Shown here: piece by piece, positions 1-64,000 of the stretch | Layout: the number at the start of each line of letters is the position of its first letter | Position numbering within the stretch: position 1 is the stretch's first letter | Assembly: GCA_963575745.1 (NCBI GenBank) | Contig: CAUYUJ010001370.1 | Coordinates: 463,501-527,500, forward strand | DNA length: 64,000 nt | DNA from: Prorocentrum cordatum | Lineage: Eukaryota > Sar > Dinophyceae > Prorocentrales > Prorocentraceae | Direction: 5' to 3' | Translations under genes and position numbers: made by a program | Notes under the pieces: model-generated | Database searches by the model: none | What the model was told of the DNA's origin: nothing | What the model saw: the letters and a program-made list of their open reading frames with translations, nothing else

Positions 1-300
1 ATCCCAGTACACCCCTCACGCGCTTCGTGGCCCCATAGGGAGCTCCACCGAAGGCCCCAGTAGCGGCGCTTACATGCGTCTCCGCCACCCATCCCGCCCC
101 CCCCCCCCGCAGCAGCATCATGTTTCGGGGACCCATAGGGAGCTCCACTGGAGGCCCCAGTGGCGGCCCGCACATGCGTTTCCGCCACCCATGTCGGCAC
201 GCCCCGCGCGTGTTTCTTGTCCCCATAGGGAGCTTCGCCGAATGCCCCAGTGGCACCCATCTCGGCACACCCCTCACACGTTCCGTAATCCTATGGGGAG
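1..300. repeat. Degenerate minisatellite array, about 95-bp unit
   Basis: Four diverged copies of a block containing 'catagggagctccac' followed by a CCCCAG and an ATGCGT box start near 34, 135, 222 and 291. The unit is recognisably related to the 90-bp array at 10,967-11,940 and the 77-bp array at 16,432-18,690. The array runs off the left edge of the window. Open frames across it reflect the repeat composition and are not genes. Confidence 0.8.
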
Positions 301-309
301 TTCCATTGA

Positions 310-431
310 AGATGAAACCCGCAGCTGCGGTACTGACAACTGCATATGGTTGGGTTTTTCGCCAGGCTATTTTTTTTTGTTTTACATGTTCCTCCAAAAT
401 TCCCCTGTAGGAGGAAATGCCCCAGGCCCCC
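310..431 (+). repeat. Array tail module followed by a degenerate MITE-1 right end
   Basis: Positions 327-366 hold the tail 'actgcatatggttgggt' plus 'ttcgccagg', which also closes the arrays at 11,948-11,994 and 18,706-18,752. About 30 bp further, 394-431 resembles the right terminus of the MITE-1 family (a CCTGTAGGAGGA core then ATGCCC), now decayed. The same order of tail then MITE-1 end occurs at 11,948-12,062. Confidence 0.6.
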
Positions 432-613
432 ACCCAGCCCGCCTCCCACCCCCACCCCAGTTTGTTGGCCCTCCCGGGGTGACCTTCGCAGGGGTCTTCT
501 CAGAGGTCTCCAGAGGTCCTCGGAGGCCTTTGGGTACCAGTGCTGAGGCGTACATAGGTTTAAGTTGGGTATGCCTCTCTGCAGGGTGAATATTCAGAGA
601 AACAATAAATAGT
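432..613. other. Unassigned spacer
   Basis: Proline-rich-looking GC sequence with imperfect 'ggaggcct' and 'cagaggt' repeats at 493-535. No gene, RNA or element end was recognised. Confidence 0.4.
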
Positions 614-626
614 ATGGCGACGGTTA

Positions 627-660
<34 letters not shown>

Positions 661-1210
661 GGCGGTGCGCCGTGGCACGAACCCCCCCCCCCAGCACTAC
701 CGGGGGGTTTCGTGCACTACCGGGGGGTTTCGTGCAGCCCGCACCGGGTGCCGGCGGCGGCTTAGAACCCCCCCCCTTGCCGCTTTACCGGGGGGTTTCG
801 TGCAGGCCGCATTGGGGCCTCCCCTGTCGCTTTACCGGGGGGGTTCGTGCAGGCCGCGCTGCGTCTACCTGGGCTCCCCCCCCCCCCCCTTGTGGGAGGG
901 AGTGGGGGGGTGGGAGTGGGGGGGGGGTTGGGGGGGGTGCAGGTGGTGCTCCCTTGTCGAAGAGTGTGGCAGGTGCTCGCCTAGTGCTCTCTATTCGCGT
1001 CTGCTCCTCTATTTCCTCCTCCTCCTCCGCCTCCTCCTCCTCCTCCTCCGCCTCCTTCTCCTCCTCCTGCTCCTCCTCCTCCTTCTCCTCCTCCTCCTCC
1101 TCGTCTTCCTCCTCCTCTTCCTCGTCCTTTGTAATGCAGATTGGGGCCACAAGCATGCGAGTTGCGCCGCAGCCTCTCGTATTGTGGCCACGAGCCCAGC
1201 AGTGACGCCC
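614..1210 (+). repeat. Composite repeat module A, copy 1 (TA microsatellite, CGGGGGGTTTCGTGCA repeats, CCT tract)
   Basis: In order: (TA)n at 627-656; a 'gtcggcggtgcgcc' box; four copies of 'accggggggtttcgtgca' between about 700 and 855; a CCT/CTC tract at 1,012-1,131; and a distal box around 1,158-1,205 containing 'ctcgtattgtggccacgagc'. The whole series reappears in reverse-complement order at about 10,260-10,712. The inverted second copy with the same order of parts shows that this is a discrete repeat family and not a chance association of simple repeats. Confidence 0.75.
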
Positions 1211-1270
1211 TGTGCGGTGGACATTGCATTATTTATGCGTGTGCGCTGTGCCCTTCTCGGTCCATCCTGC

Positions 1271-1518
1271 TGCCACCTCTGTGTGCATCACCCAGATTCT
1301 TCATCTATATAGGGGCTCCAGGTCCCCGAGGGGGCCCGGCCCCATTTGTCTCCATGTCGGCACCGGGGCTCCAGGACCCCCCGTTCCCGGTCCAAGAGTG
1401 CTTAGATGGCCTCCAAGACGGCCATGATGGCTGAGACCGCTAAGATGGCCTCAAGAGAGCCCAAGATGGCCCCAAGATGCACCCCACGCGGCCCAGTATG
1501 GGGTCAAGATAGCTCAAG
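1271..1518 (+). repeat. Direct repeat B, copy 1
   Basis: About 248 bp, starting at the 'gccacctctgtgtgca' box and including 'tcatctatataggggctcc' and the 'cccagtatggggt' box. It is nearly identical to 2,358-2,607. The degree of identity points to a recent local duplication. Confidence 0.85.
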
Positions 1519-1534
1519 ATAGCCTCCGAGGCGG

Positions 1535-1571
1535 TCCGTAGCCATTTTGGCTCAAGCCATTTTGGCTCAAG
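1535..1571 (+). other. Dinoflagellate spliced-leader relic plus truncated second relic
   Basis: Positions 1,535-1,556 match the 22-nt dinoflagellate spliced leader exactly (starting TCCGTAGCC, ending GGCTCAAG). It is followed immediately at 1,557-1,571 by the last 15 bases of another leader (CCATTTTGGCTCAAG). That truncation begins right after the leader's internal AG. This is the pattern expected when an mRNA carrying a leader was retroposed, transcribed again and trans-spliced at that internal AG. It marks the 5' edge of a twice-cycled retroposed transcript. The leader sequence is established knowledge and the match is seen directly. Confidence 0.93.
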
Positions 1572-1645
1572 CCACATAGCGTCTCAAGCTAAACTTGAGA
1601 CGAGGATTTCCTAGTGTGGGGTCAATGTCCGACAGTCTGCGCTGG
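1571..1645 (+). repeat. Direct repeat C, copy 1 (directly downstream of the SL relic)
   Basis: Begins 'ccacatagcgtctcaagct' and is repeated with a few changes at 1,977-2,050. Copy 2 lacks the leader, so the copy at 1,571 is either a retroposed derivative or the locus copy 2 came from. Confidence 0.75.
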
Positions 1646-1646
1646 A

Positions 1647-1710
1647 CCCCTGGCGGCGCCTTCAGCGCCGCCCCTGGCGCGCGTAGCGCGCAAGGGAGAG
1701 GGGTGCAGTG
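1647..1710. repeat. GC palindromic box shared with 34,209-34,268
   Basis: Nested palindromes of the type GGCGGCGCC...CAGCGCCGCC and GCGCGC...GCGCGC within about 60 bp. The same box with small changes occurs at 34,209-34,268. It could form strong hairpins. No function is known. Confidence 0.6.
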
Positions 1711-1976
1711 CTTATAGAATCTGAGCGGCATCCAATCTCCATTCTGATTCAGCTTGTTCTTCGCCGATCCATCCCATTCCATTTGCCCCCCTCCCCCCAA
1801 GCTCCGATCTGAGGAACGAGAGAAGCCTGCGACAGGGTGGCGGAGTTTCATTGTTGGCGTTCGAATGTTCAGAAAGGGAATGGGTCGGCGCCTCAGTGTG
1901 CGTGCCGTTCGCGCCAAGGCGCGTCAGGCTGCAATGCTGGCTTGCAGGTGACGTCCGCCTGCAGGTGGCTTGCAGG

Positions 1977-2050
1977 CGCCACATAGCGTCTCAAGCTAAA
2001 CCTGAGACGAGGATCTCCGAGTGTGGAGTCAGTGTCCGACACTCCAGAGT
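1977..2050 (+). repeat. Direct repeat C, copy 2
   Basis: Second copy of the block following the SL at 1,571. It shares the 'gcgtctcaagctaaac' and 'gagacgagga' boxes. No leader precedes it. Confidence 0.75.
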
Positions 2051-2206
2051 GTGCTGGGTCGAGCGAATCCCTCCAGATTGTTTACAGATCTTTTGGTTAC
2101 CTATTTCTGTTGATGCACGGAGGTTTGTTCGCGGTATTGTTCGTTTTATTTGTGATGCACGTTTGCGCAGCATTTCGCGTTCGTTTTGCATGGCCGCCCG
2201 CTCTTT

Positions 2207-2360
2207 CAGTTGCGACCAGGTTCGTAGCGTGACTCACTTTCGATGTGCAAGTGAGCAAGACAGGAGGCTGGAGGGACAAGTCAACGAAGTCTGGAAATCC
2301 TCTTTCTTCACATTTGAGCGAATACATGCTGTCGCACAGATGTTTATCATTGTAGTCTGC
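2207..2360 (+). repeat. Direct repeat D, copy 1
   Basis: Starts 'ctctttcagttgcgacca' and includes 'gcaagtgagcaagacaggag'. Repeated at about 3,055-3,225 at roughly 90 percent similarity by eye. No coding sense was recognised. Confidence 0.8.
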
Positions 2361-2607
2361 CACCTCTGTGTGCACAAACACCCATATTCTTCATCTATAT
2401 AGGGGCTCCAGGTCCCCGAGGGGGCCCGGCCCCATTTGTCTCCATGTCGGCACCGGGGCTCCAGGACCCCCCGTTCCCGGTCCAAGAGTGCTTGGATGGC
2501 CTCCAAGAGGCCATGATGGCTGAGACCGCTAAGATGGCCTCGAGAGAGCCCGAGATGGCCCCAAGATGCACCCCGCACGGCCCAGTATGGGGTAAGGATA
2601 GCTCAAG
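2358..2607 (+). repeat. Direct repeat B, copy 2
   Basis: Near-identical copy of 1,271-1,518. It runs straight into the ATT-cassette left end at 2,612. Together with repeats C and D this makes 1,271-3,225 a nest of locally duplicated blocks. Confidence 0.85.
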
Positions 2608-2611
2608 CTAA

Positions 2612-2675
2612 ATTCTTGACGCTTCGCGTATCCCCACCAGCCCATCCAGAAACGACGCCCAGGCGAGTAGAGGTG
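2612..2675 (+). repeat. ATT-cassette left end, uninterrupted
   Basis: After ATT (2,612-2,614) the sequence 'cttgacgcttcgcgtatccc' runs on through CACCAGCCC to CGACGCCCAGGCG without a break. The same end at 39,676 and 61,476 is interrupted at the CACCAG position by an A9-tailed insert, so this copy serves as the natural empty site. No matching right end was found nearby, so the copy is truncated by the following microsatellite. Confidence 0.7.
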
Positions 2676-2739
2676 ATCAAGGAAGCGGGGCAGCATACAG
2701 AGGAACAAATTGCTGGGGAGGCCGTCGTACCCCAAGGGG

Positions 2740-2922
2740 GGGGGATGGAGGAGGAGTCGGAGGCGGAAGAGGAGGAGGATGATGAGGGGGGGGAGGGAGG
2801 AATGAGGAGGAGGAGGAATAGGCGGATTATGATGTTGATGTTGATATTGATGATGCTGATAATGACGATGATGGTGGTGGTCTTGAAGATGGTGATGGTG
2901 ATGGTGATGATGATGATGATGC

Positions 2923-2954
<32 letters not shown>

Positions 2955-2965
2955 GTGATGATGAG
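2740..2965. repeat. GGA then GAT microsatellite
   Basis: GGA/GAA-rich sequence (2,740-2,825) passes into imperfect GAT/GGT repeats (2,830-2,965). The same GGA-next-to-GAT arrangement recurs at 25,460-25,945 and 57,715-58,524. Poly-Met, poly-His and poly-Ile frames here are artefacts. Confidence 0.9.
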
Positions 2966-3054
2966 GGGGAGGAGGAGGAGGATAAGGGCCATCAGAAGAG
3001 TCAAAGGCCTTCTGCATGCCTCGCGGAGTCTCTTGGGATGTCTCTTGGGAGCCT

Positions 3055-3225
3055 TCCGCTCTTTCAGTTGCGACCAAATTCGTTGCATGACTCACTTCTG
3101 ATGTGCAAGTGAGCAAGACAGGAGGCTGGAAACACAAGTCCACGAAGTCCGGAAATACGGTTTCTTCACATTTGGGCGAAGACATGTTGTTGCACATATG
3201 TTTATCATTGTATTCTGCCACATCA
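3055..3225 (+). repeat. Direct repeat D, copy 2
   Basis: Second copy of 2,207-2,360. It ends shortly before the primase-bearing block begins. Confidence 0.8.
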
Positions 3226-3516
3226 GCTCTGCGAGTGCCGAGCAGAGCGTGCATCCACGTCATGGGTAGCGCACAGATGGCATGGCACCTCGTTGTGCTG
3301 CCTTCGCCCCCATGTACATATGGAGGCTCCCCCATGGGCCGGGGACTCCCCCATGTACATATGTTTCGTCCGGGGACTCCCATGGGCCGCCCCGCGCGCG
3401 CGAACTAGAATGTTCTTGATCGTTCTTGTTGTCCTATCGCTATTACTCTTTCTTGTCCCGTCTACGTTGGCCCAAGGTTGGATACTGCGGCCGACGCCGC
3501 GCACGATCCCACTGGC

Positions 3517-4560
3517 ATGCGCCTTCAAGCAGTTTCTCTCGCGATTCTTTCTTTGATGGCGGCTGGGGTTTCCATTGGCTTCCTCGATCGCGCCATCGCT
3601 GATGCGCGGCACTTCGTCGGCGCTTTTGGGCCGCAGGCTACTTTCACGGTGAGGTTCGTGAGCCAAGACAAGAAGACGGGCCATAAGTTGCCAGTTCTGG
3701 CAGCGGCCGCGCTGTCAGAGCAACTGCCTGGCCTCATCCACAGATCCCACGCGGAGGTGCTCCACTTGTTCGTCAGGCCCCACGGGGGGAACATCATCAT
3801 GCTCGACGCTGACGTGTCCGTCCTGCCCGATGGCCACGCGGAGTGCTTGGCGATGGCACCTGTGGTCGTTGTGGCCACCAGCGGATGGGAATGCTCAAAC
3901 CGTCAGTATTGGTACGCCATGGACCCTGCGGGGCTGCGGGGCGGGGAAGGCCGCAACGTCACACTCACCTTGCAGCGCCTGTTGGGCACAGATCCCAATT
4001 CCACTGCGGAAGAACAGTTGGGTCGCATGCCGGGGTCCCTTAACGCCAAGCCGCATAAGCTATGCACGGCGCAGCTTGTGACCGTGTCGCGAAGTTTCTT
4101 GAACGCTGCCCGCTTCTACTCCCTGACCGCCAGGCACACGCCGCGCCTGACCGTCGACAGAGCGGGCGACGTGTCGGCGCAGATACCTCGCGCACCTGCC
4201 CAGTACAAGGCGTCATCTGTGGCCCACGACGCCAGCAGCTTGGACTGGAAAGCGTGCTGCGAGTTCTGGGAACTGTCGCCGCACGCTTCCCTGCAAGATT
4301 GCATCGCGGCCGTGCATTGGCGCAAAACTACAGCGTGGGAAGCTTACAGGGAGACGACCGCTAAGAAGGCCAGGGACAGGGTGCTCCGAAGAAGCCCCGC
4401 CGCAGACACATCCCCGCCGCCGCCCGCGGCCGCGCCGCAGCCTGACGCTGGCCGCCCGCCTCCGCCGCCAAGTGCGCCGCCGATGCTCGTCGCCCACGCG
4501 CAAACTGCCGAACCTTCTTCGGGTTCCGGCGACGCGCAGGCGCCAAGCGGGGCCGCGCCG
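3517..4560 (+). CDS. Archaeo-eukaryotic primase domain, RepB/PrimPol type
   Basis: The frame is open from 3,478 (TTG). The first ATG in it is 3,517. Numbering residues from 3,478, the metal site appears as MLDADV with D110 and D112 in the hhDhD pattern. The second motif is S135-x5-N141-R-Q143-Y-W145. The LGRMPGSLNAKP stretch at 181-192 matches the 'RxPGxxNxKP' signature of RepB-like primases. A C-terminal helical segment (about 254-300, SLDWKACCEFWEL then KTTAWEAYRETTAKKA) matches the PriCT-like tail that usually follows. Such enzymes make primers for DNA replication. Past about residue 305 the frame becomes proline/alanine-rich, and sense appears to move from frame 1 to frame 2 between 4,390 and 4,700, by indel, intron or frameshifting. 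Key residues look intact. A RepB-type primase on an integrase element would be unexpected. The alternative is a separate gene lying beside the integrase. Confidence 0.72.
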
Positions 4561-5623
4561 CCTGTCCAGGCCGTCGGGGCACTCCCCGGGCGCTGCGGAG
4601 CCAGCGCCTGCTACGCCGCCGGTGTCTGCAGCCCGCGCGCTCGCGGCCGAGCAAAGCCGCCTTTGGCCCGCGGCGTCCTTCCGTCGTTTCTCGGGCGATT
4701 TGGGGTGCATCGACTCGCCCCCGTCCCCCGCTGCAAAAGCCGCGAGCAACGACCCGCCACGGTCAGGCAAGGCCGTGTCCGAGGGCGGGGCGCCTCCCGA
4801 CGATGTTGGCGCGTCGCCCCGCCGCCCTCCGCCCCCGCAGCCCGCGGGAGGAGACGGCGCGAGCGGCGACGGCGCCGAGCTGGAGTGCGCCAGAGGAGCG
4901 TTCACGTGTGCGGGCCTCGGAAAGCATTTGGCCAAGACGAGTTTCTCCAAGACCCAGCTCAAGTACGGCAGCGACAAGCGGTGCGTGGATTGCGCTCAAA
5001 AGGCACGCCCTGGGAAGGGCGTCTGCAGTGGCCATCGCCCGAGAAAGCTGAAGCAGTGTTCGTCTTGCCGCGCCGAGTTGGGGAAGGCATCTTTTGCCAG
5101 ATCCCTGTGGCTCTCAGCGGATTACGAGTCCCGCATCTGCAAGGGGTGCGCTGCGAAGCCAGGCCCGCCCCCAGAGCCTGCAGACAAAGTCGACGAGGAC
5201 ATGTTTGAGTCTCGGCCAGAGGCTCTACGATTCATCCTCACCTCGGCAAGTGCGCTCCCTTCCGTTGACATCCGTGCCAACGGCGCCGCGCGGACCTTGC
5301 ACGGCCGCTCTCAGCTAACCAGTATCGAGGTCGACGGGGGCTTGGCGGTGGAAGAGAAGCTTGAGCTACTCCAGAAAGCGCGCGACGAGGACCTTCAGCA
5401 CAGCGGTGGGGCCGATGGACTGCGCCGGGCCCTTGTCGATGCTATGGGGGGCTGGACGTACCTCGACCTGGGCGCCACCTTCTACGCGACGAGATGCGTT
5501 ACGCGTCGCCGAAGCACCTCTCGCGGAGCCTGCGTCGCAGACGCGCCGCTCCAACACCTTCCTGGGAAATTGGAGGCGCTGAATGTCGTCGGGCTCGATT
5601 TGAAGGTCCTGCCGTTCACGCGC
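4561..5623 (+). CDS. Proline-rich linker, two Stc1-like Cys-pair fingers, integrase N-terminal region with first catalytic Asp
   Basis: Read in frame 2. After a Pro/Ala-rich linker (to about 4,870) come two similar modules. Module one has a Cys near 4,887, FSKTQLKYG, then RCVDC (about 4,978). Module two has CSSC (about 5,058), a SFARSLW segment, then ICKGC (about 5,136). This spacing of Cys-x2-Cys pairs around an F-S/A-x-[ST/S]-Q/L-L core resembles the Stc1 zinc-binding fold. Further on, LLQKARDEDLQHSGG to FYATRCV (about 5,368-5,500) resembles a worn H2C2 integrase zinc domain, and VVGLDLKVLP (about 5,585-5,615) carries the first catalytic Asp of the integrase core. The exon is proposed to end at 5,623. 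The final finger Cys pair of the H2C2 domain is not clear, so decay or a small frameshift is possible. Confidence 0.55.
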
Positions 5624-6359
5624 GTCAGGAGAGGATGGAGAGGGGGGGGAATACGGGGGGGGAAGAGGTGGAAGAGGAGGGAGGAAAAAGGATGGAAAAG
5701 GAAGAGGAAGAGGAGTTCGAAGAGGACGAACGGGATGTGGAGGACGAGCTGGAGGGCAGGAGGTGGGCAGAGGAAGAGGGGGATGCAGAAAAGGAAACGG
5801 AAGGAAGAGGGTGGGGAGCGGGATGATGAGGGACGTTCGTTGGAGGCTAAAAAAGCGGAGGAGGAGAAGGGGGAGGAGGGGGGGGAGGAGGAGGAGGAGG
5901 GGGGGATTGGACCGGGGGGGGAGAGGGCGAGGAGGGGGGAGGGGGAGGAGGAGGAGGAGGGGGAGGAGAAGCAGGAGCACGAGGAGAAGCAGGAGCACGA
6001 GGAGGAGGAGGAGGAGGTGGTGGAGGAGGAGGAGGAGGAGGAGGGGGGGAGAAGGGGGCAGGGAGGGGAGGAGGGAGGAGGGGGAGGGAGGAGGAGAGGG
6101 AGGAGGAGGAGGAGGAGGAGGAAGAGGAGGAGGCGGCGGAAGGAGGATGCCAGAGGGGCAGCAGCCAGCACCATGAGGAGGAGCAGGAGGAGAAGCAGGA
6201 GGAGGAGGGGGAGGAGGGGGAGGGCGGGGAGCAGGAGGAGGAGGAGGGGGAGGAGGAGGAGGAGGAGGAGGAGGAGGAGGAGGAGGAGGAGCAGGGCGAA
6301 GAGGATGAGCAGGAGGAGCAGGAGGAGCAGGAACCGAGGAAATTCGTTATTCCGCCAAG
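5624..6359 (+). other. Candidate intron consisting mostly of GGA microsatellite
   Basis: It begins GTCAGG at 5,624 and ends CCAAG before GCA at 6,360. Its length is 736 bp, which moves the reading frame from 2 to 3, exactly what is needed to join VVGLDLKVLPFTR to AMPSWTLLVLVDFASGK. The interior is almost pure GGA/GAG repeat. A strand of the integrase core (beta-1, first Asp) lies before it and beta-2 after it. Whether it is spliced cannot be told from DNA alone. The alternative is a microsatellite insertion that kills the gene. Confidence 0.5.
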
Positions 6360-7085
6360 GCAATGCCGTCTTGGACGTTACTCGTGCTAGTGGACTTCGC
6401 CAGCGGGAAGTTGCGGCCCAAGGACTTCGACGCTGCGCCTTCGGAACAAGACTCCGCGAGTTTGTCTGGGGTGCAGTCTTTCCTGCTTGACTGGGTGATG
6501 TCCGTGGTCAACCACGCCGCGACAGTGTGGTGGGGCGACAACGGGGGGCAGTTCAAAACCGTGATCAACGCACTGATGGAGAGCACGTTCGGCACGGTCC
6601 CTGTGTTTATCCCGCCGGGACATCCAGCGTCCAACGGTTTGACAGAGAGGATGAACGGTGTCTTGGGCCGCTTGGCGAACGACCGGTCGAAATTGCAATC
6701 AGTGACCGCGGCTTTGAACAACGCCTCCAGGGGTAGGCACTCGTGCCCCCCAGAGGTGCTTTATCGTTTGCTTCTCCCTCGCCGCAGCACTCTCACGCAC
6801 CAGGCGGTTCGGCAGCAGATGCAGGTCGCGGGGGCCGCGAGCGCCGAGGTCGATCGGGGCGCATTCCTGGCAGCCTATGCAGAGATGGTGGAGAAGATGG
6901 AGGCCGATGGGGTGCCGCAGCACCTGATTGACGACCACGTCACCCAAGTCAGCACGATCCGCGACGCGATGTCCTCCAGGCAGCTGCGGATAGACATCGG
7001 CAGCCGGCTGCAGTGGTCGAGGAATTCGTCCAACAGGGGCATGGTGTTCTACACGGGCGACGTCGTGTGGATCCGGAAGAGTCAG
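6360..7085 (+). CDS. Retroviral-type integrase catalytic core (rve), D,D(35)E
   Basis: Numbering from the ATG at 6,363: TLLVLVDFASG (5-15) is the beta-2/3 region, WWGDNGGQF (57-64) carries the second catalytic Asp at D59, and FIPPGHPASNGLTERMNG (82-99) carries the Glu at E95. There are exactly 35 residues between D59 and E95. The downstream GMVFYTGDVVWIRK (ending near 7,079) begins the C-terminal SH3-like domain. Integrases of this fold join element DNA to host DNA. The first Asp lies upstream at about 5,600. The sequence is closer in style to gypsy/Polinton integrases than to copia ones. No aspartic protease, RT or RNase H was found around it. Confidence 0.85.
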
Positions 7086-8015
7086 GTCATGCTCCTTTCC
7101 ATTCATTTCGACAGAATCCCCGCTGCCATTTCAGTTGTTCCCTCCCTTCTTCGAAGGCCACGACAGCAGGTCCCAATGACTTTGCTTGACATATGCTGGC
7201 GACTTTGGTGTGTGCGAAGGAGCCCCAGAGGAAACAGGGATGTCGTTCGTGACAGCGTCGGCCTGCCCCGTGCGGTTGGTCGCGGCAGGTTCTGAAGAGG
7301 ATGGCCAACCGCACGCCGAAACGCTGAGGGCGAACTGGGCCAGGGGTGCCCGAATAGTTGGGCATACTAAGTCCGATACCAAAGGAGGATCCCAAGACCA
7401 AGATAATGCCGATTATATCGCACTTGTGTTGACATGTAGTTGCTTTAAGAATCCTTCCATTCAGAGTTGACATGATGTTGCGCTTGTTGTGATATGACCG
7501 GCAAATGACGATTTCGGCTCCCAGGGCGCTGGCGTCAGAATACTGTTCACTATCCGAGTCACTGATCGCATAAAGGATCTCGAAGAGGAAGTGCCCCCGA
7601 TCGCTGTCTCCCATTGCGCTAACCTCAGTGGGCCCACGGCCACGTGGCATAGCTATATGCATAGCATGTACTGTTGTTACTGCTACACGATATCTCGGGC
7701 ACCGGTCCCCTTCGAACTGGTCTTGGGACCTTTCCTGCTCTCCCTTCCCCCCCGCTTCCTCGTCGCCGCGCTGGGCGCAGCTCTAAAAACTGTTCGTGTC
7801 GCCCTCCCGTTATCCTCCTTCTCTCTGGCTGTCATTCCACCAGTGATCACGAGTTACGCAGGAGACTTCGCGGGATCTGACTTTGAAAAGTTGGCCGTGG
7901 TTCAATCCCGAGCCAGGGGGGGGAGATCGGCCCGAAGGTCAATGCAAAACCTTCCGCGTACCTGGGCACTGCCCCCCTTCGCAAACCAGAAAGCAATTTT
8001 CCGTTCTGCCCGCAG
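7086..8015 (+). other. Candidate 930-bp intron in the integrase C-terminus
   Basis: Exon sense stops after WIRKSQ at 7,085, and the next bases are GTCATG. At the far end TTCCGTTCTGCCCGCAG is followed at 8,016 by GTCGGCGCG, a pyrimidine-rich acceptor of the AG-G type common in dinoflagellates. The length of 930 is a multiple of three and both junctions are phase 0, so the protein reads WIRKSQ-VGAKDVRDKCEDG. The same CAGGTC hexamer sits at both ends, as expected of introner-type insertion or coincidence. The interior shows no gene or known repeat. Confidence 0.6.
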
Positions 8016-9317
8016 GTCGGCGCGAAGGACGTCCGCGATAAGTGCGAGGACGGGTCGTTTGAGATCGTTGGCGTCGCGGGGCCATTGCTTGAGGTCAAGC
8101 GCAAGGGGGCCGAGCCGGGCCAGTCCAAGGCAACGGTCCGGACCATCCACAGGGGCATCGCTCGCTTGGCCGTCGTGGACATCGCCAGCTCCCAGGCAGA
8201 TTCCGCGCGGCCGCCGCCGCCCCCGGCGCGGAGGCGCACGGGGGCGTTGCCCAGGGTGATCAACATTCCTGACGACGGGCACTGCCTCTTCAGCGCCACC
8301 GCCTACGCCGCTAAGGGGATCAAAGGGAAAGTGCCCGGCGCGGAGCGGCTTTCCGTCGTGGGCCAGGCATGCCGGCAGGACGTTGCCGCTTGGATCGATG
8401 GGCGCCGCTCGCTCCTCGTGGGCGACGTTTCCATCGAATTCCCCCTTCGGACCGAGCTCGAGGACGACCCCCGCGTTGATGCGAGCGCCGAGTGGGCGAA
8501 GATCGCGCGGTTCATCCGGGCCCCGCGGTACTTCGCCAGCGGAGTGGCCATGTGCGCCATGGAACAGTTGTACCCTGTGTCCATCACGTGCTGCGAGAGG
8601 GGGGCCCACGGCTTGCGGATGATGCGATCCCCCGGAACCCTTCGAGAAGGCGCCGTCGCCGTGCAGTTGCTCCACAAGAACGGCAACCATTGCGACCTCT
8701 TCCGCGAAGCGCCGTGCGTGGACACGCTCCTCGGCCCCGACATTTCTGGCCCTGTGTCGGAGGCCGTCCGGTCGAACAGTCGGCCCCCGCCAGTGCCGGC
8801 GTCGGCTCCTGCTCCCGAGGCGAAGAGGCGACGTTTGATGAGCAAGCAATCGGCCGAGCCATCTCGGGGCACTGTGCTGCGGGCCGTTGACGGGATGAGG
8901 GGCGCGAGCAGCGGCGGCAAAACGAAGGTCATCAAGGACCTGAAGCGGCAGGGCTTCGCGGAAGCGGCTTCCCGGAGGTCGCTCAAGAGGCTCTGCGATG
9001 AGAAAGCTGTTTTTCCTTCGCAGACCAGGCGCTCGCTGCGCAATAGCAGTAGGAAGTGGAGAGCCTTGGGGGCTGACAAAGCTCAGGTAGCCGCAGCGAA
9101 GATACCCGAGGCTTCGCCTCATGCTGCCGACCCCCGTCATCTTCACTGGCAAAATGGCTACGGCTGTTTGGTGTCAAGCCAGAACAGGAGCGCGCTGCCG
9201 TGCGCCCGCGCACGGGCGTCGGCCGGCCGGCCTCCTCCCTGCCCGTGCTTCTTACCATTTTCTATACGGATTGCCCATTGTCTTAGCCATGGCTTATCCC
9301 AGCCTTTCTCTCGCTGA
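8016..9317 (+). CDS. Integrase C-terminal domain fused to OTU cysteine protease
   Basis: 8,016-8,180 (VGAKDVRDKCEDGSFEIVGV...TVRTIHRGIARL) reads as the rest of the integrase SH3-like tail. After a proline stretch comes an OTU domain. PDDGHCLFSATAYA (about 8,265-8,306) holds the catalytic Asp/Cys pair, with the Cys codon at 8,283. HKNGNHCDLF (about 8,676-8,705) holds the His at 8,688. OTU proteases cut ubiquitin or act as polyprotein-processing enzymes in viruses and transposons. A basic PEAKRRRL segment (about 8,814-8,837) could be a nuclear signal. The last 70 or so codons before the stop at 9,317 look less protein-like, so the true end may be earlier. The catalytic residues appear intact. 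Confidence 0.75.
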   Translation, partial: VGAKDVRDKCEDGSFEIVGVAGPLLEVKRKGAEPGQSKATVRTIHRGIARLAVVDIASSQADSARPPPPPARRRTGALPRVINIPDDGHCLFSATAYAAKGIKGKVPGAERLSVVGQACRQDVAAWIDGRRSLLVGDVSIEFPLRTELEDDPRVDASAEWAKIARFIRAPRYFASGVAMCAMEQLYPVSITCCERGAHGLRMMRSPGTLREGAVAVQLLHKNGNHCDLFREAPCVDTLLGPDISGPVSEAVRSNSRPPPVPASAPAPEAKRRRLMSKQSAEPSRGTVLRAVDGMRGASSGGKTKVIKDLKRQGFAEAASRRSLKRLCDEKAVFPSQTRRSLRNSSRKWRALGADKAQVAAAKIPEASPHAADPRHLHWQNGYGCLVSSQNRSALPCARARASAGRPPPCPCFLPFSIRIAHCLSHGLSQPFSR

Positions 9318-9870
9318 GCATGTAGCCCACGGTATCAGTGTTGGAGATCACGAGACCAAAGTTCCTCTGGCATCTTACCACGACTCTCAGAGGGAGGACT
9401 ATCACAAATGCGCGATCACGGCCGCCTCGGCGGGCATATTTTTCATGGCCCCGTATCAACCGTCTTACAAGCTTAACGCCACTACGCCGCGCTGGGAACT
9501 GGTCCCCTTCAAACTGGCTTGTTCTGTTCGTTGGCGGGTTGGCTGGCTGGCTGGCCACGTGATCTGTGAACGGTTCGGTTCGGTGAGCTTGGAGGCCCCA
9601 TTGGGGAACCTGCGGGTGTTTCGGTTGTAGGCGTTCCATATTTTCATATATCCATGTTTCCATATCTCCACACTTTCCTGTGCGGTTGGCAGGCGCGTTT
9701 CGCCACCCCAGACGACCGCCAGCGGGCGGCGCAAAACAATCCAACCTCATGCGTCGAGCTTCTCTCATCCAGTCCGATTCATGTTTGATCTTTGCCCCCT
9801 GCCCTTTTCCCGCCCGCCGCCGCCGCTGTCGCCGCGAAGAGGCGGGAAACAATGGGAGACAAGGGGCACG
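9318..9870. other. Unassigned sequence
   Basis: No ORF, RNA or repeat of note apart from a short GGCTGGCT run near 9,539-9,556. The right terminus of the primase-integrase-OTU element may lie here but was not identified. Confidence 0.4.
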
Positions 9871-10262
9871 AGGAGGACGAGGAGGAGGACGACGAGGAGG
9901 AAGAGGAGGAGGACGAAGAGTAGGAACAAGAGGCAGGAGGAGGACGAGGAGGAGGAGGAGGAGGAGGAGAAGGAGGGGAGGAGGAGAGGAAGGGGGGGGA
10001 CGACGAGGAGAACGAGGAGGAGGACGAGGAGCAGGAACAAGAGGCAGGAGGAGGACGAGGAGGAGGAGAAGGCGGAATAATAAAACAGGAGGTGGAGGAG
10101 GAGGATGAGGAGGAGGAGGAGGAGGACGAGGAGACGGCAGGATGAGAGGGTGAGGAGGAAAAGGAGGAGGAACGGAGGTGGAGGGGGAGAAGAAAAGAAG
10201 GAGAGGAGGATGAGGAGGAGGGGGAGGAGGAGGAGGAGGAGGAGGAGGAGAAGGAGGAGGTG
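9871..10262. repeat. GGA microsatellite (part of module A copy 2)
   Basis: Imperfect GGA/GAC repeats with two near-copies of a roughly 120-bp block (both contain 'acaagaggcaggaggaggac', near 9,926 and 10,036). It lies next to the distal box of module A at 10,290-10,350. Confidence 0.85.
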
Positions 10263-10712
10263 GACGAACAGGAGGAGGAACTGGCATTCCTGTCGTTCGC
10301 ACTACTGGGCTCGTGGCCACAATACGAGAGGCCGCGGCGCAACTCCCAAGAGCCGCTGGGTGGAGTCGACGGCGCGGCCGCGTGCAGTGCCGCCGTGTTC
10401 CGGCACGGCTCTGGGATGCAATGCCGCCGCCCCGTCCCGGTAAGATTCGCGCGTCGGGGCTGGGGTTCGCGCGTGCCGGGAGCGCGCCGCTTACGGAGGG
10501 GTTGCGTCCTTACCGGGGGGTTTCGTGCAGCCTACCAGAGGAATTCATGTTTACCGGGGGGTTTCGTGCAGGCTCGCACCGGGAATGGTTTGCCGGGGGG
10601 TTTCGTGCAGGCTCGCACCGGGAATGGCGCCAGCTCGAAACCCCCCAGGAAAGATTACCGGGGGGGGGTCTCGCTCCGCACCGGGCACCGCCGACATATA
10701 TATATATAGATT
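10260..10712 (-). repeat. Composite repeat module A, copy 2 (inverted)
   Basis: Reading the minus strand gives the order of copy 1 at 614-1,210: TA microsatellite, 'gtcggcggtgc' box, several 'ggggggtttcgtgca'-type repeats (here on the plus strand at about 10,518-10,612), then the 'ctcgtattgtggccacgagc' box (10,305-10,335), with the GGA tract beyond. The two copies are in opposite orientation and about 9 kb apart, bracketing the primase-integrase-OTU block. Confidence 0.75.
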
Positions 10713-10714
10713 AT

Positions 10715-10754
<40 letters not shown>

Positions 10755-10803
10755 TATATATATATGTGTGTGTTTGTTGTGTATATATAATATATATATA
10801 TAA
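10697..10803. repeat. (TA)n microsatellite with short GT interruption
   Basis: About 100 bp of TA repeats broken by 'tgtgtgtttgttgtg' near 10,766-10,780. It abuts module A. Confidence 0.95.
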
Positions 10804-10827
10804 TTATGTGGGGCAGAGCTGCGATCC

Positions 10828-10885
10828 GTTTCCCAACCATCCTGTGGTGTTGGTCCATCGTTTTGAAGCGACAGCGCCCCGCGTT
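10828..10885 (+). repeat. Array leader module, copy 1
   Basis: The blocks 'tttcccaaccatcctgtgg', 'gtgttggtcc' and 'gacagcgccccgcgt' occur here and again at 15,341-15,402. In both cases a pyrimidine-rich stretch and then a minisatellite array follow. A shorter relative lies at about 57,518-57,547. Confidence 0.8.
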
Positions 10886-10966
10886 TCACTCCTCCGCCGC
10901 GTCTGCCCCCTCCCTCGCTCACCCCTTTTTCCCTGCGTTTTCACCCCCCCAGTACAGCGCTTCGTA

Positions 10967-11940
10967 GCCACATAGAAGCTCCACACCGAAGGCCCCAGTG
11001 CCCGCCCGCATGCGTCACCCACACCCATTTCGGCACACCCCTCACACGTTTCGTGGCTCCATAGGGAGCTCCACCGAAGGCCCCAGTGCCCGCGCCCGCA
11101 TGCGTCAGCCACACCCATTTCGGCACACCCTCACACGCTTCGTGGCTCCATAGGGAGCTCCACCGAAGGCCCCAGTGCCCGCGCCCGCATGCGTCACCCA
11201 CACCCATTTCGGCACACCCCTCACACGTTTCGTGGCTCCATAGGGAGCTCCACCGAAGGCCCCAGTGCCCGCGCCCACATGCGCCAGCCACACCCATTTC
11301 GGCACACCCCTCACACGCGTTCCGTGCCCCATAGAGCTCCGCCCCGAAGGTCCCAGTGGGTGTGCCCGCATGCGTCCCGCACACAATTTCGGCACACCCC
11401 TCACACGTTTCGTGGCTCCATAGGGAGCTCCTCCGAAGGCCCCAGTGCCCGCGCCGGCATGCGTCAGCCACACCCATTTCGGCACACCCCTCACACGTTT
11501 CGTGGCTCCATAGGGAGCTCCACCGAAGGCCCCAGTGCCCGCGCCCGCATGCGTCACCCACACACATGTCGGCACACCCCTCACACGTTTCGTGGCTCCA
11601 TAGGAAGCTCCACCGAAGGCCCCAGTGCCCGCGCCCGCATGCGTCACCCACACCCATTTCGGCACACCCCTCACACGTTTCGTGGCTCCATAGGGAGCTC
11701 CACCGAAGGCCCCAGTGCCCGCGCCCGCATGCGTCATCCACACCCATTTCGGCACACCCCTCACACGCTTCGTGGCTCCATAGGGAGCTCCACCGAAGGC
11801 CCCAGTGCCCGCGCCCGCATGCGTCAGCCACATAGAGAGCTCCACCGAAGGCCCCAGTGGGTGTGCCCGCATGCGTCCCGCACACCCATTTCGGCACACC
11901 CCTCGTACGTTTCGTGGCCCCGTAGGGGGCTCCACCGAGA
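10967..11940. repeat. 90-bp minisatellite array, about 11 copies
   Basis: The block 'gctccaccgaaggccccagt' recurs at 11,161, 11,251, 11,521, 11,611, 11,701 and 11,791 with a 90-bp step. A few units are shortened, such as those near 11,341 and 11,840. Each unit contains 'atttcggcacacccctcaca' and an ATGCGTCA box. Because 90 is a multiple of 3, the minus strand stays open for over 300 codons (11,105-12,064 and 10,941-11,897) with a 30-residue repeat. I regard these as consequences of the repeat, not genes. Confidence 0.92.
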
Positions 11941-11947
11941 AGATATT

Positions 11948-12062
11948 CACAATTGCAGTTTTCACAATTGCATATGGTGTGGTCCTTCGCCAGGATAATT
12001 TTTTGAATGCTCTCATTTTCTCGCCCAACATCTGCCTGTAGGGGGACATGCCCGACCTAAGC
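11948..12062 (+). repeat. Array tail module and MITE-1 right end
   Basis: Tail 'attgcatatggtgtggtcc' and 'ttcgccagg' end at 11,994. The right end of MITE-1 follows at 12,021-12,062 (TCTCGCCCAACAT, CTGCCTGTAGG, then ATGCCCGACCTAAG). No MITE-1 left end is seen on the far side of the array. Confidence 0.7.
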
Positions 12063-12274
12063 ATAGGTTTCTCGTGCCGAGGGAGCCAGAAGAGTCCTGG
12101 CCGGCATTGGAGTTTTCCACTTAGTGATTGCCTTGCTCACCCCTCCCCCTCCCCCTAGTCTTCCTCCTTCTCGCCCTCCTGGATGTCTCCAGACGCTTCT
12201 GGAGGTTACCGGAGGCCCCTGGAGGTCCCTGGAGGCCCCTGGAGGCGTCGGGAGCCCCCTCGGGTACAAGCTGT

Positions 12275-12625
12275 GCGCTGTGCGATGCGAGCTAGATGGT
12301 GCAAGCTATGTGGAGAAAGATGTGCGATGCAGGTTATGAGTGATGCAAGGTGCGAGCTAGGCGTTGCAAGCTACACGCTAGTTATGTGAGACAGCATGTA
12401 TGTTGGGCACTATATGTGTGTTGCAAGCTATGCGGTGACGAATCTATATATAGATGCGGTGCAAATTATGAAAATGGTGCAATACATGTGGTGCAAGCTA
12501 TGATCTTCGTGGTGTAACCTATCTGATGCAAGCGATGTGGTGCGAGACAGGGTGTGCAAGCCATGTGGTAATGGCTGCATGATGCAAGTTATGTGATGCA
12601 GCATGGCAAACTATGATATACAAGC
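12275..12625. repeat. Degenerate short tandem repeat, ATGCAAGCTATGTGG type
   Basis: Irregular repeats of 12 to 25 bp built on 'tgcaagctatg' and 'gtgatgcaag'. Lower GC than its neighbours. No coding sense. Confidence 0.75.
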
Positions 12626-12691
12626 GAAGCGATGCGGAGGAACTGACCAAGAAGGAGGAGGAAGGCTGGGACGAGGAGGGGGAGGACGCCC

Positions 12692-12800
12692 CGACAGAAC
12701 CGGCGCGAGGCCCTGAACGCGCTGAGGGCCCACCCCGAGATGCCGGACGTGCAGGAAGCTGGGTGCGGGGCGCTGGCCTACGTGGTGCGCCGCTCTGCTT
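12692..12800 (+). pseudogene. Armadillo-like repeat fragment
   Basis: Frame 2 reads REALNALRAHPEMPDVQ followed by EAGCGALAYV. This matches one armadillo-type helical unit of the dinoflagellate style (a small-residue-rich helix, AHP, VQ, then GCxAL). Only one unit is present and the frame loses sense after about 12,800. A related stub is at 35,530-35,595. Probably an exon fragment or decayed copy. Confidence 0.5.
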
Positions 12801-12992
12801 TTTGTCGCCCGGGGAGGGGGGGGTATCACTGGCAGTGCCAGCGCTGGCGGCACCAGCACGCCTCGATCAAGCGGAAACCTAGAGCAAGGCGAGTGAATTC
12901 GCCACGGGTTCCGTTGCCATACTGACTCGGCGTGGTCCGTCGCTAAATCAGGCACCTCTGACGCTCGCTTTCGAGGGTATTTTGGACAGCTT

Positions 12993-13107
12993 GTTTTCCA
13001 CCACCACCACCATAAGTAGGAGGGGGAGGGAGTCTTCCTCCTTCTCCTTTCTTCCTCATCCTCCACCTCCTTCCCCCCTTCAACTTATGGGGGTGGTGGT
13101 GGAAAAC
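12993..13107. repeat. 115-bp inverted-repeat element
   Basis: 'gttttccaccaccacc' plus 'accataag' at 12,993-13,016 is the inverse of 'cttatggg' plus 'ggtggtggtggaaaac' at 13,083-13,107, giving arms of about 24 bp. The arms continue inward as AGGAGGG facing CCCTTC-type sequence. It could be a short MITE or a transcribed hairpin. Confidence 0.75.
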
Positions 13108-14606
13108 AGGCCCATCATGTTTACCCTGATCCGTGCTGGTGTGCGCTTGAAATCAGCGCTGTCATTACGGGCAGCAGTGCGCGCCCTTTTCGAACAGACC
13201 ACCGCACACCTTGGGGGGGGACGAGGGTCCTGCACGGCAGGGTGGCCGGCGCCATCCGGTTGCCATCAACGTGTGTTCACGAGGCTTGGCGCGCGCACTC
13301 CGCAGGCCTACCATGCCCCGTGGACAACAGTGGCGGTATTACCAGTGCTGATTCTGTACATCAGATGCGGTAGCGCACAGGGAAGCCAGTGCCTCACTAC
13401 CCCAACCCAACCCAAAGGCCCCAATTTGCCCTCCATTTCCAGTGGGGGGGGTCGGGGAACTTTGAAAAAACACATGGAACCCGTACCCTCCCAAACCCGA
13501 AATTCAGGTCTTCGGGTTGGGTTGGGGTGGTTCGGTAGGAAGCCAATGCCGATGCCGGGAACCTGCCAAAGCCGACGCAGTACAGAGTGGTTTGAGGCAT
13601 CCTTGCCGGTGGAGGTGCTCTTCTCCTTTTGCGTCGCCACCAGTTTCTCCTTCCACATCTCGGCGAGGCTAGGACGAGGACAACGCCGTTCCAGAGCGTT
13701 CCGCAGAGCTCTTAGAGCATTCCGGAACGCTCTGAGAAGGCCGCGGCGCCCGAGACATCCTCCAGGGCCGCCGGATCTCAGAGATTCGCGATGTGTCTCA
13801 CCCGATGTTGTCCTTGTCCTGGCTTCGTCTTACATCATTGCCAGTGGAGGTGCTTTTCTCCCTGTTGCGTCGTCTCCAACTTCTCTTTCCACATCATCTC
13901 TAGGACTTCTCCTGAGCAGCTTGGCTGCCAGGCGGCATGAGCCTCAAAGGCTCACACGGACCGCAGCGGCAGCAGTACTTCGGCCACATAGGGGGGACGG
14001 GGGGAGGGGGGAAGGCTTCGTAGAAGGAGGCTGCTTCCGAGAAGGCCCTGGCCTTTCTGTAAAAGTAAGGCCGGCGCCTTCTCAGAAGCCGCCTCCTTCT
14101 GAGAAGCCTTCCAATTCCCCCTGCCCCCCTTTTGCGCGACACCACGCGGTGGTGGGCCGTTGCGGGCACGGCGGTGCGTTGGCGCGCCTCTCGTATCTGA
14201 TCCAGGCGGCAGGACTGTTAGTGCAGGTGGCAGTGGTGCGATTTGCAGCAGTGCGGTCAAGACGGGGAAGCAAGGAGCCTTTCGGGTTTCGAAGGTGCTC
14301 GGTGTTCCTTAGGTACGGTACTTTCGTGGTTTTTCCCTCTAGCGCTCTTCTTGCACCCGTGCGCTTCTGGGGCCCAAATGGTGTTTCTACATTTTGCGGT
14401 TCTTCTGGTGGTAGCTCGACATTGTCAGCTGTTGCAGTGCGAGGAGTTGGATGCGGGGCGCTGGCTTCGTAGCCTGGTGCACCGTCTGCACTGTCTGAAA
14501 GGAGCAGTGGTAGAAGTCTTATAGCTCACTTGTCACGAATGCGTCTGGACGGACCTCTTTTGCCGACCCTCCTGTTTGGGTCTCAGGGTTCTTCGCTTTG
14601 CACGTA
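13108..14606. other. Unassigned sequence with a palindromic CTTCTGAGAAGG cluster
   Basis: 13,680-13,760 is rich in GAACGCTC palindromes. 14,010-14,125 is a worn relative of MITE-3 (several CTTCTCAGAAGCC boxes between G- and C-runs). A plus-strand frame is open from 12,982 to 14,472 but has no recognisable domain and crosses these repeats, so I do not call it a gene. A GCGGGGCGCTGG box at 14,453 resembles the armadillo GCGAL coding stretch, too short to annotate. Confidence 0.4.
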
Positions 14607-14785
14607 GTTGGACCGAGGCATAAGATCGAGGTCGGTTCGGGAACGGTGCCCTAATGTTGTTCGTGTTTGTTTGATGGTCTTGTGCTCCCTCGGGAGGGTT
14701 CCTTTGGATGTTCTGTTTGTTCTCGCCGACGGAGGGCCTCATGCTCTCGAGGGATGTTCTTCTGGCCTGGGTCCGACAGTGGGGG
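14607..14785 (+). repeat. Repeat E, copy 1 (natural empty site for MITE-1)
   Basis: Shares 'gatcgaggtcgg', 'ttcgtgtt', 'tggctgttctg'-like and 'ttctggcctgggtccgac' boxes in order with 38,713-39,058. In the second copy a complete MITE-1 (38,764-38,918) lies between the first and second boxes. Here nothing is inserted. Confidence 0.65.
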
Positions 14786-15340
14786 ACTGCTCGCGCGTGT
14801 TCCTCTTCCCTCCTCCCCTCTTTCCCCTGCACCTCCCTTCCCGCGTCCCTCTTGCCTGCGGCCTCCTGCCTCTTGCCTCTCCTCTCGTGTCTCTCGTTGT
14901 GGGGCGTGCCAGCTGCCCAGCCGTCTCGCCACGCTCTCTCGCGGGGCTGCCAACTGTGCAGCTGTCGCCGCTTTCGTGGGCTCCTGGGAGGCTCGGCGGA
15001 GCGGGATCCCCACGCGGACCCCGACGAGACGCCGCGCTCCCTCGTGGTGCTGCCAACTGTGCAACCGTCGTCACCTTCGGGAGCTCTCCTCGGGGGGCTG
15101 CCACTAGTGCCACCGCTGCCACCCTCCTGGGCTTGGCCAGGGTAACTCTTTGGCTCGTGTAGTCCTTTGTGGCTTTCCCCAAGGGCTCGCGTGCCCTGCC
15201 GTGCCATTCGTCCAGGGTGGGACCGCTGCTGTCGCCGACATCTTTTGCAGATGTCTTGGGCGCGCCTCTGGGCAGCTTTCGACGGCGGCCTCCCTCCCCG
15301 CCGTCTCTTGCAGGAGGCCCAGACATGCGGCCGCTCCAAT
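14786..15340. other. Unassigned GC-rich sequence
   Basis: Imperfect 'gctgccaactgtgcaac' repeats (14,947, 15,050 and similar) at roughly 105-bp spacing suggest a short, worn tandem repeat. Long minus-strand frames (14,533-15,348) have no recognisable domain. Confidence 0.4.
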
Positions 15341-15402
15341 GTTTCCAAACCATCCTATCTATAGTGTTGGGTCCTCGTTTTGAAGAGACAGCGCCCCGCG
15401 TC
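15341..15402 (+). repeat. Array leader module, copy 2
   Basis: 'gtttccaaaccatcct', 'gtgttgggtcc' and 'gacagcgccccgcgt' match 10,828-10,885. Confidence 0.8.
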
Positions 15403-16431
15403 AATTCTCTCCTCGCCTCGCATCGCCTCTCCTCTCCTCTCCTCTCCCATGCTTCCTTCTCACTCTTTCTCCGTCCCTCGTCACTCCATCCCCTGCCCTC
15501 TCTGTCTCACCCTCCTCCTCCTGCTTCTCCGCCCTCCTCTCCTCTCCTTACGTCTCCTCTCCTTCCGTCCCCGCCTCGCATACGGGCCTCGACTCGCCTA
15601 GCTCGCCTCGCCCTGTCCGCGTCATATGGTCGCCTCGGCTCGCCCCGAGCGCCAGCAGAGGCTGCCTGCCCGCCGCGCCGCGCGCCGACAGAATAGAGAG
15701 AATAGACAGAGGAGAAGAAGCGGCAGCGAGCTCGGGCGCGAGGATAAGTGAGGAGCGCTAGTAAAGCAGTCAGAAGCGGAGAAGTGCGAGCAAAACCCGA
15801 GGCCGCAAGCGACCGAGAAGGGCCCGTGTATCGCGCCAGGAACGCCAGTCGAAGAGGGACGAGAAGAGAAGAGAAGAGAGGACAAAATAGAGCGGGGGTT
15901 GGAGGAGAACGCAGCGAAGGAGAAGTAGCGCGCCACGCAGGACGAGCAGAGAAGAGAGGGGAGGGAGGTAGAGGCGCCGAGAGGAATCGCTAGAGCACCA
16001 GGGACGCCCCCGAAGGCCCGCCAGACGCGCCGTAAATACCGGAGCAGAGACGCGCCGCGCCGCGCCGGCCGTCCTTCTGTCTCCTTCTCCTCCTCTCCTC
16101 GCGCTTCCTCTCCTCTCATGCTCCTCTCCTTATCTCCTCCTTCCGCTCCCCTCTCCCCTCTCTCCTCTCCCTCTTCCCCCCACCCCCCCTCTATACTTCT
16201 CCCTTCTACTCGCTCTCTCTTCTCCTCTCCTCTCCTCTCCTATCCTCTCCTCTCTCCTCTTCTCCTCTCCTTCTCCTCTCCTTCCTTCCTCTCCTCTCCC
16301 TCTCCTCTCTCTCCTCTCCTCTCCTTCTCCTCTCCTCTCCTACTCCTCTCCTCCTCCTCCTCCTCCTCCTCCTCCCACTCCTCCCTCTTCCCATCCGCCT
16401 TGTCACCTCCCTGCGTTCCACCCACCCAGGA
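15403..16431. repeat. Pyrimidine-rich leader tract with a purine-rich interlude
   Basis: TCTCC/CTCCT repeats at 15,408-15,575 and 16,080-16,420 surround a purine-rich, GCGCCGCG-containing segment (15,690-16,060). There is no coding evidence. It occupies the same place as the shorter C/T tract before the 90-bp array. Confidence 0.7.
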
Positions 16432-18690
16432 CAGCGTTCCGTGGAGCATAGGGAGCTCCACCGACGACTCCAGTGGCACAGGCCGCATGCGTCACCGCCA
16501 CCCAGGACAGCGTTTCGTGGCCCCACATGGAGCTCCACCGAAGGCTCCAGTGGCACAGGCCGCATGCGCCAACGCCACCCAGAACAGCGTTTCGTGGCCC
16601 CATGGGGAGCTCCACCGACGGCTCCAGTGGCACAGGCCGCACGCGTCAACGCCACCCAGGACAGCGTTTCGTGGCCACACAGGGAGCTCCACCGAACACT
16701 CCAGTGGCACAGGCCGCATGCGCCAACGCCACCCAGGACAGCGCTCCGTGGCCCCACAGGGAGCTCCACCGAAGGCTCCAGTGGCACAGGCAGCATGCGC
16801 CAACGCCACCCAGGACAGCGCTCCGTGGCCCCACAGGGAGCTCCACCGAAGGCTCCAGTGGCACAGGCCGCATGCGTCAACGCCACCCAGGACAGCGCTC
16901 CGTGGCCCCACAGGGAGCTCCACCGAATGCTCCAGTGGCACAGGCCGCATGCGTCACCGCAACCCAGGAAAGCGTTTCGTGGCCCCATGGGGAGCTCCAC
17001 CGAAGGCTCCAGTGGCACAGACCGCATGCGTCAACGCCACCCAGGACAGCGTTTCGTGGCCCCACATGGAGCTCCACCGAAGGCTCCAGTGGCACAGGCC
17101 GCATGCGTCAACGCCACCCAGGACAGCGTTTCGTGGCCCCATGGGGAGCTCCATCGAAGGCTCCAGTGGCACAGGCCGCATGCGTCAACGCCACCCAGGA
17201 CAGCGTTTCGTGGCCCCACAGGAAGCTCCACCGAAGGCTCGAGTGGCACAGGCCGCATGCGTCAACGCCACGCACAACAGCGTTTTGTGGCCCCACAGGG
17301 AGCTCCACCGAACACTCCAGGGGCACAGGCCGCATGCGCCAACGTCACCCAGGGCAGCGTTTCGTGGCCCCACAGGGAGCTCCACCGAAGGCTCCAGTGG
17401 CACAGGCCGCATGCGCCAACGCCACCCAGAACAGCGCTCCGTGGCCCCACAGGAAGCTCCAGCGAAGGCTCCAGTGGCACAGGCCGCATGCGTCACCGCC
17501 ACCCAGGACAGCGCTCCGTGGCCCCACAGGGAGCTCCACCGAAGAGTCCAGTGGAACAGGCCGCATGCGTCAACGCCACCCAGGACAGCGCTCCGTGGCC
17601 CCACAGGGAGCTCCACCGAAGGCTCCAGTGGCACAGACCGCATGCGTCAACGCCACCCAGGACAGCGCTCCGTGGCCCCCACAGGGAGCTCCGCCGAAGG
17701 CTCCTTTGGCACAGGCCGCATGCGTCACCGCCACCCAGGACAGCGTTTCGTGGTCCCACAGGGAGCTCTTCCGAAGGCTCCAGTGGCTTAAGCCGCATGC
17801 GTCAACGCCACCCAGGACAGCGTTCCGTGGCCCATACAGAGCTCCACCGAAGGCTCCAGTGGCACAGGCCGCATGCGTCAACGTCACCCAGGACAGCGTT
17901 TCGTGGCCCCATGGGGAGCTCCACCGAAGGCTCCAGTGGCACAGGGCGCATGCGCCAACGCCACCCAGGACAGCGTGCCGTGGCCCCATAGGGAGCCCCA
18001 CCGACGGCTCCAGTGGCACAGGCCGCATGCGTCAACGCCACAAGGACAGCTTTTCGTGGCCACACAGGGAGCTCCACCGAAGGCTCTAGTGGCACAGGCC
18101 GCATGCGTCAACGTCACCCAGGACAACGTTTCGTGGCCCCACAGGCAGCTCCACCGAAGGCTCCAGTGGCACAGGCCGCATGCGTCAACGCCACCCAGGA
18201 CAGCGTTTCGTGGCCCCATGGGGAGCTCCACCGAAGGCTCCAGTGGCACAGGCCGCATGCGTCAACGCCACCGAGGACAGCGCTCCGTGGCCCCACAGGG
18301 AGCTCCACCGAACACTCCAGTGGCACAGGCCGCATGCGCCAACGCCACCCAGGGCAGCGTTTTGTGGCCCCACAGGGAGCTCCACCGAAGGCTCCAGTGG
18401 CACAGGCCGCATGCGCCAACGCCACCCAGGACAGCGCTCCGTGGCCCCACAGGGAGCTCCACCGAAGGCTCCAGTGGCACAGGCCGCATGCGTCATCGCC
18501 ACCCAGGACAGCGCTCCGTGGCCCCACAGGGAGCTCCACCGAAGGCTCGAGTGGCTCAAGCCGCATGCGTCACCGCCACCCAGGACAGCGTTTCGTGGCC
18601 CCACAGGGAGCTCCACCGAAGGCTCCAGTGGCACAGGCCGCATGCGTCAACGCCACCCAGGACATTGTATTGTGGCCCCACAAGGGGCTC
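16432..18690. repeat. 77-bp minisatellite array, about 29 copies
   Basis: Unit: 'cgcatgcgtcaacgccaccc', then 'aggacagcgtttcgtggcc', 'ccacagggagctccaccg', 'aaggctccagtggcacaggc'. Two main variants alternate irregularly (TTTCGTGG versus CTCCGTGG after GGACAGCG). Since 77 is not a multiple of 3 and the unit holds no plus-strand stop in any phase, three plus frames stay open together for over 1.5 kb (for example 16,118-17,791, 16,441-17,991, 16,473-18,089). The minus strand gives a 75-codon frame every 77 bp. This simultaneous openness argues against coding. Confidence 0.95.
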
Positions 18691-18705
18691 CACCGAAACC
18701 GGTAC

Positions 18706-18752
18706 CCACAATGCGGTATTCGCGACTGCATATGGTTGGGTCCTTCGTCAGG
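18706..18752 (+). repeat. Array tail module, copy 3
   Basis: 'gactgcatatggttgggtcc' and 'ttcgtcagg' close the 77-bp array as they close the other two arrays. No MITE-1 end follows here. Confidence 0.8.
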
Positions 18753-19232
18753 TTAATTTTGATGCTTGGATCCCAGAGGTTTGGACCACTTCCTCGGGGC
18801 AGTTTTTTTTGTCCCAGGTAGTTTTTTGACGCTCCCGAGGCCCGGCGAGGGCCTTCAGAGGCCCAAATCTGCCCAATTCCAGCCGCTCCAATTTTTTTGG
18901 CGTGTCGGATCGCTGTGGGCGGGAGGAATCAGCAGGGGGGGGAGGGGATCGGATCGGCTCGGCGTTCCACGAAGGAGGGGTCCACCAACCCCTGCTGCCG
19001 GGCGAGCGCCGAGCCCCTTTTGGGAGGCCTGACGGTCGAGGTTGGCCCCCCAAAGAGGGGCCAGGAGAAGCTCAGGGATCGAAGCCCTGAGAACAGTTCC
19101 GAGACAGAAGCTATCTGGTGATCGTTTTCTCAGTCATCGTTTTGCCGATCGGCGCGGGCCCTCGCCCCCCCCTGCCCCCCCAGGGAGTAGATTTGAAAGA
19201 GCGTGTTCTACCGCTGCTGGCGGAAATCCGGG
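18753..19232. other. Unassigned sequence
   Basis: GC-rich, no gene, RNA or repeat recognised. Confidence 0.4.
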
Positions 19233-20014
19233 GGGGGTCACTACCGGTTCGAACCCCTCCCCCCCCCCCCCCATCATGAAAAGGGGGGGGGGTCACTACC
19301 GGTTCGAACCCCTCCCCCCCCCCCCCTCGAAAACCGGGGGGTCACTACCGGTTCGACCCCCCCCCCCCTCGAAAACCGAGTGGGGGTGCGGACAGTGGTG
19401 GGGACGGTGTTGGTGGGGACAGTGGTGAGGGGATAGCGGGACAGTGGTGGGGACAGTGGGACAGTGGGACAGTGGTGGGGACGGTAGTGGTGGGGACAGT
19501 GGTGGGGACAATGGTGGGAACAGGGGGGACAGTGGACAGTGGTGGGAACGGTGGTGGTGGGGACAGTGGTGTGGGGACAGTGGGAATGAGGTGGAAACAC
19601 TGGGACAGTGGAGGGTACAATGGTGGTGGGGACACTGGTAAAGGCGGTGGCGAGGACGGCGGTGGGACAATGGGACAGAGGTACAGTGGGGACAGTGGTG
19701 GGGACAGTGGGGACAGTGGTGGGAACAGTGGGACAGCTCAGTGGGACAGCGGAGGAGTCAGTGGGACAGTGGGGACAGTGGGGATAGGCAGTGGTTGGGT
19801 CCGTGGAGACAGTGGGGAGAGTGGAACCGTGGTGGGAACAGTGGTGGGAACAGTGGGGACAGTGCGACAGTGGTGGGGGCACTGGTGGGGACAATAGGGA
19901 CGGTGGTGGAACCAGTGGGGACAGTGGTGGTGAGGACAGTGGTGCTGGGAACACCAGTGGGGGATGTGATGCGGACGGTGGTGGGGACCGGGAGTCGTTT
20001 GCTGGCGGTGAGTA

Positions 20015-20051
<37 letters not shown>

Positions 20052-20135
20052 GCGAACCGGTAGTGGCCCCCCCAGTTCCGGATACCGGAGAGGGGGGGGG
20101 GCGGGGTTCGACCGGTAGTGACCCCCCGGTTTTCG
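19233..20135. repeat. Inverted-repeat element around a GACAGTGGTGGGG minisatellite
   Basis: Three copies of 'gggtcactaccggttcga' with flanking G/C runs lie at 19,233-19,380. Two inverse copies ('cgaaccggtagtggccc', 'cgaccggtagtgacccc') lie at 20,050-20,130. A 'cgaaaaccg' box on the left matches 'cggttttcga' on the right. Between them 19,385-20,010 is a strongly G-biased 9-18 bp minisatellite. G-runs make quadruplex formation likely on the plus strand. Confidence 0.8.
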
Positions 20136-20310
20136 AAGGGGAGGGGGGGGGGGGGGGGAGGGGTTAGGGAGGGGGGGGTTTTGAGGGGGAGGGGGGTTTT
20201 GCCGGGGGGGGAGGGGGGGGGGGGGGGGACCCGGGGGGGGGGAGGGGGGGGGTGGGGGGGGGTTAACGGGGGGGGGGGGGACCGGGGGGGGGGGACCCCC
20301 GGGTTCCGGA
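20136..20310. repeat. Poly-G tract region
   Basis: About 175 bp of G-runs broken by short A/T/C interruptions. A likely quadruplex former and a likely assembly-error hotspot. Confidence 0.9.
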
Positions 20311-20369
20311 GGAAAAGGTTGGCAATTTTCCACAGTAAAGCGGCGGTGGATCACGCTCTCTCGTAGATT

Positions 20370-20540
20370 TACGTCGGGCGTGTTCCTCTACAGGGGGAAC
20401 ATACAAAAAATAGTCAAACAATACTATGTGACAGATTGTTATAACTATTTTTGGATATTGTTTGACTTCTTTGTTTTTGTTGTTGCTATTTTCCATTTCT
20501 CGTCCAATATCCGCCCGTGACGGGACATGCCCGACCTAAG
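20370..20540 (+). mobile_element. MITE-1 copy (about 170 bp)
   Basis: Left end ACGTCGGGCGTGTTCC followed by TCTACAGGGGGAA. Right end ATCCGCCCGTGACGGGACAT followed by GCCCGACCTAAG. The ends are inverse to one another over about 30 bp. The interior is AT-rich with 'aaaatagtcaaac' and a poly-T-like core, as in the other copies. Confidence 0.85.
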
Positions 20541-20941
20541 AGTAGATCTTGGCTGGTTTTGGCATGGAGCGAGTGGAGTCTCCCCCAGAGCCTGTTGCAA
20601 ACAGACGCACTACGCAGAGGTCTGGAGTCAGACCCGCCCTTCTCCCCCCTCCTTTCCGCCCAATGCGGCCGAATAAGAAAACGTTCACAAGGACGCATCA
20701 CCCTGGCGAAAAACCCAACCCTGCATTAGGGATGATGCGTGTGATGAGCGTGCCGAAATGGACCCGAGTCACCATGATGGGGCCTCGGGCGGACGCGGCC
20801 ACTGGGGCCACGAAGCGGTGGTGTACGACGACGATGACGACGATGAGGATGATATTGATTACGAGGCTGAGGAAGAGGAGAGGAGAAATGATCGGGATGA
20901 GGTGGAGGAGGAGGAGGGGGAGGAGGAGGAGGAGGAGGAGG
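20541..20941. other. Spacer ending in GGA microsatellite
   Basis: Coding sense is not evident. 20,830-20,860 is GAT/GAC-rich and 20,905-20,940 GGA-rich, abutting the SL at 20,942. Confidence 0.5.
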
Positions 20942-20963
20942 TCCGTAGCTATTTTGGCTCAAG
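20942..20963 (+). other. Spliced-leader relic at the 5' edge of LINE 1
   Basis: 21 of 22 bases match the dinoflagellate spliced leader (C to T at the ninth base). It lies about 100 bp before the LINE's first coding sense and directly after a GGA repeat, so this LINE copy was made from a trans-spliced transcript. Confidence 0.85.
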
Positions 20964-21061
20964 GTTCAAATTCCTTGTCGCGGGAATTATAACCGAGGTT
21001 TCCGCCGCAGTGCGACAACCATCAGGGGGACGCCCGACGTATACGTTCTCGCCCTCAAGAC

Positions 21062-21950
21062 GTGCGCCAATGCACGCTGTCTCTCAGTCGCGTCTGCTCT
21101 GTCGCAGTTTGCGCGCCTCGCAGAGCTGCCATGTTGCATGGGATTCCCCAGAGCGAGGATGAGAGACGACGCCTCGCCGAAGCGATCGAGGACGCACCCA
21201 CCTTCAACAGTCAAGAAGGACGGCGTCACAGGCCTCGTGGCGGGAATGAACATGATGATATTCGTGCTGCTTTGGACGGGCATAGTTCTACCATGGGGAA
21301 TGCATTGCGAGCAATGCAAGCCCAGCTGCAGAGTTTTCCAGGAACTTTCGGAGGCATGTCCAACACCGTGTCGTCCAGCTTGGACGCCATCCAGGGGAAG
21401 GTCGAGGGTCGATTGTGCCAAGTCGAGAGCAGGCTGGAGGAGCAGGCCAGAGACATCGTGGAGCTCATGCAAGTCGTGCACACCCTGCGCCACACGATCG
21501 GCGGCATCCAGGAGGAAAGACCGCCGCCAAAGCCTGTGGACACATCAGTCACCACAGAGATCGGCACGACCATCCTCTCGATTCGCTCGAAGGGAGCCTT
21601 GCCTAAACAATCGGCCACATCAACGCATTTGGCCAGATCCTCGGGAAGAACAACATCGGGCCCCAGGACTTCATCATGGAAGGGGGGCCTGCAGCCAGGC
21701 GTTTCTCTTTGCGCATTGGTGGGGGCAGAGGGTTTGCAGAAAGAAAGGTGTTACATATCCCTGGGAGCTTCAGATCGGCCGAAATGGTACGTGGGAGAGG
21801 TTTTAAACAACCGATGTGGATGGGCAGGTTCAGGAAATATTCTTGGCCAGCGATAGGAATCCACAGACGGTTCGCAGGGAATTACATATCAGAAAGAGGC
21901 GAGCGATTCTTGCAGAAGCCTATCCCCACATCAAGACGTCCGGGGGCAAA
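21062..21950 (+). pseudogene. LINE ORF1-like protein fragment with coiled coil
   Basis: From about 21,131 (MLHGIPQSEDERRRL) the frame reads a heptad-rich segment (AMQAQLQSFPGTFGGMSNTV... VEGRLCQVESRLEEQARDIVELMQVVHTL, about 21,320-21,490), consistent with the coiled coil of LINE ORF1 chaperones. Sense then shifts frame: FGQILGKNNIGPQDFIMEGG (about 21,630-21,690), and later DRNPQTVRRELHIRKRRAIL (about 21,853-21,912), which matches a conserved stretch of dinoflagellate LINE ORF1. At least two indels. Confidence 0.6.
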
Positions 21951-22199
21951 CCAGAATGATCACTCAGCCACATGTGGAAGCCGTCTGTTCGAGCTGAAGC
22001 TCCCCTTTCTTTTTTGCACGTGCCAACTCTTGAAGCCGCAGGTGTGGACATTCGTGTCATGCGCCCTCGTCTTGCCCCCGCCTTCGCCACCTCGGCAGAG
22101 ATCGTCAAATTACATTCTCTTCGCCCGATGGCGGAAGAAGTACCAGGTCTGGAAGCTAACTCCTGCCAGATGGAACCCTCGAGCTTTGTTTCGTCATCT

Positions 22200-22400
22200 T
22201 CCCCCTGTTCGCGGCCGAAAGATTCGCGCCCTTCGCTCCCTTCATGGCAGCGTTCGCAATTTCGAGCTATCTCGGGAGCAGAAACGACATGCCGCCTCAC
22301 ACAGCGATCGCGCGAAAGCCTGCCCCAAGTCCTGCCTCGCGGTGGTGGCGGGGGATTTCAACTTTTTCCGACCAGCTGCCGATCGTGATGAGGGAAGGGG
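22200..22400 (+). pseudogene. AP-endonuclease remnant
   Basis: Frame 1 reads LHGSVRNFELSREQKRHAAS...CPKSCLAVVAGDFNFFRPAADR. The GDFN motif (22,350-22,361) is the metal/DNA-binding signature of exonuclease-endonuclease-phosphatase domains that nick target DNA in APE-type LINEs. Only the central third of the domain is readable. The region 22,440-22,600 has become an 18-bp-like repeat ('agagggccagaacagcaac' and variants). Confidence 0.65.
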
Positions 22401-23454
22401 GCGGTACGTGGAGGAGAGGGGCGGCCAGGAGGGGCGAGGCGCAGCACGGCAACATCGAGAGCCAGAACAGCAACGCAGAGGGCCATATCATATACACAGA
22501 GGGCCAGAACAGCAACACAGAGGGCCAGCGCATAGACATAGATAGCCAGAGCAGCAACACAGATAGCCATCACATACATTACGTTAGAGCGTGCAGGAGG
22601 GGTCAGGACGGGGATTGGATGGCCGGCGACCACGCGCCCGCGGTGGTAACGGCCCCCGGCAGCATCCCGCGAGGTTCTCGGGGGAGTTTTGAGAGAATTC
22701 CCAGGAATGTGTATGGGCGCCCGAAGTGTGCGGAGTTTTTGAACGAGGTTTCAGAGTTTCCTGGCGTCGAGGAGCTTCCCCCGCCTCTCGCCGTGGACTT
22801 CGGCGCGAAAATGATGAGGGAAGCTGTGGGGGCCGCGCGTGGCGCTTTGCTGGGGAGCTCGCCTGATAGTTTCTTCTCGAAGCGCATGAGTACGAAGTCA
22901 GTGACCCGTGCGATGCGGAGGCAAGATTTGGTTTCAGCAGAGAAGATCGGGTCGAACAGTAAATTTGGAAGGGGCCGTCCCCTGATCGACGCCCTCGAGA
23001 GGAGCGCGCGGCTCGCTGGCCCGATAGAGTTTGCCGCGACCGCGGATGCGATCCAACCGGCGATGAGCCAACGAGGAGAAGCCCGATTAAGGCGAGCAGT
23101 GAATGACGCGACGAACGACGCGACCCGAGCGAAACTTCGACGACGCATGAAAGTATGCGACGTGGCAAGCTCTGGTCACCTTTCGACAAGAGGACGTCGC
23201 TGAAAGGGATCCGCGTCGACGGCGGGGCCGTCGCGAGGGATCCCGCCGAGGCCCTGCAGCTGCCGGGCCAGCGCCGGGCGCGGGGCCGTCGCATGGGGGC
23301 CCCGCCGAGGTCCCGCAGCTGCTCGGCCAGCGCTGGGGCGCGGTCTTCGGCGCGAGAAAAACGCGCATGCGCGGGGCATCTCCGTATATCTTGATGAGTA
23401 TGTCCCCCGCGCTTGTCTGCAGGATCTTCCTCCGCCCGCCCTCCTCGGCTTAGC

Positions 23455-24290
23455 GAAGCACGTGGGGCGTCTTCGCGATGGCGCCCCAGGGCCCGATGGC
23501 TTTGTGCATTCGGCGTGGGTCAACAGTCCGATGGGTCTCAAGCTCCTCGACGAGGCTCTGTGGTGGGCTTTCCAGGGGGGTGCTTTGTTCAGGGGCTTCA
23601 GCGGCATGGGGGGGGGGGGGGGGGGGCGTTCCTGGTCAAAGGTAGTTCGGAGCGTCGTCCAGACGAGGTTCTCAGAGGAGCTTCAGGGACTTGGTGCCTT
23701 GGGCTGAAGCAAACAAGTACTGCGCTATTGGCGGGGCTTGTCGCGCCCCGCCTGAGCAAGCCGCTGAGCGCCTTCCTTGACTGTGAGCAGCGCGGGTTCG
23801 TTCAAGGAAGGTGCGTCGGGGTCAACATGCCGGGCTTGGATGCTAGGGTAAGGATGGCAAGCGTGCAGCCCGCAGCCGCTTTGGCCCTGCCAGTGCAGTG
23901 CACCTTCGACTACGGGCAGGCCTTGCCATCGGTGGCTCGCCCGTGGATCTTCCAAGTTTGGAGCGATCATCATTGCCCGGGCCTGTGGAGGCAATTCAGA
24001 GATATTTTCTCTGGAGTGGCAAGTTACGGCGTTCGCGGACGGGGATCAAAATCTGCGTTCGCGGTGCCGCGCGGTATACTGCAGGGGTGCTCTGGAAGCG
24101 GAGCGTTTTGCGCAGTGTGCAGCCGCCCGTTCATGAGCGAGTTTCGCGAAGTACTTCAAGCCAGAGGTCCAGAGCGTTTAATTGCCCGCAGTTCGCGCGT
24201 GCGCGGGCGACGTAGGTGCAGCGGTTACGGCGCTCAGGCAGCTGGTGGCGTTGCAGCAGGTGTTCGACAACAGTGGGCGGCTAGCTGCTC
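23455..24290 (+). pseudogene. LINE 1 reverse transcriptase domain
   Basis: LGRLRDGAPGPDGFVHSAW (about 23,462-23,518) is the RT entry motif. After a poly-G run (23,610-23,627), where the frame breaks, frame 1 gives CEQRGFVQGRCVGVNMPGLD (about 23,782-23,841), FDYGQALPSVARPWIF (first catalytic Asp region) and PRGILQGCSGSGAF (about 24,068-24,109). A further shift gives VRACAGDVGAAV (about 24,188-24,223), where the usual YADD has become CAGD, so one catalytic Asp is lost. Confidence 0.85.
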
Positions 24291-24539
24291 TCCAACTGAA
24301 AGCCTGCGAGCGCTTCTTAGTGCCCCTCGCGGGCCCCTTCTCTGAAATTGTAGAACAGCGGTGCAGGGTGTGGCGTGAGAATCGCACCCCCGAGCGGCGT
24401 GATTTTCGCATCGTGGGTCTGGTTACTTACCGTGGAGTTTTCCTGGGGCCCGAGGCCCCCTGAGGCCTGGGAGGCCCCCTGGAAAAGAGGGCCACTTGTG
24501 CGGCCCAGATTGCCGGGGCCAGCTCTCCGACGGCCGTAG

Positions 24540-25238
24540 CTGAATATCTGTATTATACAAGAGCCATGCCAACCCTCTCTTATGTTGTGCAGTTTTCGGC
24601 GCGGTTTTTCACGATTCCATCCATCCCCTCTTTCCCTCGCCTGGAGCATGCCTCCCTCGCCTCGCTGTTCTCGCTCCCATCGCTGTGTCTGTCCAGATCG
24701 TCTTCATGATCTCTGAGAAATTGGGAAGGCCCGAAGCTAAGCAGTATTGAATCTCTCTGTGCTGCCACGCTGGTGAGATCAGCGACCAGCACGTTTGCTG
24801 AATGGCGGGCGATCTTTCAGATGCTGGAGAGTGAAGCTGAGAGGTTGCCTCTCTCTCTCTCTCTCCCTCCCAGAAATTGCCAGCGGAAGACGGTGCCCAA
24901 CCTTTGGAAGTCAGCAGCCTTCGGCCAGGATCTACGGGGCGCTGCCGGTGGCTTTACCAACTCACCACCATAAGGAAGCAGGAGCGCAGGCTCTGAAGGA
25001 GGCTGAGCGGATCCTGGCTGAGCGTGGGCAGAGCACCAATCCCCCGAAGCGTTTGATGCTCCAGGGAACGATTCTAAGAGCCTTTGAGACCGAAGTATTG
25101 CCTGCCTTTTCCCTAGGGATTGGTGCGACAGGTGGTGTAGGTTTTTTTTGGGAACATTCCGTTTATTTGAGGAACTATTGGCTAGCAGTGAAGAAAGTCA
25201 TGCTGGATCTCCGGCCCGCGTGGCGGCACGCCGTTTGA
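24540..25238 (+). pseudogene. LINE 1 C-terminal region
   Basis: YYTRAMPTLSYVVQFSAR (from about 24,550) matches the conserved post-RT segment of dinoflagellate LINEs. The frame continues through one stop near 24,708 into SLCAATLVRSATSTFAEWRA and, further on, LKEAERILAERGQSTNPPKR. No RNase H domain was recognised downstream. Confidence 0.65.
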
Positions 25239-25459
25239 AGATCGCTGGGCGGTGCGTGTACAACTTCGTTTCCTGCTTGTCCCTTCCGTCGCCTTGGTGT
25301 CCTCTCCCCCTCCGCGTCCTCTCAGCTCCTTCCGTGTGCTGTTTATATGTTGTTCATCCGTCTTGCTCATCTCTCCATCAAGCGCTGAAGCAGAGCTGGC
25401 GATTCCAGCAGTTCAAGCACAATTTGATCGTAGGCCAGCCGCGGCGCGCCTCGGGGACG

Positions 25460-25945
<486 letters not shown>

Positions 25946-25951
25946 AGGTGA

Positions 25952-25973
25952 TCCGTATCCATTTTGGCTCAGG
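25952..25973 (+). other. Spliced-leader relic at the 5' edge of a retroposed sequence
   Basis: 20 of 22 bases match the spliced leader (TCCGTAT then CCATTTTGGCTCAGG). As at 20,942, the leader directly follows a GGA tract. The ORF at 26,198 lies about 225 bp downstream, so that ORF may be a retroposed processed gene. Confidence 0.75.
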
Positions 25974-26197
25974 CCTTTCCATAGCCCCCCCTGCTCTTGG
26001 ACCCTGCCCCTCGGCGTACCTCGGTGATCCCAACCCGTCGTCAGTCGGGGCACCGCAGCGGGCGTGAGGGGCGGGGGGTTGCCCGATAGCGTGGCGGCCC
26101 TGTCCTTTCCGCGCCGAGGAGATTCGTTCCCGCGGCCTTTCGGCGGCGCGGCGGGCGGCCCGTCGCCGACGCCAGCGGGCCTGCGAAGCTGTCCTCC

Positions 26198-27118
26198 GTG
26201 CTATTCTCGCCCCTGATGGCGACGGAGCATGTGGCCCAGGATCCTGGCGTGACCGCGAGGCGGCGTCGCGCCCTGTGCTGCAGCTCCGGGCAGCAGGGCG
26301 CCGCGTCCCCGGGCGCTTGCGGCGGCGCCGCAATGCGGCCTGGCACGCGGTGGAGGTGCCACCTGGAGGATTTGCCCGGGCCATCGATTCGGGCATCGCG
26401 ATCGTGGTTGCGGCCCGAGACTCGACGACGTCGGCGCTCTGGCGGTGGCGCTGTGCACCCCGACGCCCTTGGCGCCTGTTCAGCGGGGCTCGCCCGCAAA
26501 GGTGCTGAGGAGGGAGGCGCCGTCTTGGCCCGGCGGCTGGTCCTCGCCGAGTGTGTCCGAAGCCATGCTGGAGGATGGAGGATAAGAACGCTGCTGAGGG
26601 CAAGCAGGCCCGTCTCCCCGCGGTCTTCGAGGACGTGGCAGAAACAGCTGGGTTTCTGGACGGTGGTGCTGCGTGCGCTGAGGCGCAGCCGCCGCCAACA
26701 CAGGTCGTCGAGCAGGAAGGGACGGTGGAGGTCGTCGACGAGCATTCGGACCGTGAGACCGACGTGTGTGTTCGACGTGAACACCGACGACATGGACACA
26801 AACTGGCCGCAAGAGCTTTGGGGCCATGGTACGGAGACGGTGGTTTCGGCTCCCTCGATGCGTGGCGCTCCTGCGGCGGCCGTCGAGGCGGAATTGGAGA
26901 TCTCGCAGGAGTTTCCCAAGAGGGGCCAATTCAGTTCCTGCGCTGAGGGGCGCGATCTGGACTGGGGTGAGGTTAGTTCCTTCGACGACGAGGACGACTA
27001 CCGCTTGCCACCGATGTGCTCCACGTGTGCTGACATAGTCCCGTGTCGAATTAAAATGTTCCTTTGTAGCGACTCCTACTGTGAAGACATGTTCTGCGAG
27101 AGTGGTAGTCGACTATAG
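26198..27118 (+). CDS. Unrecognised ORF downstream of an SL relic
   Basis: 306 codons from the ATG at 26,213 region to a stop at 27,116-27,118. The first two thirds are Arg/Ser/Ala-rich without clear sense, and a competing frame (26,551-26,946) also looks plausible. The last 110 codons are more protein-like: an acidic DLDWGEVSSFDDEDDYRLPP followed by a Cys-rich end (CSTCADIVPC, FLCSDSYCEDMFC) that could bind zinc. Position after a spliced leader suggests a retrogene. Codon phase conflict suggests indels in the upstream half. Function unknown. Confidence 0.35.
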   Translation: MLFSPLMATEHVAQDPGVTARRRRALCCSSGQQGAASPGACGGAAMRPGTRWRCHLEDLPGPSIRASRSWLRPETRRRRRSGGGAVHPDALGACSAGLARKGAEEGGAVLARRLVLAECVRSHAGGWRIRTLLRASRPVSPRSSRTWQKQLGFWTVVLRALRRSRRQHRSSSRKGRWRSSTSIRTVRPTCVFDVNTDDMDTNWPQELWGHGTETVVSAPSMRGAPAAAVEAELEISQEFPKRGQFSSCAEGRDLDWGEVSSFDDEDDYRLPPMCSTCADIVPCRIKMFLCSDSYCEDMFCESGSRL

Positions 27119-27659
27119 CCGCGACAGCTAGATTTTTCATGTGCCCGTGGGGGTGGTCGGTTGTCGCACTGTCCCTTCTTCTTACTGAAATATTCACCTT
27201 CGCTCTCAGTGCGACGGCATCCCAGAGCAATGGATATTTTCGCAATGGAAGGCTTCTGCTTTTATGAGACTGAGTGTCTGGTATCGTTTGCGAACGAGGT
27301 GGGCTTTCCTGGAGCAGGCTGGGCTCGGTGTTCGTTTTCGGGCTGTCCTTAGAGTCGCTCATCTGAGGGGGTGCCGCGATGTGGGGAGCGTCTTGAAATT
27401 AGGTCAGAGGAGGAGGAGGAGGAGGAGGAGGAGGAGGAGGAAGAGGAGGAGACGCGCGGCGTTGCGAATCCATAGCGAGGACGCAACGCGCAGGAGGGTC
27501 AGGAACAAGAACCAGTCGGGAAGGAGGGGAGCGTCGGGAAGCCCGAAGAGCGAAAACGCCCAAATCATTTGCGACAGCCGCAGGGCATCGATGATCTTTG
27601 CCTCCTGGGGCCCTCCTGGGAGTGCAGTCGGGAGGCGAGGTATCTACACTGGAAGCGCG
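27119..27659. other. Unassigned sequence with a GGA tract
   Basis: GGA repeat at 27,411-27,450. No gene, tail or poly(A) run was found that would close the retroposed block started at 25,952. Confidence 0.4.
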
Positions 27660-27830
27660 TGCCAAGAAACACCCTGGTTGCCTCCAATGTGCCCTGGGTT
27701 TCTTGGGTTTCGATGGTTCTGCTATTGAAAGCGTGGCGTTCCCACGCAAAAAATCGATGGATGTCATGGGGTCTCAGGGTTGGGTTTCTTGCGGAAGGTT
27801 TCGTGTGGTCGAGCCCCCACGGTAAGCCCC
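27660..27830 (+). repeat. Repeat F, copy 1 (about 170 bp)
   Basis: Boxes 'ccctgggtttcttggg', 'cgatggttctgctat', 'cagggttgggtttctt' and 'gcggaaggtttc' in order. Found again at 28,808-28,985 (+) and, reversed, at 55,690-55,840. Confidence 0.85.
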
Positions 27831-28295
27831 CCTCCAAAAGTCTGTGAACTCCAATCGCTGCGTTTTTGAGGCCTGCCGCCGGCGGGTCGGATGAGGGCCC
27901 CCCCCCTCCCCGGCAGGCGTCGGGCAGCCCACGGGCCGCGGAGGAAGTGGCCTTCCTCGGAGGCGCCGCCGCGATCGTCGCTGCCCTACAGCGCCACAAG
28001 GCGGCCGCCCCCTCAGCCCTTCACGCCTCGAGCAGGGTCGGGGATCGGGGGAGCCAGCCTCCTGCGAGCGAGGCGCGGGGTCCGAGGATCGAGCCTCGGG
28101 TCTCGAGAGCCGAACAGCTCCCTGCGGAGGAGCACCGCAGGTCGAGGGAGGCTCGAGGCTCGAGCCTCGAGGGCGAAGCGCGAGGAAGCCGGCCCGCCTG
28201 ACGCCTGGGGCCTCCCCCCGTCCAGAGGAGAGGCGACCCCACCCCCCCCTCGGCCGACACCAAGGCGCAGGCCCAGGCCCAGCCCCCTCCTTCGA
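27831..28295. other. Unassigned GC-rich sequence
   Basis: Rich in 'ctcgagcctcg' and 'gaggctcga' palindromes between 28,080 and 28,175. No gene recognised. Confidence 0.4.
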
Positions 28296-28441
28296 CGAGC
28301 GCGTTCCACTACTGGCAAGGTAACCGCTCGGAAATGGCCGGGATCCCCCCGCGGGGGATCTGCGATAAGTTAGATCAAAGCAGGCAGGTGTTTTTTCGGA
28401 CGTTTGCGAGCAGGCACTTTGCGAGTAGTGGAACGCGCTCG
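28296..28441. mobile_element. MITE-2 copy 1 (146 bp)
   Basis: Left arm CGAGCGCGTTCCACTACTGG faces right arm CACTTTGCGAGTAGTGGAAC plus GCGCTCG. The arms are about 37 bp with a second inner box TCGCAAACGTCCGA. The centre is a GATCCCCCCGCGGGGGATC palindrome. Followed at once by a CCT microsatellite (28,446-28,505). Confidence 0.85.
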
Positions 28442-28645
28442 GCGACTCCTCCTCCTCCTCCTCCTCCTCCTCCTCCTCCTCCTCCTCCTCCTCCTCCTCC
28501 CTCTCCTCCTGGCCGTGTTGTGGCGAGAGGCCAGGCGCGGCCCAGGGGCATGGCACTGGCCGAAAGCGTGCGGAAGATCATCGGACGTCGATCCTTCGAG
28601 CAGGGGATCGACAACAGAATTGATCGACAGTGGGAACCCATGCTT

Positions 28646-28805
28646 TCGGGCCTGTCCTTCCACAGGAGGAATGCTCAAAGACAGTATCAAACATCATTCG
28701 GGGACGGTTTTAGTTTATGTCTGACTTTGTTACTTTGTTGGGGCATTTCTGGAATAACTTTAATTGTTCTTCAAACAACCGCCTGTGAGAGGACATGCCC
28801 GACCC
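28646..28805 (+). mobile_element. MITE-1 copy (160 bp)
   Basis: Left TCGGGCCTGTCCTTCCACAG, right ACCGCCTGTGAGAGGACATG followed by CCCGACCC. The AT-rich interior includes the CGGGGACGG box also found in the copies at 38,764 and 49,634. Confidence 0.85.
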
Positions 28806-28807
28806 AA

Positions 28808-28985
28808 ATTCATGCCGAGCAACACCCTGCTTGCCTCCACGGGGGCCTTGGGTTTCTTGGGCCTCGATGGTTCTGCTATGGAAAGCCTGGCGTTCCCCGC
28901 GCTACAAATCGTTGGGCGTCCTGGGGTTTCAGGGTTGGGTTTCTTTTGTGGAAGGCTTCTTGTGGATAGGCCTCCACTGTACCCC
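28808..28985 (+). repeat. Repeat F, copy 2
   Basis: Matches 27,660-27,830 through all four boxes. It starts within a few bases of the end of a MITE-1. Confidence 0.85.
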
Positions 28986-29700
28986 AAGTGATTCATTGGC
29001 TTACGCCGCACCGCCGACCCCTTGGGTCGGCAGCAAGAGTCAAAGATGGAGTTCGCGGAACGCGCGCGATCGCTGGGCAATCTTGGGGTTTCGGCCTGTC
29101 TTACGTAGCGTGTGGGGTTCACGGGGGGATCTTGTAGGGGGTTGTTTTGAAGTTTTCATGGTTTTATATTGGTTTCTTGTGGCCTTCACGGGGCCTGTCC
29201 CAGGCTTCCTGTTCCACCCCCTGGATAGGCTCGGGGATCGTTGAGACCCACCCGGGGGTGCGTCCGACCAGAAGTTCGAGAGTGGACCCAGCTGTGTCGA
29301 CGAGGAGCTTCCTGAAGGTCCAGAGAGGGCGGAGACCGCCCAACACCGAAAACGGTTCCCAGAGGCTGAATTCGAGGAGACGCCTCGGCTGGTCGACCAC
29401 GAAAATCTGTGAGACATCGGCGGCGACGACGAAATCTTATTTTTTTTTGTTCCCTCTTCTTCCTCCTCTTCCTCCTCCTCGTCCTTGTCCTCTTCTTCCT
29501 CTTGATTGAGGTAGATGCCCGCGGCAGTTCCGGCCGCCTTTCCACAGAAATTTCTCTTCGACGAGTTTTTGTTTTTGATAGTTTTCGGTCTCCTGTGGCC
29601 GTTGCTGTGCTGGGCCCCAGGACTTTGAAATCCGGACGGGCCTGGGGCGGGAAATTGCATCGGCGGACCCGGGGAGAGGCTCGGGGAACGAACTTGTGCG
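28986..29700. other. Unassigned sequence
   Basis: Contains a 29,440-29,505 T/C-rich stretch (TTCCTCTTCC). Frames on both strands overlap without a recognisable domain. Confidence 0.4.
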
Positions 29701-30199
29701 AAGTTGCCCGTCGGACTCGGGAGTTTAGTTGTGGTTAGGGGGGGTCAGGGCTCCTCCCCTGTCGCCGCGGCTGGATGCATTTGGGACAACGATTGTGACT
29801 GGATTCCGGGAAGGGTCCGGGGGGCCCATGGTGAAAGATACTTGCGTGGGGAAAAGAGAAGTTTTTTGTTGCAGAGTCTTAGTCTTTTCAGTTTGTTCGC
29901 GGTTTTCGTCATGGAAGGACCGCCTCCGGTTCCCGGGGTCATCCGCGGGCAATGTGGATGCCCGTCAGGGCCTCTTGGGTGCAGTAAGCCCCCTTTCATG
30001 TATTCTCGGGGCGAAGTGCTCGAATGCTCCAAGCGGGTTTCCCTTCTTACCCTCTTGAGGCCGTCCCGGGGCTCTCCCTGGTGGTTCCGGGGGCCTTGTT
30101 GGGGCCCGTTTGTGCCGTCTGGGAGCCTTCTTGGGGGCATGTGGGGGCATGTGGGGGCTTTTGGGTTGATTTTGGATGCTTTTTGGGCCGCCGTGGGAT

Positions 30200-31700
30200 T
30201 CATGAAGGCTCGAAGAGCGAATGTGATAAGCTCAGATTTTTCCCTTCGGCAAGGGGCCGAGGTTTGGCTCTGCCGGGCTTCTCGGGACGAGCCCTGGTGG
30301 CGCGTTGTGGCGCGTTGGGGCGTCCAGGGGGCCCCAGGGGTGAGCTGGAGGCAGTGGCGGGCGTCTGGGAGCGATCTCTTCACGAGTCGTAGCTCGCGCT
30401 CTGCAGCCGTCGGGGGAGCCTCGTGGGATCCATTTTTGGGTCTTTCTGGGGGCCGTCCTGGGTCGGTTGGATGGCTTCGGGGCCTCCTGACGTCCATTTG
30501 GGCTGTCTTGGAGTCCTTTTGGGGGTCTTTTTGGGTCGTATCGGGTCGATCTGCAAGGCTTCTTGGGCTTTGGTGGGCTTCGTGAAAGCCGAAGAGGCGA
30601 ACGTGCTGGAAATTTATGTTGTCCATAGAAAATGAAACGCTTTTTGCTTCTGGAAAGCCTCTTGGGACGTCTCCGGGTAGTTTATTGGGGCGTTTTGGGG
30701 GCCTGTAAGACCGCCCGGAAGCAATGTGGAGCGTCTTGGAGCGATCTCTCGACGACTCGTAGCCTTCGTGGGCCGTCCAGGAGGCCTTCAGGGACCCTCT
30801 TAGCCCATTTGGGGCCCTCTTGAGGCCATCCTGCAGCTCTCCTGGGCCGTTGCGGTTGTTTCTTGGGGGCCTCTTGGGTTATTTGGGGTCGCTCTTGGAT
30901 GCTTCTTGGGCCGTGGAAGGCCTCGTGGAAGCCCAGGAGGCGAATGTTCTGATGATGTATGTTTTCCCTAGGGATTTGACGATTTTTGCTTGCGGAGGCC
31001 TTCGAGGAGCGCCTCGTAGCAGCTTTGTCAAAGGTCTCGGGTGCCTGGGGGTAATCGTCTGCAGGCACGCTGGGGCGGTTTGGACCGAAGCGCTCCTCTC
31101 GTGGGCCGTCCAGAAGGCCTTTGGGGACACTCGTGGCCCGTTGTGGGGCTCTCGTGGGACCGTCCTGCGACTGTCCTGGGCCATCGCTATGGTTTGTGAG
31201 GCCTTCATGGTGCGCCCGGAAGCCGTTGTGAAGCCTTTTTGAGAGCCTATTGGGGTGTCGGGGGTCGAACTTGGAGGTTCACTGGGCAGTTGTAGGCCTC
31301 GTGGAAGCCCAAGAGGCGAATGTACTGAATATCTGTTTTCCTTGGGGAATGGAGGCCCTCTTGGAGCGCCTCGTGGGCACGTTTTCAAACGTCTTGGGGG
31401 GCAATCTTGGGCGGTTGGGACCGAATCGTCCCCCGCGTGGGACGTTTGGGCAGCCTTCGGGGACCCCGTTTACCCGTTTTGGAACCCTCTTGGGACCGTC
31501 TTGCGGTTCTCCCGGGCCGTTGCTATGGTTTCCGGAGCCTTCGCGGATCGCCTGGAAGCCGTCGTGGAGCCTTTTTGGGAGCCTCTCGGGCTGCGGAGGG
31601 TCGATCTTGAAGGCTTCTTGGGCCGTTGTGGGCCGCGTGGAAGTCCAAAAGGCGAATGTGCTGAAAATGCATGTTTCCCTGAGGGAATGGGACGGTTTTT
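30200..31700. repeat. Higher-order tandem repeat, about 340-390 bp per unit, five copies
   Basis: The box 'gaggcgaa(t/c)gt' followed by a T-rich, TTTTTGCTTC-type segment recurs at about 30,208, 30,598, 30,938, 31,315 and 31,651. A second box 'gatctctcgacgactcgtag' type sits near 30,375, 30,742 and 31,800. Between boxes the sequence is built from CTTGGG/GGCCGT minisatellite. Open frames of 290 codons occur on both strands over the same bases (29,704-30,585 and 29,745-30,626), so neither is called a gene. Confidence 0.75.
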
Positions 31701-33119
31701 GCTTCTGGAGGGCCTCCGTGGGGCGCCTTGTAGTACCTTTTCAAGAGTCTTAGAGACTGATTGGGCCGTCAGGAGGCAGTCTTCTGCGTTTTGGAACGGT
31801 CTTTCGTCGACTCGTAGCTCTCTTGGACCGTTCCGGGACCCTTTGGAACCTTTTGGCCCGTTTTGGGGCCTCTTGAGGCTCCAAGTACGCGGCCAGCACC
31901 TTTGCCCCTCCCCCCCCTCCGAACCGGCCTCCAGGGGAGGGGTTTGGGGAGGGGGAAACATCACACACGCCGTGACCCCAAGGTGTCGGCGGACTTTCTC
32001 GTCCAACCTGAGACAAACATGCATATAATGCGTGTAGATCTACACAGCAATCTTCGTATGTTTCATGATACTCGGTTGAAACATCCATTCTGGGGTAAGG
32101 TAATTCTGCAGTCTATTCTATCCCGTACTCGAATCTTCGAACCTCAATCCTCGAACTCGCACGAATGGTTCGGGAGTCCACGTCCTCCTCTGGCCCAATC
32201 GTTCGCCTGCGCGAGCAAACGGCGCCGATGCGGGCTCGTGCGGCGAAGCGCGTGTGGCCGTGCCCGTCTGGGCAAGACGCGTGGGACCGTGGTCCCAACA
32301 ACTTGGAGGCTGGAAGTCGGAGTCGTAAGCGTTCAGGCCCGAGAGCCGGCCTAGAGCCTAGAGCGGCCTGCGTCGCAGCTTGCTGCGCCTCCTTTGACAC
32401 GCAGAGGAACAGCTGGCTGCGCTCCTCGAATGAAGGCCGACCAAGGAATCCGCGCGGAGCTCCAGACGTTTCTGTTCATGCTGTTTCCGTTCTTCGGGTG
32501 CAGCAGTCGAAGTCCTTCGTTGTCCTTGGCTCCTGCTGCCGCGGTTCCCGCGCCTCCTGGTGCCGCCCCCCCTTCTCCCTGGGGTCGGGAGCTGCCGACC
32601 TGCAGGGGTCACTTCGCAAGCTTTTGCAAGCTCTTTTGCCCCCCCCCCCCCCCCCCCTCCCTCCTCCTTCTCCCCGTGCCTGTGTACTTGTACAGTCAAC
32701 CCGCATAGTGAGGATGAGTAACCTCCCCAAGTGTACTCTTGCATCCTTGCCCCTTCGGCCCATCCGTAGCGACTTTCGCTGGCCAGCCTCGTTCGAAAAA
32801 CGTACACGTGGGGCCTCCGAGGCCCCTGCATCCTCACCGCGCATCCTTGTGTTACAGGTCGACTGTACTTGCACATTCCGCTGAATTGTGTTTCGCTCCA
32901 TTTGCCCGCGCGTCCGCCAGGGATGCACGGCCGCAGTCGGTCAGGGGTATCGGCGTCGCATGTGGTGGCCTGGTAGCGGGCCAGCAGCTCTCCCGCCCTC
33001 TAGGAAGTTTTGCGGGGGCCCCCCTTGATCTTCGGAATCGGCAGAAATAGCAAAAACATGGTCTGGGGACGATCTTTTCTGGACTACTTCTGACTCTTGT
33101 TGAGTCTGTTTTGACTACC
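31701..33119. other. Unassigned sequence with short shared boxes
   Basis: 31,880-31,970 has CCCCTCC/GGGGAGG stem-forming boxes similar to the ATT-cassette interior. 32,690-32,755 ('cccgcatagtgaggatgag', 'cttgcatcctt') is repeated at 59,290-59,345. A poly-C run lies at 32,640-32,660. No gene recognised. Confidence 0.4.
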
Positions 33120-33127
33120 TCGAATTT

Positions 33128-33174
33128 CTCGTCCAGAGTCTGCCTGGAGGAGGACATGGACATGGCCGACCTAA
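33128..33174 (+). mobile_element. MITE-1 right-end fragment
   Basis: TCTCGTCCAGAGTCTGCCTG, GAGGAGGACATG and GGCCGACCTAA, with GACATG duplicated in tandem. An interior piece with 'gtctggggacgatc' precedes it (33,061-33,075), but the left terminus is missing. Confidence 0.7.
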
Positions 33175-33204
33175 CCCTAACACCTGCTAAGAAGCCCTTT
33201 CAGG

Positions 33205-33605
33205 CTCGATTTCGAACCGACGGATCCGACCCGATGTTGATCCGGGCCGGCCCGATCCCATTCGATTCTGACCTTCCCACTGTCTGATCCGGCCCCGTGT
33301 CGGGTGTTGCTAGAAGTGCCCCTGGCCCAAGGTGCCCCCAGGATTTCCGAGGAGGCCCCCACGGCCTCCAGTGCAGAGCACCACCCCTCACGAGGCCCAG
33401 AGGGCCCCAGCAGTTTTTGAAATCGAGCGAAAGGCTGGGAGTACTTTGGGCCAGGGGCACCTCTAGCAACCGCCGACCGTGGTTGTACGGCGCCGTTGTG
33501 GTGCACTCTGGCGCGGCCGAGTCCGAGCCCGTGCCGGCGCGGCCTGATCCGACGCACCCGTCGGCTCGGTCTGGCTTCCCGGCTCGATGCCGACGGATCC
33601 TGCCC
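33205..33605. repeat. About 400-bp imperfect palindrome
   Basis: GACGGATCCGACCC near 33,220 faces the GCCGACGGATCCTGCC region near 33,590. 'tgctagaagtgcccctggcc' (33,307) faces 'ggccaggggcacctctagca' (33,449-33,468). MITE-1 termini lie on both sides (33,174 and 33,626), so the block may be a larger foldback element nested between them. Confidence 0.7.
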
Positions 33606-33625
33606 CTGCCTCCTCCGAAGGCATA

Positions 33626-33778
33626 GGGCGGGCAGGTCCTCCTACAGGCGGATTTTGGGAGAAGGGGAATGTAGAGCCCCACGCACACACATCCAGACAG
33701 AACAGGAGTCGAAACACCGTCCCCAGACTGTGTCCTGACTGTTCTTGGAGATTCCTCCTGTGGAGGGACCTGCCCAAC
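33626..33778 (-). mobile_element. MITE-1 copy, reversed (153 bp)
   Basis: Begins GGGCGGGCAGGTCCTCCTAC, AGGCGGATTTT and ends TTCCTCCTGTGGAGGGACCT, GCCCAACTT. The CCGTCCCCAGAC box at 33,717 is the inverse of the GTCTGGGGACG box in plus-strand copies. Confidence 0.85.
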
Positions 33779-34680
33779 TTGACCGAAGGCCTCTCCTCGG
33801 CGTCACCCCAGCATGCTAATACTATGTGTGCGTCGCCCCCCCCCCAGGGGCGACGCGCGCACCGAGAAATCTCATAGTAGATGCGTCGTGGCGGGCGCTT
33901 TCTGGCCACGCCGCTTGGGAAACAATCTACCACAAGATGGGCATACCATATGTTCGGGTCGGACGCGCGCCTCCGAAGAGGACACATAGTACTAGTATGT
34001 CTCTGTGCGTCCCATCTCCCCTCGCCTCGGCTCCTCGCCTTCTCCTTCTCGCTTCCCCCCTGGGCTCGCTCGCGCAGGAGGGAAGCGACACACAGGTGCA
34101 GGACTCCCCCCCACACTTCTCCCTATTCTCTCGATGCTCGTCTTCCCCCCCCAGACGTTTTTTTTCCATACCTCGACGATGCTGCGGTGTCTCGGATCCG
34201 CGCTGTGGCCCCCTGGCGGCGCCTCCAGCGCCGCCCCCAGCGCGCTCCGCGCGCCAGGGAGGGGGGTGAAGCGCGGATCCGAGAAATCCGCGCGGACCTC
34301 CGAGTTTTTCTGTTTATGTCATTCTCCGTTCCCCCAAGGAGGGAAGAGACACACAGGCACAAAGAGTTTTCCATTCACATGAGATATGGAAGAAACGTAT
34401 GGGAGTGGGGGGGAAGACGAGCGTCGAGAGAGTAGGGAGCAGTGTGGTGAGCCCCAGGATCTATGTCTACCTGTTTGTGTGCTCCTGGGCCCCCTGCACG
34501 CTCCCTGCTCCCTCCTCCCTCCTTCCCCTCCCTGCTCCCTCCTCCCCCTTCCCTGCTCCTCTCTTCCCGCCCCATTTTTCATACTGCCTGCAGGTCTTCG
34601 CATCGCACCCCATAGGATGCAAAGTCTTTCCATGGTCGGCAACGAGGCCGCCTGCAGCACAGTGGATTATTTCTCAAGGT
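33779..34680. other. Unassigned sequence
   Basis: Includes the GC palindromic box 34,209-34,268 (see 1,647) and a single MITE-3-like arm near 34,042-34,075. Two 'ggagggaag(c/a)gacacacagg' boxes (34,076 and 34,338) indicate a local duplication. No gene recognised. Confidence 0.4.
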
Positions 34681-34682
34681 AT

Positions 34683-34770
34683 GTGTGTGTGTGTGTGTGT
34701 GTGTATTTTCGCATGTTCTCGCACGCGGCCACCTGTCGCAATTTGTCCTGCCAGTGCGCCGTCTGGGCGC

Positions 34771-34820
<50 letters not shown>

Positions 34821-34838
34821 TGTGTGTGTGTGTGTGTG

Positions 34839-34890
<52 letters not shown>
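34683..34890. repeat. Compound microsatellite GT-CTG-GT
   Basis: (GT)n at 34,683-34,703, (CTG)n at 34,771-34,812, then (GT)n to about 34,890. Confidence 0.95.
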
Positions 34891-34893
<3 letters not shown>

Positions 34894-35051
34894 CGTGCGT
34901 GTCCCTGCCTTGCCCTCTCCTCCCTCCTCCCTCCTCCCCCCTCCCCGCCTCCTCCCCCCCTCCCCGCCTCCTGCCTGCCTGGGCAGGCCTGCGGAGAGGT
35001 CGGCGGTGCTCTCACACCCCCACGCAGTGGCATCTCCGCAGGTGCCTCATT

Positions 35052-35263
35052 CGGCGGCGGCGAGCGGGGGGGGGGGGGGGGGGGAAGCGAGAAGGAGAGG
35101 GCCACCTCAGAGGGCGGCGGGAGTTCTCAGAAGGCCTCGTGCCTTCTCAGAGGCGTTCTGTGTCTCTTCGGAGACGGCTTGGAAGACTCCTCAGAAGGCG
35201 GGGGGACCTCCGAGCCTTTGAGAAGGCCTTCTCCTTCTTGCTTCCCCCCCGGGCTCGCCGCCG
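35052..35263. mobile_element. MITE-3 copy 1 (about 212 bp)
   Basis: Left arm CGGCGGCGAGCGGGG...GAAGCGAGAAGGAGAG faces right arm CTCCTTCTTGCTTCCCCCCC followed by GGGCTCGCCGCCG. The interior consists of palindromic CTTCTCAGAAGGC boxes. Arms are about 45 bp. Confidence 0.85.
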
Positions 35264-35319
35264 AGCCCCTCGGCTGCGCTGGCACGCTTTCGTGAACCAG
35301 CTCCGAGGCCCCTTCTCCT

Positions 35320-35500
35320 CGTGCTCACCCTCGTCTCCTCCCTCCTCCCTCCTCCCTCCTCCCTCCTCCCTCCTCCCTCCTCCCTCCCTCCTCCCTAGTC
35401 CCGCCTCCCGCCTCCCCCTCCCTCCTCCCTCCCTCCTCCCTCCCTCCTCTCTCCCTCCTCCCTCCCTCCTCCCTCCCTCCTCCCTCCCTCCTCCCTGCAG
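35320..35500. repeat. (CCTCCCT)n microsatellite
   Basis: Seven-base CCTCCCT repeats with small variants. Confidence 0.95.
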
Positions 35501-35529
35501 GGAGGGGGGGAGGGGGCGCCCCGCCTGCG

Positions 35530-35595
35530 CCCAGGCGGTCCCGGAGGTGCAGGCCACGGGGTGCGCGGCGCTGCTGTGCCTGCGGGGCACCTCCG
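35530..35595 (+). pseudogene. Armadillo-like repeat fragment
   Basis: Frame 3 reads AVPEVQATGCAALLCLRG, matching the VQ-x-x-GC-x-AL core of an armadillo unit, as at 12,692-12,800. Single unit, no continuation. Confidence 0.4.
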
Positions 35596-35648
35596 CGGCC
35601 CGCTCGCAGGCGGGCCGCCCAGGGGGAGCCACGGGGCCCGCTGCGTCG

Positions 35649-35690
35649 AGTCGGGCGTGTCCCTCTACAGGAGGAGCATTCAAAAACAGT
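35649..35690 (+). mobile_element. MITE-1 left-end fragment
   Basis: AGTCGGGCGTGTCCCTCTAC, AGGAGGAGCATTCAAAAACAG, then the match stops. No right end nearby. Confidence 0.7.
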
Positions 35691-36082
35691 AAAAGGAGGT
35701 GCCAGGGCACGGGTTTTCGAGTATTTGTTGACTAATACGTGGCCTCATTGCGGTCCCCGTCTTTGCACTAGTCGTGATGACGACTGTGGGCACTTTCGCC
35801 TGATACATCTGCATACAAGGACCCCCTGTCCTTAATGGTTTCGGCTCTCCTAGCTTGGGCCCCCTCCCAACGGGTTAGGGGTCCTTTTGTGGTTGATCGC
35901 TTTGCCCTCCACCGAGTTTGCGGCCCCGCGGGTAGCCCCCGCGCTTCCGCCCCCCCGCCCAGGCCACGCGGGTCGGGGGTCCTGAAGCGGTGCCGACGCC
36001 GCCGGGCGGGCCCAAAAGCATTCGGCCGCCCGGCGGAGCCCCCTCCACCTCCCTCCCTCCCTCCCTCTCTCCTTGTACTTAC
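35691..36082. other. Unassigned sequence
   Basis: GC-rich with CCTCCCTC run at 36,045-36,070. No gene recognised. Confidence 0.4.
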
Positions 36083-36226
36083 CGAGCGCGTTCAACTGCT
36101 CGCAAGGTGCCTACTCGCAAACGTCCGACTAACAGATGTTTGCTCTGATAAGACTTGTCGTAGATCCCCTGCGGTGGATCCAGGCCATTTGCGAGTAGTT
36201 ACTTTGCGAGTAGTGGAACGTGCTCG
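36083..36226. mobile_element. MITE-2 copy 2 (144 bp)
   Basis: CGAGCGCGTTCAACTGCTCG followed by CAAGGTGCCTACTCGC faces GCGAGTAGTTACTTTGCGAG followed by TAGTGGAACGTGCTCG. The inner TCGCAAACGTCCGAC box is shared with copy 1. Confidence 0.85.
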
Positions 36227-36899
36227 TCTATGTACGCTGCCCCTCCTCTGGCCCCAGCGAAGGCCACAGCTCCGATGAAGACAGCTGTTAGGCCGACTTT
36301 GGGCGAGGCAGCCCAGGACCGAGCCTCGGCTCCAAACGGCACGCTACTATCGACAAGAGCCGCCAGCAAGCAAGGACAAACAGAGGGGCAAGGGCAACCT
36401 CCATCCCTCCCTCCTTTTCCTCCTCTTTCTTCCTCCCTCCTTATCCCTCCTCCCTCCTCACACATCTTTCCTCATCTTTCCTCGCACCGGGCGCACGCAT
36501 GCGCGACCTCTTCTTCTCCTGCAAGGGAAGAAAGAGGAGTGCGGACGTTGATGCATGTGTGTGCCTTGCTTGGGATAGCATGCGAATATATGAAAACACC
36601 ATGTTTCGTGGCATGGAAAAGCATGTGTGCCCGCTGGCTGAAGCAGAGCAGTGGAATCAAGGGTCAAGGGGCCACGCACTCCCTCCGCGGAGCATCGCCG
36701 CGATCATTTTTATGTTGTTTTCAGAAAGCCATATGTTTCTAAAAGTTCGGTGCGGCAAATCAGGGCGCGGAGCTGTGTCGAAGTAGCGTTCGACCCACGA
36801 AGTGCAGTGTTTTCGAGCGTTGGCAGCGGAGGCGGATTGACCGCGAAATGTCCCCTGGAATGGTTTTCCTAGCAGAGGCCTCCCCAGTGGGCCGAACGG
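36227..36899. other. Unassigned sequence
   Basis: CCTCC-rich at 36,400-36,460. Overlapping short frames without a recognisable domain. Confidence 0.4.
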
Positions 36900-37312
36900 T
36901 GCCACACTAGCGCGTCATGACATCCACCATTATGACGAACATCCTGCCATGATGCACGGCCCAATACACATGCGAATGGCCAATTTTCCATGGGACAGTG
37001 TCGCATTAGGATGCCATGGCGCACATCCTTGCCGTACCAGGCGCACCAGCGTGTCATGACATCGGTGGGCCACACCAGCGCGTGAGGACAACCATCATCA
37101 TGAGGATGTTCCTGCGACAGCGCATTCGTGGATGCATATGCGGACGGCCAGTGTCCCATGTGTGCCCTTCGCTTTGCCACACCAGCGCGTCAATGCATTC
37201 ATAATCGTGATGATGTCCCTGCTACGACGACGCACGCATGACGTGCAATCGTTGGGTCTGGGGCGCGCAAGTTGCTAGCGTGCGTTGATACCCCTTGCTT
37301 TGGGCAGACTCC
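36900..37312. repeat. Repeat G, copy 1 (units of about 100 bp)
   Basis: 'cacaccagcgcgtcatgaca' type box followed by 'catcatgaggatg' and 'atgcggacggccag' boxes recurs at about 36,904, 37,050, 37,075 and 37,180. It closes with 'gcgtgcgttgatacc'. The whole block is repeated at 37,540-37,921. Confidence 0.75.
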
Positions 37313-37539
37313 AAAAGGAGTCGCGCGCTTGGTGGGGGAAGACGGTGCTTGTAGTTTAGGAGAAGTGCTGCGCGAACCACAAAACGCAGTTCTCGCTGCG
37401 GCACCGAAAAGGAGATGTCCACGAAATCGCCCTCAGACCGGTTTCCCGTCAAACGGGCTCTCAAGGGAGCCGAGCGGTCTTACACAATCCTTGGGATCGG
37501 TGCTGAATGAACACTCCATGGTGTATACTATCGGCAGCC

Positions 37540-37921
37540 CAGCGTGTGATGTTATCGGCGTGCCACACCAGCGCATTATGGCACCCATCATCATGACGCT
37601 GGTCCTGCGATGGTACACGAGTGAATACAGATGCGGAAGGCCAGCCTGCCATGACACCGACTTGCCGCACCAGCGTGTCATGACATTCATCATTCTGATG
37701 ATGGGGGTGATGATGATGGTTCTGCGACGAAACATGACTGGATTCACGTGCGGAGAGCCAGCGTTCCATGTGTATGATCGCTCTGCCACACCAGCGTGTC
37801 AGGACGTTCATCATGAAGACGCTGTCTTGCTTCGACGACCCACGCAAAACATGCAATGGAAACGTCTGAGGCGCATTAGTCGGCAGCGTCCGTTGATACC
37901 TGTTGCCTTGGGCAGAGGCCA
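37540..37921. repeat. Repeat G, copy 2
   Basis: Same boxes as copy 1 (units near 37,565, 37,670 and 37,790), closing with 'gcgtccgttgatacctgttg' then 'ccttgggcagaggcc', compared with 'gcgtgcgttgatacccc' then 'tttgggcagactcc' in copy 1. Confidence 0.75.
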
Positions 37922-37964
37922 AGCGGGTCGCGCACGCGTGTGCCCAGAGCCTCTTTCTTCCCCG

Positions 37965-38112
37965 CTACTCTTTCCTCCTCTTTCCTCCTCCCTCCTCTTT
38001 CCTCCTCCTCCCCCCTCTCCCTGTCTCCTCCTCCCCCTCCTCCTCCCTCCTCCTCCTCCTCCTCCTCCTCCTCCTCCTCCTCCTCCTCCTCCTCCTCCTC
38101 CTCCTCCTCCCC
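37965..38112. repeat. CCT microsatellite
   Basis: TTCCTCC/CCTCCT repeats, followed by two copies of 'gggggtcggccggctgcct'. Confidence 0.9.
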
Positions 38113-38304
38113 TGGGGGTCGGCCGGCTGCCTGGGGGTCGGCCGGCTGCCTGGGGCTGCGCCGAGGTAGCCAGAGGGAGGGCTTCGCCGGAGGTGGGGCC
38201 AGGGAGCGAACCCGGCTGGAGGCTCACGTTTGGCCCTCTGCCGAGGGCCCTGGCCGTCCACGGCGATCTTCTGTCCCTCGGGGAAAAGCACAGGGGGGGC
38301 GCGC

Positions 38305-38505
38305 ATCAGGAAGCCAAATGCTTGTCGCCAGGGTATCCCGGGATTCTTCGATCCGCGCGCTGCGCGGTGACTTCCCGTGGCTGTTAAGAAGCTGCTGCGT
38401 TCAGGGTGCCCCGGGCTCCCTCCCAGTCGCACCTTTCGCGCGGGTCTTCAGGGTTGGGTTTCTTGCGAGTTTCTTGCGGCCGCGTCCGCACTGTAAGACT
38501 CGAGT
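38305..38505 (+). repeat. Repeat H, copy 1 (about 200 bp)
   Basis: 'cgcgctgcgcggtg', 'aagctgctgcgttcagggtg', 'cttcagggttgggtttcttg' boxes. Matched at 63,228-63,423. Its last box is shared with repeat F, so the two families are related at the 3' end. Confidence 0.8.
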
Positions 38506-38712
38506 AAGCCGGAACTCGGGTTTGCCGACGTTTCTTGACGAGCGCGTCCTGGATTTTGACGGTCTTCGTGGGATGTTCGCAGCAGGAGTTCGCGTCAACT
38601 GTCAGATTGGGCCTCGTCATTTTCATGATGCCCCCGTCAGGCCAAACCGAGTATGCCGTACCCGAGTCTTGCGTCTTGCCGATTATTCGAGCCCGCCATC
38701 TTCTGTCCATTC

Positions 38713-39065
38713 GGTCGGACCGAGGTTTGAGATCGAGGTCGGCTCGGGGAGGGTACCCGAAGCTTAAGTCGGGCGTGCCCTTGTACAGGAGGAGTAGTCA
38801 AAATAGTCAAATCATAGTCTGGGGACGATGTTTCGACTCTTTTTGGTATTTTTCTGTATTGTTGACTATTTTTACCCCCCTTCCTAAATCCGCCTGTGCG
38901 AGGACAGGCCCGACCTAAACCTTCGTGTTCTTCCTGCTCGTTGTGTGCTCTTGTGCACCCTGGGGAAGGTACCCTTGGCTGTTCTGTGTGTCTTGACCGG
39001 CGGAGGGTCTCGCCTCCACGTTCTCGAGAGGGGTGCGCTTCTGGCCTGGGTCCGACGGCAATCTG
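38713..39065 (+). repeat. Repeat E, copy 2 (filled by MITE-1)
   Basis: Boxes of 14,607-14,785 in order, with a MITE-1 between the 'gatcgaggtcgg' and 'ttcgtgttc' boxes. Confidence 0.65.
38764..38918 (+). mobile_element. MITE-1 copy (155 bp) in repeat E
   Basis: TTAAGTCGGGCGTGCCCTTG, TACAGGAGGAG and CCGCCTGTGCGAGGACAGGC, CCGACCTAA. The repeat E copy at 14,607 lacks it, which shows it as an insertion. Confidence 0.9.
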
Positions 39066-39309
39066 CCTTTACGACCCCCGTTGCAAGAGGGCGTCGCTCT
39101 CGAGAAGCTGTGAAGTCTGCCTGCCTCCCTCTGCGGAGGGTGGCGTAGGGCTATAAGGAAAGCGAGGGCGACTCCGCGGGCGGAAGACCAGTCGACGTAA
39201 CATATGCGCCCAAAGAGACGCCAGCGTTTCAGAAGCCGGGCTTCTTGCGGAGTAGGCGGGGTACCAGAGCCGTGTCTGTGCGGAACCTGTGCCGCCTCCG
39301 TCTATCGAT

Positions 39310-39485
39310 CTTGCCAGAGTTGCCAGGCTGGCAGATGACGGGCAGCGCGGCTAGACTCGAACAGCCGCGCGAGGGACGCATGTCGCCCAGAGGTTCGGTA
39401 TTGGACTGGCGTTGGCGACCTGGCGGATGGCGGGAAGCGCGCCTAGACTCGAAGAGTCGCGCGATGGACGCATGTCGCCCAGAGG
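39310..39485. repeat. Tandem duplication, about 95 bp
   Basis: 'gctagactcgaacagccgcg' / 'gcctagactcgaagagtcgc' and 'gacgcatgtcgcccagagg' each occur twice. Confidence 0.8.
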
Positions 39486-39675
39486 GATCTACTATCAGGT
39501 GGGGAGGTGCTGGAGGGGAATGGTTCGCGATTCGACCGATAATCTTGATAGGTCGGATTCCCTGAATGATCGTTTCGGCTGCCACGTCCTCGTTACATCG
39601 CGAAATTGGAGTCTGTATCTTGAGACGTCTTATGCTAACAATGAGACGTCCTCAGAAAATGGGAATATCGAAATT

Positions 39676-42522
39676 GTTCACGCTTCGCATATCCCCACCA
39701 GTACGGCGCCACACGATTTCCCCCCCACCGAGGCTCCTCTGGAGCTCTCGGTCTTTCTCGGCACCTGGAGGCTCACTGGCAGAGCTCCGAGGTACGGTCG
39801 GGCTGCGCGGCTGCCAGGTGTTTTCGGACAACTCGGGTCTGCCGCAGTCCGCCCCCGCCGGTTCGACTCCTCCAGCCCCTGGAGCGGGCGCGGTTCGCCC
39901 ACGTGGTCTAGGAGTGGTTCACGACGCTTGGCCCTGGGCTACGGCTTGGTGCAGCCTGGCCCGCCACTCCACCCCGGCACCACCTGGGGCCGGACCTGGG
40001 GAGAGCGCTTTCCGACAAGTGGTTCACCCTTTGCTCGACTGCCGACGTTCCATCTGGTCTGCCCCGGCTGCCCCGGCGGACGCTCGCCGCGTTGTTCCCC
40101 CGTGCTTCGTGATGGATAAGCTGCCCGCGTTGTGCGCCGACTACGTGGTCCCCTCTCACGGCGGGCGCCGCCGTCGAGTTCCTGATGCTGCACAAGTGGT
40201 ACATCCTTTGGCAGTGTTCTCGGCCCTCCCGCAGGATGGTCCGTGGTGCTCGGCCATGCTTGCAGCTGCATCCCCCCGAACTTCTGGGTGGGGCAGTTGC
40301 AGGTTGCGGACTCCGAGACTGGGTCGACGTCTCCGTGCATAGGCCGGTCGCTTCTGCCTGACTACGCCCAGGAGTCCATGTGAGTGAGGCTTTCCTCGGT
40401 TCCCCCCCTCTTCTGCCCGCGCGTGCTCGCGCCCTCCGCCCTTCCCCGCTCTCTCGCCTCCTTGTCGTGTTGGACGGTGCGGCCTCACGGGCCCCCCGTG
40501 CTGCCGCAGCGCTGCGTGGCACATGCCTGTACGCGCTGGTCGGTACGGTTGGAGCTGGCGCCACTGTGCGACTTCTCGTCCGTCTGTTTCAGTCTGATGC
40601 CTGCGTCCCCGCTCTTGGGTCGCCCGCATCCTAATGGGGGGCATTTTGTCCCTGGCACGTGCACTTGTTGCGTCGGCCTATGCGCCGTCGTAACCAATGA
40701 TCTCGCCCTGTGCCCCTGCCGAGATCATCCCGCTTCTTGGATCTGTCCTTGAAGCCGACAATCAAAAAAAAACATATCCCCACCAGCCCATCCAGAAACG
40801 ATGCCCAGGAGAGTTGGGCTGACCAGGGAAGTGTCGGAGCAAAATAAGGAACAACCGCTATCTGTCAAATGGGGAGGAGGAGGAGGAGGAGGAGGGGGAG
40901 GAGGAGGAGGAGGAGGAGGAGGAGGAGGACGAGCAGAAGACCAGAGGCCTCTTGGATGCCCGGGGGCTTTCTTGCAGGCCTATTAGGCCGTCTTGGATGC
41001 TTTTTGGCGGCCTCGGGGGCCTCTTAGGGCGTCTCAAGTGACGTTGAGGGGTGCCTCTTGTGCCGTTTAGGCACCTCTTAGGGGGGCTCTTGGGGCTCTC
41101 TTGGGAGCCCTGGAGGCCCTCTTGAGTGAGGGTCTTGAGGCCATCTTTTAGGACATCGATCAAGGAAGGGGGGGTCCTTATTTACCAGCGCCCCTCTAGA
41201 GCCTCTGACATCGCCTCTTGTAGGACATCGTTCAAGGAGGGGGGGTCGTTATTTACCAGCGCCCCTTTAGAGCATCTGAAATCGCCTCTTGGGGCCGTCT
41301 TGGAGCGCTCTTGGAGCTCTCTTGGAACGCTCTTGGGCGCTGTTGGCGCCTTTTTGGGGCCCTCTTGGGCCTCTCTTGGTGCCCTTTTGGGCCATCTTGG
41401 AGCCATCTTCAGGCTTCGGAAGGCCATCGGAAGCGAAAAGGCGAGAAAGCAAGCAACATTGATTGTATTTGGGTGCTGGAGGGATTTTGGCGTCTTGGGG
41501 CTCTTTTTGGGGGTGCTCCGAAATCACTTGGAATCGTCTTGAGGAGGTCTTGGAGCCTTTAGGAGCATTTTGAAAACCATCTTGAGCAATCTTGAGCTAT
41601 CTTGAGCCTTATTAGAGGCCATGTTGGCCTCTCTGAGGCCGTCTTGGAGCCATCATGGGCCATCTTGGACGCTCCAATGGGTCGCGTTGCGCCCCGTCCA
41701 GCTCCAGGTGGATGGGGGGAGGGGGAGGGTTCAAGCTATCACCCGCCCGCAAGCAGTGTTGCTCACTCCTGTCCGGCCTCCCAACACATGATTAACACTC
41801 GCGTGTCAGCATATCGAGTAAGAACGTCGCAGAAACCACGGGTTCCGGATGCACCAGACACCCTGGAGGCCCCAGCGTGCCAGGCACGCCAGGTGCGGCA
41901 CGTGCTCCACGTGCGTCCAATGTTCCATGCACTCCAGGCCCGCCAGGTGCGCCAACCACTAGGAACCAATACGGGCTCCACCTGCGTGCGCCGCAACTGT
42001 TGCTACACCAGCAATTGTGCACGCCCCAGCGCATGCTTGTGGCTGCTGGCCACAACGCGCGTGGGGCGTTCTTGGGGCTGGTTTGAAAGCCTCTTGGGTC
42101 CGGCTTGGAGCTTTCTTGGCAAATTTTGGAGGCATTTGGAGTCTTCGATAGCCCATCGGAAACGACAAGGCGAGAAGGCAGCAGCCATTGATTTGTCAAA
42201 GCAGTTGGTCGACCACCTGCGCCCAGTAGGCAGGTTGGATCTGCTAGCACCCTGGCCGTCCCTGTAAAACACCAATATAAATGGTCGCGGGGCGGCCGCG
42301 CATGCTCAACATGTGAAGGCAGAGTGTGTGTTTGCATTGTTTTTCGACAGGGATGGTGGGAGGGTGTGATCATGGGGTCGGCATTTTGCAGGGTTGGCTG
42401 CCGTCCGGGGGGGTGATGGGGGTGTATATTACTAGGGACCAGTATAGCCCCTCCCCGAAGGGGAAGAGGGGAAGATGGAAGAGAACATACGCTAAACCAC
42501 CTACGCCCAGTGGGCTGGTGGG
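39676..42522 (+). mobile_element. ATT-cassette, copy with 1-kb A9-tailed insert
   Basis: Flanked by ATT at 39,673-39,675 and 42,523-42,525. Left end GTTCACGCTTCGCATATCCC and, after the internal insert, CACCAGCCC to GATGCCCAGG. Right end CTAAACCACCTACGCCCAGT followed by GGGCTGGTGGG. The interior includes a GGA tract (40,870-40,930), CTTGGGGC minisatellite (41,000-41,690), an AGCCCCTCCCCGAAGGGG stem near 42,447 and a second worn right-end box near 42,208-42,230. It shares ends and interior order with 61,476-62,264. Confidence 0.7.
39687..40786 (+). mobile_element. A9-tailed insert with 14-15 bp target duplication
   Basis: The target sequence CATATCCCCACCAG occurs at 39,688-39,701 and again at 40,773-40,786, directly after nine A's (40,764-40,772). 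Removing the insert and one target copy restores the uninterrupted end seen at 2,615-2,675. This is the classic form of a LINE-mobilised processed transcript. The insert (39,702-40,772, + orientation by its A tail) has several overlapping frames and no recognised protein. It may be a retroposed UTR or decayed gene. Confidence 0.75.
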
Positions 42523-42528
42523 ATTGCT

Positions 42529-42756
42529 GGCCGATTTCTCGGATCTTCAACACGGGCGTTTCGCCTGAGACCGCAAAGAGCCGTGTTAAGACATCTTTTC
42601 GGAACGATCTTGGATGACCTCCGAGATGTCCCAAGAAGCGACACTATTGAACGACGCATGGTTTGTTCTAATACTTCTGTTTGAACATAAGGTTTTCGCT
42701 CGATACATCCCTTCAAACATGCCTTCGAACGGCTCGTCTTAACCATCATATCAAGA
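42529..42756. other. Unassigned sequence
   Basis: No feature recognised. Confidence 0.4.
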
Positions 42757-43362
42757 TGGAGATGTCGGTGATGACGATGATGACGATGCTGACGACGACG
42801 ATGACGATGACGACGGTGATGGTTATGATGATGCTGATGCTGATGATGTTGATGATGCTGCTGCTGATGATGATGGTATGAAGCTGATAGTGGTTATGCA
42901 GATGCTGCTGATGCTGCGAAGCTGATGTTTTTGATGATGCTGATGCTGATGATGGTGCTGATCTTGACGATGGCGATCATGATGACGGTGGTGATGACGA
43001 TGCTCTTGTTTGTGATGCTGCTGCTGCTTGTGATGATGGTGGCGATGATGTGATGGGGTGCTGGTGATGTCCCGTTGTGTCCAGAGCGTCCCCTCCGTTC
43101 CCGATCAAGTTTTTTCCTCCTCATCCTCCTTCCTCCTCCTCCTCCCTCTCTTCCTCCTCCTCTTCCTCCTCCTCCTCCTCCCTTTCCTTCTCCTCCTCCT
43201 CCTCCTCCTCCTCCATCTCCTCCTCCTCCTCCTCCTCCTCCTTCTCCTCTTCCTCCTTCTCCCCCCTCGCCTCCTCCCCCTCCTCCTCCTCCATCTCCTC
43301 CTCCGGCTCCTCCTCCTCCTCCTCCTCCTCCTCCTCTTCCTCCTCCTCCTCCTCTCACCCTC
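42757..43362. repeat. Degenerate GAT tract then CCT microsatellite
   Basis: GAT/GCT/GAC imperfect repeats to about 43,065, a short unique piece, then CCT repeats at 43,110-43,362. Confidence 0.9.
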
Positions 43363-43867
43363 CTCCATGGCTGTGCTCCCGTCGACGCGGTCGCTTGTCA
43401 GGGCTCATCCATGCGTCTATCCGAGAAGCGACGCGTGCGCCCACGCCGGTCGCGCCCATGCCGGTCGCGAGCGAGGTTTCGGACTTGTTTCGCGCCTTGG
43501 GCTCTCCTTTGTCCCCGCCGCTTCATCCTCCCGCTTCCTCCTGCTTGCTCCCTCCTCCATTCTCCCCGCTTCCTCCCTCCTCCCTCCTCCGTCTCCTCCT
43601 GCTCCCTCCACCCCCCTCTCCTGCAAACCCTTCGTTCCCCATGTGAGATCCTGGGAGGTCTCCCGAGGTCTGCGGCTCCTGCCCAGCAAGGAGTACTCAC
43701 GTATACCAAACTCGCTATTCGAGGAGGGTGGGGAGGGACAGGAGGAGGATTCGGAGGGGTGCAGGATCGGACGTGATCACTTCGTCTTTGTGCTTGTTCC
43801 TCTGGACCAAACCTGTCAGCACAACGAACATTCGCGTGCAGACTAGACTGTCAACGGTCGCGCCACC
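43363..43867. other. Unassigned sequence
   Basis: CTCC-rich from 43,540 to 43,620. No gene recognised. Confidence 0.4.
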
Positions 43868-44245
43868 TACGTGAGGGGAGGATCAGGATTTTCCAAGGGC
43901 TTTCCCAGCCCTGCTTAGTCGGAGCTCTCCGGAGGACTTCATTTGCGTGACCTTTTCTACAAACCACGGCTTAAACTGGCTTGCGCATACCAGTGAGATC
44001 TATACACGCTGCGTGAGTGAGGGATCAGGACATCCCAAGGATTTCCCCAAGCCGATCAGTCGGGTTTCTTTGGGAAGCTTCATCTGAGTGGTCTTCTTTT
44101 TATACGCGTTTTGCATCTGCTTGCGCTTCTCAGTGGGATCGTGATGTACCCACGTGAGCGGCTGATCCTGCTTTTCCAATGGTTTCCACAACGATTCGGT
44201 TGGGACTTTTGGAGGAATTCATGTTAGTGACCTCCCCTGCAAAGC
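43868..44245 (-). pseudogene. Three tandem units of about 141 bp with minus-strand coding sense
   Basis: The box 'ggatcagga(n)(t/a)t(t/c)cc(a)agg' recurs at about 43,876, 44,020 and (diverged) 44,159. On the minus strand the middle and right units read an open 63 codons from 44,191 to 44,000, including HHDPTEKRKQMQNAYKKKTT and LPKETRLIGLGKS. The left unit gives a similar sentence (VTQMKSSGELRLSRAGK) after a stop. A 47-residue repeat of Lys-rich protein is suggested. Not recognised as a family, and broken by at least two stops. Confidence 0.4.
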
Positions 44246-44269
44246 ACTCGATGCGAGGACGTCAGGGAG

Positions 44270-44400
44270 GATAATGAGAAGAGAGGAGGGTGAGAGGATG
44301 GTGAAGGAAGGGGAGGATAAGGAGGAGGAGGAATATGATGATGATGAGGAGGAGCAGGAGGTTGAGGAGGAGGAGAAGGAGGCGGAGGAGGAGGAAGAAG
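44270..44400. repeat. GGA microsatellite
   Basis: GGA/GAA-rich, facing a CTC-rich tract at 44,578-44,720. Confidence 0.85.
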
Positions 44401-45314
44401 GGTCCCCGCTGTCGAGGCAGCCTTCGCCCACGCCGCCGAGGCGGCCGCGCCGCGCCGCCTGGGCCGCGCCGCTCCGATTTGTTCCCCCCCACCGCCCTCC
44501 TCGGCGGGACACCGCGGGCGCCCCCACTGAGAGCGGACAGCTACCCCGTCAGGTTTCCAGGTCCCCTCCTCTCTCGCTCTTCTTTCTCCTCCTCCTCCTC
44601 CTCCTCCTCCTCCTCTTCCTCCCCCTCATCCTCATCCTCATCCTCATCCTCTTCCTCTTCCTCCTCCTCATCCTATATTTCTTTTTGTTCCTCCTCCTTC
44701 TCCTCCATCTCCGCCCCCGGGCGGGCAGCCGGTTGGTGTGGGCGGCACCTCCCTGCGTCCGGGGGAACTGAAACCCGCTTAGTCGTGGCCTGTCTGGGGG
44801 CTGCGCCACTGCCGTGGATGGCTTCGGCCAGGCCCATGGGGAGTCCGAGTCCTGCTCTGTCCCCTTTGGGCAAGGGGACTGGGGGGAGCAGGCCAGGGCA
44901 CCCGCCCCGAGACTCGCACCAGGTGCGCCGCCTGGTGACGAGGGGTGTCCTGTGTCCCCGGCCAGTGCCTGGAGTGCCTGGCCGGGTGGCAGGGGGGCCC
45001 CCTCCTCCTGGGGGGTGGTCGGTTCTGGAGGCGTAGGACGTGTACGTGCACCTCTGAGTCCCACTCTCCTCCTAGGCCGTTCGAGGCTTGGAGCGACCGA
45101 GGTGCGCAATGCCACTCCGGACACACTGCGCCGTCATTCGGGTATCCTATATTATCTTCCTCCTCCATCTCTTCCTCCTCCTCCTCCTCTTCTTCCTCCT
45201 CCTCCTCCTCCTCCTGAAGTCCGCAGACTTACTGCTGCTGCTGATTATGCCCTGGCTTGCTACTGGGTGTTCCCGCATCCTGGAGATGATGTCCCTGCGC
45301 CTGTTTCGCCTGGG

Positions 45315-45850
45315 GGCGTCGTGGTGAAGTGGGTTGGTGAAGCCGAAGATCTCAATGTCGACGTCCAGGGATATATTTTTGCCGACGGATCATACACGAG
45401 ACGTGTCATATCGGAGCTCGACCGCGCTGGCTGGGTCTTCAGTGTGCGGTGTCGCGCCGCAGGCTTCGAGAATCTCAGGGTTCGGGGGCCGTTCTGGGTT
45501 CAGAGCTCGCGCCCCAGGCGGCTGAGTTTACGCATGCAGCGTCGCTTGTCAGAGTTCAACTGTCCCTAGCGAGCTGCTCTTGGAATGCCAAAATTGCATT
45601 GATTTCCACGCCTTGCCATTTGATGCTCAGTGCTCTCCCAAGCGTACTTATTTTGGGGTTGCACAGTGTTGTTGGCCTTTTGAACACCAGTGCTCCATGA
45701 GCAAAGTCAAGGCTCACCAGGATCTCAGCTCCTGCGAAGATGTCTGGGCGCGCTTTTGCTGCGAAGGTGTCTGCGCCTGCGCCGTCGACGCCTCGGCCAA
45801 GCTCGCCATGGCCTTGCGCCCCCTTTCTGGACCCGGAGGGTGCGGATAAT
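45315..45850 (+). pseudogene. RNase H domain of LINE 2
   Basis: QGYIFADGSYTRRVISELDRAGWVF (45,367-45,441) is the first strand with catalytic Asp in FADGS. After a frame change, LGSELAPQAAEFTHAASLV (about 45,495-45,550) matches the Q-x-A-E-x-x-A helix with the catalytic Glu. In another frame, SKVKAHQDL (45,700-45,726) and VDASAKLAMAL (45,786-45,818) match the late H/D segment. Three frames are needed, so it is a pseudogene. Confidence 0.75.
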
Positions 45851-46589
45851 ATCCATCAGGATTTTTCGGTTGCTAAGGCTGTCGGTGTTGTAGCTGCCAA
45901 CCTGCCGTCATGGCCTCGCCTTGATATGGGTCCGGGTGTGGAGCGCGCGCCACATCAGCCCGAACTTGTTTCTATTCTTCAGCGCCCGCCTCATAAGTGG
46001 TGCTGGGTCGGATCTTTTTGCTGAGTGACTGCGAGGGCGCTGTGGCAGGCCAAGTTTACCCCCTATGGGTGGAGCCTGCTCCCACTGCTTGCGAGTGCAG
46101 TCTGAGGTTTGCGAGCCTTCGGACCGCGCTGTACGTATTGTAATCGACTGTTCCGACGGGTCTATTTTTGTGTATTTTCCGGACAACTGCAGCTATATGA
46201 CCTCCTGGCGCTCGGCTTGCCAACCTGGGCAAGAAGTGTGAGCCACAGAAGGCCGCTACGCACATGAACCCGTGCTACAAACTCCAACACGGGTTCCACC
46301 CTTCGCCCAAGAAGCCAGGGGCCACAGTTGACGTGAACACGGCTTGCCAGATTTATGCGCTTCAGGCGCATGTTGTTGCGCCCGCTGCGAGCCTAGCCGC
46401 TGCTCCTGTGCTTTTCAGCTCAATATTATTAGTGCTATTTTTTCACTTGGGGTGGAACCACCCGCCCCCCATGGTGTGTGTGGGCAGCTCGGTCGCCGCT
46501 GACGGCAAAACAAGTCCTCCTCCTCCTGCTCCTCCTCCTCTTCCTCCTCCTCCTCCTCCTCCTCCTAACGCGGACGTGGGCTTGTTTGA

Positions 46590-46930
46590 AGAAATTGGCG
46601 GGTGCGTGGGCGACCTCATTCCGTATGCATGTCTTCGCCACGAAGCGCAGCTGTTTGTTTTCGGCTGCGACGCAAAGGACAGCATGAAAGATTATTTGAC
46701 CTGCCCGACGAAGATGCTGCACCACATGTCCCGGCCCCGTGGTGCCTTGTCCGTCCTGCTCCTGGATCGATTCGGTCTCGGGCGAGAAAGGCATCATCAA
46801 CCCCATGGCGAGGTTCGCCGTGGTACGCCGAGCGTACCACATGGCGAAGGACACGAGCGATATGCGGCTCATCAGTTACCAGGGGACTTGCAGGGCGTTC
46901 GAGGCCGCCCGCCGCGCCTTGAGGTTACCG
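46590..46930 (+). pseudogene. LINE 2 C-terminal zinc-like segment
   Basis: CLRHEAQLFVFGCDAKDSMKDY then LTCPTKML (about 46,630-46,715) matches the 'C/H...GC-x-A-x-DS-x-x-HY-x-x-C' pattern found after RNase H in dinoflagellate LINEs. Here the His is replaced by Lys-Asp. After a frame change, MARFAVVRRAYHMAKDTS (about 46,802-46,855) gives the final helix. Confidence 0.6.
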
Positions 46931-47996
46931 CCTTATGCCACTGGCGGTGCTGGCGCGCGCGCGGCAGGCATCTTCCTCCCCCCGCACGACCTACACGACC
47001 GCCTCGTGCGCGGTGCCTGCTGCACTGCCCGCGGGCAGCCATGGGCGTTCGCCTCGCGTGAGGGCTCGCTTCCGCTAGGCGGCAAGACAGGACCGCGTCC
47101 CCCCCCCCGCGGCGTCGTTCGCTCCTCCTCCTCCTCCTCATTCTCCTCCTCCGCCCCCTCCTCCTCCTCTTTGGTCCTCCTTCCTCCAGTTCTCTCCTCC
47201 TGCTCCCGCTGGTCCTCTTCCCCCATCCTCCACTTGCTCCTCATCCATCCTCCCCCGTCCTGCTGCTCCTCCTCCTGCCCCCCCGTTCTCGTCCCCCCCA
47301 CCGCCCCGGTGCCAAGAGCGCTCACGGCTTCCCTCTGCTTTCGATGTGGTGCGGACTTTGCAGGGCCCAAAAAGTCCAACAACGACGACTCCGAGAACTC
47401 TGATTCCGACGGCGATTCTAACCCTTCGATGGCGACGCCGACCACGTCCACCCCGACAACGACTTCAACTCTTACGGCGATGACTTCGACGACGACGGCG
47501 GTTCCGACGACGACTACACACGCCGGCTCCGGCTCCAGCTCCGACGACGAAGACGGCGACTACGACGGCGATGCTCTGACCATTGCGACAGCTCTGATTT
47601 CGACTGGCAAGGACGGCATCGACGACAACGACGGCAAGGGAACTGGGGTCGGGGCCCGGGGCGACACATTCTAAAACATCGTGTTCACAGCCTCCTTTGT
47701 GATGACACCTTCCACGGTTGATGGAAAGAATGTGTTAAGGCAGCAAAACATTGCGACACGCACTGGCCAAAGCATCCGGTCTCACGAGATGTTGCCAGGT
47801 TTTAGATGGTTTTCTGTTGTTTGTGTGTATGTTGGGTATCACGAGGTCTTGCCAGGGTTTGCCTTGCTCCCCACTTTACAGGTTGGGGTTCTTAGCTTTG
47901 AGAAACGGTCCTCCGAATATCCTCCGAGACTCCCGCCTCGCGCCTTCGACGAACGCGGCAGAGCCTGACAGTACTGAACATCATATCACATGAGAA
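46931..47996. other. Unassigned sequence with Asp-rich simple repeat
   Basis: CCT tract 47,118-47,290. 47,380-47,650 is a GAC/GGC simple repeat giving acidic or Thr-rich frames. A frame open to 47,674 has no recognisable domain. 47,740-47,880 contains two 'cacgaggt/cacgagat...ttgccagg' boxes, loosely similar to 52,490-52,555. Confidence 0.4.
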
Positions 47997-48640
47997 ACAT
48001 AACATCGCATACAGACATGACGAATCACAACCTGACACAGCATCGCAGATCACACCATACTTGCTGATGACAACATTCTACGACAAAACGGAACACACCT
48101 CATGGATCATGACATCACACGCTATACCACAACACCACGCATCGTCCCATGATAAGCCACACCATAACACACCATACGATACCATTCCATGGCATAACCC
48201 AGCATACCGCACCCTGCCATACCAGCGCATGTGCTGAACTATTGGAGCATGCATACCATAGCATAGCGCCACACACCACATGTTACATCATATCCGAGTG
48301 CAACGTGCCATACCATGACATAGCACATCAAACCATACCATGGCACCGCACGCCATATTATAGCACATCAACACGGCACACCGTGTTCCATAGTTCCATA
48401 CCATGACGAGGCATACCATCACAGGGTCTGGCATTATACCTTATGCAATGTCAGGGCATATATCAGATCATCACAAAACACACCGCCATACCATTATATA
48501 CAACACCACAATCTACTATTGCATACCATATCGTTACACATCACCGTCTGATAGTTTACATGCCATGATGACATAAGACATCGTACAATCACAACATATA
48601 GCATGCCACCGAACACACAGCACACCATGACACAACCTGC
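47997..48640. repeat. Degenerate CACACCATACCAT repeat region
   Basis: About 640 bp of irregular 'acaccata', 'cataccat' and 'catcaca' words. Lower GC than surroundings. No coding frame of note. Confidence 0.75.
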
Positions 48641-49060
48641 AGCATGGCCCGACAGCTGCGCTGGTCAACACAACCGGGTCCCACGCGCATCGTTCAAGTG
48701 GGAGCGCGCACCTTCGGGAACACACGCCGAACGTTCTGGTTGGGGATCGCTCGACGCAAAGTAATATGTGTTGTTTTGGCCTCTTGGGGGCCGGCGAGAT
48801 TGCGTTCCCGACGCTGGCGCAGTTTCAGATTTCGAGCTCTGGCGCGGGCCAGGGACGACAAACCAATGAGAACATAATGTTTTGAATGCTACAAGCTAAA
48901 GCCAAATCTCCAATGGAAAAGCAATATTTTCTCTTGTGAGTTGATTTGGGAATCCGGCGAGGGATGGAACACTGAAAAATTGTTTCATTACATCAAATCC
49001 AGACCTGCGGATTGAAAACGGATGGATTGAACAGCGGTATACAAAATCCTTGCGGGCGGG
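48641..49060. other. Unassigned sequence
   Basis: AT-richer stretch at 48,880-49,010. No feature recognised. Confidence 0.4.
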
Positions 49061-49385
49061 ACATTGAGCGGGGCTCAGTGTCGCGTGTGGTCAGCAGGGC
49101 GGGGTGCGGTGGGTCGGGCGGGCGGGACCAGCGGGGCGGGGCGAGTCGGGCGGGTGGTGTGGCGCTTTGTGATGCGGGGCCCGCGGGGCAGGGCGAGTCG
49201 GGCGGGCGGGGCATTCACGCGTCGGATCTCTGCCAAGTGTGTCCGGGCGACGCGGGGCCGACGGGCCAGGGTGGGCGACGCGGGGCCGACGGGCCAGGGT
49301 GCCAGTGTCGGGTCTCTGTCGCGCGTGGCCCGTCGCGGCAGAGCCCGTGGGCGCGGAGGTGGCGGGCGGTCGCGGCACTCAAGTG

Positions 49386-49423
<38 letters not shown>

Positions 49424-49633
49424 GAGAGAGAGAGAGAGAGTGTGGTCGGGCGGCGCGGGGTCCGCGGGCAGGGCGGGCGGGCTGGGCGGGAGGTGCGCGC
49501 GTGGAGCTTAGTCGAGTGCGGCCGGCCGAGTCGGGTACGGCGAGCGCGCGGGTCGTGTGGGCGGGTCGTCAGTGTGTCGGGGCCTGGGGGAGTCTGGTCG
49601 AGGGGGCCGGTGCAAAGAGCACGGCGTGTCAGG
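49061..49633. repeat. GGGCGGGC-rich region with (CT)n(GA)n palindrome
   Basis: Two copies of 'gcgacgcggggccgacgggc' at 49,248 and 49,269. 49,390-49,440 is a near-perfect (CT)n-CG-(AG)n palindrome of about 50 bp that could extrude a cruciform. Confidence 0.85.
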
Positions 49634-49774
49634 CTTAAGTCGGGCCTGCCCCTCTACAGGAGAGATACCTTCAGAAATAGCCAGCAGAATTGTCTGGGGA
49701 CGATGTTTTGACTATTTGGGTGTATTTTTTTTTTTTTCGTCAAAAATCCGAATGTAGGAGGACATGCCCGACCT
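49634..49774 (+). mobile_element. MITE-1 copy (141 bp)
   Basis: CTTAAGTCGGGCCTGCCCCT, CTACAGGAGAG and ATCCGAATGTAGGAGGACAT, GCCCGACCT. Interior 'gtctggggacgatgttttga' shared with 38,764. Confidence 0.9.
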
Positions 49775-50039
49775 GATGTCAGGCGAGCGGAACGTTCAAA
49801 TAAATGTTGGGCCTCATCGCGTTTCGTGAGGTGGCCTGGGTCCGGCGGGCGGGGGGTGGCGATGATGCTGATGATGTGGTGATGATGGGAAGGAGGATGG
49901 GTTCTCTTCGGGCCATCTGGGAGCCCTCTTGGAGCTTTTTGAGCCGCTCTTGAGCAGTCGTCAGGCCCGGAGACAGCACCCTAGGAGCCCCAAGAGGGCC
50001 CCTGCACGTGGCATTTTGCACGGCCGTAAAAAGGCTGGG

Positions 50040-50600
50040 TCGACGGGCCGTCTGGGGGCCGTCTGGCGGCCGTCTTGGGTGCTGTTTTGGGGCGCTCTGT
50101 AGGCAATCTTGGGGCCTCTTTGGGTCTCCAACATTATTATAAGGGGCTCAAGAGGACCCCAGAAGGGCTCCAAGAAGGCCGGAAGAGGACCCCCGCACTT
50201 GTTATGTTGAACGGTCGTTCAAATGCCAGGTCGTCGGGCCATCTTGAGGCTATTTTGCGGCTGTCTTGGGCCGATGTTTGGGTCAGCCCAAGAGGACACT
50301 AGAAGGGCTCCAAGATGGCCCGGAGAGGGCCCCCGCACTGGGCATTCCGAATGGTCGTCCAAGTGCCTGTTCGACGGGCCGTCTTGAGGCTGTGTTAGGG
50401 GCTGTATTGGGGAGATTTTTGGGTCATGTTTGTCTGTCTTGGGGCTCCCGAGTTACCAAGAGGGGCTCAAGAGGACCCCAGAAGGGCGCAAGATGGCCCA
50501 GAGAGGGCCCCCGCAACCGGCATTTTGAACGGTCGTCCAAATGCGGGGTCGACGGGCCGTCTTGAGGCCGTTTTCGCACGGGGCTAGGACGGGAGTCAAT
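50040..50600. repeat. Tandem repeat, about 140-180 bp, four copies
   Basis: 'cgacgggccgtcttgagg' type boxes at 50,041, 50,226, 50,370 and 50,549. 'gaccccagaagggc' type boxes at 50,154, 50,295 and 50,474. 'ggtcgtccaa' type boxes at 50,213, 50,353 and 50,532. Confidence 0.8.
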
Positions 50601-50638
50601 CCTTGGGTTTCGGAGCACGACAGCCGAGGGCTGTGGGG

Positions 50639-50644
<6 letters not shown>

Positions 50645-50673
<29 letters not shown>

Positions 50674-51205
50674 GCTCCTCTCCCCTCCTCCTCCTCCTCC
50701 TCCTCCTCCTCCTCCTCCTCCTCCTCCTCCTCCTCCTCCTCTCCTCCTCCTCCTCCTCCCTCCTCCTCCTCCTCCTCCTCCTCCTCTCCTCCTCCTCCCC
50801 CCTCCTCCTCCTCTCCTCCTCCTCCTCCTCCCTCTCCTCCTCCTCCTCTCCCTCCTCCTCCTCCTCCGCTGCCCCCCCCTCCGCCGCCCCAGCCGCCGCC
50901 CCCTTCTCCTGCCTCCTCCTCCTCCTCCTCCTCCTCCCCTCCTCCCCCTCCTCCCGCCTCCTCCTCTCCTCTCTCCGCCTCCTCCTCTCCTCCTCCTCCT
51001 CCTCCTCCTCCTCCTCCTCCCTCCCTCCTCCTCCTCCTCTCCCCTCCCTCTCCCTCCTCCCTCCTCCTCCTCCTCCTCCTCCTCCCTCTCCTCCCTCCTC
51101 CCCTCCTCCTCCTCCTCCTCCTCCTACTCCTCCTGCTCTTCTCTCCTTCTTCTCCTCCTCCTCCTCCTCCTCCTCCCACCTCCTGCTCCTGATCCTGCTC
51201 CTCCT
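50645..51205. repeat. CCT microsatellite (about 560 bp)
   Basis: Begins GTCGTC then CCTCCT with CCG and CCC variants. A GGA tract (51,345-51,470) follows 140 bp later in inverse sense. Confidence 0.95.
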
Positions 51206-51344
51206 CCTTGTTTTCCCGAGTGTTTTTTGAGCATCACGGCCCCGGCAGGCACCACGGGCTCCACAGAGGCTCCACAGAGACCCCACGGGTTCGCAGGTCC
51301 CACAGGCTCCCGAGGTCCAGTGAGAGTGAAGACAGCTAGGATGA

Positions 51345-51470
51345 AGAGGCGGAGGAGGAGGAGGAGGAGGAGGAGGAGGAGGAGGAGGAGGAGGACGGAA
51401 AGGAGGAGGAGGCGGAGGAAAATAATGAGGAGGAGGAGGAGGAGGAGGAGGAGGAGGCAGACCAGGCGGA
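51345..51470. repeat. GGA microsatellite
   Basis: GGA with a few GAC and AAT interruptions. Confidence 0.95.
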
Positions 51471-53159
51471 GAGGGTGCAGTCGAGGACGTCGACGGGGAG
51501 GAAGCTTCAGATATTGGGGATGTCTTGGTGCGCTCTTGGGGCTGTCTTGGAGCGCTCTTGGGGCCATCTAGGTGCGTCTTGGAGCCCTTTGCGAGGTTGG
51601 CCTGGGATCGAATGAGGCGGGTTAACGACTGAGGCGGGTCGGGCGGGCGAAACATAAACGCGTAGGGCTGGGCGGGTCAGGCGGGCGAGACAGGACAGTG
51701 TGGGGCCTGGCCAGGTTCTGCGAGGGTTTTGGATTCGGGGTTTTCCCGAAGGTTTGGAGGAAGTGACTCTCGCGGGGGCTTTGGACACGTCCTAGGCTCC
51801 ACTGGCCCCAGAGGCTCCACGCGCTCCAGAGATCGCTCCGGCCCCAGAGCCCTCGGGAGCCTGTGGTGCTTGTCGGGGTTGTGATTGCAGAAGCCCTGGG
51901 GGGAGCCACGTCCCCCAAACCCTCAAACCATCAGGGAAGTCGTGCTCCATCGGAGGAACAGACCAAGCGAGCGGGGCCGAAACATGCAACATGCACCTTC
52001 CTCGTTGTTCGTTGTTGTTGCTGTTTTTTTTGTTTTTCATTGTTCGATCTATGAGTCCAGGATTGATTCTTCTCAATATCCAAATATTGGAGGAATAGCT
52101 CAATCTTGGAGGTCCTAGAATGCTTTTGCAATTTTCTAGATTGCTCAAACCCACAAGGAAGGGATGGTTTTTAGTTCCAGACGTCGGGGGCTCAATCAAT
52201 GTGTATTTGTTTACATACTCGAGCAGCCTCAAACCCGTTTATCTAGCACAGTTTTCGTGACAGCAGGTGCCCAAAACTATGGTTATCACATGTAAAGTTG
52301 TAGGACTGCGCTGCGACCGCGGGGTCACACTGTGAACACAGTGTGCTCTTGCAGGTGATCTTGTAAGTTGTCTAGTTGTTTTTGTCTGTTTGAGGCCCCA
52401 CGAAACTGGGCGGCCAGACGGCCGACGGCAGCAGCCCAATTTCGCACCCCTCCCTACAAAAGGAAACACATCAAAAAAGGCATCACCTGGCAACATTTCG
52501 TCATATCAGAAGCAAGGAATCAGCCAGAACGACAATTCCTGGCAAGGTTTCGTGATATGGTACGTGTTGTGTGACACATTGTCGTTTTGGTGTTGGTGTC
52601 TACATGTCGTTTGTATATGCAAGCACATGCTGCAATACTGCCAGGGGCTTTGAGCACTTTGTTTACTAGCTGTTACCTTCCGATGCATGGTGTTCCAACC
52701 AGCTGTTGTAATGCAGGAGGCTAAGCGTTGGTTACATATGATGCCTCAAACACTGTGTCTTATACTTTTTAGATGCCTATCCACTTATCCGTGAGTGCTT
52801 CGCCCCCTGCCGCCGTTCCCCCTCTCTATCATAATGTGATATAACAGAGTATGTCGGTGCGTCTCTGCGCAGCCTTGGCGCATCTGTGAATATCATGTGG
52901 GGGCGGATAGGAATCATCAGCGCATGTTGACACGTTGGCGTTATCGAAGACGCCTACGGCGAATCACCGCCGCCCTTGCCTTCTAGAGTCGCCCATGTGG
53001 CCGAGCGTTGTGGCAAGAGCTCCGCCAAACTATCGGACAATGTGTTCCCCCAACCGTTGTGTAAACCCTTTGAGGAACACTTGGGGGAGGATGGCAGGGA
53101 AGACGAAGGAAGCGGCGGAGGAGGAGGAGGAGGAGGAGGAGGAGGAGGAAGAGGAGAAA
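51471..53159. other. Unassigned, partly AT-richer sequence
   Basis: 51,980-52,900 has visibly lower GC than the rest of the window. A small palindrome 'cacactgtgaacacagtgtg' lies at 52,326-52,345. No gene recognised. GGA tract at 53,118-53,152. Confidence 0.45.
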
Positions 53160-53890
53160 GAGGGTACATCTTTTGAGCCTCTGGGGGCACTTTTGGCGCC
53201 CCCTGGGACCTTCCTAGGAGCCTCTTGGAGGCATCTTGGGGACCTCCTTGGGCCTCTTGGGAGCCTTTGGCGGCTTCTTGGGGACCTCTGTGGCCGTCTT
53301 GGTGGGCTCCTGGTCCGTCTGACGCCGTCGGAAGCCCTCTTGGGGGCCTCTCTGGGCCGTTTTTGGGCCCTCTTGGAATGCTCCAACGCCGTCTTGGAAA
53401 CTTTCTTGTGTGTTTTAGGGGCCTCTTGGGCCGTCTTTGGGCCCTCTTGGGGCCATCTTGGGGGCTTCTTGGGCCGTTCTGGGGCAATCTTGGAGGCCTC
53501 TTGGGCGATCTTGGGGCGACCTTTGGGAGCTCTGGGGCCGTCTCGGGCTGTCGGAAGTCCGAAAAGAAGCATCTGCCAAAATCCTTCAGCAACCTGTGGG
53601 ACATCAATGATTTGGGCCTCTTCGGGCCTTCCTGGAGGCCCTCTTGGAGGCCTCTTGGGCCGTCTTGGGCCATCTTAGAGCCATCTTGGGCCGTCTTGGT
53701 GGGCTCCTGGCCCGTCTGACGCCGTCTTGGAGGCCATTTTGGCCGTCTTCAAGTCATCTTGGGAGACTATCTCGGGCCATCTTGGCTGTCTTCGAGGCCA
53801 TCTTGGGCGCCTTGGAGGCCTCGTGTCGTCTTGGGGCCCTCTTTGGGCCGTCTTGGGGATCTCTTGGGCCGTCATCGCCTTGGAGCACTT
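53160..53890. repeat. CTTGGGGCC/GGCCGTC minisatellite
   Basis: Irregular units of 15-25 bp built on 'gccatcttggg', 'gcctcttggg' and 'gccgtctt'. Same vocabulary as 41,000-41,690, 30,040-31,700 and 61,690-62,020. Overlapping long frames on both strands are artefacts. Confidence 0.85.
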
Positions 53891-53894
53891 TTGG

Positions 53895-54070
53895 CCTCGG
53901 CACTGCGAATCTATTGTAATTTGCAAGGGTGTGTGGCTCCGGGGACGCAACCATTGAGTAGTATACCAGCGTTTGTTGCCTCGAGGACGCAACAATTGAG
54001 TAATTTTCGAGGGTTTCTGGCCTCGTGGACGCGGGCGTTGCGTCATTTACGAGGGATTCTAGCTTCGGGT
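53895..54070. repeat. Tandem repeat, about 52 bp, three to four copies
   Basis: 'ggacgcaacaattgagtaat' type boxes at 53,942, 53,984 and 54,026, each followed by 'cgagggtttctgg' type sequence. Confidence 0.75.
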
Positions 54071-54505
54071 GCGCGAATCTCTTATATTTTTATGTACGTG
54101 TCCCACGCCCCTCCGGGAGAACGCGATCCGGGCGTGGTAACCGGCTGGTTTTGGGTTCCCCCCCTGCGCGCGGACTTCGATAATTTTCAGTGGGTGGCAG
54201 AAAGCAGGATTGTAACATTGGAGATTCGGAATTGCAACTGGTGCAGGGAGCAGCACACTTCGGCCTACAGCCTGGTGGCCCCACAAGGGGGCCGGTGGAC
54301 TTTCCTCGCGAAGCATATGTATCCGTGATCTAGTACATCTGAACCGCTGATTGTTTAGGGTGTGAGGTCCTAATATTCGTTTTACATATGGAGTCACATG
54401 TGTCACCCATAGCGGCGCCCCGGCGCCCCCCTGCTGTGCCCCCGCGGCATTTCGACTGCAGGCCGAATGTCCGAATGTCCAAAAGGAGTCACAGTTCTTT
54501 GTAAT

Positions 54506-55527
54506 CTACAGGCAATGTGGAATCATGTGTGCTTGTAATGGACGCTGTGTTTCTGACGTGCGGAAGCTGTTTAAACTACATTCGGATGAAACCGACAACC
54601 CCATCGGGCAGACTGCCACCATCAGTTCGCTACGTCGGTCAGCTTGTCGCTGCGATGAGTAGGACACCCAGCCTGAACTCAACGTGACTTCGGGTTGCTC
54701 TTGCCACCAATAATCTCGGATGCGATAGAAGACATTGACTTGCCGACGATGGCCAGCCAGCGCATGCAACACACGACGCAACGTAGTGTCGAATGCTCGG
54801 CCACACTTCCGCACCACACAGCTCACACCGTTGATCACAGTCACGGTTACGGCTGGTTGGTGTAGGGACGGCGCCACATAAGAAAGTATGGATCTTCGAG
54901 TCTTCATCCAGCGTCAGATCAGCTCTGAACTGTTGCCAAGGGGCTTGAGATCACGCTTCCACGTCGACGTCGTGCATGCCTGGCCAATCACTCCGAGAGA
55001 TTGTGGCCAAGCCAAGAGCCGGCACATAGTTGATTGCGCGAAGAATGTGGCCAACAGTGGGTCCTTCATCGTTCCATTAAGAAATTCGTGCTCAAAATAT
55101 TTGAAAAAATGTGTGGGTCATCGTCGTCAGCACGAACTCGGAAGCGAACGCCTCTGTCTGCATAGTATTCGAGAAATTGCAAGCCTATGGCGGCGAACAT
55201 ATTCTCGAAGTTGGTCTCAAGGTTGGGCGACCACTCCAGGTTCCACTTTGTGATCTACTGCACCCCCGTGGCCACGGCCCAGTACGTCGAATGTAAGTGC
55301 CAGTTGATTAGTCCCCGAACCTGCCGCAGCACCACCACGAACAGGCTGACCTCATAATCGCACGCATAGTCATCGGCCACGTCGAAGCGAGGGCCAACGA
55401 AAATACTGGCGAACACCAAAGCCACATCTCGCGCGAGTGGCAGCGGGACCCAGTAGGCCGCCCACAGCTTTGATCGCCCCCTCACCCGGCGGCGGGGACG
55501 ATGTGCTGGCACCGCCATGATCCCCAC
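54506..55527 (-). pseudogene. Unrecognised minus-strand gene, broken
   Basis: Minus-strand sense starts near 55,527 and reads LPLARDVALVFASIFVGPRF and WHLHSTYWAVATGVQ to a TAG at about 55,258. It resumes in the same frame with ITKWNLEWSPNLETNFENMF and AAIGLQFLEYYADRGVRF to about 55,080. After stops and a frame change, 54,907-54,506 reads VTVTVINGVSCVVRKCGRAF and VNVFYRIRDYWWQEQPEVTL. Hydrophobic-aromatic patterning is protein-like and unlike nearby repeats. I do not recognise the family. The single in-frame TAG in the first part is either decay or readthrough. Confidence 0.4.
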
Positions 55528-55689
55528 ATGCTCGATAGGCTAAGGCTGGCCCCGGGCCCATCTCTGCCGCTTCGCTTGTCAATGCCCTCCCTTGACGCCC
55601 GTGGTCTCGTCGAGCGCATTCGTCGCCATGATGTCGCTCTCCAGGAGGGCCTCCAAAGTGGACACTGTGGACCTACAGTAGGAGCTCCA

Positions 55690-55840
55690 CCACAAGAACC
55701 CTTCCACAAGCAACCCAACCCTGAGGCCGCAGGACGCCCATTGATTTTTTGTGTGGGAACGTCATGCTTTCCATGGCAAAACTATCGATACCCAAGAAAC
55801 CCAGGGCACCCTGGAGGCAAGCAGGGTGTTTTATTGTTTC
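55690..55840 (-). repeat. Repeat F, copy 3 (reversed)
   Basis: 'aagcaacccaaccctgagg' and 'ataccc' plus 'aagaaacccagggcaccctg' are the inverse of the boxes at 27,660 and 28,808. Confidence 0.85.
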
Positions 55841-55993
55841 ATGGCATGGGTTTCCACTGTATCGTCCATGAAGAGGAAAGGGGGGTGCTCCGGATCCGCC
55901 AGGGGCTCAAGATCTCATAAGGTTTTTCGGAGCACACGAGCCTCCTCGTGTCAACGACCGTTGTGGCCAAACCGTGGATGCCGAGACAATGTT

Positions 55994-56177
55994 TGCCGGC
56001 GAGCGAGGGGAAGGAGAAGGCCTTCTCAGAAGGCTCGCAAGTCCCTCAGCCTTCTTAGAAGTTTTTTAGGCCTTTCACAAAGACGCAGAACACTCAGAAG
56101 GCACGCGGGCTTCTGAGAACCCCCGCCGCCTTTGAGAAGGCCTTCTCCTTCTCACTTCCCCCCCTCGCTCGCCGCCG
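55994..56177. mobile_element. MITE-3 copy 2 (184 bp)
   Basis: CCGGCGAGCGAGGGGAAGGA followed by GAAGGCCTTCTC faces GAGAAGGCCTTCTCCTTCTC followed by ACTTCCCCCCCTCGCTCGCCG. CTTCTGAGAAC boxes lie inside. Confidence 0.85.
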
Positions 56178-56291
56178 AAACGTCCACGTGCAGCGTCCTG
56201 GAAACGTCCCACTCTCTGATCCTTGGAGGCTGGAATTCGCCAGTCGCGCCCGACGAGATCGTTTGCTACCGATTATGCTTCGAGTTCCAAG

Positions 56292-56424
56292 ATCGGTCTC
56301 GACCGATTTGCTTAGAAATCGGTCGCGACCGATCGGTCGCGACCGACTTTTCGCGATCAGTCGCGACCGGTGTCGCGACCGATTTGGAGTGTCAATCGGT
56401 CGTTACCGATCGCGACCAACAGAA
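56292..56424. repeat. CGGTCGCGACCGAT palindromic tandem repeat
   Basis: About eight irregular copies of 'cggtcgcgaccgat'. Each unit is itself a palindrome (GGTCGCGACC). Confidence 0.9.
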
Positions 56425-56659
56425 ACTGATTTGGGCTTGTTTCCGCCCCCACCCCAAGCGTGCCCAAAGCGTGCTCCCCTGCCGTCACCTCGGCGCCCCC
56501 ACAAAGCACCAAAGGACGACCACGAGGCACCTGGGCACTCTGCGGCCTGATCTGATCGCTTCAGCTGCCGTGGAATGGAGTCTCTGGATGATCGACGGGG
56601 GCCCAGACCCCTCAACTTCGGTCGCAAATTATGGGAGCCTGATATACCCTCTGAATTCC

Positions 56660-56825
56660 GTCTTTAGCGTCGACTAGCGTCGATTAGCGTCTGGGAGTCG
56701 ATGAGGTAGCGCTGGTTCAGCGTCGGCTAGCTTCGATTAGCTGCGATGTAGCGTCGATTAGCGTCGATGTAGCGTCGATTTATTGTCGATTAGCGTTGAT
56801 TTAGCGTCGACTCGCGTCGCTTCGC
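56660..56825. repeat. AGCGTCGATT tandem repeat
   Basis: Eleven- to 12-bp units 'tagcgtcgatt' with variants. The block 'tggatgatcgacgggggcc' / 'tggaggatcgacgggggcc' flanks it at 56,585 and 56,878. Confidence 0.85.
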
Positions 56826-57089
56826 AGGAACAGACAAGAGGGTATGGGAGGCTCCCGTGAGTTGCCACCGAAGTCTCTGGAGGATCGACGGGGGCCGAGG
56901 CCCCTCAACCCCTGAGCCCCGAAGGGCGCCCAAGGGTGCCCCCGCACCACCGCCGCCGCGAGACTCAGACGCCTGGCGCCGCGAACTTTGCACAACCCGC
57001 CCTCCCAGAGGCACCGACCCGCCCCCGCGGACGGGCTTTCCATCCTAGGCTTCCTAGATGGGTTCGAAGTAGGTGGGATCGGAGAATCG

Positions 57090-57235
57090 TGCCCCATCGC
57101 CGAAGCATCGGCGATGCGTCTCTATGTAGATCCCGATTTTCTCAACGCTGGAGTCGCTGATGCCTCGCCGACGTCGCCGATGCATCTCTAATGCATCGGC
57201 GATGTATCGCCAATGCATCGCCGATGCGGCGCGAT
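57090..57235. repeat. GATGCATCGGCG palindromic repeat
   Basis: 'gcatcggcgatg' and 'catcgccgatgc' alternate, giving several nested hairpins. Confidence 0.8.
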
Positions 57236-57714
57236 CTTCCGACCCCATCCACTCCGACCCCATCTAGGAGGCCTTTAGGACGGGCCCCCCATCCAGAGTT
57301 GTTTCTTGACCGTCCCAGGCCGTGCAAGAGCCCTTGGAAGAAAAGGCTATCGGAACTCATCCGTCGCAGGGTGCGGTCTGGCCAGAATCTAGGGAGGCGG
57401 ATCCAGCCGTGTTGGTGGGAAGCCCTTCAGAGAGCCAGACGAGGCCGAAGAAGTCCAAGGGCCTCGGACCTCGAAGCACGAATTCAGAAACCTTGCAGAA
57501 GCCTTCCGTTGCGTGTTTTCCCAACAATCCTGTGGTGTTGGGCCCTCAGGGTCCGCACGGCGAGCAGGTCAGGGACCCCCCCCTGGCCACTGGTGCGCGG
57601 CGCCCGCAGGCGGCGACGGCGGGCATGGAGTCGTGCCCCGGGGCGGAGAAGGTGCAGGAGTCCTCCCGCGAAGCGGCGGTGCACAGAACGGGCAGGGGTA
57701 TGGGGAGGCGCAGG

Positions 57715-58524
<810 letters not shown>

Positions 58525-59802
58525 TGAGACGGAGGGGGCCCTCTTTTCCCCCCCGTCCCTTTGCTCCTCCGCCACCTCTTGCACCTCTTGCGCCTTCTCA
58601 GTCGTTGCTGTCACTCTCCCTGTCTCTACTTTGTGCGGGCCTACGCTCGCGTTTGCGCGCGTTTGGTTCAAGTGTCATACGTGTGGAGCGGGACGCGAAC
58701 TGCGTCTTGGCAATTGGTTCTTACGCCTCTCTCTGAGCGCGCGTAGCATGAGCGACCCTTACATGTACTTACAGGGGCAGTATAGCCGTGTCGCAAGACT
58801 TCGTGAAAGGAGCGTCCGTCAACAATATCGTGGATAAGGGATGCTCTGAGCTAGGATCTCAGAGTAATGGCAATGCCCAAGTGCCAGAGCCTACGGGTTA
58901 TCTGGCAAGTCACGGCATATCAGCTGAAATGATGACATAATGTCGTCATGGTGTTGGGCACCATGAGGAACGCCATGACAGCTGCAGCGCCCAGACACGT
59001 ACGCCTTACGTAAGCAACACCAGGACGACACACGCGGAATCAACTAATCTTTCTTGGAATTCCCCCAGCTCGGATGGTTCCACAGTTGGGCGCCAGAAAA
59101 TAGCCTCCTTCGCGATTGGACGTCAGAATCGGACTCGTGCAAGACGATCACGAGGGCGGCGTCGCAAGAGAGAGCTTGGCGCCCCTCCTGACCCGAGGAG
59201 GGAAGAACCAGAGCCAAACCGAACAGACGTTCACCTTCAGCCGACGGGGCGAGGGGGCATCGTCTGGGGAAGGATCTCCCGCAGTTCAGTCAGCCCGCAC
59301 AGTAAGGATGATCAGCTTTCCACTGTCACCCTTGCATCCTTCTCCTTCGCTGCCACGATCCCGTCCCCGCCAGACGTTGCCATGACAACGGTAAGCCCCG
59401 AGGACTGGTATGGCCGCCTTGGTATGCAAGCGGTGTGGCTACGCGTCCAGGCGAAGGAGGCAACGACGAAGGCTGCCCGAAGCACATACTAACTGCTTGC
59501 CTCCTCGGTCCCGCCTATCGGCTCGCAAGGGAAAAACGCTTGCTTCTTTCGCTGGCCGCGCCCGCTCGCAAAGTGTCGGCATGGCCTTCCGAGGCACTTG
59601 CAGCCTTGTCGCGCGTCCGTGCTTTACGGGTTAGCTGTAATTGGGATTCCATGCGTCGACGTTGAGGCGGTCGAGGCCATTTTACCTGTATCTCTCTCTC
59701 TCTATGTATTCATTATATTGCCCCCCTCGCTTCGGGTCTGGTTTCTGAGTAATTCGAGACAACCTTGAATCGACGTAGTGGAACACCGCCAGAAACGCAG
59801 GA
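58525..59802. other. Unassigned sequence
   Basis: 59,290-59,345 repeats boxes of 32,690-32,755. CT microsatellite at 59,691-59,704. No gene recognised. Confidence 0.4.
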
Positions 59803-59980
59803 CTCGCGGCGAACTAGGGGGGAAGTGAGAAGGAGAAGGCCTTCTCAGAAGGCGGCGGAACTTTTAAGAAACCCTCGCGCCTTCTGAGAGGTTTGTTGTG
59901 TCTTCCGAGAAGGCTTCTGAGACGTTCGAGACTTCTGAGAAGGCCCGCCCGTTCTTATTCCCCCCCTCGCTTGCCGCCGC
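59803..59980. mobile_element. MITE-3 copy 3 (178 bp)
   Basis: GGGGGGAAGTGAGAAGGAGA left and TTCTTATTCCCCCCCTCGCT followed by TGCCGCCG right. The right arm runs straight into CAGGGAACC, which could serve as an AG-G splice acceptor, the configuration expected of an introner. Confidence 0.8.
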
Positions 59981-60484
59981 AGGGAACCAGTCTACTGGAG
60001 CTGACGCTGAAGAAGCCAGTGTTCCCAGGTGGGGCAAGCGAGAATCCCCCACCTAATGTCTTTTCGAACGCGCCAGAAATGGCCCGTGAGGAAGACCGAG
60101 AGATTGATCGATCGCCGCGCTGTGCCATGGCGGTCTCCGACACCTGGTGCCCAAGTCCCCGTGGAGGGTTTCTCCGAAGGGCTTAGGCGACCCGTCCTCC
60201 TCCTCCTCCTCCTCCTCCTCTTCCTCCTCCTCCTCCTCCATCTCCTCCCCCCCTCCCCCTCCAACACCGCCTCCTCCTCCTCCTGTCGCCTACGGCCCTG
60301 GGGGAAACCGTGCATACCCATCTGTCTCTAAGGCCCCTTGTGTACCGATGCCAGAGTGGAGGAAATGAGCTTGACGACAGGCATGCACTCCATCGCAGCT
60401 GTGCTCCGATCATGACAGGTCCAGGAGTGATCGACTCGCTCCTGTTACGGCGAGGGACAGAAGGCAGAGATCCCCGGTTCGCCG

Positions 60485-60877
60485 ATGGAAAGGAAGCAAA
60501 GTCCTCCAATCCGATCCGTCATTTCGTCATTGAGCACAGTGCTGCTGGTCGACAAATGCTGGATGCCGACCGCCGATTGTGCCGCGAACGCGGGTTATCG
60601 CTGTCCGGGGCGATCGGGCCGATGCCAAAAACCGGTATTGTATGCATGTTCGCAGGCATGTGAGCATTGCAGCGCCATTTATTCTTTTTGCATAGAGTGC
60701 TTCCCGCAAGGACAGCATAATTGCCTAAACCTCGAACAGGCCGAACGAGAGGCTGCGCGGCAGCAGGCGGAGATGAATATGAAGCACATCTATGAGATGT
60801 TTCAGAAACGGATGCGCCAGATCGTCGTTGATCGGGAAGAGAAGGGCTTGCAATCAGAACGCGAGAAACGGAGCTGA
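60485..60877 (+). CDS. Cysteine-rich ORF with acidic/basic coiled tail
   Basis: 130 codons. Residues about 30-80 contain CPGRSGRCQKP, CSQACEHCSAIYSFCIEC and FPQGQHNC, giving paired Cys-x2-Cys with a final His-x-Cys, a likely zinc-binding fold of unrecognised family. Residues 80-130 are a charged helix (LEQAEREAARQQAEMNMKHI, then KRMRQIVVDREEKG). It ends 28 bp before the readable LINE 3 sequence and shares its strand. It could be an upstream LINE ORF or an unrelated exon. The start is uncertain because the first 25 codons look random. Confidence 0.4.
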   Translation: MERKQSPPIRSVISSLSTVLLVDKCWMPTADCAANAGYRCPGRSGRCQKPVLYACSQACEHCSAIYSFCIECFPQGQHNCLNLEQAEREAARQQAEMNMKHIYEMFQKRMRQIVVDREEKGLQSEREKRS

Positions 60878-60959
60878 CTATAGAGGATTGCGAGACACGC
60901 CGTGCCGCCGAAGAAGCCGAGCATAGTCGGATGATGTTGAAGAGCGAGAGGTTGAAGAA

Positions 60960-61475
60960 ATTGCGGGGCGAGCGCAGTTGTGTGGAATTTCTCAAGGGTG
61001 TTCTCTGTCACCGTTTTTTTGTTATGTTGATGGCAGCTGTGGTGCGGGAGGCTGTCAGGAAGCTCGCAGACAAAGAACGATCCAACGTGGGCGCCGGGGA
61101 CCTACAACTGCTGTTGTATGCCGACGACACCTTGCTCATTGGGAGGCACGGAGGCACCCTACGACATTTTCCGGATCGTATTGCTGCAGCGGGAGCCGAC
61201 GTGGGAATGGGGCTGCATTGGGGCAAGTCTCACATGGTTCGAATCAATCGTGGCGTGAATGTGCGAACGCCAGCAGGACAACTGATCGCGGACAAGGAGT
61301 GTCTGACGTATTTGGGGGCTACTCCATACAATATCGGCAGGGTTAACACATACTTGAATCGACGGGTTGGAGCTGCATGGAAGGAGTTGGTAAGATAGGA
61401 CAGGGCGTGGAAGCATGCATCGATCATAAGTCGGCGGAAGCTGGAACGATGTCAAGCGCTGGTGACATCAAAATT
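60960..61475 (+). pseudogene. LINE 3 reverse transcriptase, C-terminal half
   Basis: CGISQGCSLSPFF (frame 3) then, across the T7 run at 61,014-61,020, frame 1 continues VMLMAAVVREAVRK. LLLYADDTLLIGR (61,108-61,146) has the catalytic YADD intact. GMGLHWGKSHMV and CLTYLGATPYN are the following palm/thumb motifs. A TAG at 61,396 interrupts before DRAWKHASIISRRKLERCQA. Confidence 0.9.
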
Positions 61476-62264
61476 CTAGACGCTTCGCGTATCCCCACCA
61501 GCCGCATGCCCGTTCAGGGGCTGTCATGGCACCTGGACTGCATCGTCTTCCCTGGACGCTGTCGTGAGCCGCCTGACCCGCGGCCCCGCGCGCGTTAGGA
61601 CCTTCCGCCGCTGGCGCTTCCGCCTGCGGCTGTAAAAAAAAAGGATCCCCACCAGCCCGTCCAGAAACGACGCCCAGGCGAGTAGAGGGGCGTCCTGAGG
61701 GGCTTTTCGGCGTCTTGGGTGCCTCGGGGGGGCCTCTGGGGGCCGTTCGGGATCCTCTTTGGGGCCTCCTGGGGGCCTCTTGGGGCCTCTTGGGGCCATC
61801 TTGGGGCCTTTGGGGGCCTCCTGGGCGCTTCTTGGGGCCATCTTTGCCTCCTCAGGAAACCAAAATGGGGCCAAACGGGTCTCTTGGGGCCTCTTGGGGG
61901 TCTCGCGGGGGCCTCCTGGGGGCCTCTTGGGGGGCCTCTTGGGGCCATTTTGGGGCCATCCTGCGGCCTCTGGGGGCGTCCTGGGGGCCTCTTGCGGCCA
62001 TCGTGGAGGAAATCGATCAAAGAAGACGGGAGCTCTAATTAGCGCTGCCCCCTCAAAAGGCCAAAATGGGGCCAAAACCATCGTCAAATCAATGATTTTG
62101 GCTTCCTCGCCGAGGCCGTTTTGGACGCTCTGACCGCTCCCCGCCCCTCCTGTCCAGGTCAGTGGGAGGGGGTATGGGGGAGGGGTAAGCCCCTCCCCGA
62201 AGGGGAAGAGGGAGGTGTGCAAGAGGAAACGCCCTAAACCACCGACGCCCAGAGGGCTGGTGGG
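61476..62264 (+). mobile_element. ATT-cassette inserted in LINE 3 (789 bp)
   Basis: ATT flanks at 61,473-61,475 and 62,265-62,267. Removing the cassette and one ATT gives ...T-S-K-L-M-H-C-L-S-A-T-W..., the expected LINE sequence, in frame. Ends and interior (CTTGGGGCC minisatellite 61,690-62,020, AGCCCCTCCCCGAAGGGG stem near 62,188, right end TAAACCACCGACGCCCAGAG followed by GGCTGGTGGG) match the cassette at 39,676-42,522. Confidence 0.8.
61491..61657 (+). mobile_element. A9-tailed 141-bp insert within the cassette
   Basis: ATCCCCACCAGCC at 61,491-61,503 and again at 61,645-61,657. Nine A's at 61,634-61,642 precede the second copy. Same target position and same A count as the insert at 39,687-40,786, but a different body sequence. 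Confidence 0.75.
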
Positions 62265-62267
62265 ATT

Positions 62268-62722
62268 GATGCACTGTCTGAGTGCAACTTGGTTGAACCA
62301 GTCGGAAGGAAGACGTCTTGATGGACTCCAAGCGCGGTGCTTACGCGAAATGTCACACATTCCTCCGTTTTTTTGCGTCGCGGATTCCCGACAGCAGCGT
62401 CCTGGAACAAGCGGGACAACCACCATGCAGCGTGCATCTTCTACATCAGCAGCTCGTGCTTTTCCGGAAGATGGGCCGTGCTCCAGATTATGACTTCTTA
62501 CGATAGCTGAGTTGCCAGCCTGGCGGCGTGCAGTCAGCGACGGGTGCTTTCCCGAGAAGACGAGGCAGGCCCAAACAAGAATGGGCCAAGTGCTTATACA
62601 GTTTATCATATGCACATGTTGGTGGCGACGAGCAATTGATGCAGAGCTTGAGAGACCCAGCGCTGTGGAGAACAGCGGCAGACGCCATCGCTCGCCCTGA
62701 AGGGGCAAGAGACCATATGTAA
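62268..62722 (+). pseudogene. LINE 3 C-terminal region
   Basis: Frame 1 HCLSATWLNQSEGRRLDGLQARCLREM (62,270-62,350), then frame 3 LEQAGQPPCSVHLLHQQLVL (about 62,400-62,460), then RRRGRPKQEWAKCLYSLSYA and LMQSLRDPALWRTAADAI to the stop at 62,720-62,722. These match the conserved tail of dinoflagellate LINEs (a GRP-x-x-x-W motif and a final DP-x-x-W helix). Confidence 0.8.
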
Positions 62723-63227
62723 CGCGCGTCCTTGTTTTTCGCGCCCTGACGCCCTGGCAGGAGGCGCGCGGCAGCATGCGTGGCGCAATCTCGTTGCCCG
62801 CGGTTTTTCTGCGAACCCGCGCTGAGCAACGTGAGACGCACTTTTACTTCCGAGCGCCCTTGTGGCGTATGGCTTGTTCGTTCGCTCGTTCGACGCGCTG
62901 GGATAATGTCTCCGTGGGCCGGCTCGACTGCGGGTCCGCCGGATGACGATGCATCTCGGCGCGGGGCCTTGGCGGCTGGCGGTGAGAATGTGATCGCCAG
63001 GAGCAAAGTTCGCGGCGCAGCCTCTGGCAGTGCTGCTTGAGGTGAGGAAGATGTCGCAGTGGTGACATCCGTTGCAGCAGCCTTTGGCGGCGGTGCGCGC
63101 GGCGAAAGAGGCGCCGACGTGGCGCGCGCCGTGCTGGCCGACCCTGTCGCCGGGGCAGCAAGCTCCAGAGGCGGCTCGCGTGGTGGTGGTGCTGCCCGCG
63201 TCGACTTGGTCTCCTACGCTGGGGGCA
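62723..63227. other. Unassigned sequence after LINE 3
   Basis: Overlapping frames on both strands without a recognised domain. No poly(A) tail for LINE 3 was seen. Confidence 0.4.
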
Positions 63228-63423
63228 CGCATCAAGAAACCATGTGCTTTTCGCCCGGGTATCTTGGGTTTCTTCGCCCCGCGCGCTGCGCGGTGTTATC
63301 CCGTTGCTGTGGAAGAAGCTGCTGCGTTCAGGGTGCTCCGGGGGCTTCCCTTCACCTCGCGCGCGGGTTTTCAGGGTTGGGTTTCTTGCGAAGGTTTCTT
63401 CCAGCCGCGCCCGCGCTGCATGG
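63228..63423 (+). repeat. Repeat H, copy 2
   Basis: Matches 38,305-38,505 ('cgcgctgcgcggtg', 'agctgctgcgttcagggtg', 'ttcagggttgggtttcttg'). Confidence 0.8.
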
Positions 63424-63596
63424 CTCTGCCGCGGGTGCCGATGGTGGCGGGGTAGAACCCGTCTTTGCCCTCCAAGTTGCCGGTGGCGCTGGAGATGAAG
63501 ACTTGGGAGCTGGCGTTAATAGATGGCCCAATCGTCGTCGAGGTCGTGGTTCGAGGAAAACTGACGCCGAGGGTGAGCGGGGCTCAGGATAGGGCA

Positions 63597-64000
63597 ATGG
63601 CTCCAAGAGGCCTACCGCGCGCCGCCCAGATGGCGATCGCGTGCCCAGGAGGACGAATATCAAAGGAACTGCGAAAAGAGGCAGGGGCAGGGCGTGCGCC
63701 AGCACGCGGACAGACGATGGATGAGGCAGCTCTTCTTCGACGCCCAGGCAAGGTTCAGCGTCCTGGTGGGATAACGAGTAAATGGGCCACCGGACAGGTG
63801 GCCGTGCGAATGATTGCCGCGATGGAGGAGGCCGCGGCGCGGCTGGCGCGTGGGCCGACGAGACCGCCCCGCGGACTGCGTGGCACCTGGCTGGCGGGTG
63901 GCAGGGAGGAGCTCCAAGTGAACGAGGAGGCCGAAGGTCGACCGCGAGAAGGGCAACGCCAGCTGAGCAAACAGTGCCAGGCGCCCTGCGGGCTTGTCGA
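63597..64000 (+). CDS. Open frame running off the right edge, unrecognised
   Basis: From the ATG at 63,597 the frame stays open for 134 codons to the window end. An alternative start is at 63,630. It reads Arg/Ala/Glu-rich sequence (ISKELRKEAGAGRAPARGQT, MIAAMEEAAARLARGPTR). No domain, signal or membrane segment was recognised. Its upstream frame is also open to about 63,558, so the start could be an exon boundary. Openness in GC-rich DNA is weak evidence. Confidence 0.3.
   Translation, partial: MAPRGLPRAAQMAIACPGGRISKELRKEAGAGRAPARGQTMDEAALLRRPGKVQRPGGITSKWATGQVAVRMIAAMEEAAARLARGPTRPPRGLRGTWLAGGREELQVNEEAEGRPREGQRQLSKQCQAPCGLV

Follow-up and report, generated by a model that had tools for sequence, protein, structure and literature searches.

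A stretch of 64,000 nucleotides from the dinoflagellate Prorocentrum cordatum (contig CAUYUJ010001370.1, hereafter the window) contains what is probably a damaged copy of a multi-copy transposon of this organism, which follows a Ginger-like design, carries one spliced gene and would operate by the mechanism set out below. The gene encodes, in this order, a RepB'-type primase, Stc1-like Cys fingers, an H2C2 finger, a D-61-D-35-E integrase, an SH3-like tail and an OTU-like domain. The preliminary description of this DNA had proposed a DNA transposon with integrase, primase-like and OTU-like domains, and this proposal holds: the domains belong to one gene, the element is bordered by terminal inverted repeats (TIRs), and its parts recur in other P. 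cordatum copies and, to some extent, in two sequences of different origin.

The gene and its relatives

The gene lies on the forward strand and is interrupted by two GT-AG introns, both of phase 0. The first part of exon 1 (3517..4470) encodes the RepB'/PrimPol-PV1-type primase domain, assigned by Pfam and phrog profile matches and by its motif residues. Compared with the gene model P0003, exon 1 follows one frame up to 4569 and another from 4568, and this frame change (4568..4569) is, on such an alignment, damage to the window copy. The Stc1-like tandem Cys fingers (4907..5152) and the H2C2 zinc finger of the integrase (5375..5506) come next, and the end of exon 1 (5579..5605, LNVVGLDLK, placed by alignment) supplies the first catalytic Asp (VVGLDLK), one exon upstream of the D-35-E part. 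Intron 1 (5606..6359, 754 bp) is followed by exon 2 (6360..7085) with the integrase core, its second Asp and its Glu (PF13683, E 0.0014); three related proteins (P0004, P0008 and P0009) are continuous across this intron. Intron 2 (7086..8015, 930 bp) is likewise spanned by P0009, which reads IRQSQ-VGA, while residues at this join are missing from the gene models P0007 and P0008. The first part of exon 3 (8016..8195) encodes the C-terminal SH3-like segment of the integrase, recognised by its match to P0009. Downstream lie the OTU-like cysteine protease domain (8241..8738), with DGHC at 8274 and GNHCDLF at 8682, and a conserved C-terminal segment (8830..9050) that aligns to P0007.

All motifs quoted in the preliminary description were recovered on the forward strand, namely MLDAD, S-x5-NRQYW and GRMPGSLNAKP of the primase (3517-4590), the Cys pairs (about 4907-5152), an Asp and a Glu exactly 35 residues apart (6360-7085), and DGHC and GNHCDLF of the OTU domain (8016-9122). 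That description had included neither the H2C2 finger, the SH3-like tail, the two GT-AG introns and the frameshift near 4568 nor the TIRs at 657 and 10696, and the element is larger than the span 3517..9317 to which it had been confined.

This set of domains is not a product of chance, as indicated by low counts in shuffled sequences and by six related proteins, four from P. cordatum and two from ENA sources, which align at 40-99 % identity and cover all parts between them. P0008 (1054 aa, P. cordatum) unites primase, fingers, H2C2 finger, DDE core, tail and the start of the OTU domain in a single gene model; its OTU domain ends early, after the first 104 residues or two-thirds. In P0004, which comes from an ENA source, the primase (60-62 % identity), the fingers, the H2C2 finger and the first Asp are joined. 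All five sequences with a primase run on through the fingers and reach the H2C2 finger, of which they contain the beginning or more. Separate, unlinked genes for primase and integrase, named beforehand as evidence against the proposal, were not seen among the proteins found. Scans of viral contigs and genome contigs by a few short patterns yielded no relatives.

Could the gene simply belong to a host family with a domesticated integrase? It is spliced, and two of the copies bear enzyme-like UniRef names (xylosyltransferase and OTU1). These names are inconsistent, however, and look automatic in origin. Moreover, the four P. cordatum proteins lie on contigs of four lengths, the window copy being additional, and in the primase part the window, P0002 and P0003, whose contigs differ in length, share about 88-99 % identity. 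Given these near-identical copies, and a window copy that is both TIR-bordered and decayed, we rejected the domesticated-gene reading and consider it very unlikely.

Domain assignments

Every Pfam domain score in the element falls below the curated cutoff, so that profile support for the primase and OTU domains, whose failure had been named at the outset as evidence against the proposal, is borderline and takes the form of sub-threshold matches, with P0008 giving neither a primase nor an Stc1 match. The RepB'-type profile PF16793 matches the window at 3730-4101 (E 0.02), P0002 (E 0.004) and a piece of P0004 (E 0.00088), and the last of these is also matched by phrog_3123 (E 0.00036). No PF16793 match was obtained with P0008 or with the entire ORF at 3409-5205. 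Each of the four RepB'/PrimPol-PV1 motifs (in the window, I at 3796, II at 3898, III/IV from 3985) keeps its key residues in five of five sequences, including the Gln of motif II and the Arg of motif IV with an Asn at +6. In P0008, the Asn beside the catalytic Asp is replaced by Ser. The four-motif pattern occurs in one of 339 window ORFs of at least 100 aa. For the shuffle counts, the primase and OTU patterns were defined after inspection of the sequences; on this basis, the primase pattern arose in 2 of 20,000 shuffles of the window segment and 11 of 20,000 of P0004.

A different explanation is that the primase label is wrong and that an unrelated domain, one which binds DNA and happens to have similar motifs, makes up the N-terminus. 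The best Pfam score, 19.6 bits, lies under the cutoff of 24.3. No primase match was found in PDB sequences (RepB'), NCBIfam or, by tblastn, in phages, and plasmids gave only chance matches by the same method. In addition, the AlphaFold model of the primase, built from an alignment of five sequences, is of low confidence (pLDDT 37), and Foldseek returned nothing at E <= 0.001 with this model or with that of the tail and OTU domain. However, two profile libraries match the same stretch, and the four motifs are retained in order, with the Gln/Asn pairing of the RepB' group. We thus consider a mislabelled domain unlikely. Between the window and P0008, the primase is 70.5 % identical and the integrase 75.9 %.

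The fingers match the Stc1 profile PF12898 in the window (E 0.009), where one Cys is substituted, and in P0002 (E 0.001). The best PDB match of a profile made from five sequences was 2luy (E 0.62), which we take to be Stc1 of S. pombe. This entry and weak integrase matches were the sole PDB sequence results that fit the domains of the element. The four ligands of the H2C2 finger are complete in two of the five sequences that cover it, P0004 (PF17921, E 0.37) and P0008. P0009 lacks one ligand, and P0003 and the window lack two each, which in the window are one His and one Cys, both substituted. The exon 2 core is 68.6-75.9 % identical to P0007, P0008 and P0009.

In the tail, as judged by eye, GSF stands where GPY/F is expected. 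The AlphaFold model of tail and OTU domain (four sequences) is of low confidence (pLDDT 42), and the Foldseek matches that it gave to HIV-1 integrase chains are insignificant. OTU domains were two of its top three matches, again not significant. The OTU profile PF02338 matches a piece of P0008 (E 0.079, below cutoff); neither the window nor P0007 is matched, and PDB sequences gave no OTU match. The DGHC/GNHCDLF pair is retained in the window and in P0007, which has Ser for Gly in the first block, and the corresponding Cys/His pattern was absent from 20,000 shuffles each of the window segment and of P0007.

Borders of the element and its possible mode of movement

The whole element (657..10696, forward strand) measures 10,040 bp, lies within a (TA)n tract and ends in the inverted termini TGTCGGCGGTGC...GCACCGCCGACA, which are perfect over 12 bp. 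The 5' TIR (657..715) begins with TGTCGGCGGTGC and pairs with the 3' TIR on the reverse strand (10633..10696) at 73 % over 64 columns; beyond the first 12 bp, the TIRs are imperfect and broken up by simple repeats. An 18-bp subterminal repeat, ACCGGGGGGTTTCGTGCA, is present in forward orientation in four copies on the 5' side (699..851; at 699, 719, 787 and 834) and three on the 3' side (10512..10609; at 10512, 10553 and 10592), and these are its only copies in the window when up to two mismatches are allowed. Further inside, the left arm of an inverted repeat (1156..1204, forward strand, 49 bp) is 94 % identical to the reverse complement of the right arm (10300..10348, reverse strand, 49 bp). 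There are five (TA) tracts of at least 10 bp in the 64-kb window, of which one is at the left end of the element and the other four are at its right end or within about 110 bp of it. These borders are read from a single genomic copy, that of the window, and a target duplication is illegible inside (TA)n. Rfam at gathering thresholds gave no match in the sequence, and a tRNA scan gave none either. With its frameshift and lost zinc ligands, the window copy looks inactive.

The gypsy/retroviral-type integrase and the TG..CA ends might also suggest a decayed LTR retrotransposon or Polinton-type element that has lost its RT, polymerase and capsid genes. The flanks at 9-422 and 11664-12053 are indeed 68 % alike in the same orientation. 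As LTRs, however, they were rejected, since their likeness is that of a satellite with further copies at 16422-18697, and the unit itself is bordered by inverted rather than direct repeats. Moreover, in P0004 and P0008 the integrase follows the primase and fingers directly, without an intervening RT. Pfam scans of 20 pieces of the element (a subset of the six-frame ORFs) gave no match to RT, in keeping with the preliminary description, and none to PolB, capsid, packaging ATPase, polymerase or helicase. Both the LTR and the Polinton readings were accordingly rejected, and we see only a slight chance that either is right.

What we observed of the transposon proposed here is its gene order, the termini in a single copy, the linkage of its parts in relatives and the conservation of catalytic residues; from these we infer all steps of the mechanism. 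The fingers and the integrase tail would most likely bind the repeated motifs at the element ends. The DDE core would then cut after the ...CA-3' ends and join them to an AT-rich target, and the OTU domain might trim ubiquitin and so stabilise the complex or tune repair. The primase would lay primers on single-stranded element DNA, after which a host polymerase could complete or copy the element. A primase-assisted replicative Ginger-like transposon is plausible, and the element may begin to copy its own DNA before insertion. The earlier claim of a self-replicating element is not supported as stated, self-replication being an inference. It is rather unlikely, in our estimate, that replication is self-started by a plasmid-type primase with a host polymerase, the copy being inserted by the retroviral-type integrase of the same polypeptide; the element would then be a counterpart of Polintons that lacks a polymerase, and a replicative class new to the Ginger group.

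The same description of the element also accommodates another mechanism, that of an ordinary cut-and-paste Ginger-like transposon, where a captured primase would now serve only in ssDNA binding or in filling the short gaps of integration and excision, and the element would have no replication of its own. This is a realistic possibility, somewhat short of an even chance. Integrase and OTU by themselves fit the published Ginger1 layout (PMC2836005), end-joining repair roles are known for enzymes of the AEP family (PMC4538821), and the polymerase and helicase matches are lacking in the pieces scanned. However, the catalytic residues of the primase are retained in all five sequences, and its identity to P0008 is close to that of the integrase, which together favour an enzymatic role, of whatever kind. 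Because primase and integrase share one gene, the step from cut-and-paste to replicative transposition could become directly testable. If the primase is active, replication starters of prokaryotic plasmids and eukaryotic integrase transposons, which are normally separate, would be united in one element, and an autonomous DNA transposon family would be available for study in dinoflagellates, whose genomes are large and contain introner elements (PMC10666404).

Comparison with known systems

Polintons resemble the element in combining a gypsy-type integrase, a cysteine protease and a replication enzyme. They differ from it by PolB, ATPase and capsid, for which the element pieces scanned gave no match, and where Polintons have a protease of the adenovirus type, the element has an OTU-like domain. 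Polintons are described as being without the HHCC motif (PMC10045372). The same holds for IS3EU/GingerRoot and IS481EU, eukaryotic DNA transposons with an integrase-like DDE, whereas HHCC is complete in P0004 and P0008 and partial in three others; their TA..TA termini would be possible for the element too, given its (TA)n target (PMC10045372). The primase domain shares with RepB'/PrimPol-PV1 the motif order hhhDhD, motif II Gln, Asp, and Arg-hydrophobic with Asn at +6 (PMC5862659). In bacteria and archaea such enzymes are described from plasmids and other mobile elements, with helicase, PriCT or relaxase as partners (PMC5862659), whereas here the domain is fused to an integrase in a eukaryotic host.

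The preliminary description had drawn a comparison with Polintons and knew of no described family with the whole set. Ginger is nearer, since integrase, C-terminal OTU and TGTNR ends constitute the published Ginger1 layout (Bao, Kapitonov and Jurka 2010, PMC2836005), and the lack of a described family is not supported for the whole set. Among the matches listed in literature searches on the combination, on Ginger/OTU and on dinoflagellate transposons, none had primase, integrase and OTU in one element. According to one review, the Polinton integrase and protease may have come from Ginger-like elements, and new transposon types might arise, as it speculates, where a primase is combined with a polymerase and a suitable integrase (PMC6431247).

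Our comparison with Ginger1 and Ginger2 is made with published descriptions. Like Ginger1, the element is a TIR DNA transposon with TGTNR ends, an H2C2 finger with a gypsy-type DDE core, and a C-terminal OTU-like domain, where Ginger1 has OTU or Ulp1; its gene is spliced, as are most Ginger1 transposase genes (PMC2836005). The Ginger1 termini (TGTNR, TIRs of about 40-270 bp) have their counterpart in TGTCG.. and a 64-column imperfect TIR plus the inner 49-bp arm, seen in one copy, and the H2C2 finger with DDE core is present, with complete ligands in P0004 and P0008 alone. However, the element is larger (10 kb vs 2.6-7 kb), has GSF instead of GPY/F, is flanked by (TA)n rather than a 4-bp CCGG/CCGT duplication, and has the N-terminal primase and Stc1-like fingers in addition (PMC2836005). 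The YPYY motif of Ginger1 was sought as Y.YY or YP.Y and did not occur in the window pieces P0001, P0005 and P0006, the finger segment or the six relatives.

Ginger2/TDD elements likewise have TGTNR ends and H2C2 with DDE, without YPYY or GPY/F; they have TIRs of 45-297 bp and AT-rich RTATAY targets, and the section devoted to Ginger2 mentions neither OTU nor primase domains (PMC2836005). The position of the element in (TA)n is consistent with RTATAY in the one copy seen, where a duplication is illegible. Judged by its sequence, the design of the element is related to Ginger DNA transposons, with an AT-rich target consistent with that of Ginger2, and the part that is new relative to Ginger is the primase.

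The element and its surroundings

The genes lie within a unit of 10,040 bp (657-10696) whose termini read TGTCGGCGGTGC at one end and its exact reverse complement at the other. The terminal inverted repeats (TIRs) are 73% identical across a 64-column alignment, an inner 49-bp pair of inverted arms reaches 94%, and an 18-bp motif occurs four times near one end and three times near the other, with no further copy in the 64-kb window at up to 2 mismatches. Among 236 inverted 12-mer pairs spaced 3-20 kb apart (low-complexity words excluded), an outer TA on both sides is found only for five overlapping words of the element terminus. The window contains five (TA) tracts of at least 10 bp: one at the left end of the element, the other four at its right end or no more than about 110 bp from it. 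The boundaries derive from a single insertion (n=1), whose (TA)n flanks make the target duplication unreadable.

A GC-rich satellite with 90-bp and 77-bp units built on a common core flanks the element on both sides (10984-11832 and 16422-18697, also 9-311). The 5' part of the element (1270-3224) carries internal duplications of 255 bp (94.5%) and 169 bp (87.6%), and short pieces of it are found again at about 40.8 and 61.6 kb; these are perhaps nested repeats. Further along, the plus-strand ORFs 21607-22542 and 23398-24342 hit Exo_endo_phos at E 0.12 and RVT_1 at E 0.13, both weakly, and 21607-24342 is perhaps a decayed non-LTR retrotransposon.

Gene structure, relatives and domain linkage

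The preliminary description placed a RepB-type primase, Stc1-like fingers, a D,D(35)E integrase and an OTU protease in series, and every motif it quoted was located in the window sequence. The predicted order is primase, Stc1-like fingers, H2C2 zinc finger and first catalytic Asp in exon 1, integrase core with D-35-E in exon 2, and SH3-like tail, OTU-like domain and conserved C-terminus in exon 3; a segment of the latter downstream of the OTU domain (8830-9050) is conserved in P0007. Two GT-AG introns of phase 0 (5606-6359 and 7086-8015) are predicted, a splicing that puts the two catalytic Asp 61 residues apart. Both are long; introner elements are described as abundant in P. cordatum (PMC10666404). 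The first join is read across by P0009, P0004 and P0008 and the second by P0009. About 10 residues at the second join are missing from the gene models of P0007 and P0008, so the evidence for this join comes from P0009 and the splice signals.

Protein searches retrieved six relatives: P0002, P0003, P0007 and P0008 from P. cordatum, none of them an entry of the window itself and all distinct in sequence from the window copy, and P0004 and P0009 from ENA. With four of six relatives from this species, the window has the appearance of dinoflagellate DNA. Candidates were restricted by length and shared words and, in part, only the best-sharing ones were scored, a procedure that may have overlooked stand-alone primases. 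All five primase-bearing sequences (window, P0002, P0003, P0004 and P0008) also carry the fingers, together with H2C2 or at a minimum its first part. P0002 ends within H2C2, P0003 and P0004 reach the first catalytic Asp, and P0008 holds the whole integrase core followed by the first 104 residues of OTU.

The Stc1 profile matches the window (E 0.009), P0002 (0.001), P0003 (0.0064) and P0004 (0.0091) and gives no match in P0008. The integrase profile rve_3 matches the window at E 0.0014 and P0007, P0008 and P0009 more weakly; the IS481 and IS3 models match P0007 at E ~0.009. H2C2 is matched in P0004 alone (E 0.37); its four ligands are complete in P0004 and P0008, P0009 has three of them, and the window and P0003 have two each. 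The OTU profile matches only P0008 (E 0.079) and neither the window nor P0007, in both of which the OTU catalytic blocks are conserved. Since all these matches are sub-threshold, the domain calls depend in every case on the motifs and the relatives.

The putative primase and the state of the window copy

With PF16793, the whole ORF 3409-5205 gives no match at E 1, and every match obtained falls under the cutoff of 24.3 bits: pieces of the window (E 0.14 for 3517-4590, 0.02 for 3730-4101), P0002 (0.004), P0004 (0.0098) and a piece of P0004 (0.00088). The P0003 match (E 0.0078) is discounted as support because its best stretch lies in another part of the protein; P0008 gives none. The same stretch is matched by phrog_3123, itself without annotated function, in the window (E 0.1), P0002 (0.046) and the P0004 piece (0.00036), and not in P0008. 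Structure prediction of the domain gave no usable model.

The key residues of the AEP motifs are present in all five primase-bearing sequences: hhhDhD, the motif II Gln, the motif III Asp (preceded by Thr, the 'hydrophobic' position being fitted loosely) and, in motif IV, Arg-hydrophobic with Asn at +6. In AEP primases the motif II Gln is described as tending to accompany the motif IV Asn, and in the RepB' group Gln stands in place of His (PMC5862659); both traits hold in the element. Window and P0008 are 70.5% identical in the primase and 75.9% in the integrase, and this about equal conservation counts against a dead passenger.

The reading frame of the window shifts near 4568 relative to P0003. 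Substitutions have removed one Cys of the fingers and two ligands of H2C2, both ligand changes being common to P0003. The window copy is probably not autonomous.

The integrase chemistry is assigned by family membership. We infer a role for the primase in the element, which could be replicative, with primer synthesis for a host polymerase, or gap-filling; these data fit both alike.

Comparison with Ginger elements

None of the literature matches listed, which comprise few subscription papers and do not extend to Repbase, describes an element with this primase-integrase-OTU set, and 'Primase' has no occurrence in the Ginger paper (PMC2836005). According to that paper, Ginger elements have TIRs with TGTNR ends and an H2C2 plus DDE integrase, Ginger1 carries an OTU or Ulp1 domain, and Ginger2 targets RTATAY (PMC2836005). 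The element's OTU-like domain, with its sub-threshold profile match, would be a trait of Ginger1. As in Ginger2, it is without YPYY and without a canonical GPY/F, and the AT-rich target of its one insertion is consistent with Ginger2. The element mixes Ginger1 and Ginger2 features, and is therefore called Ginger-like and assigned to neither.
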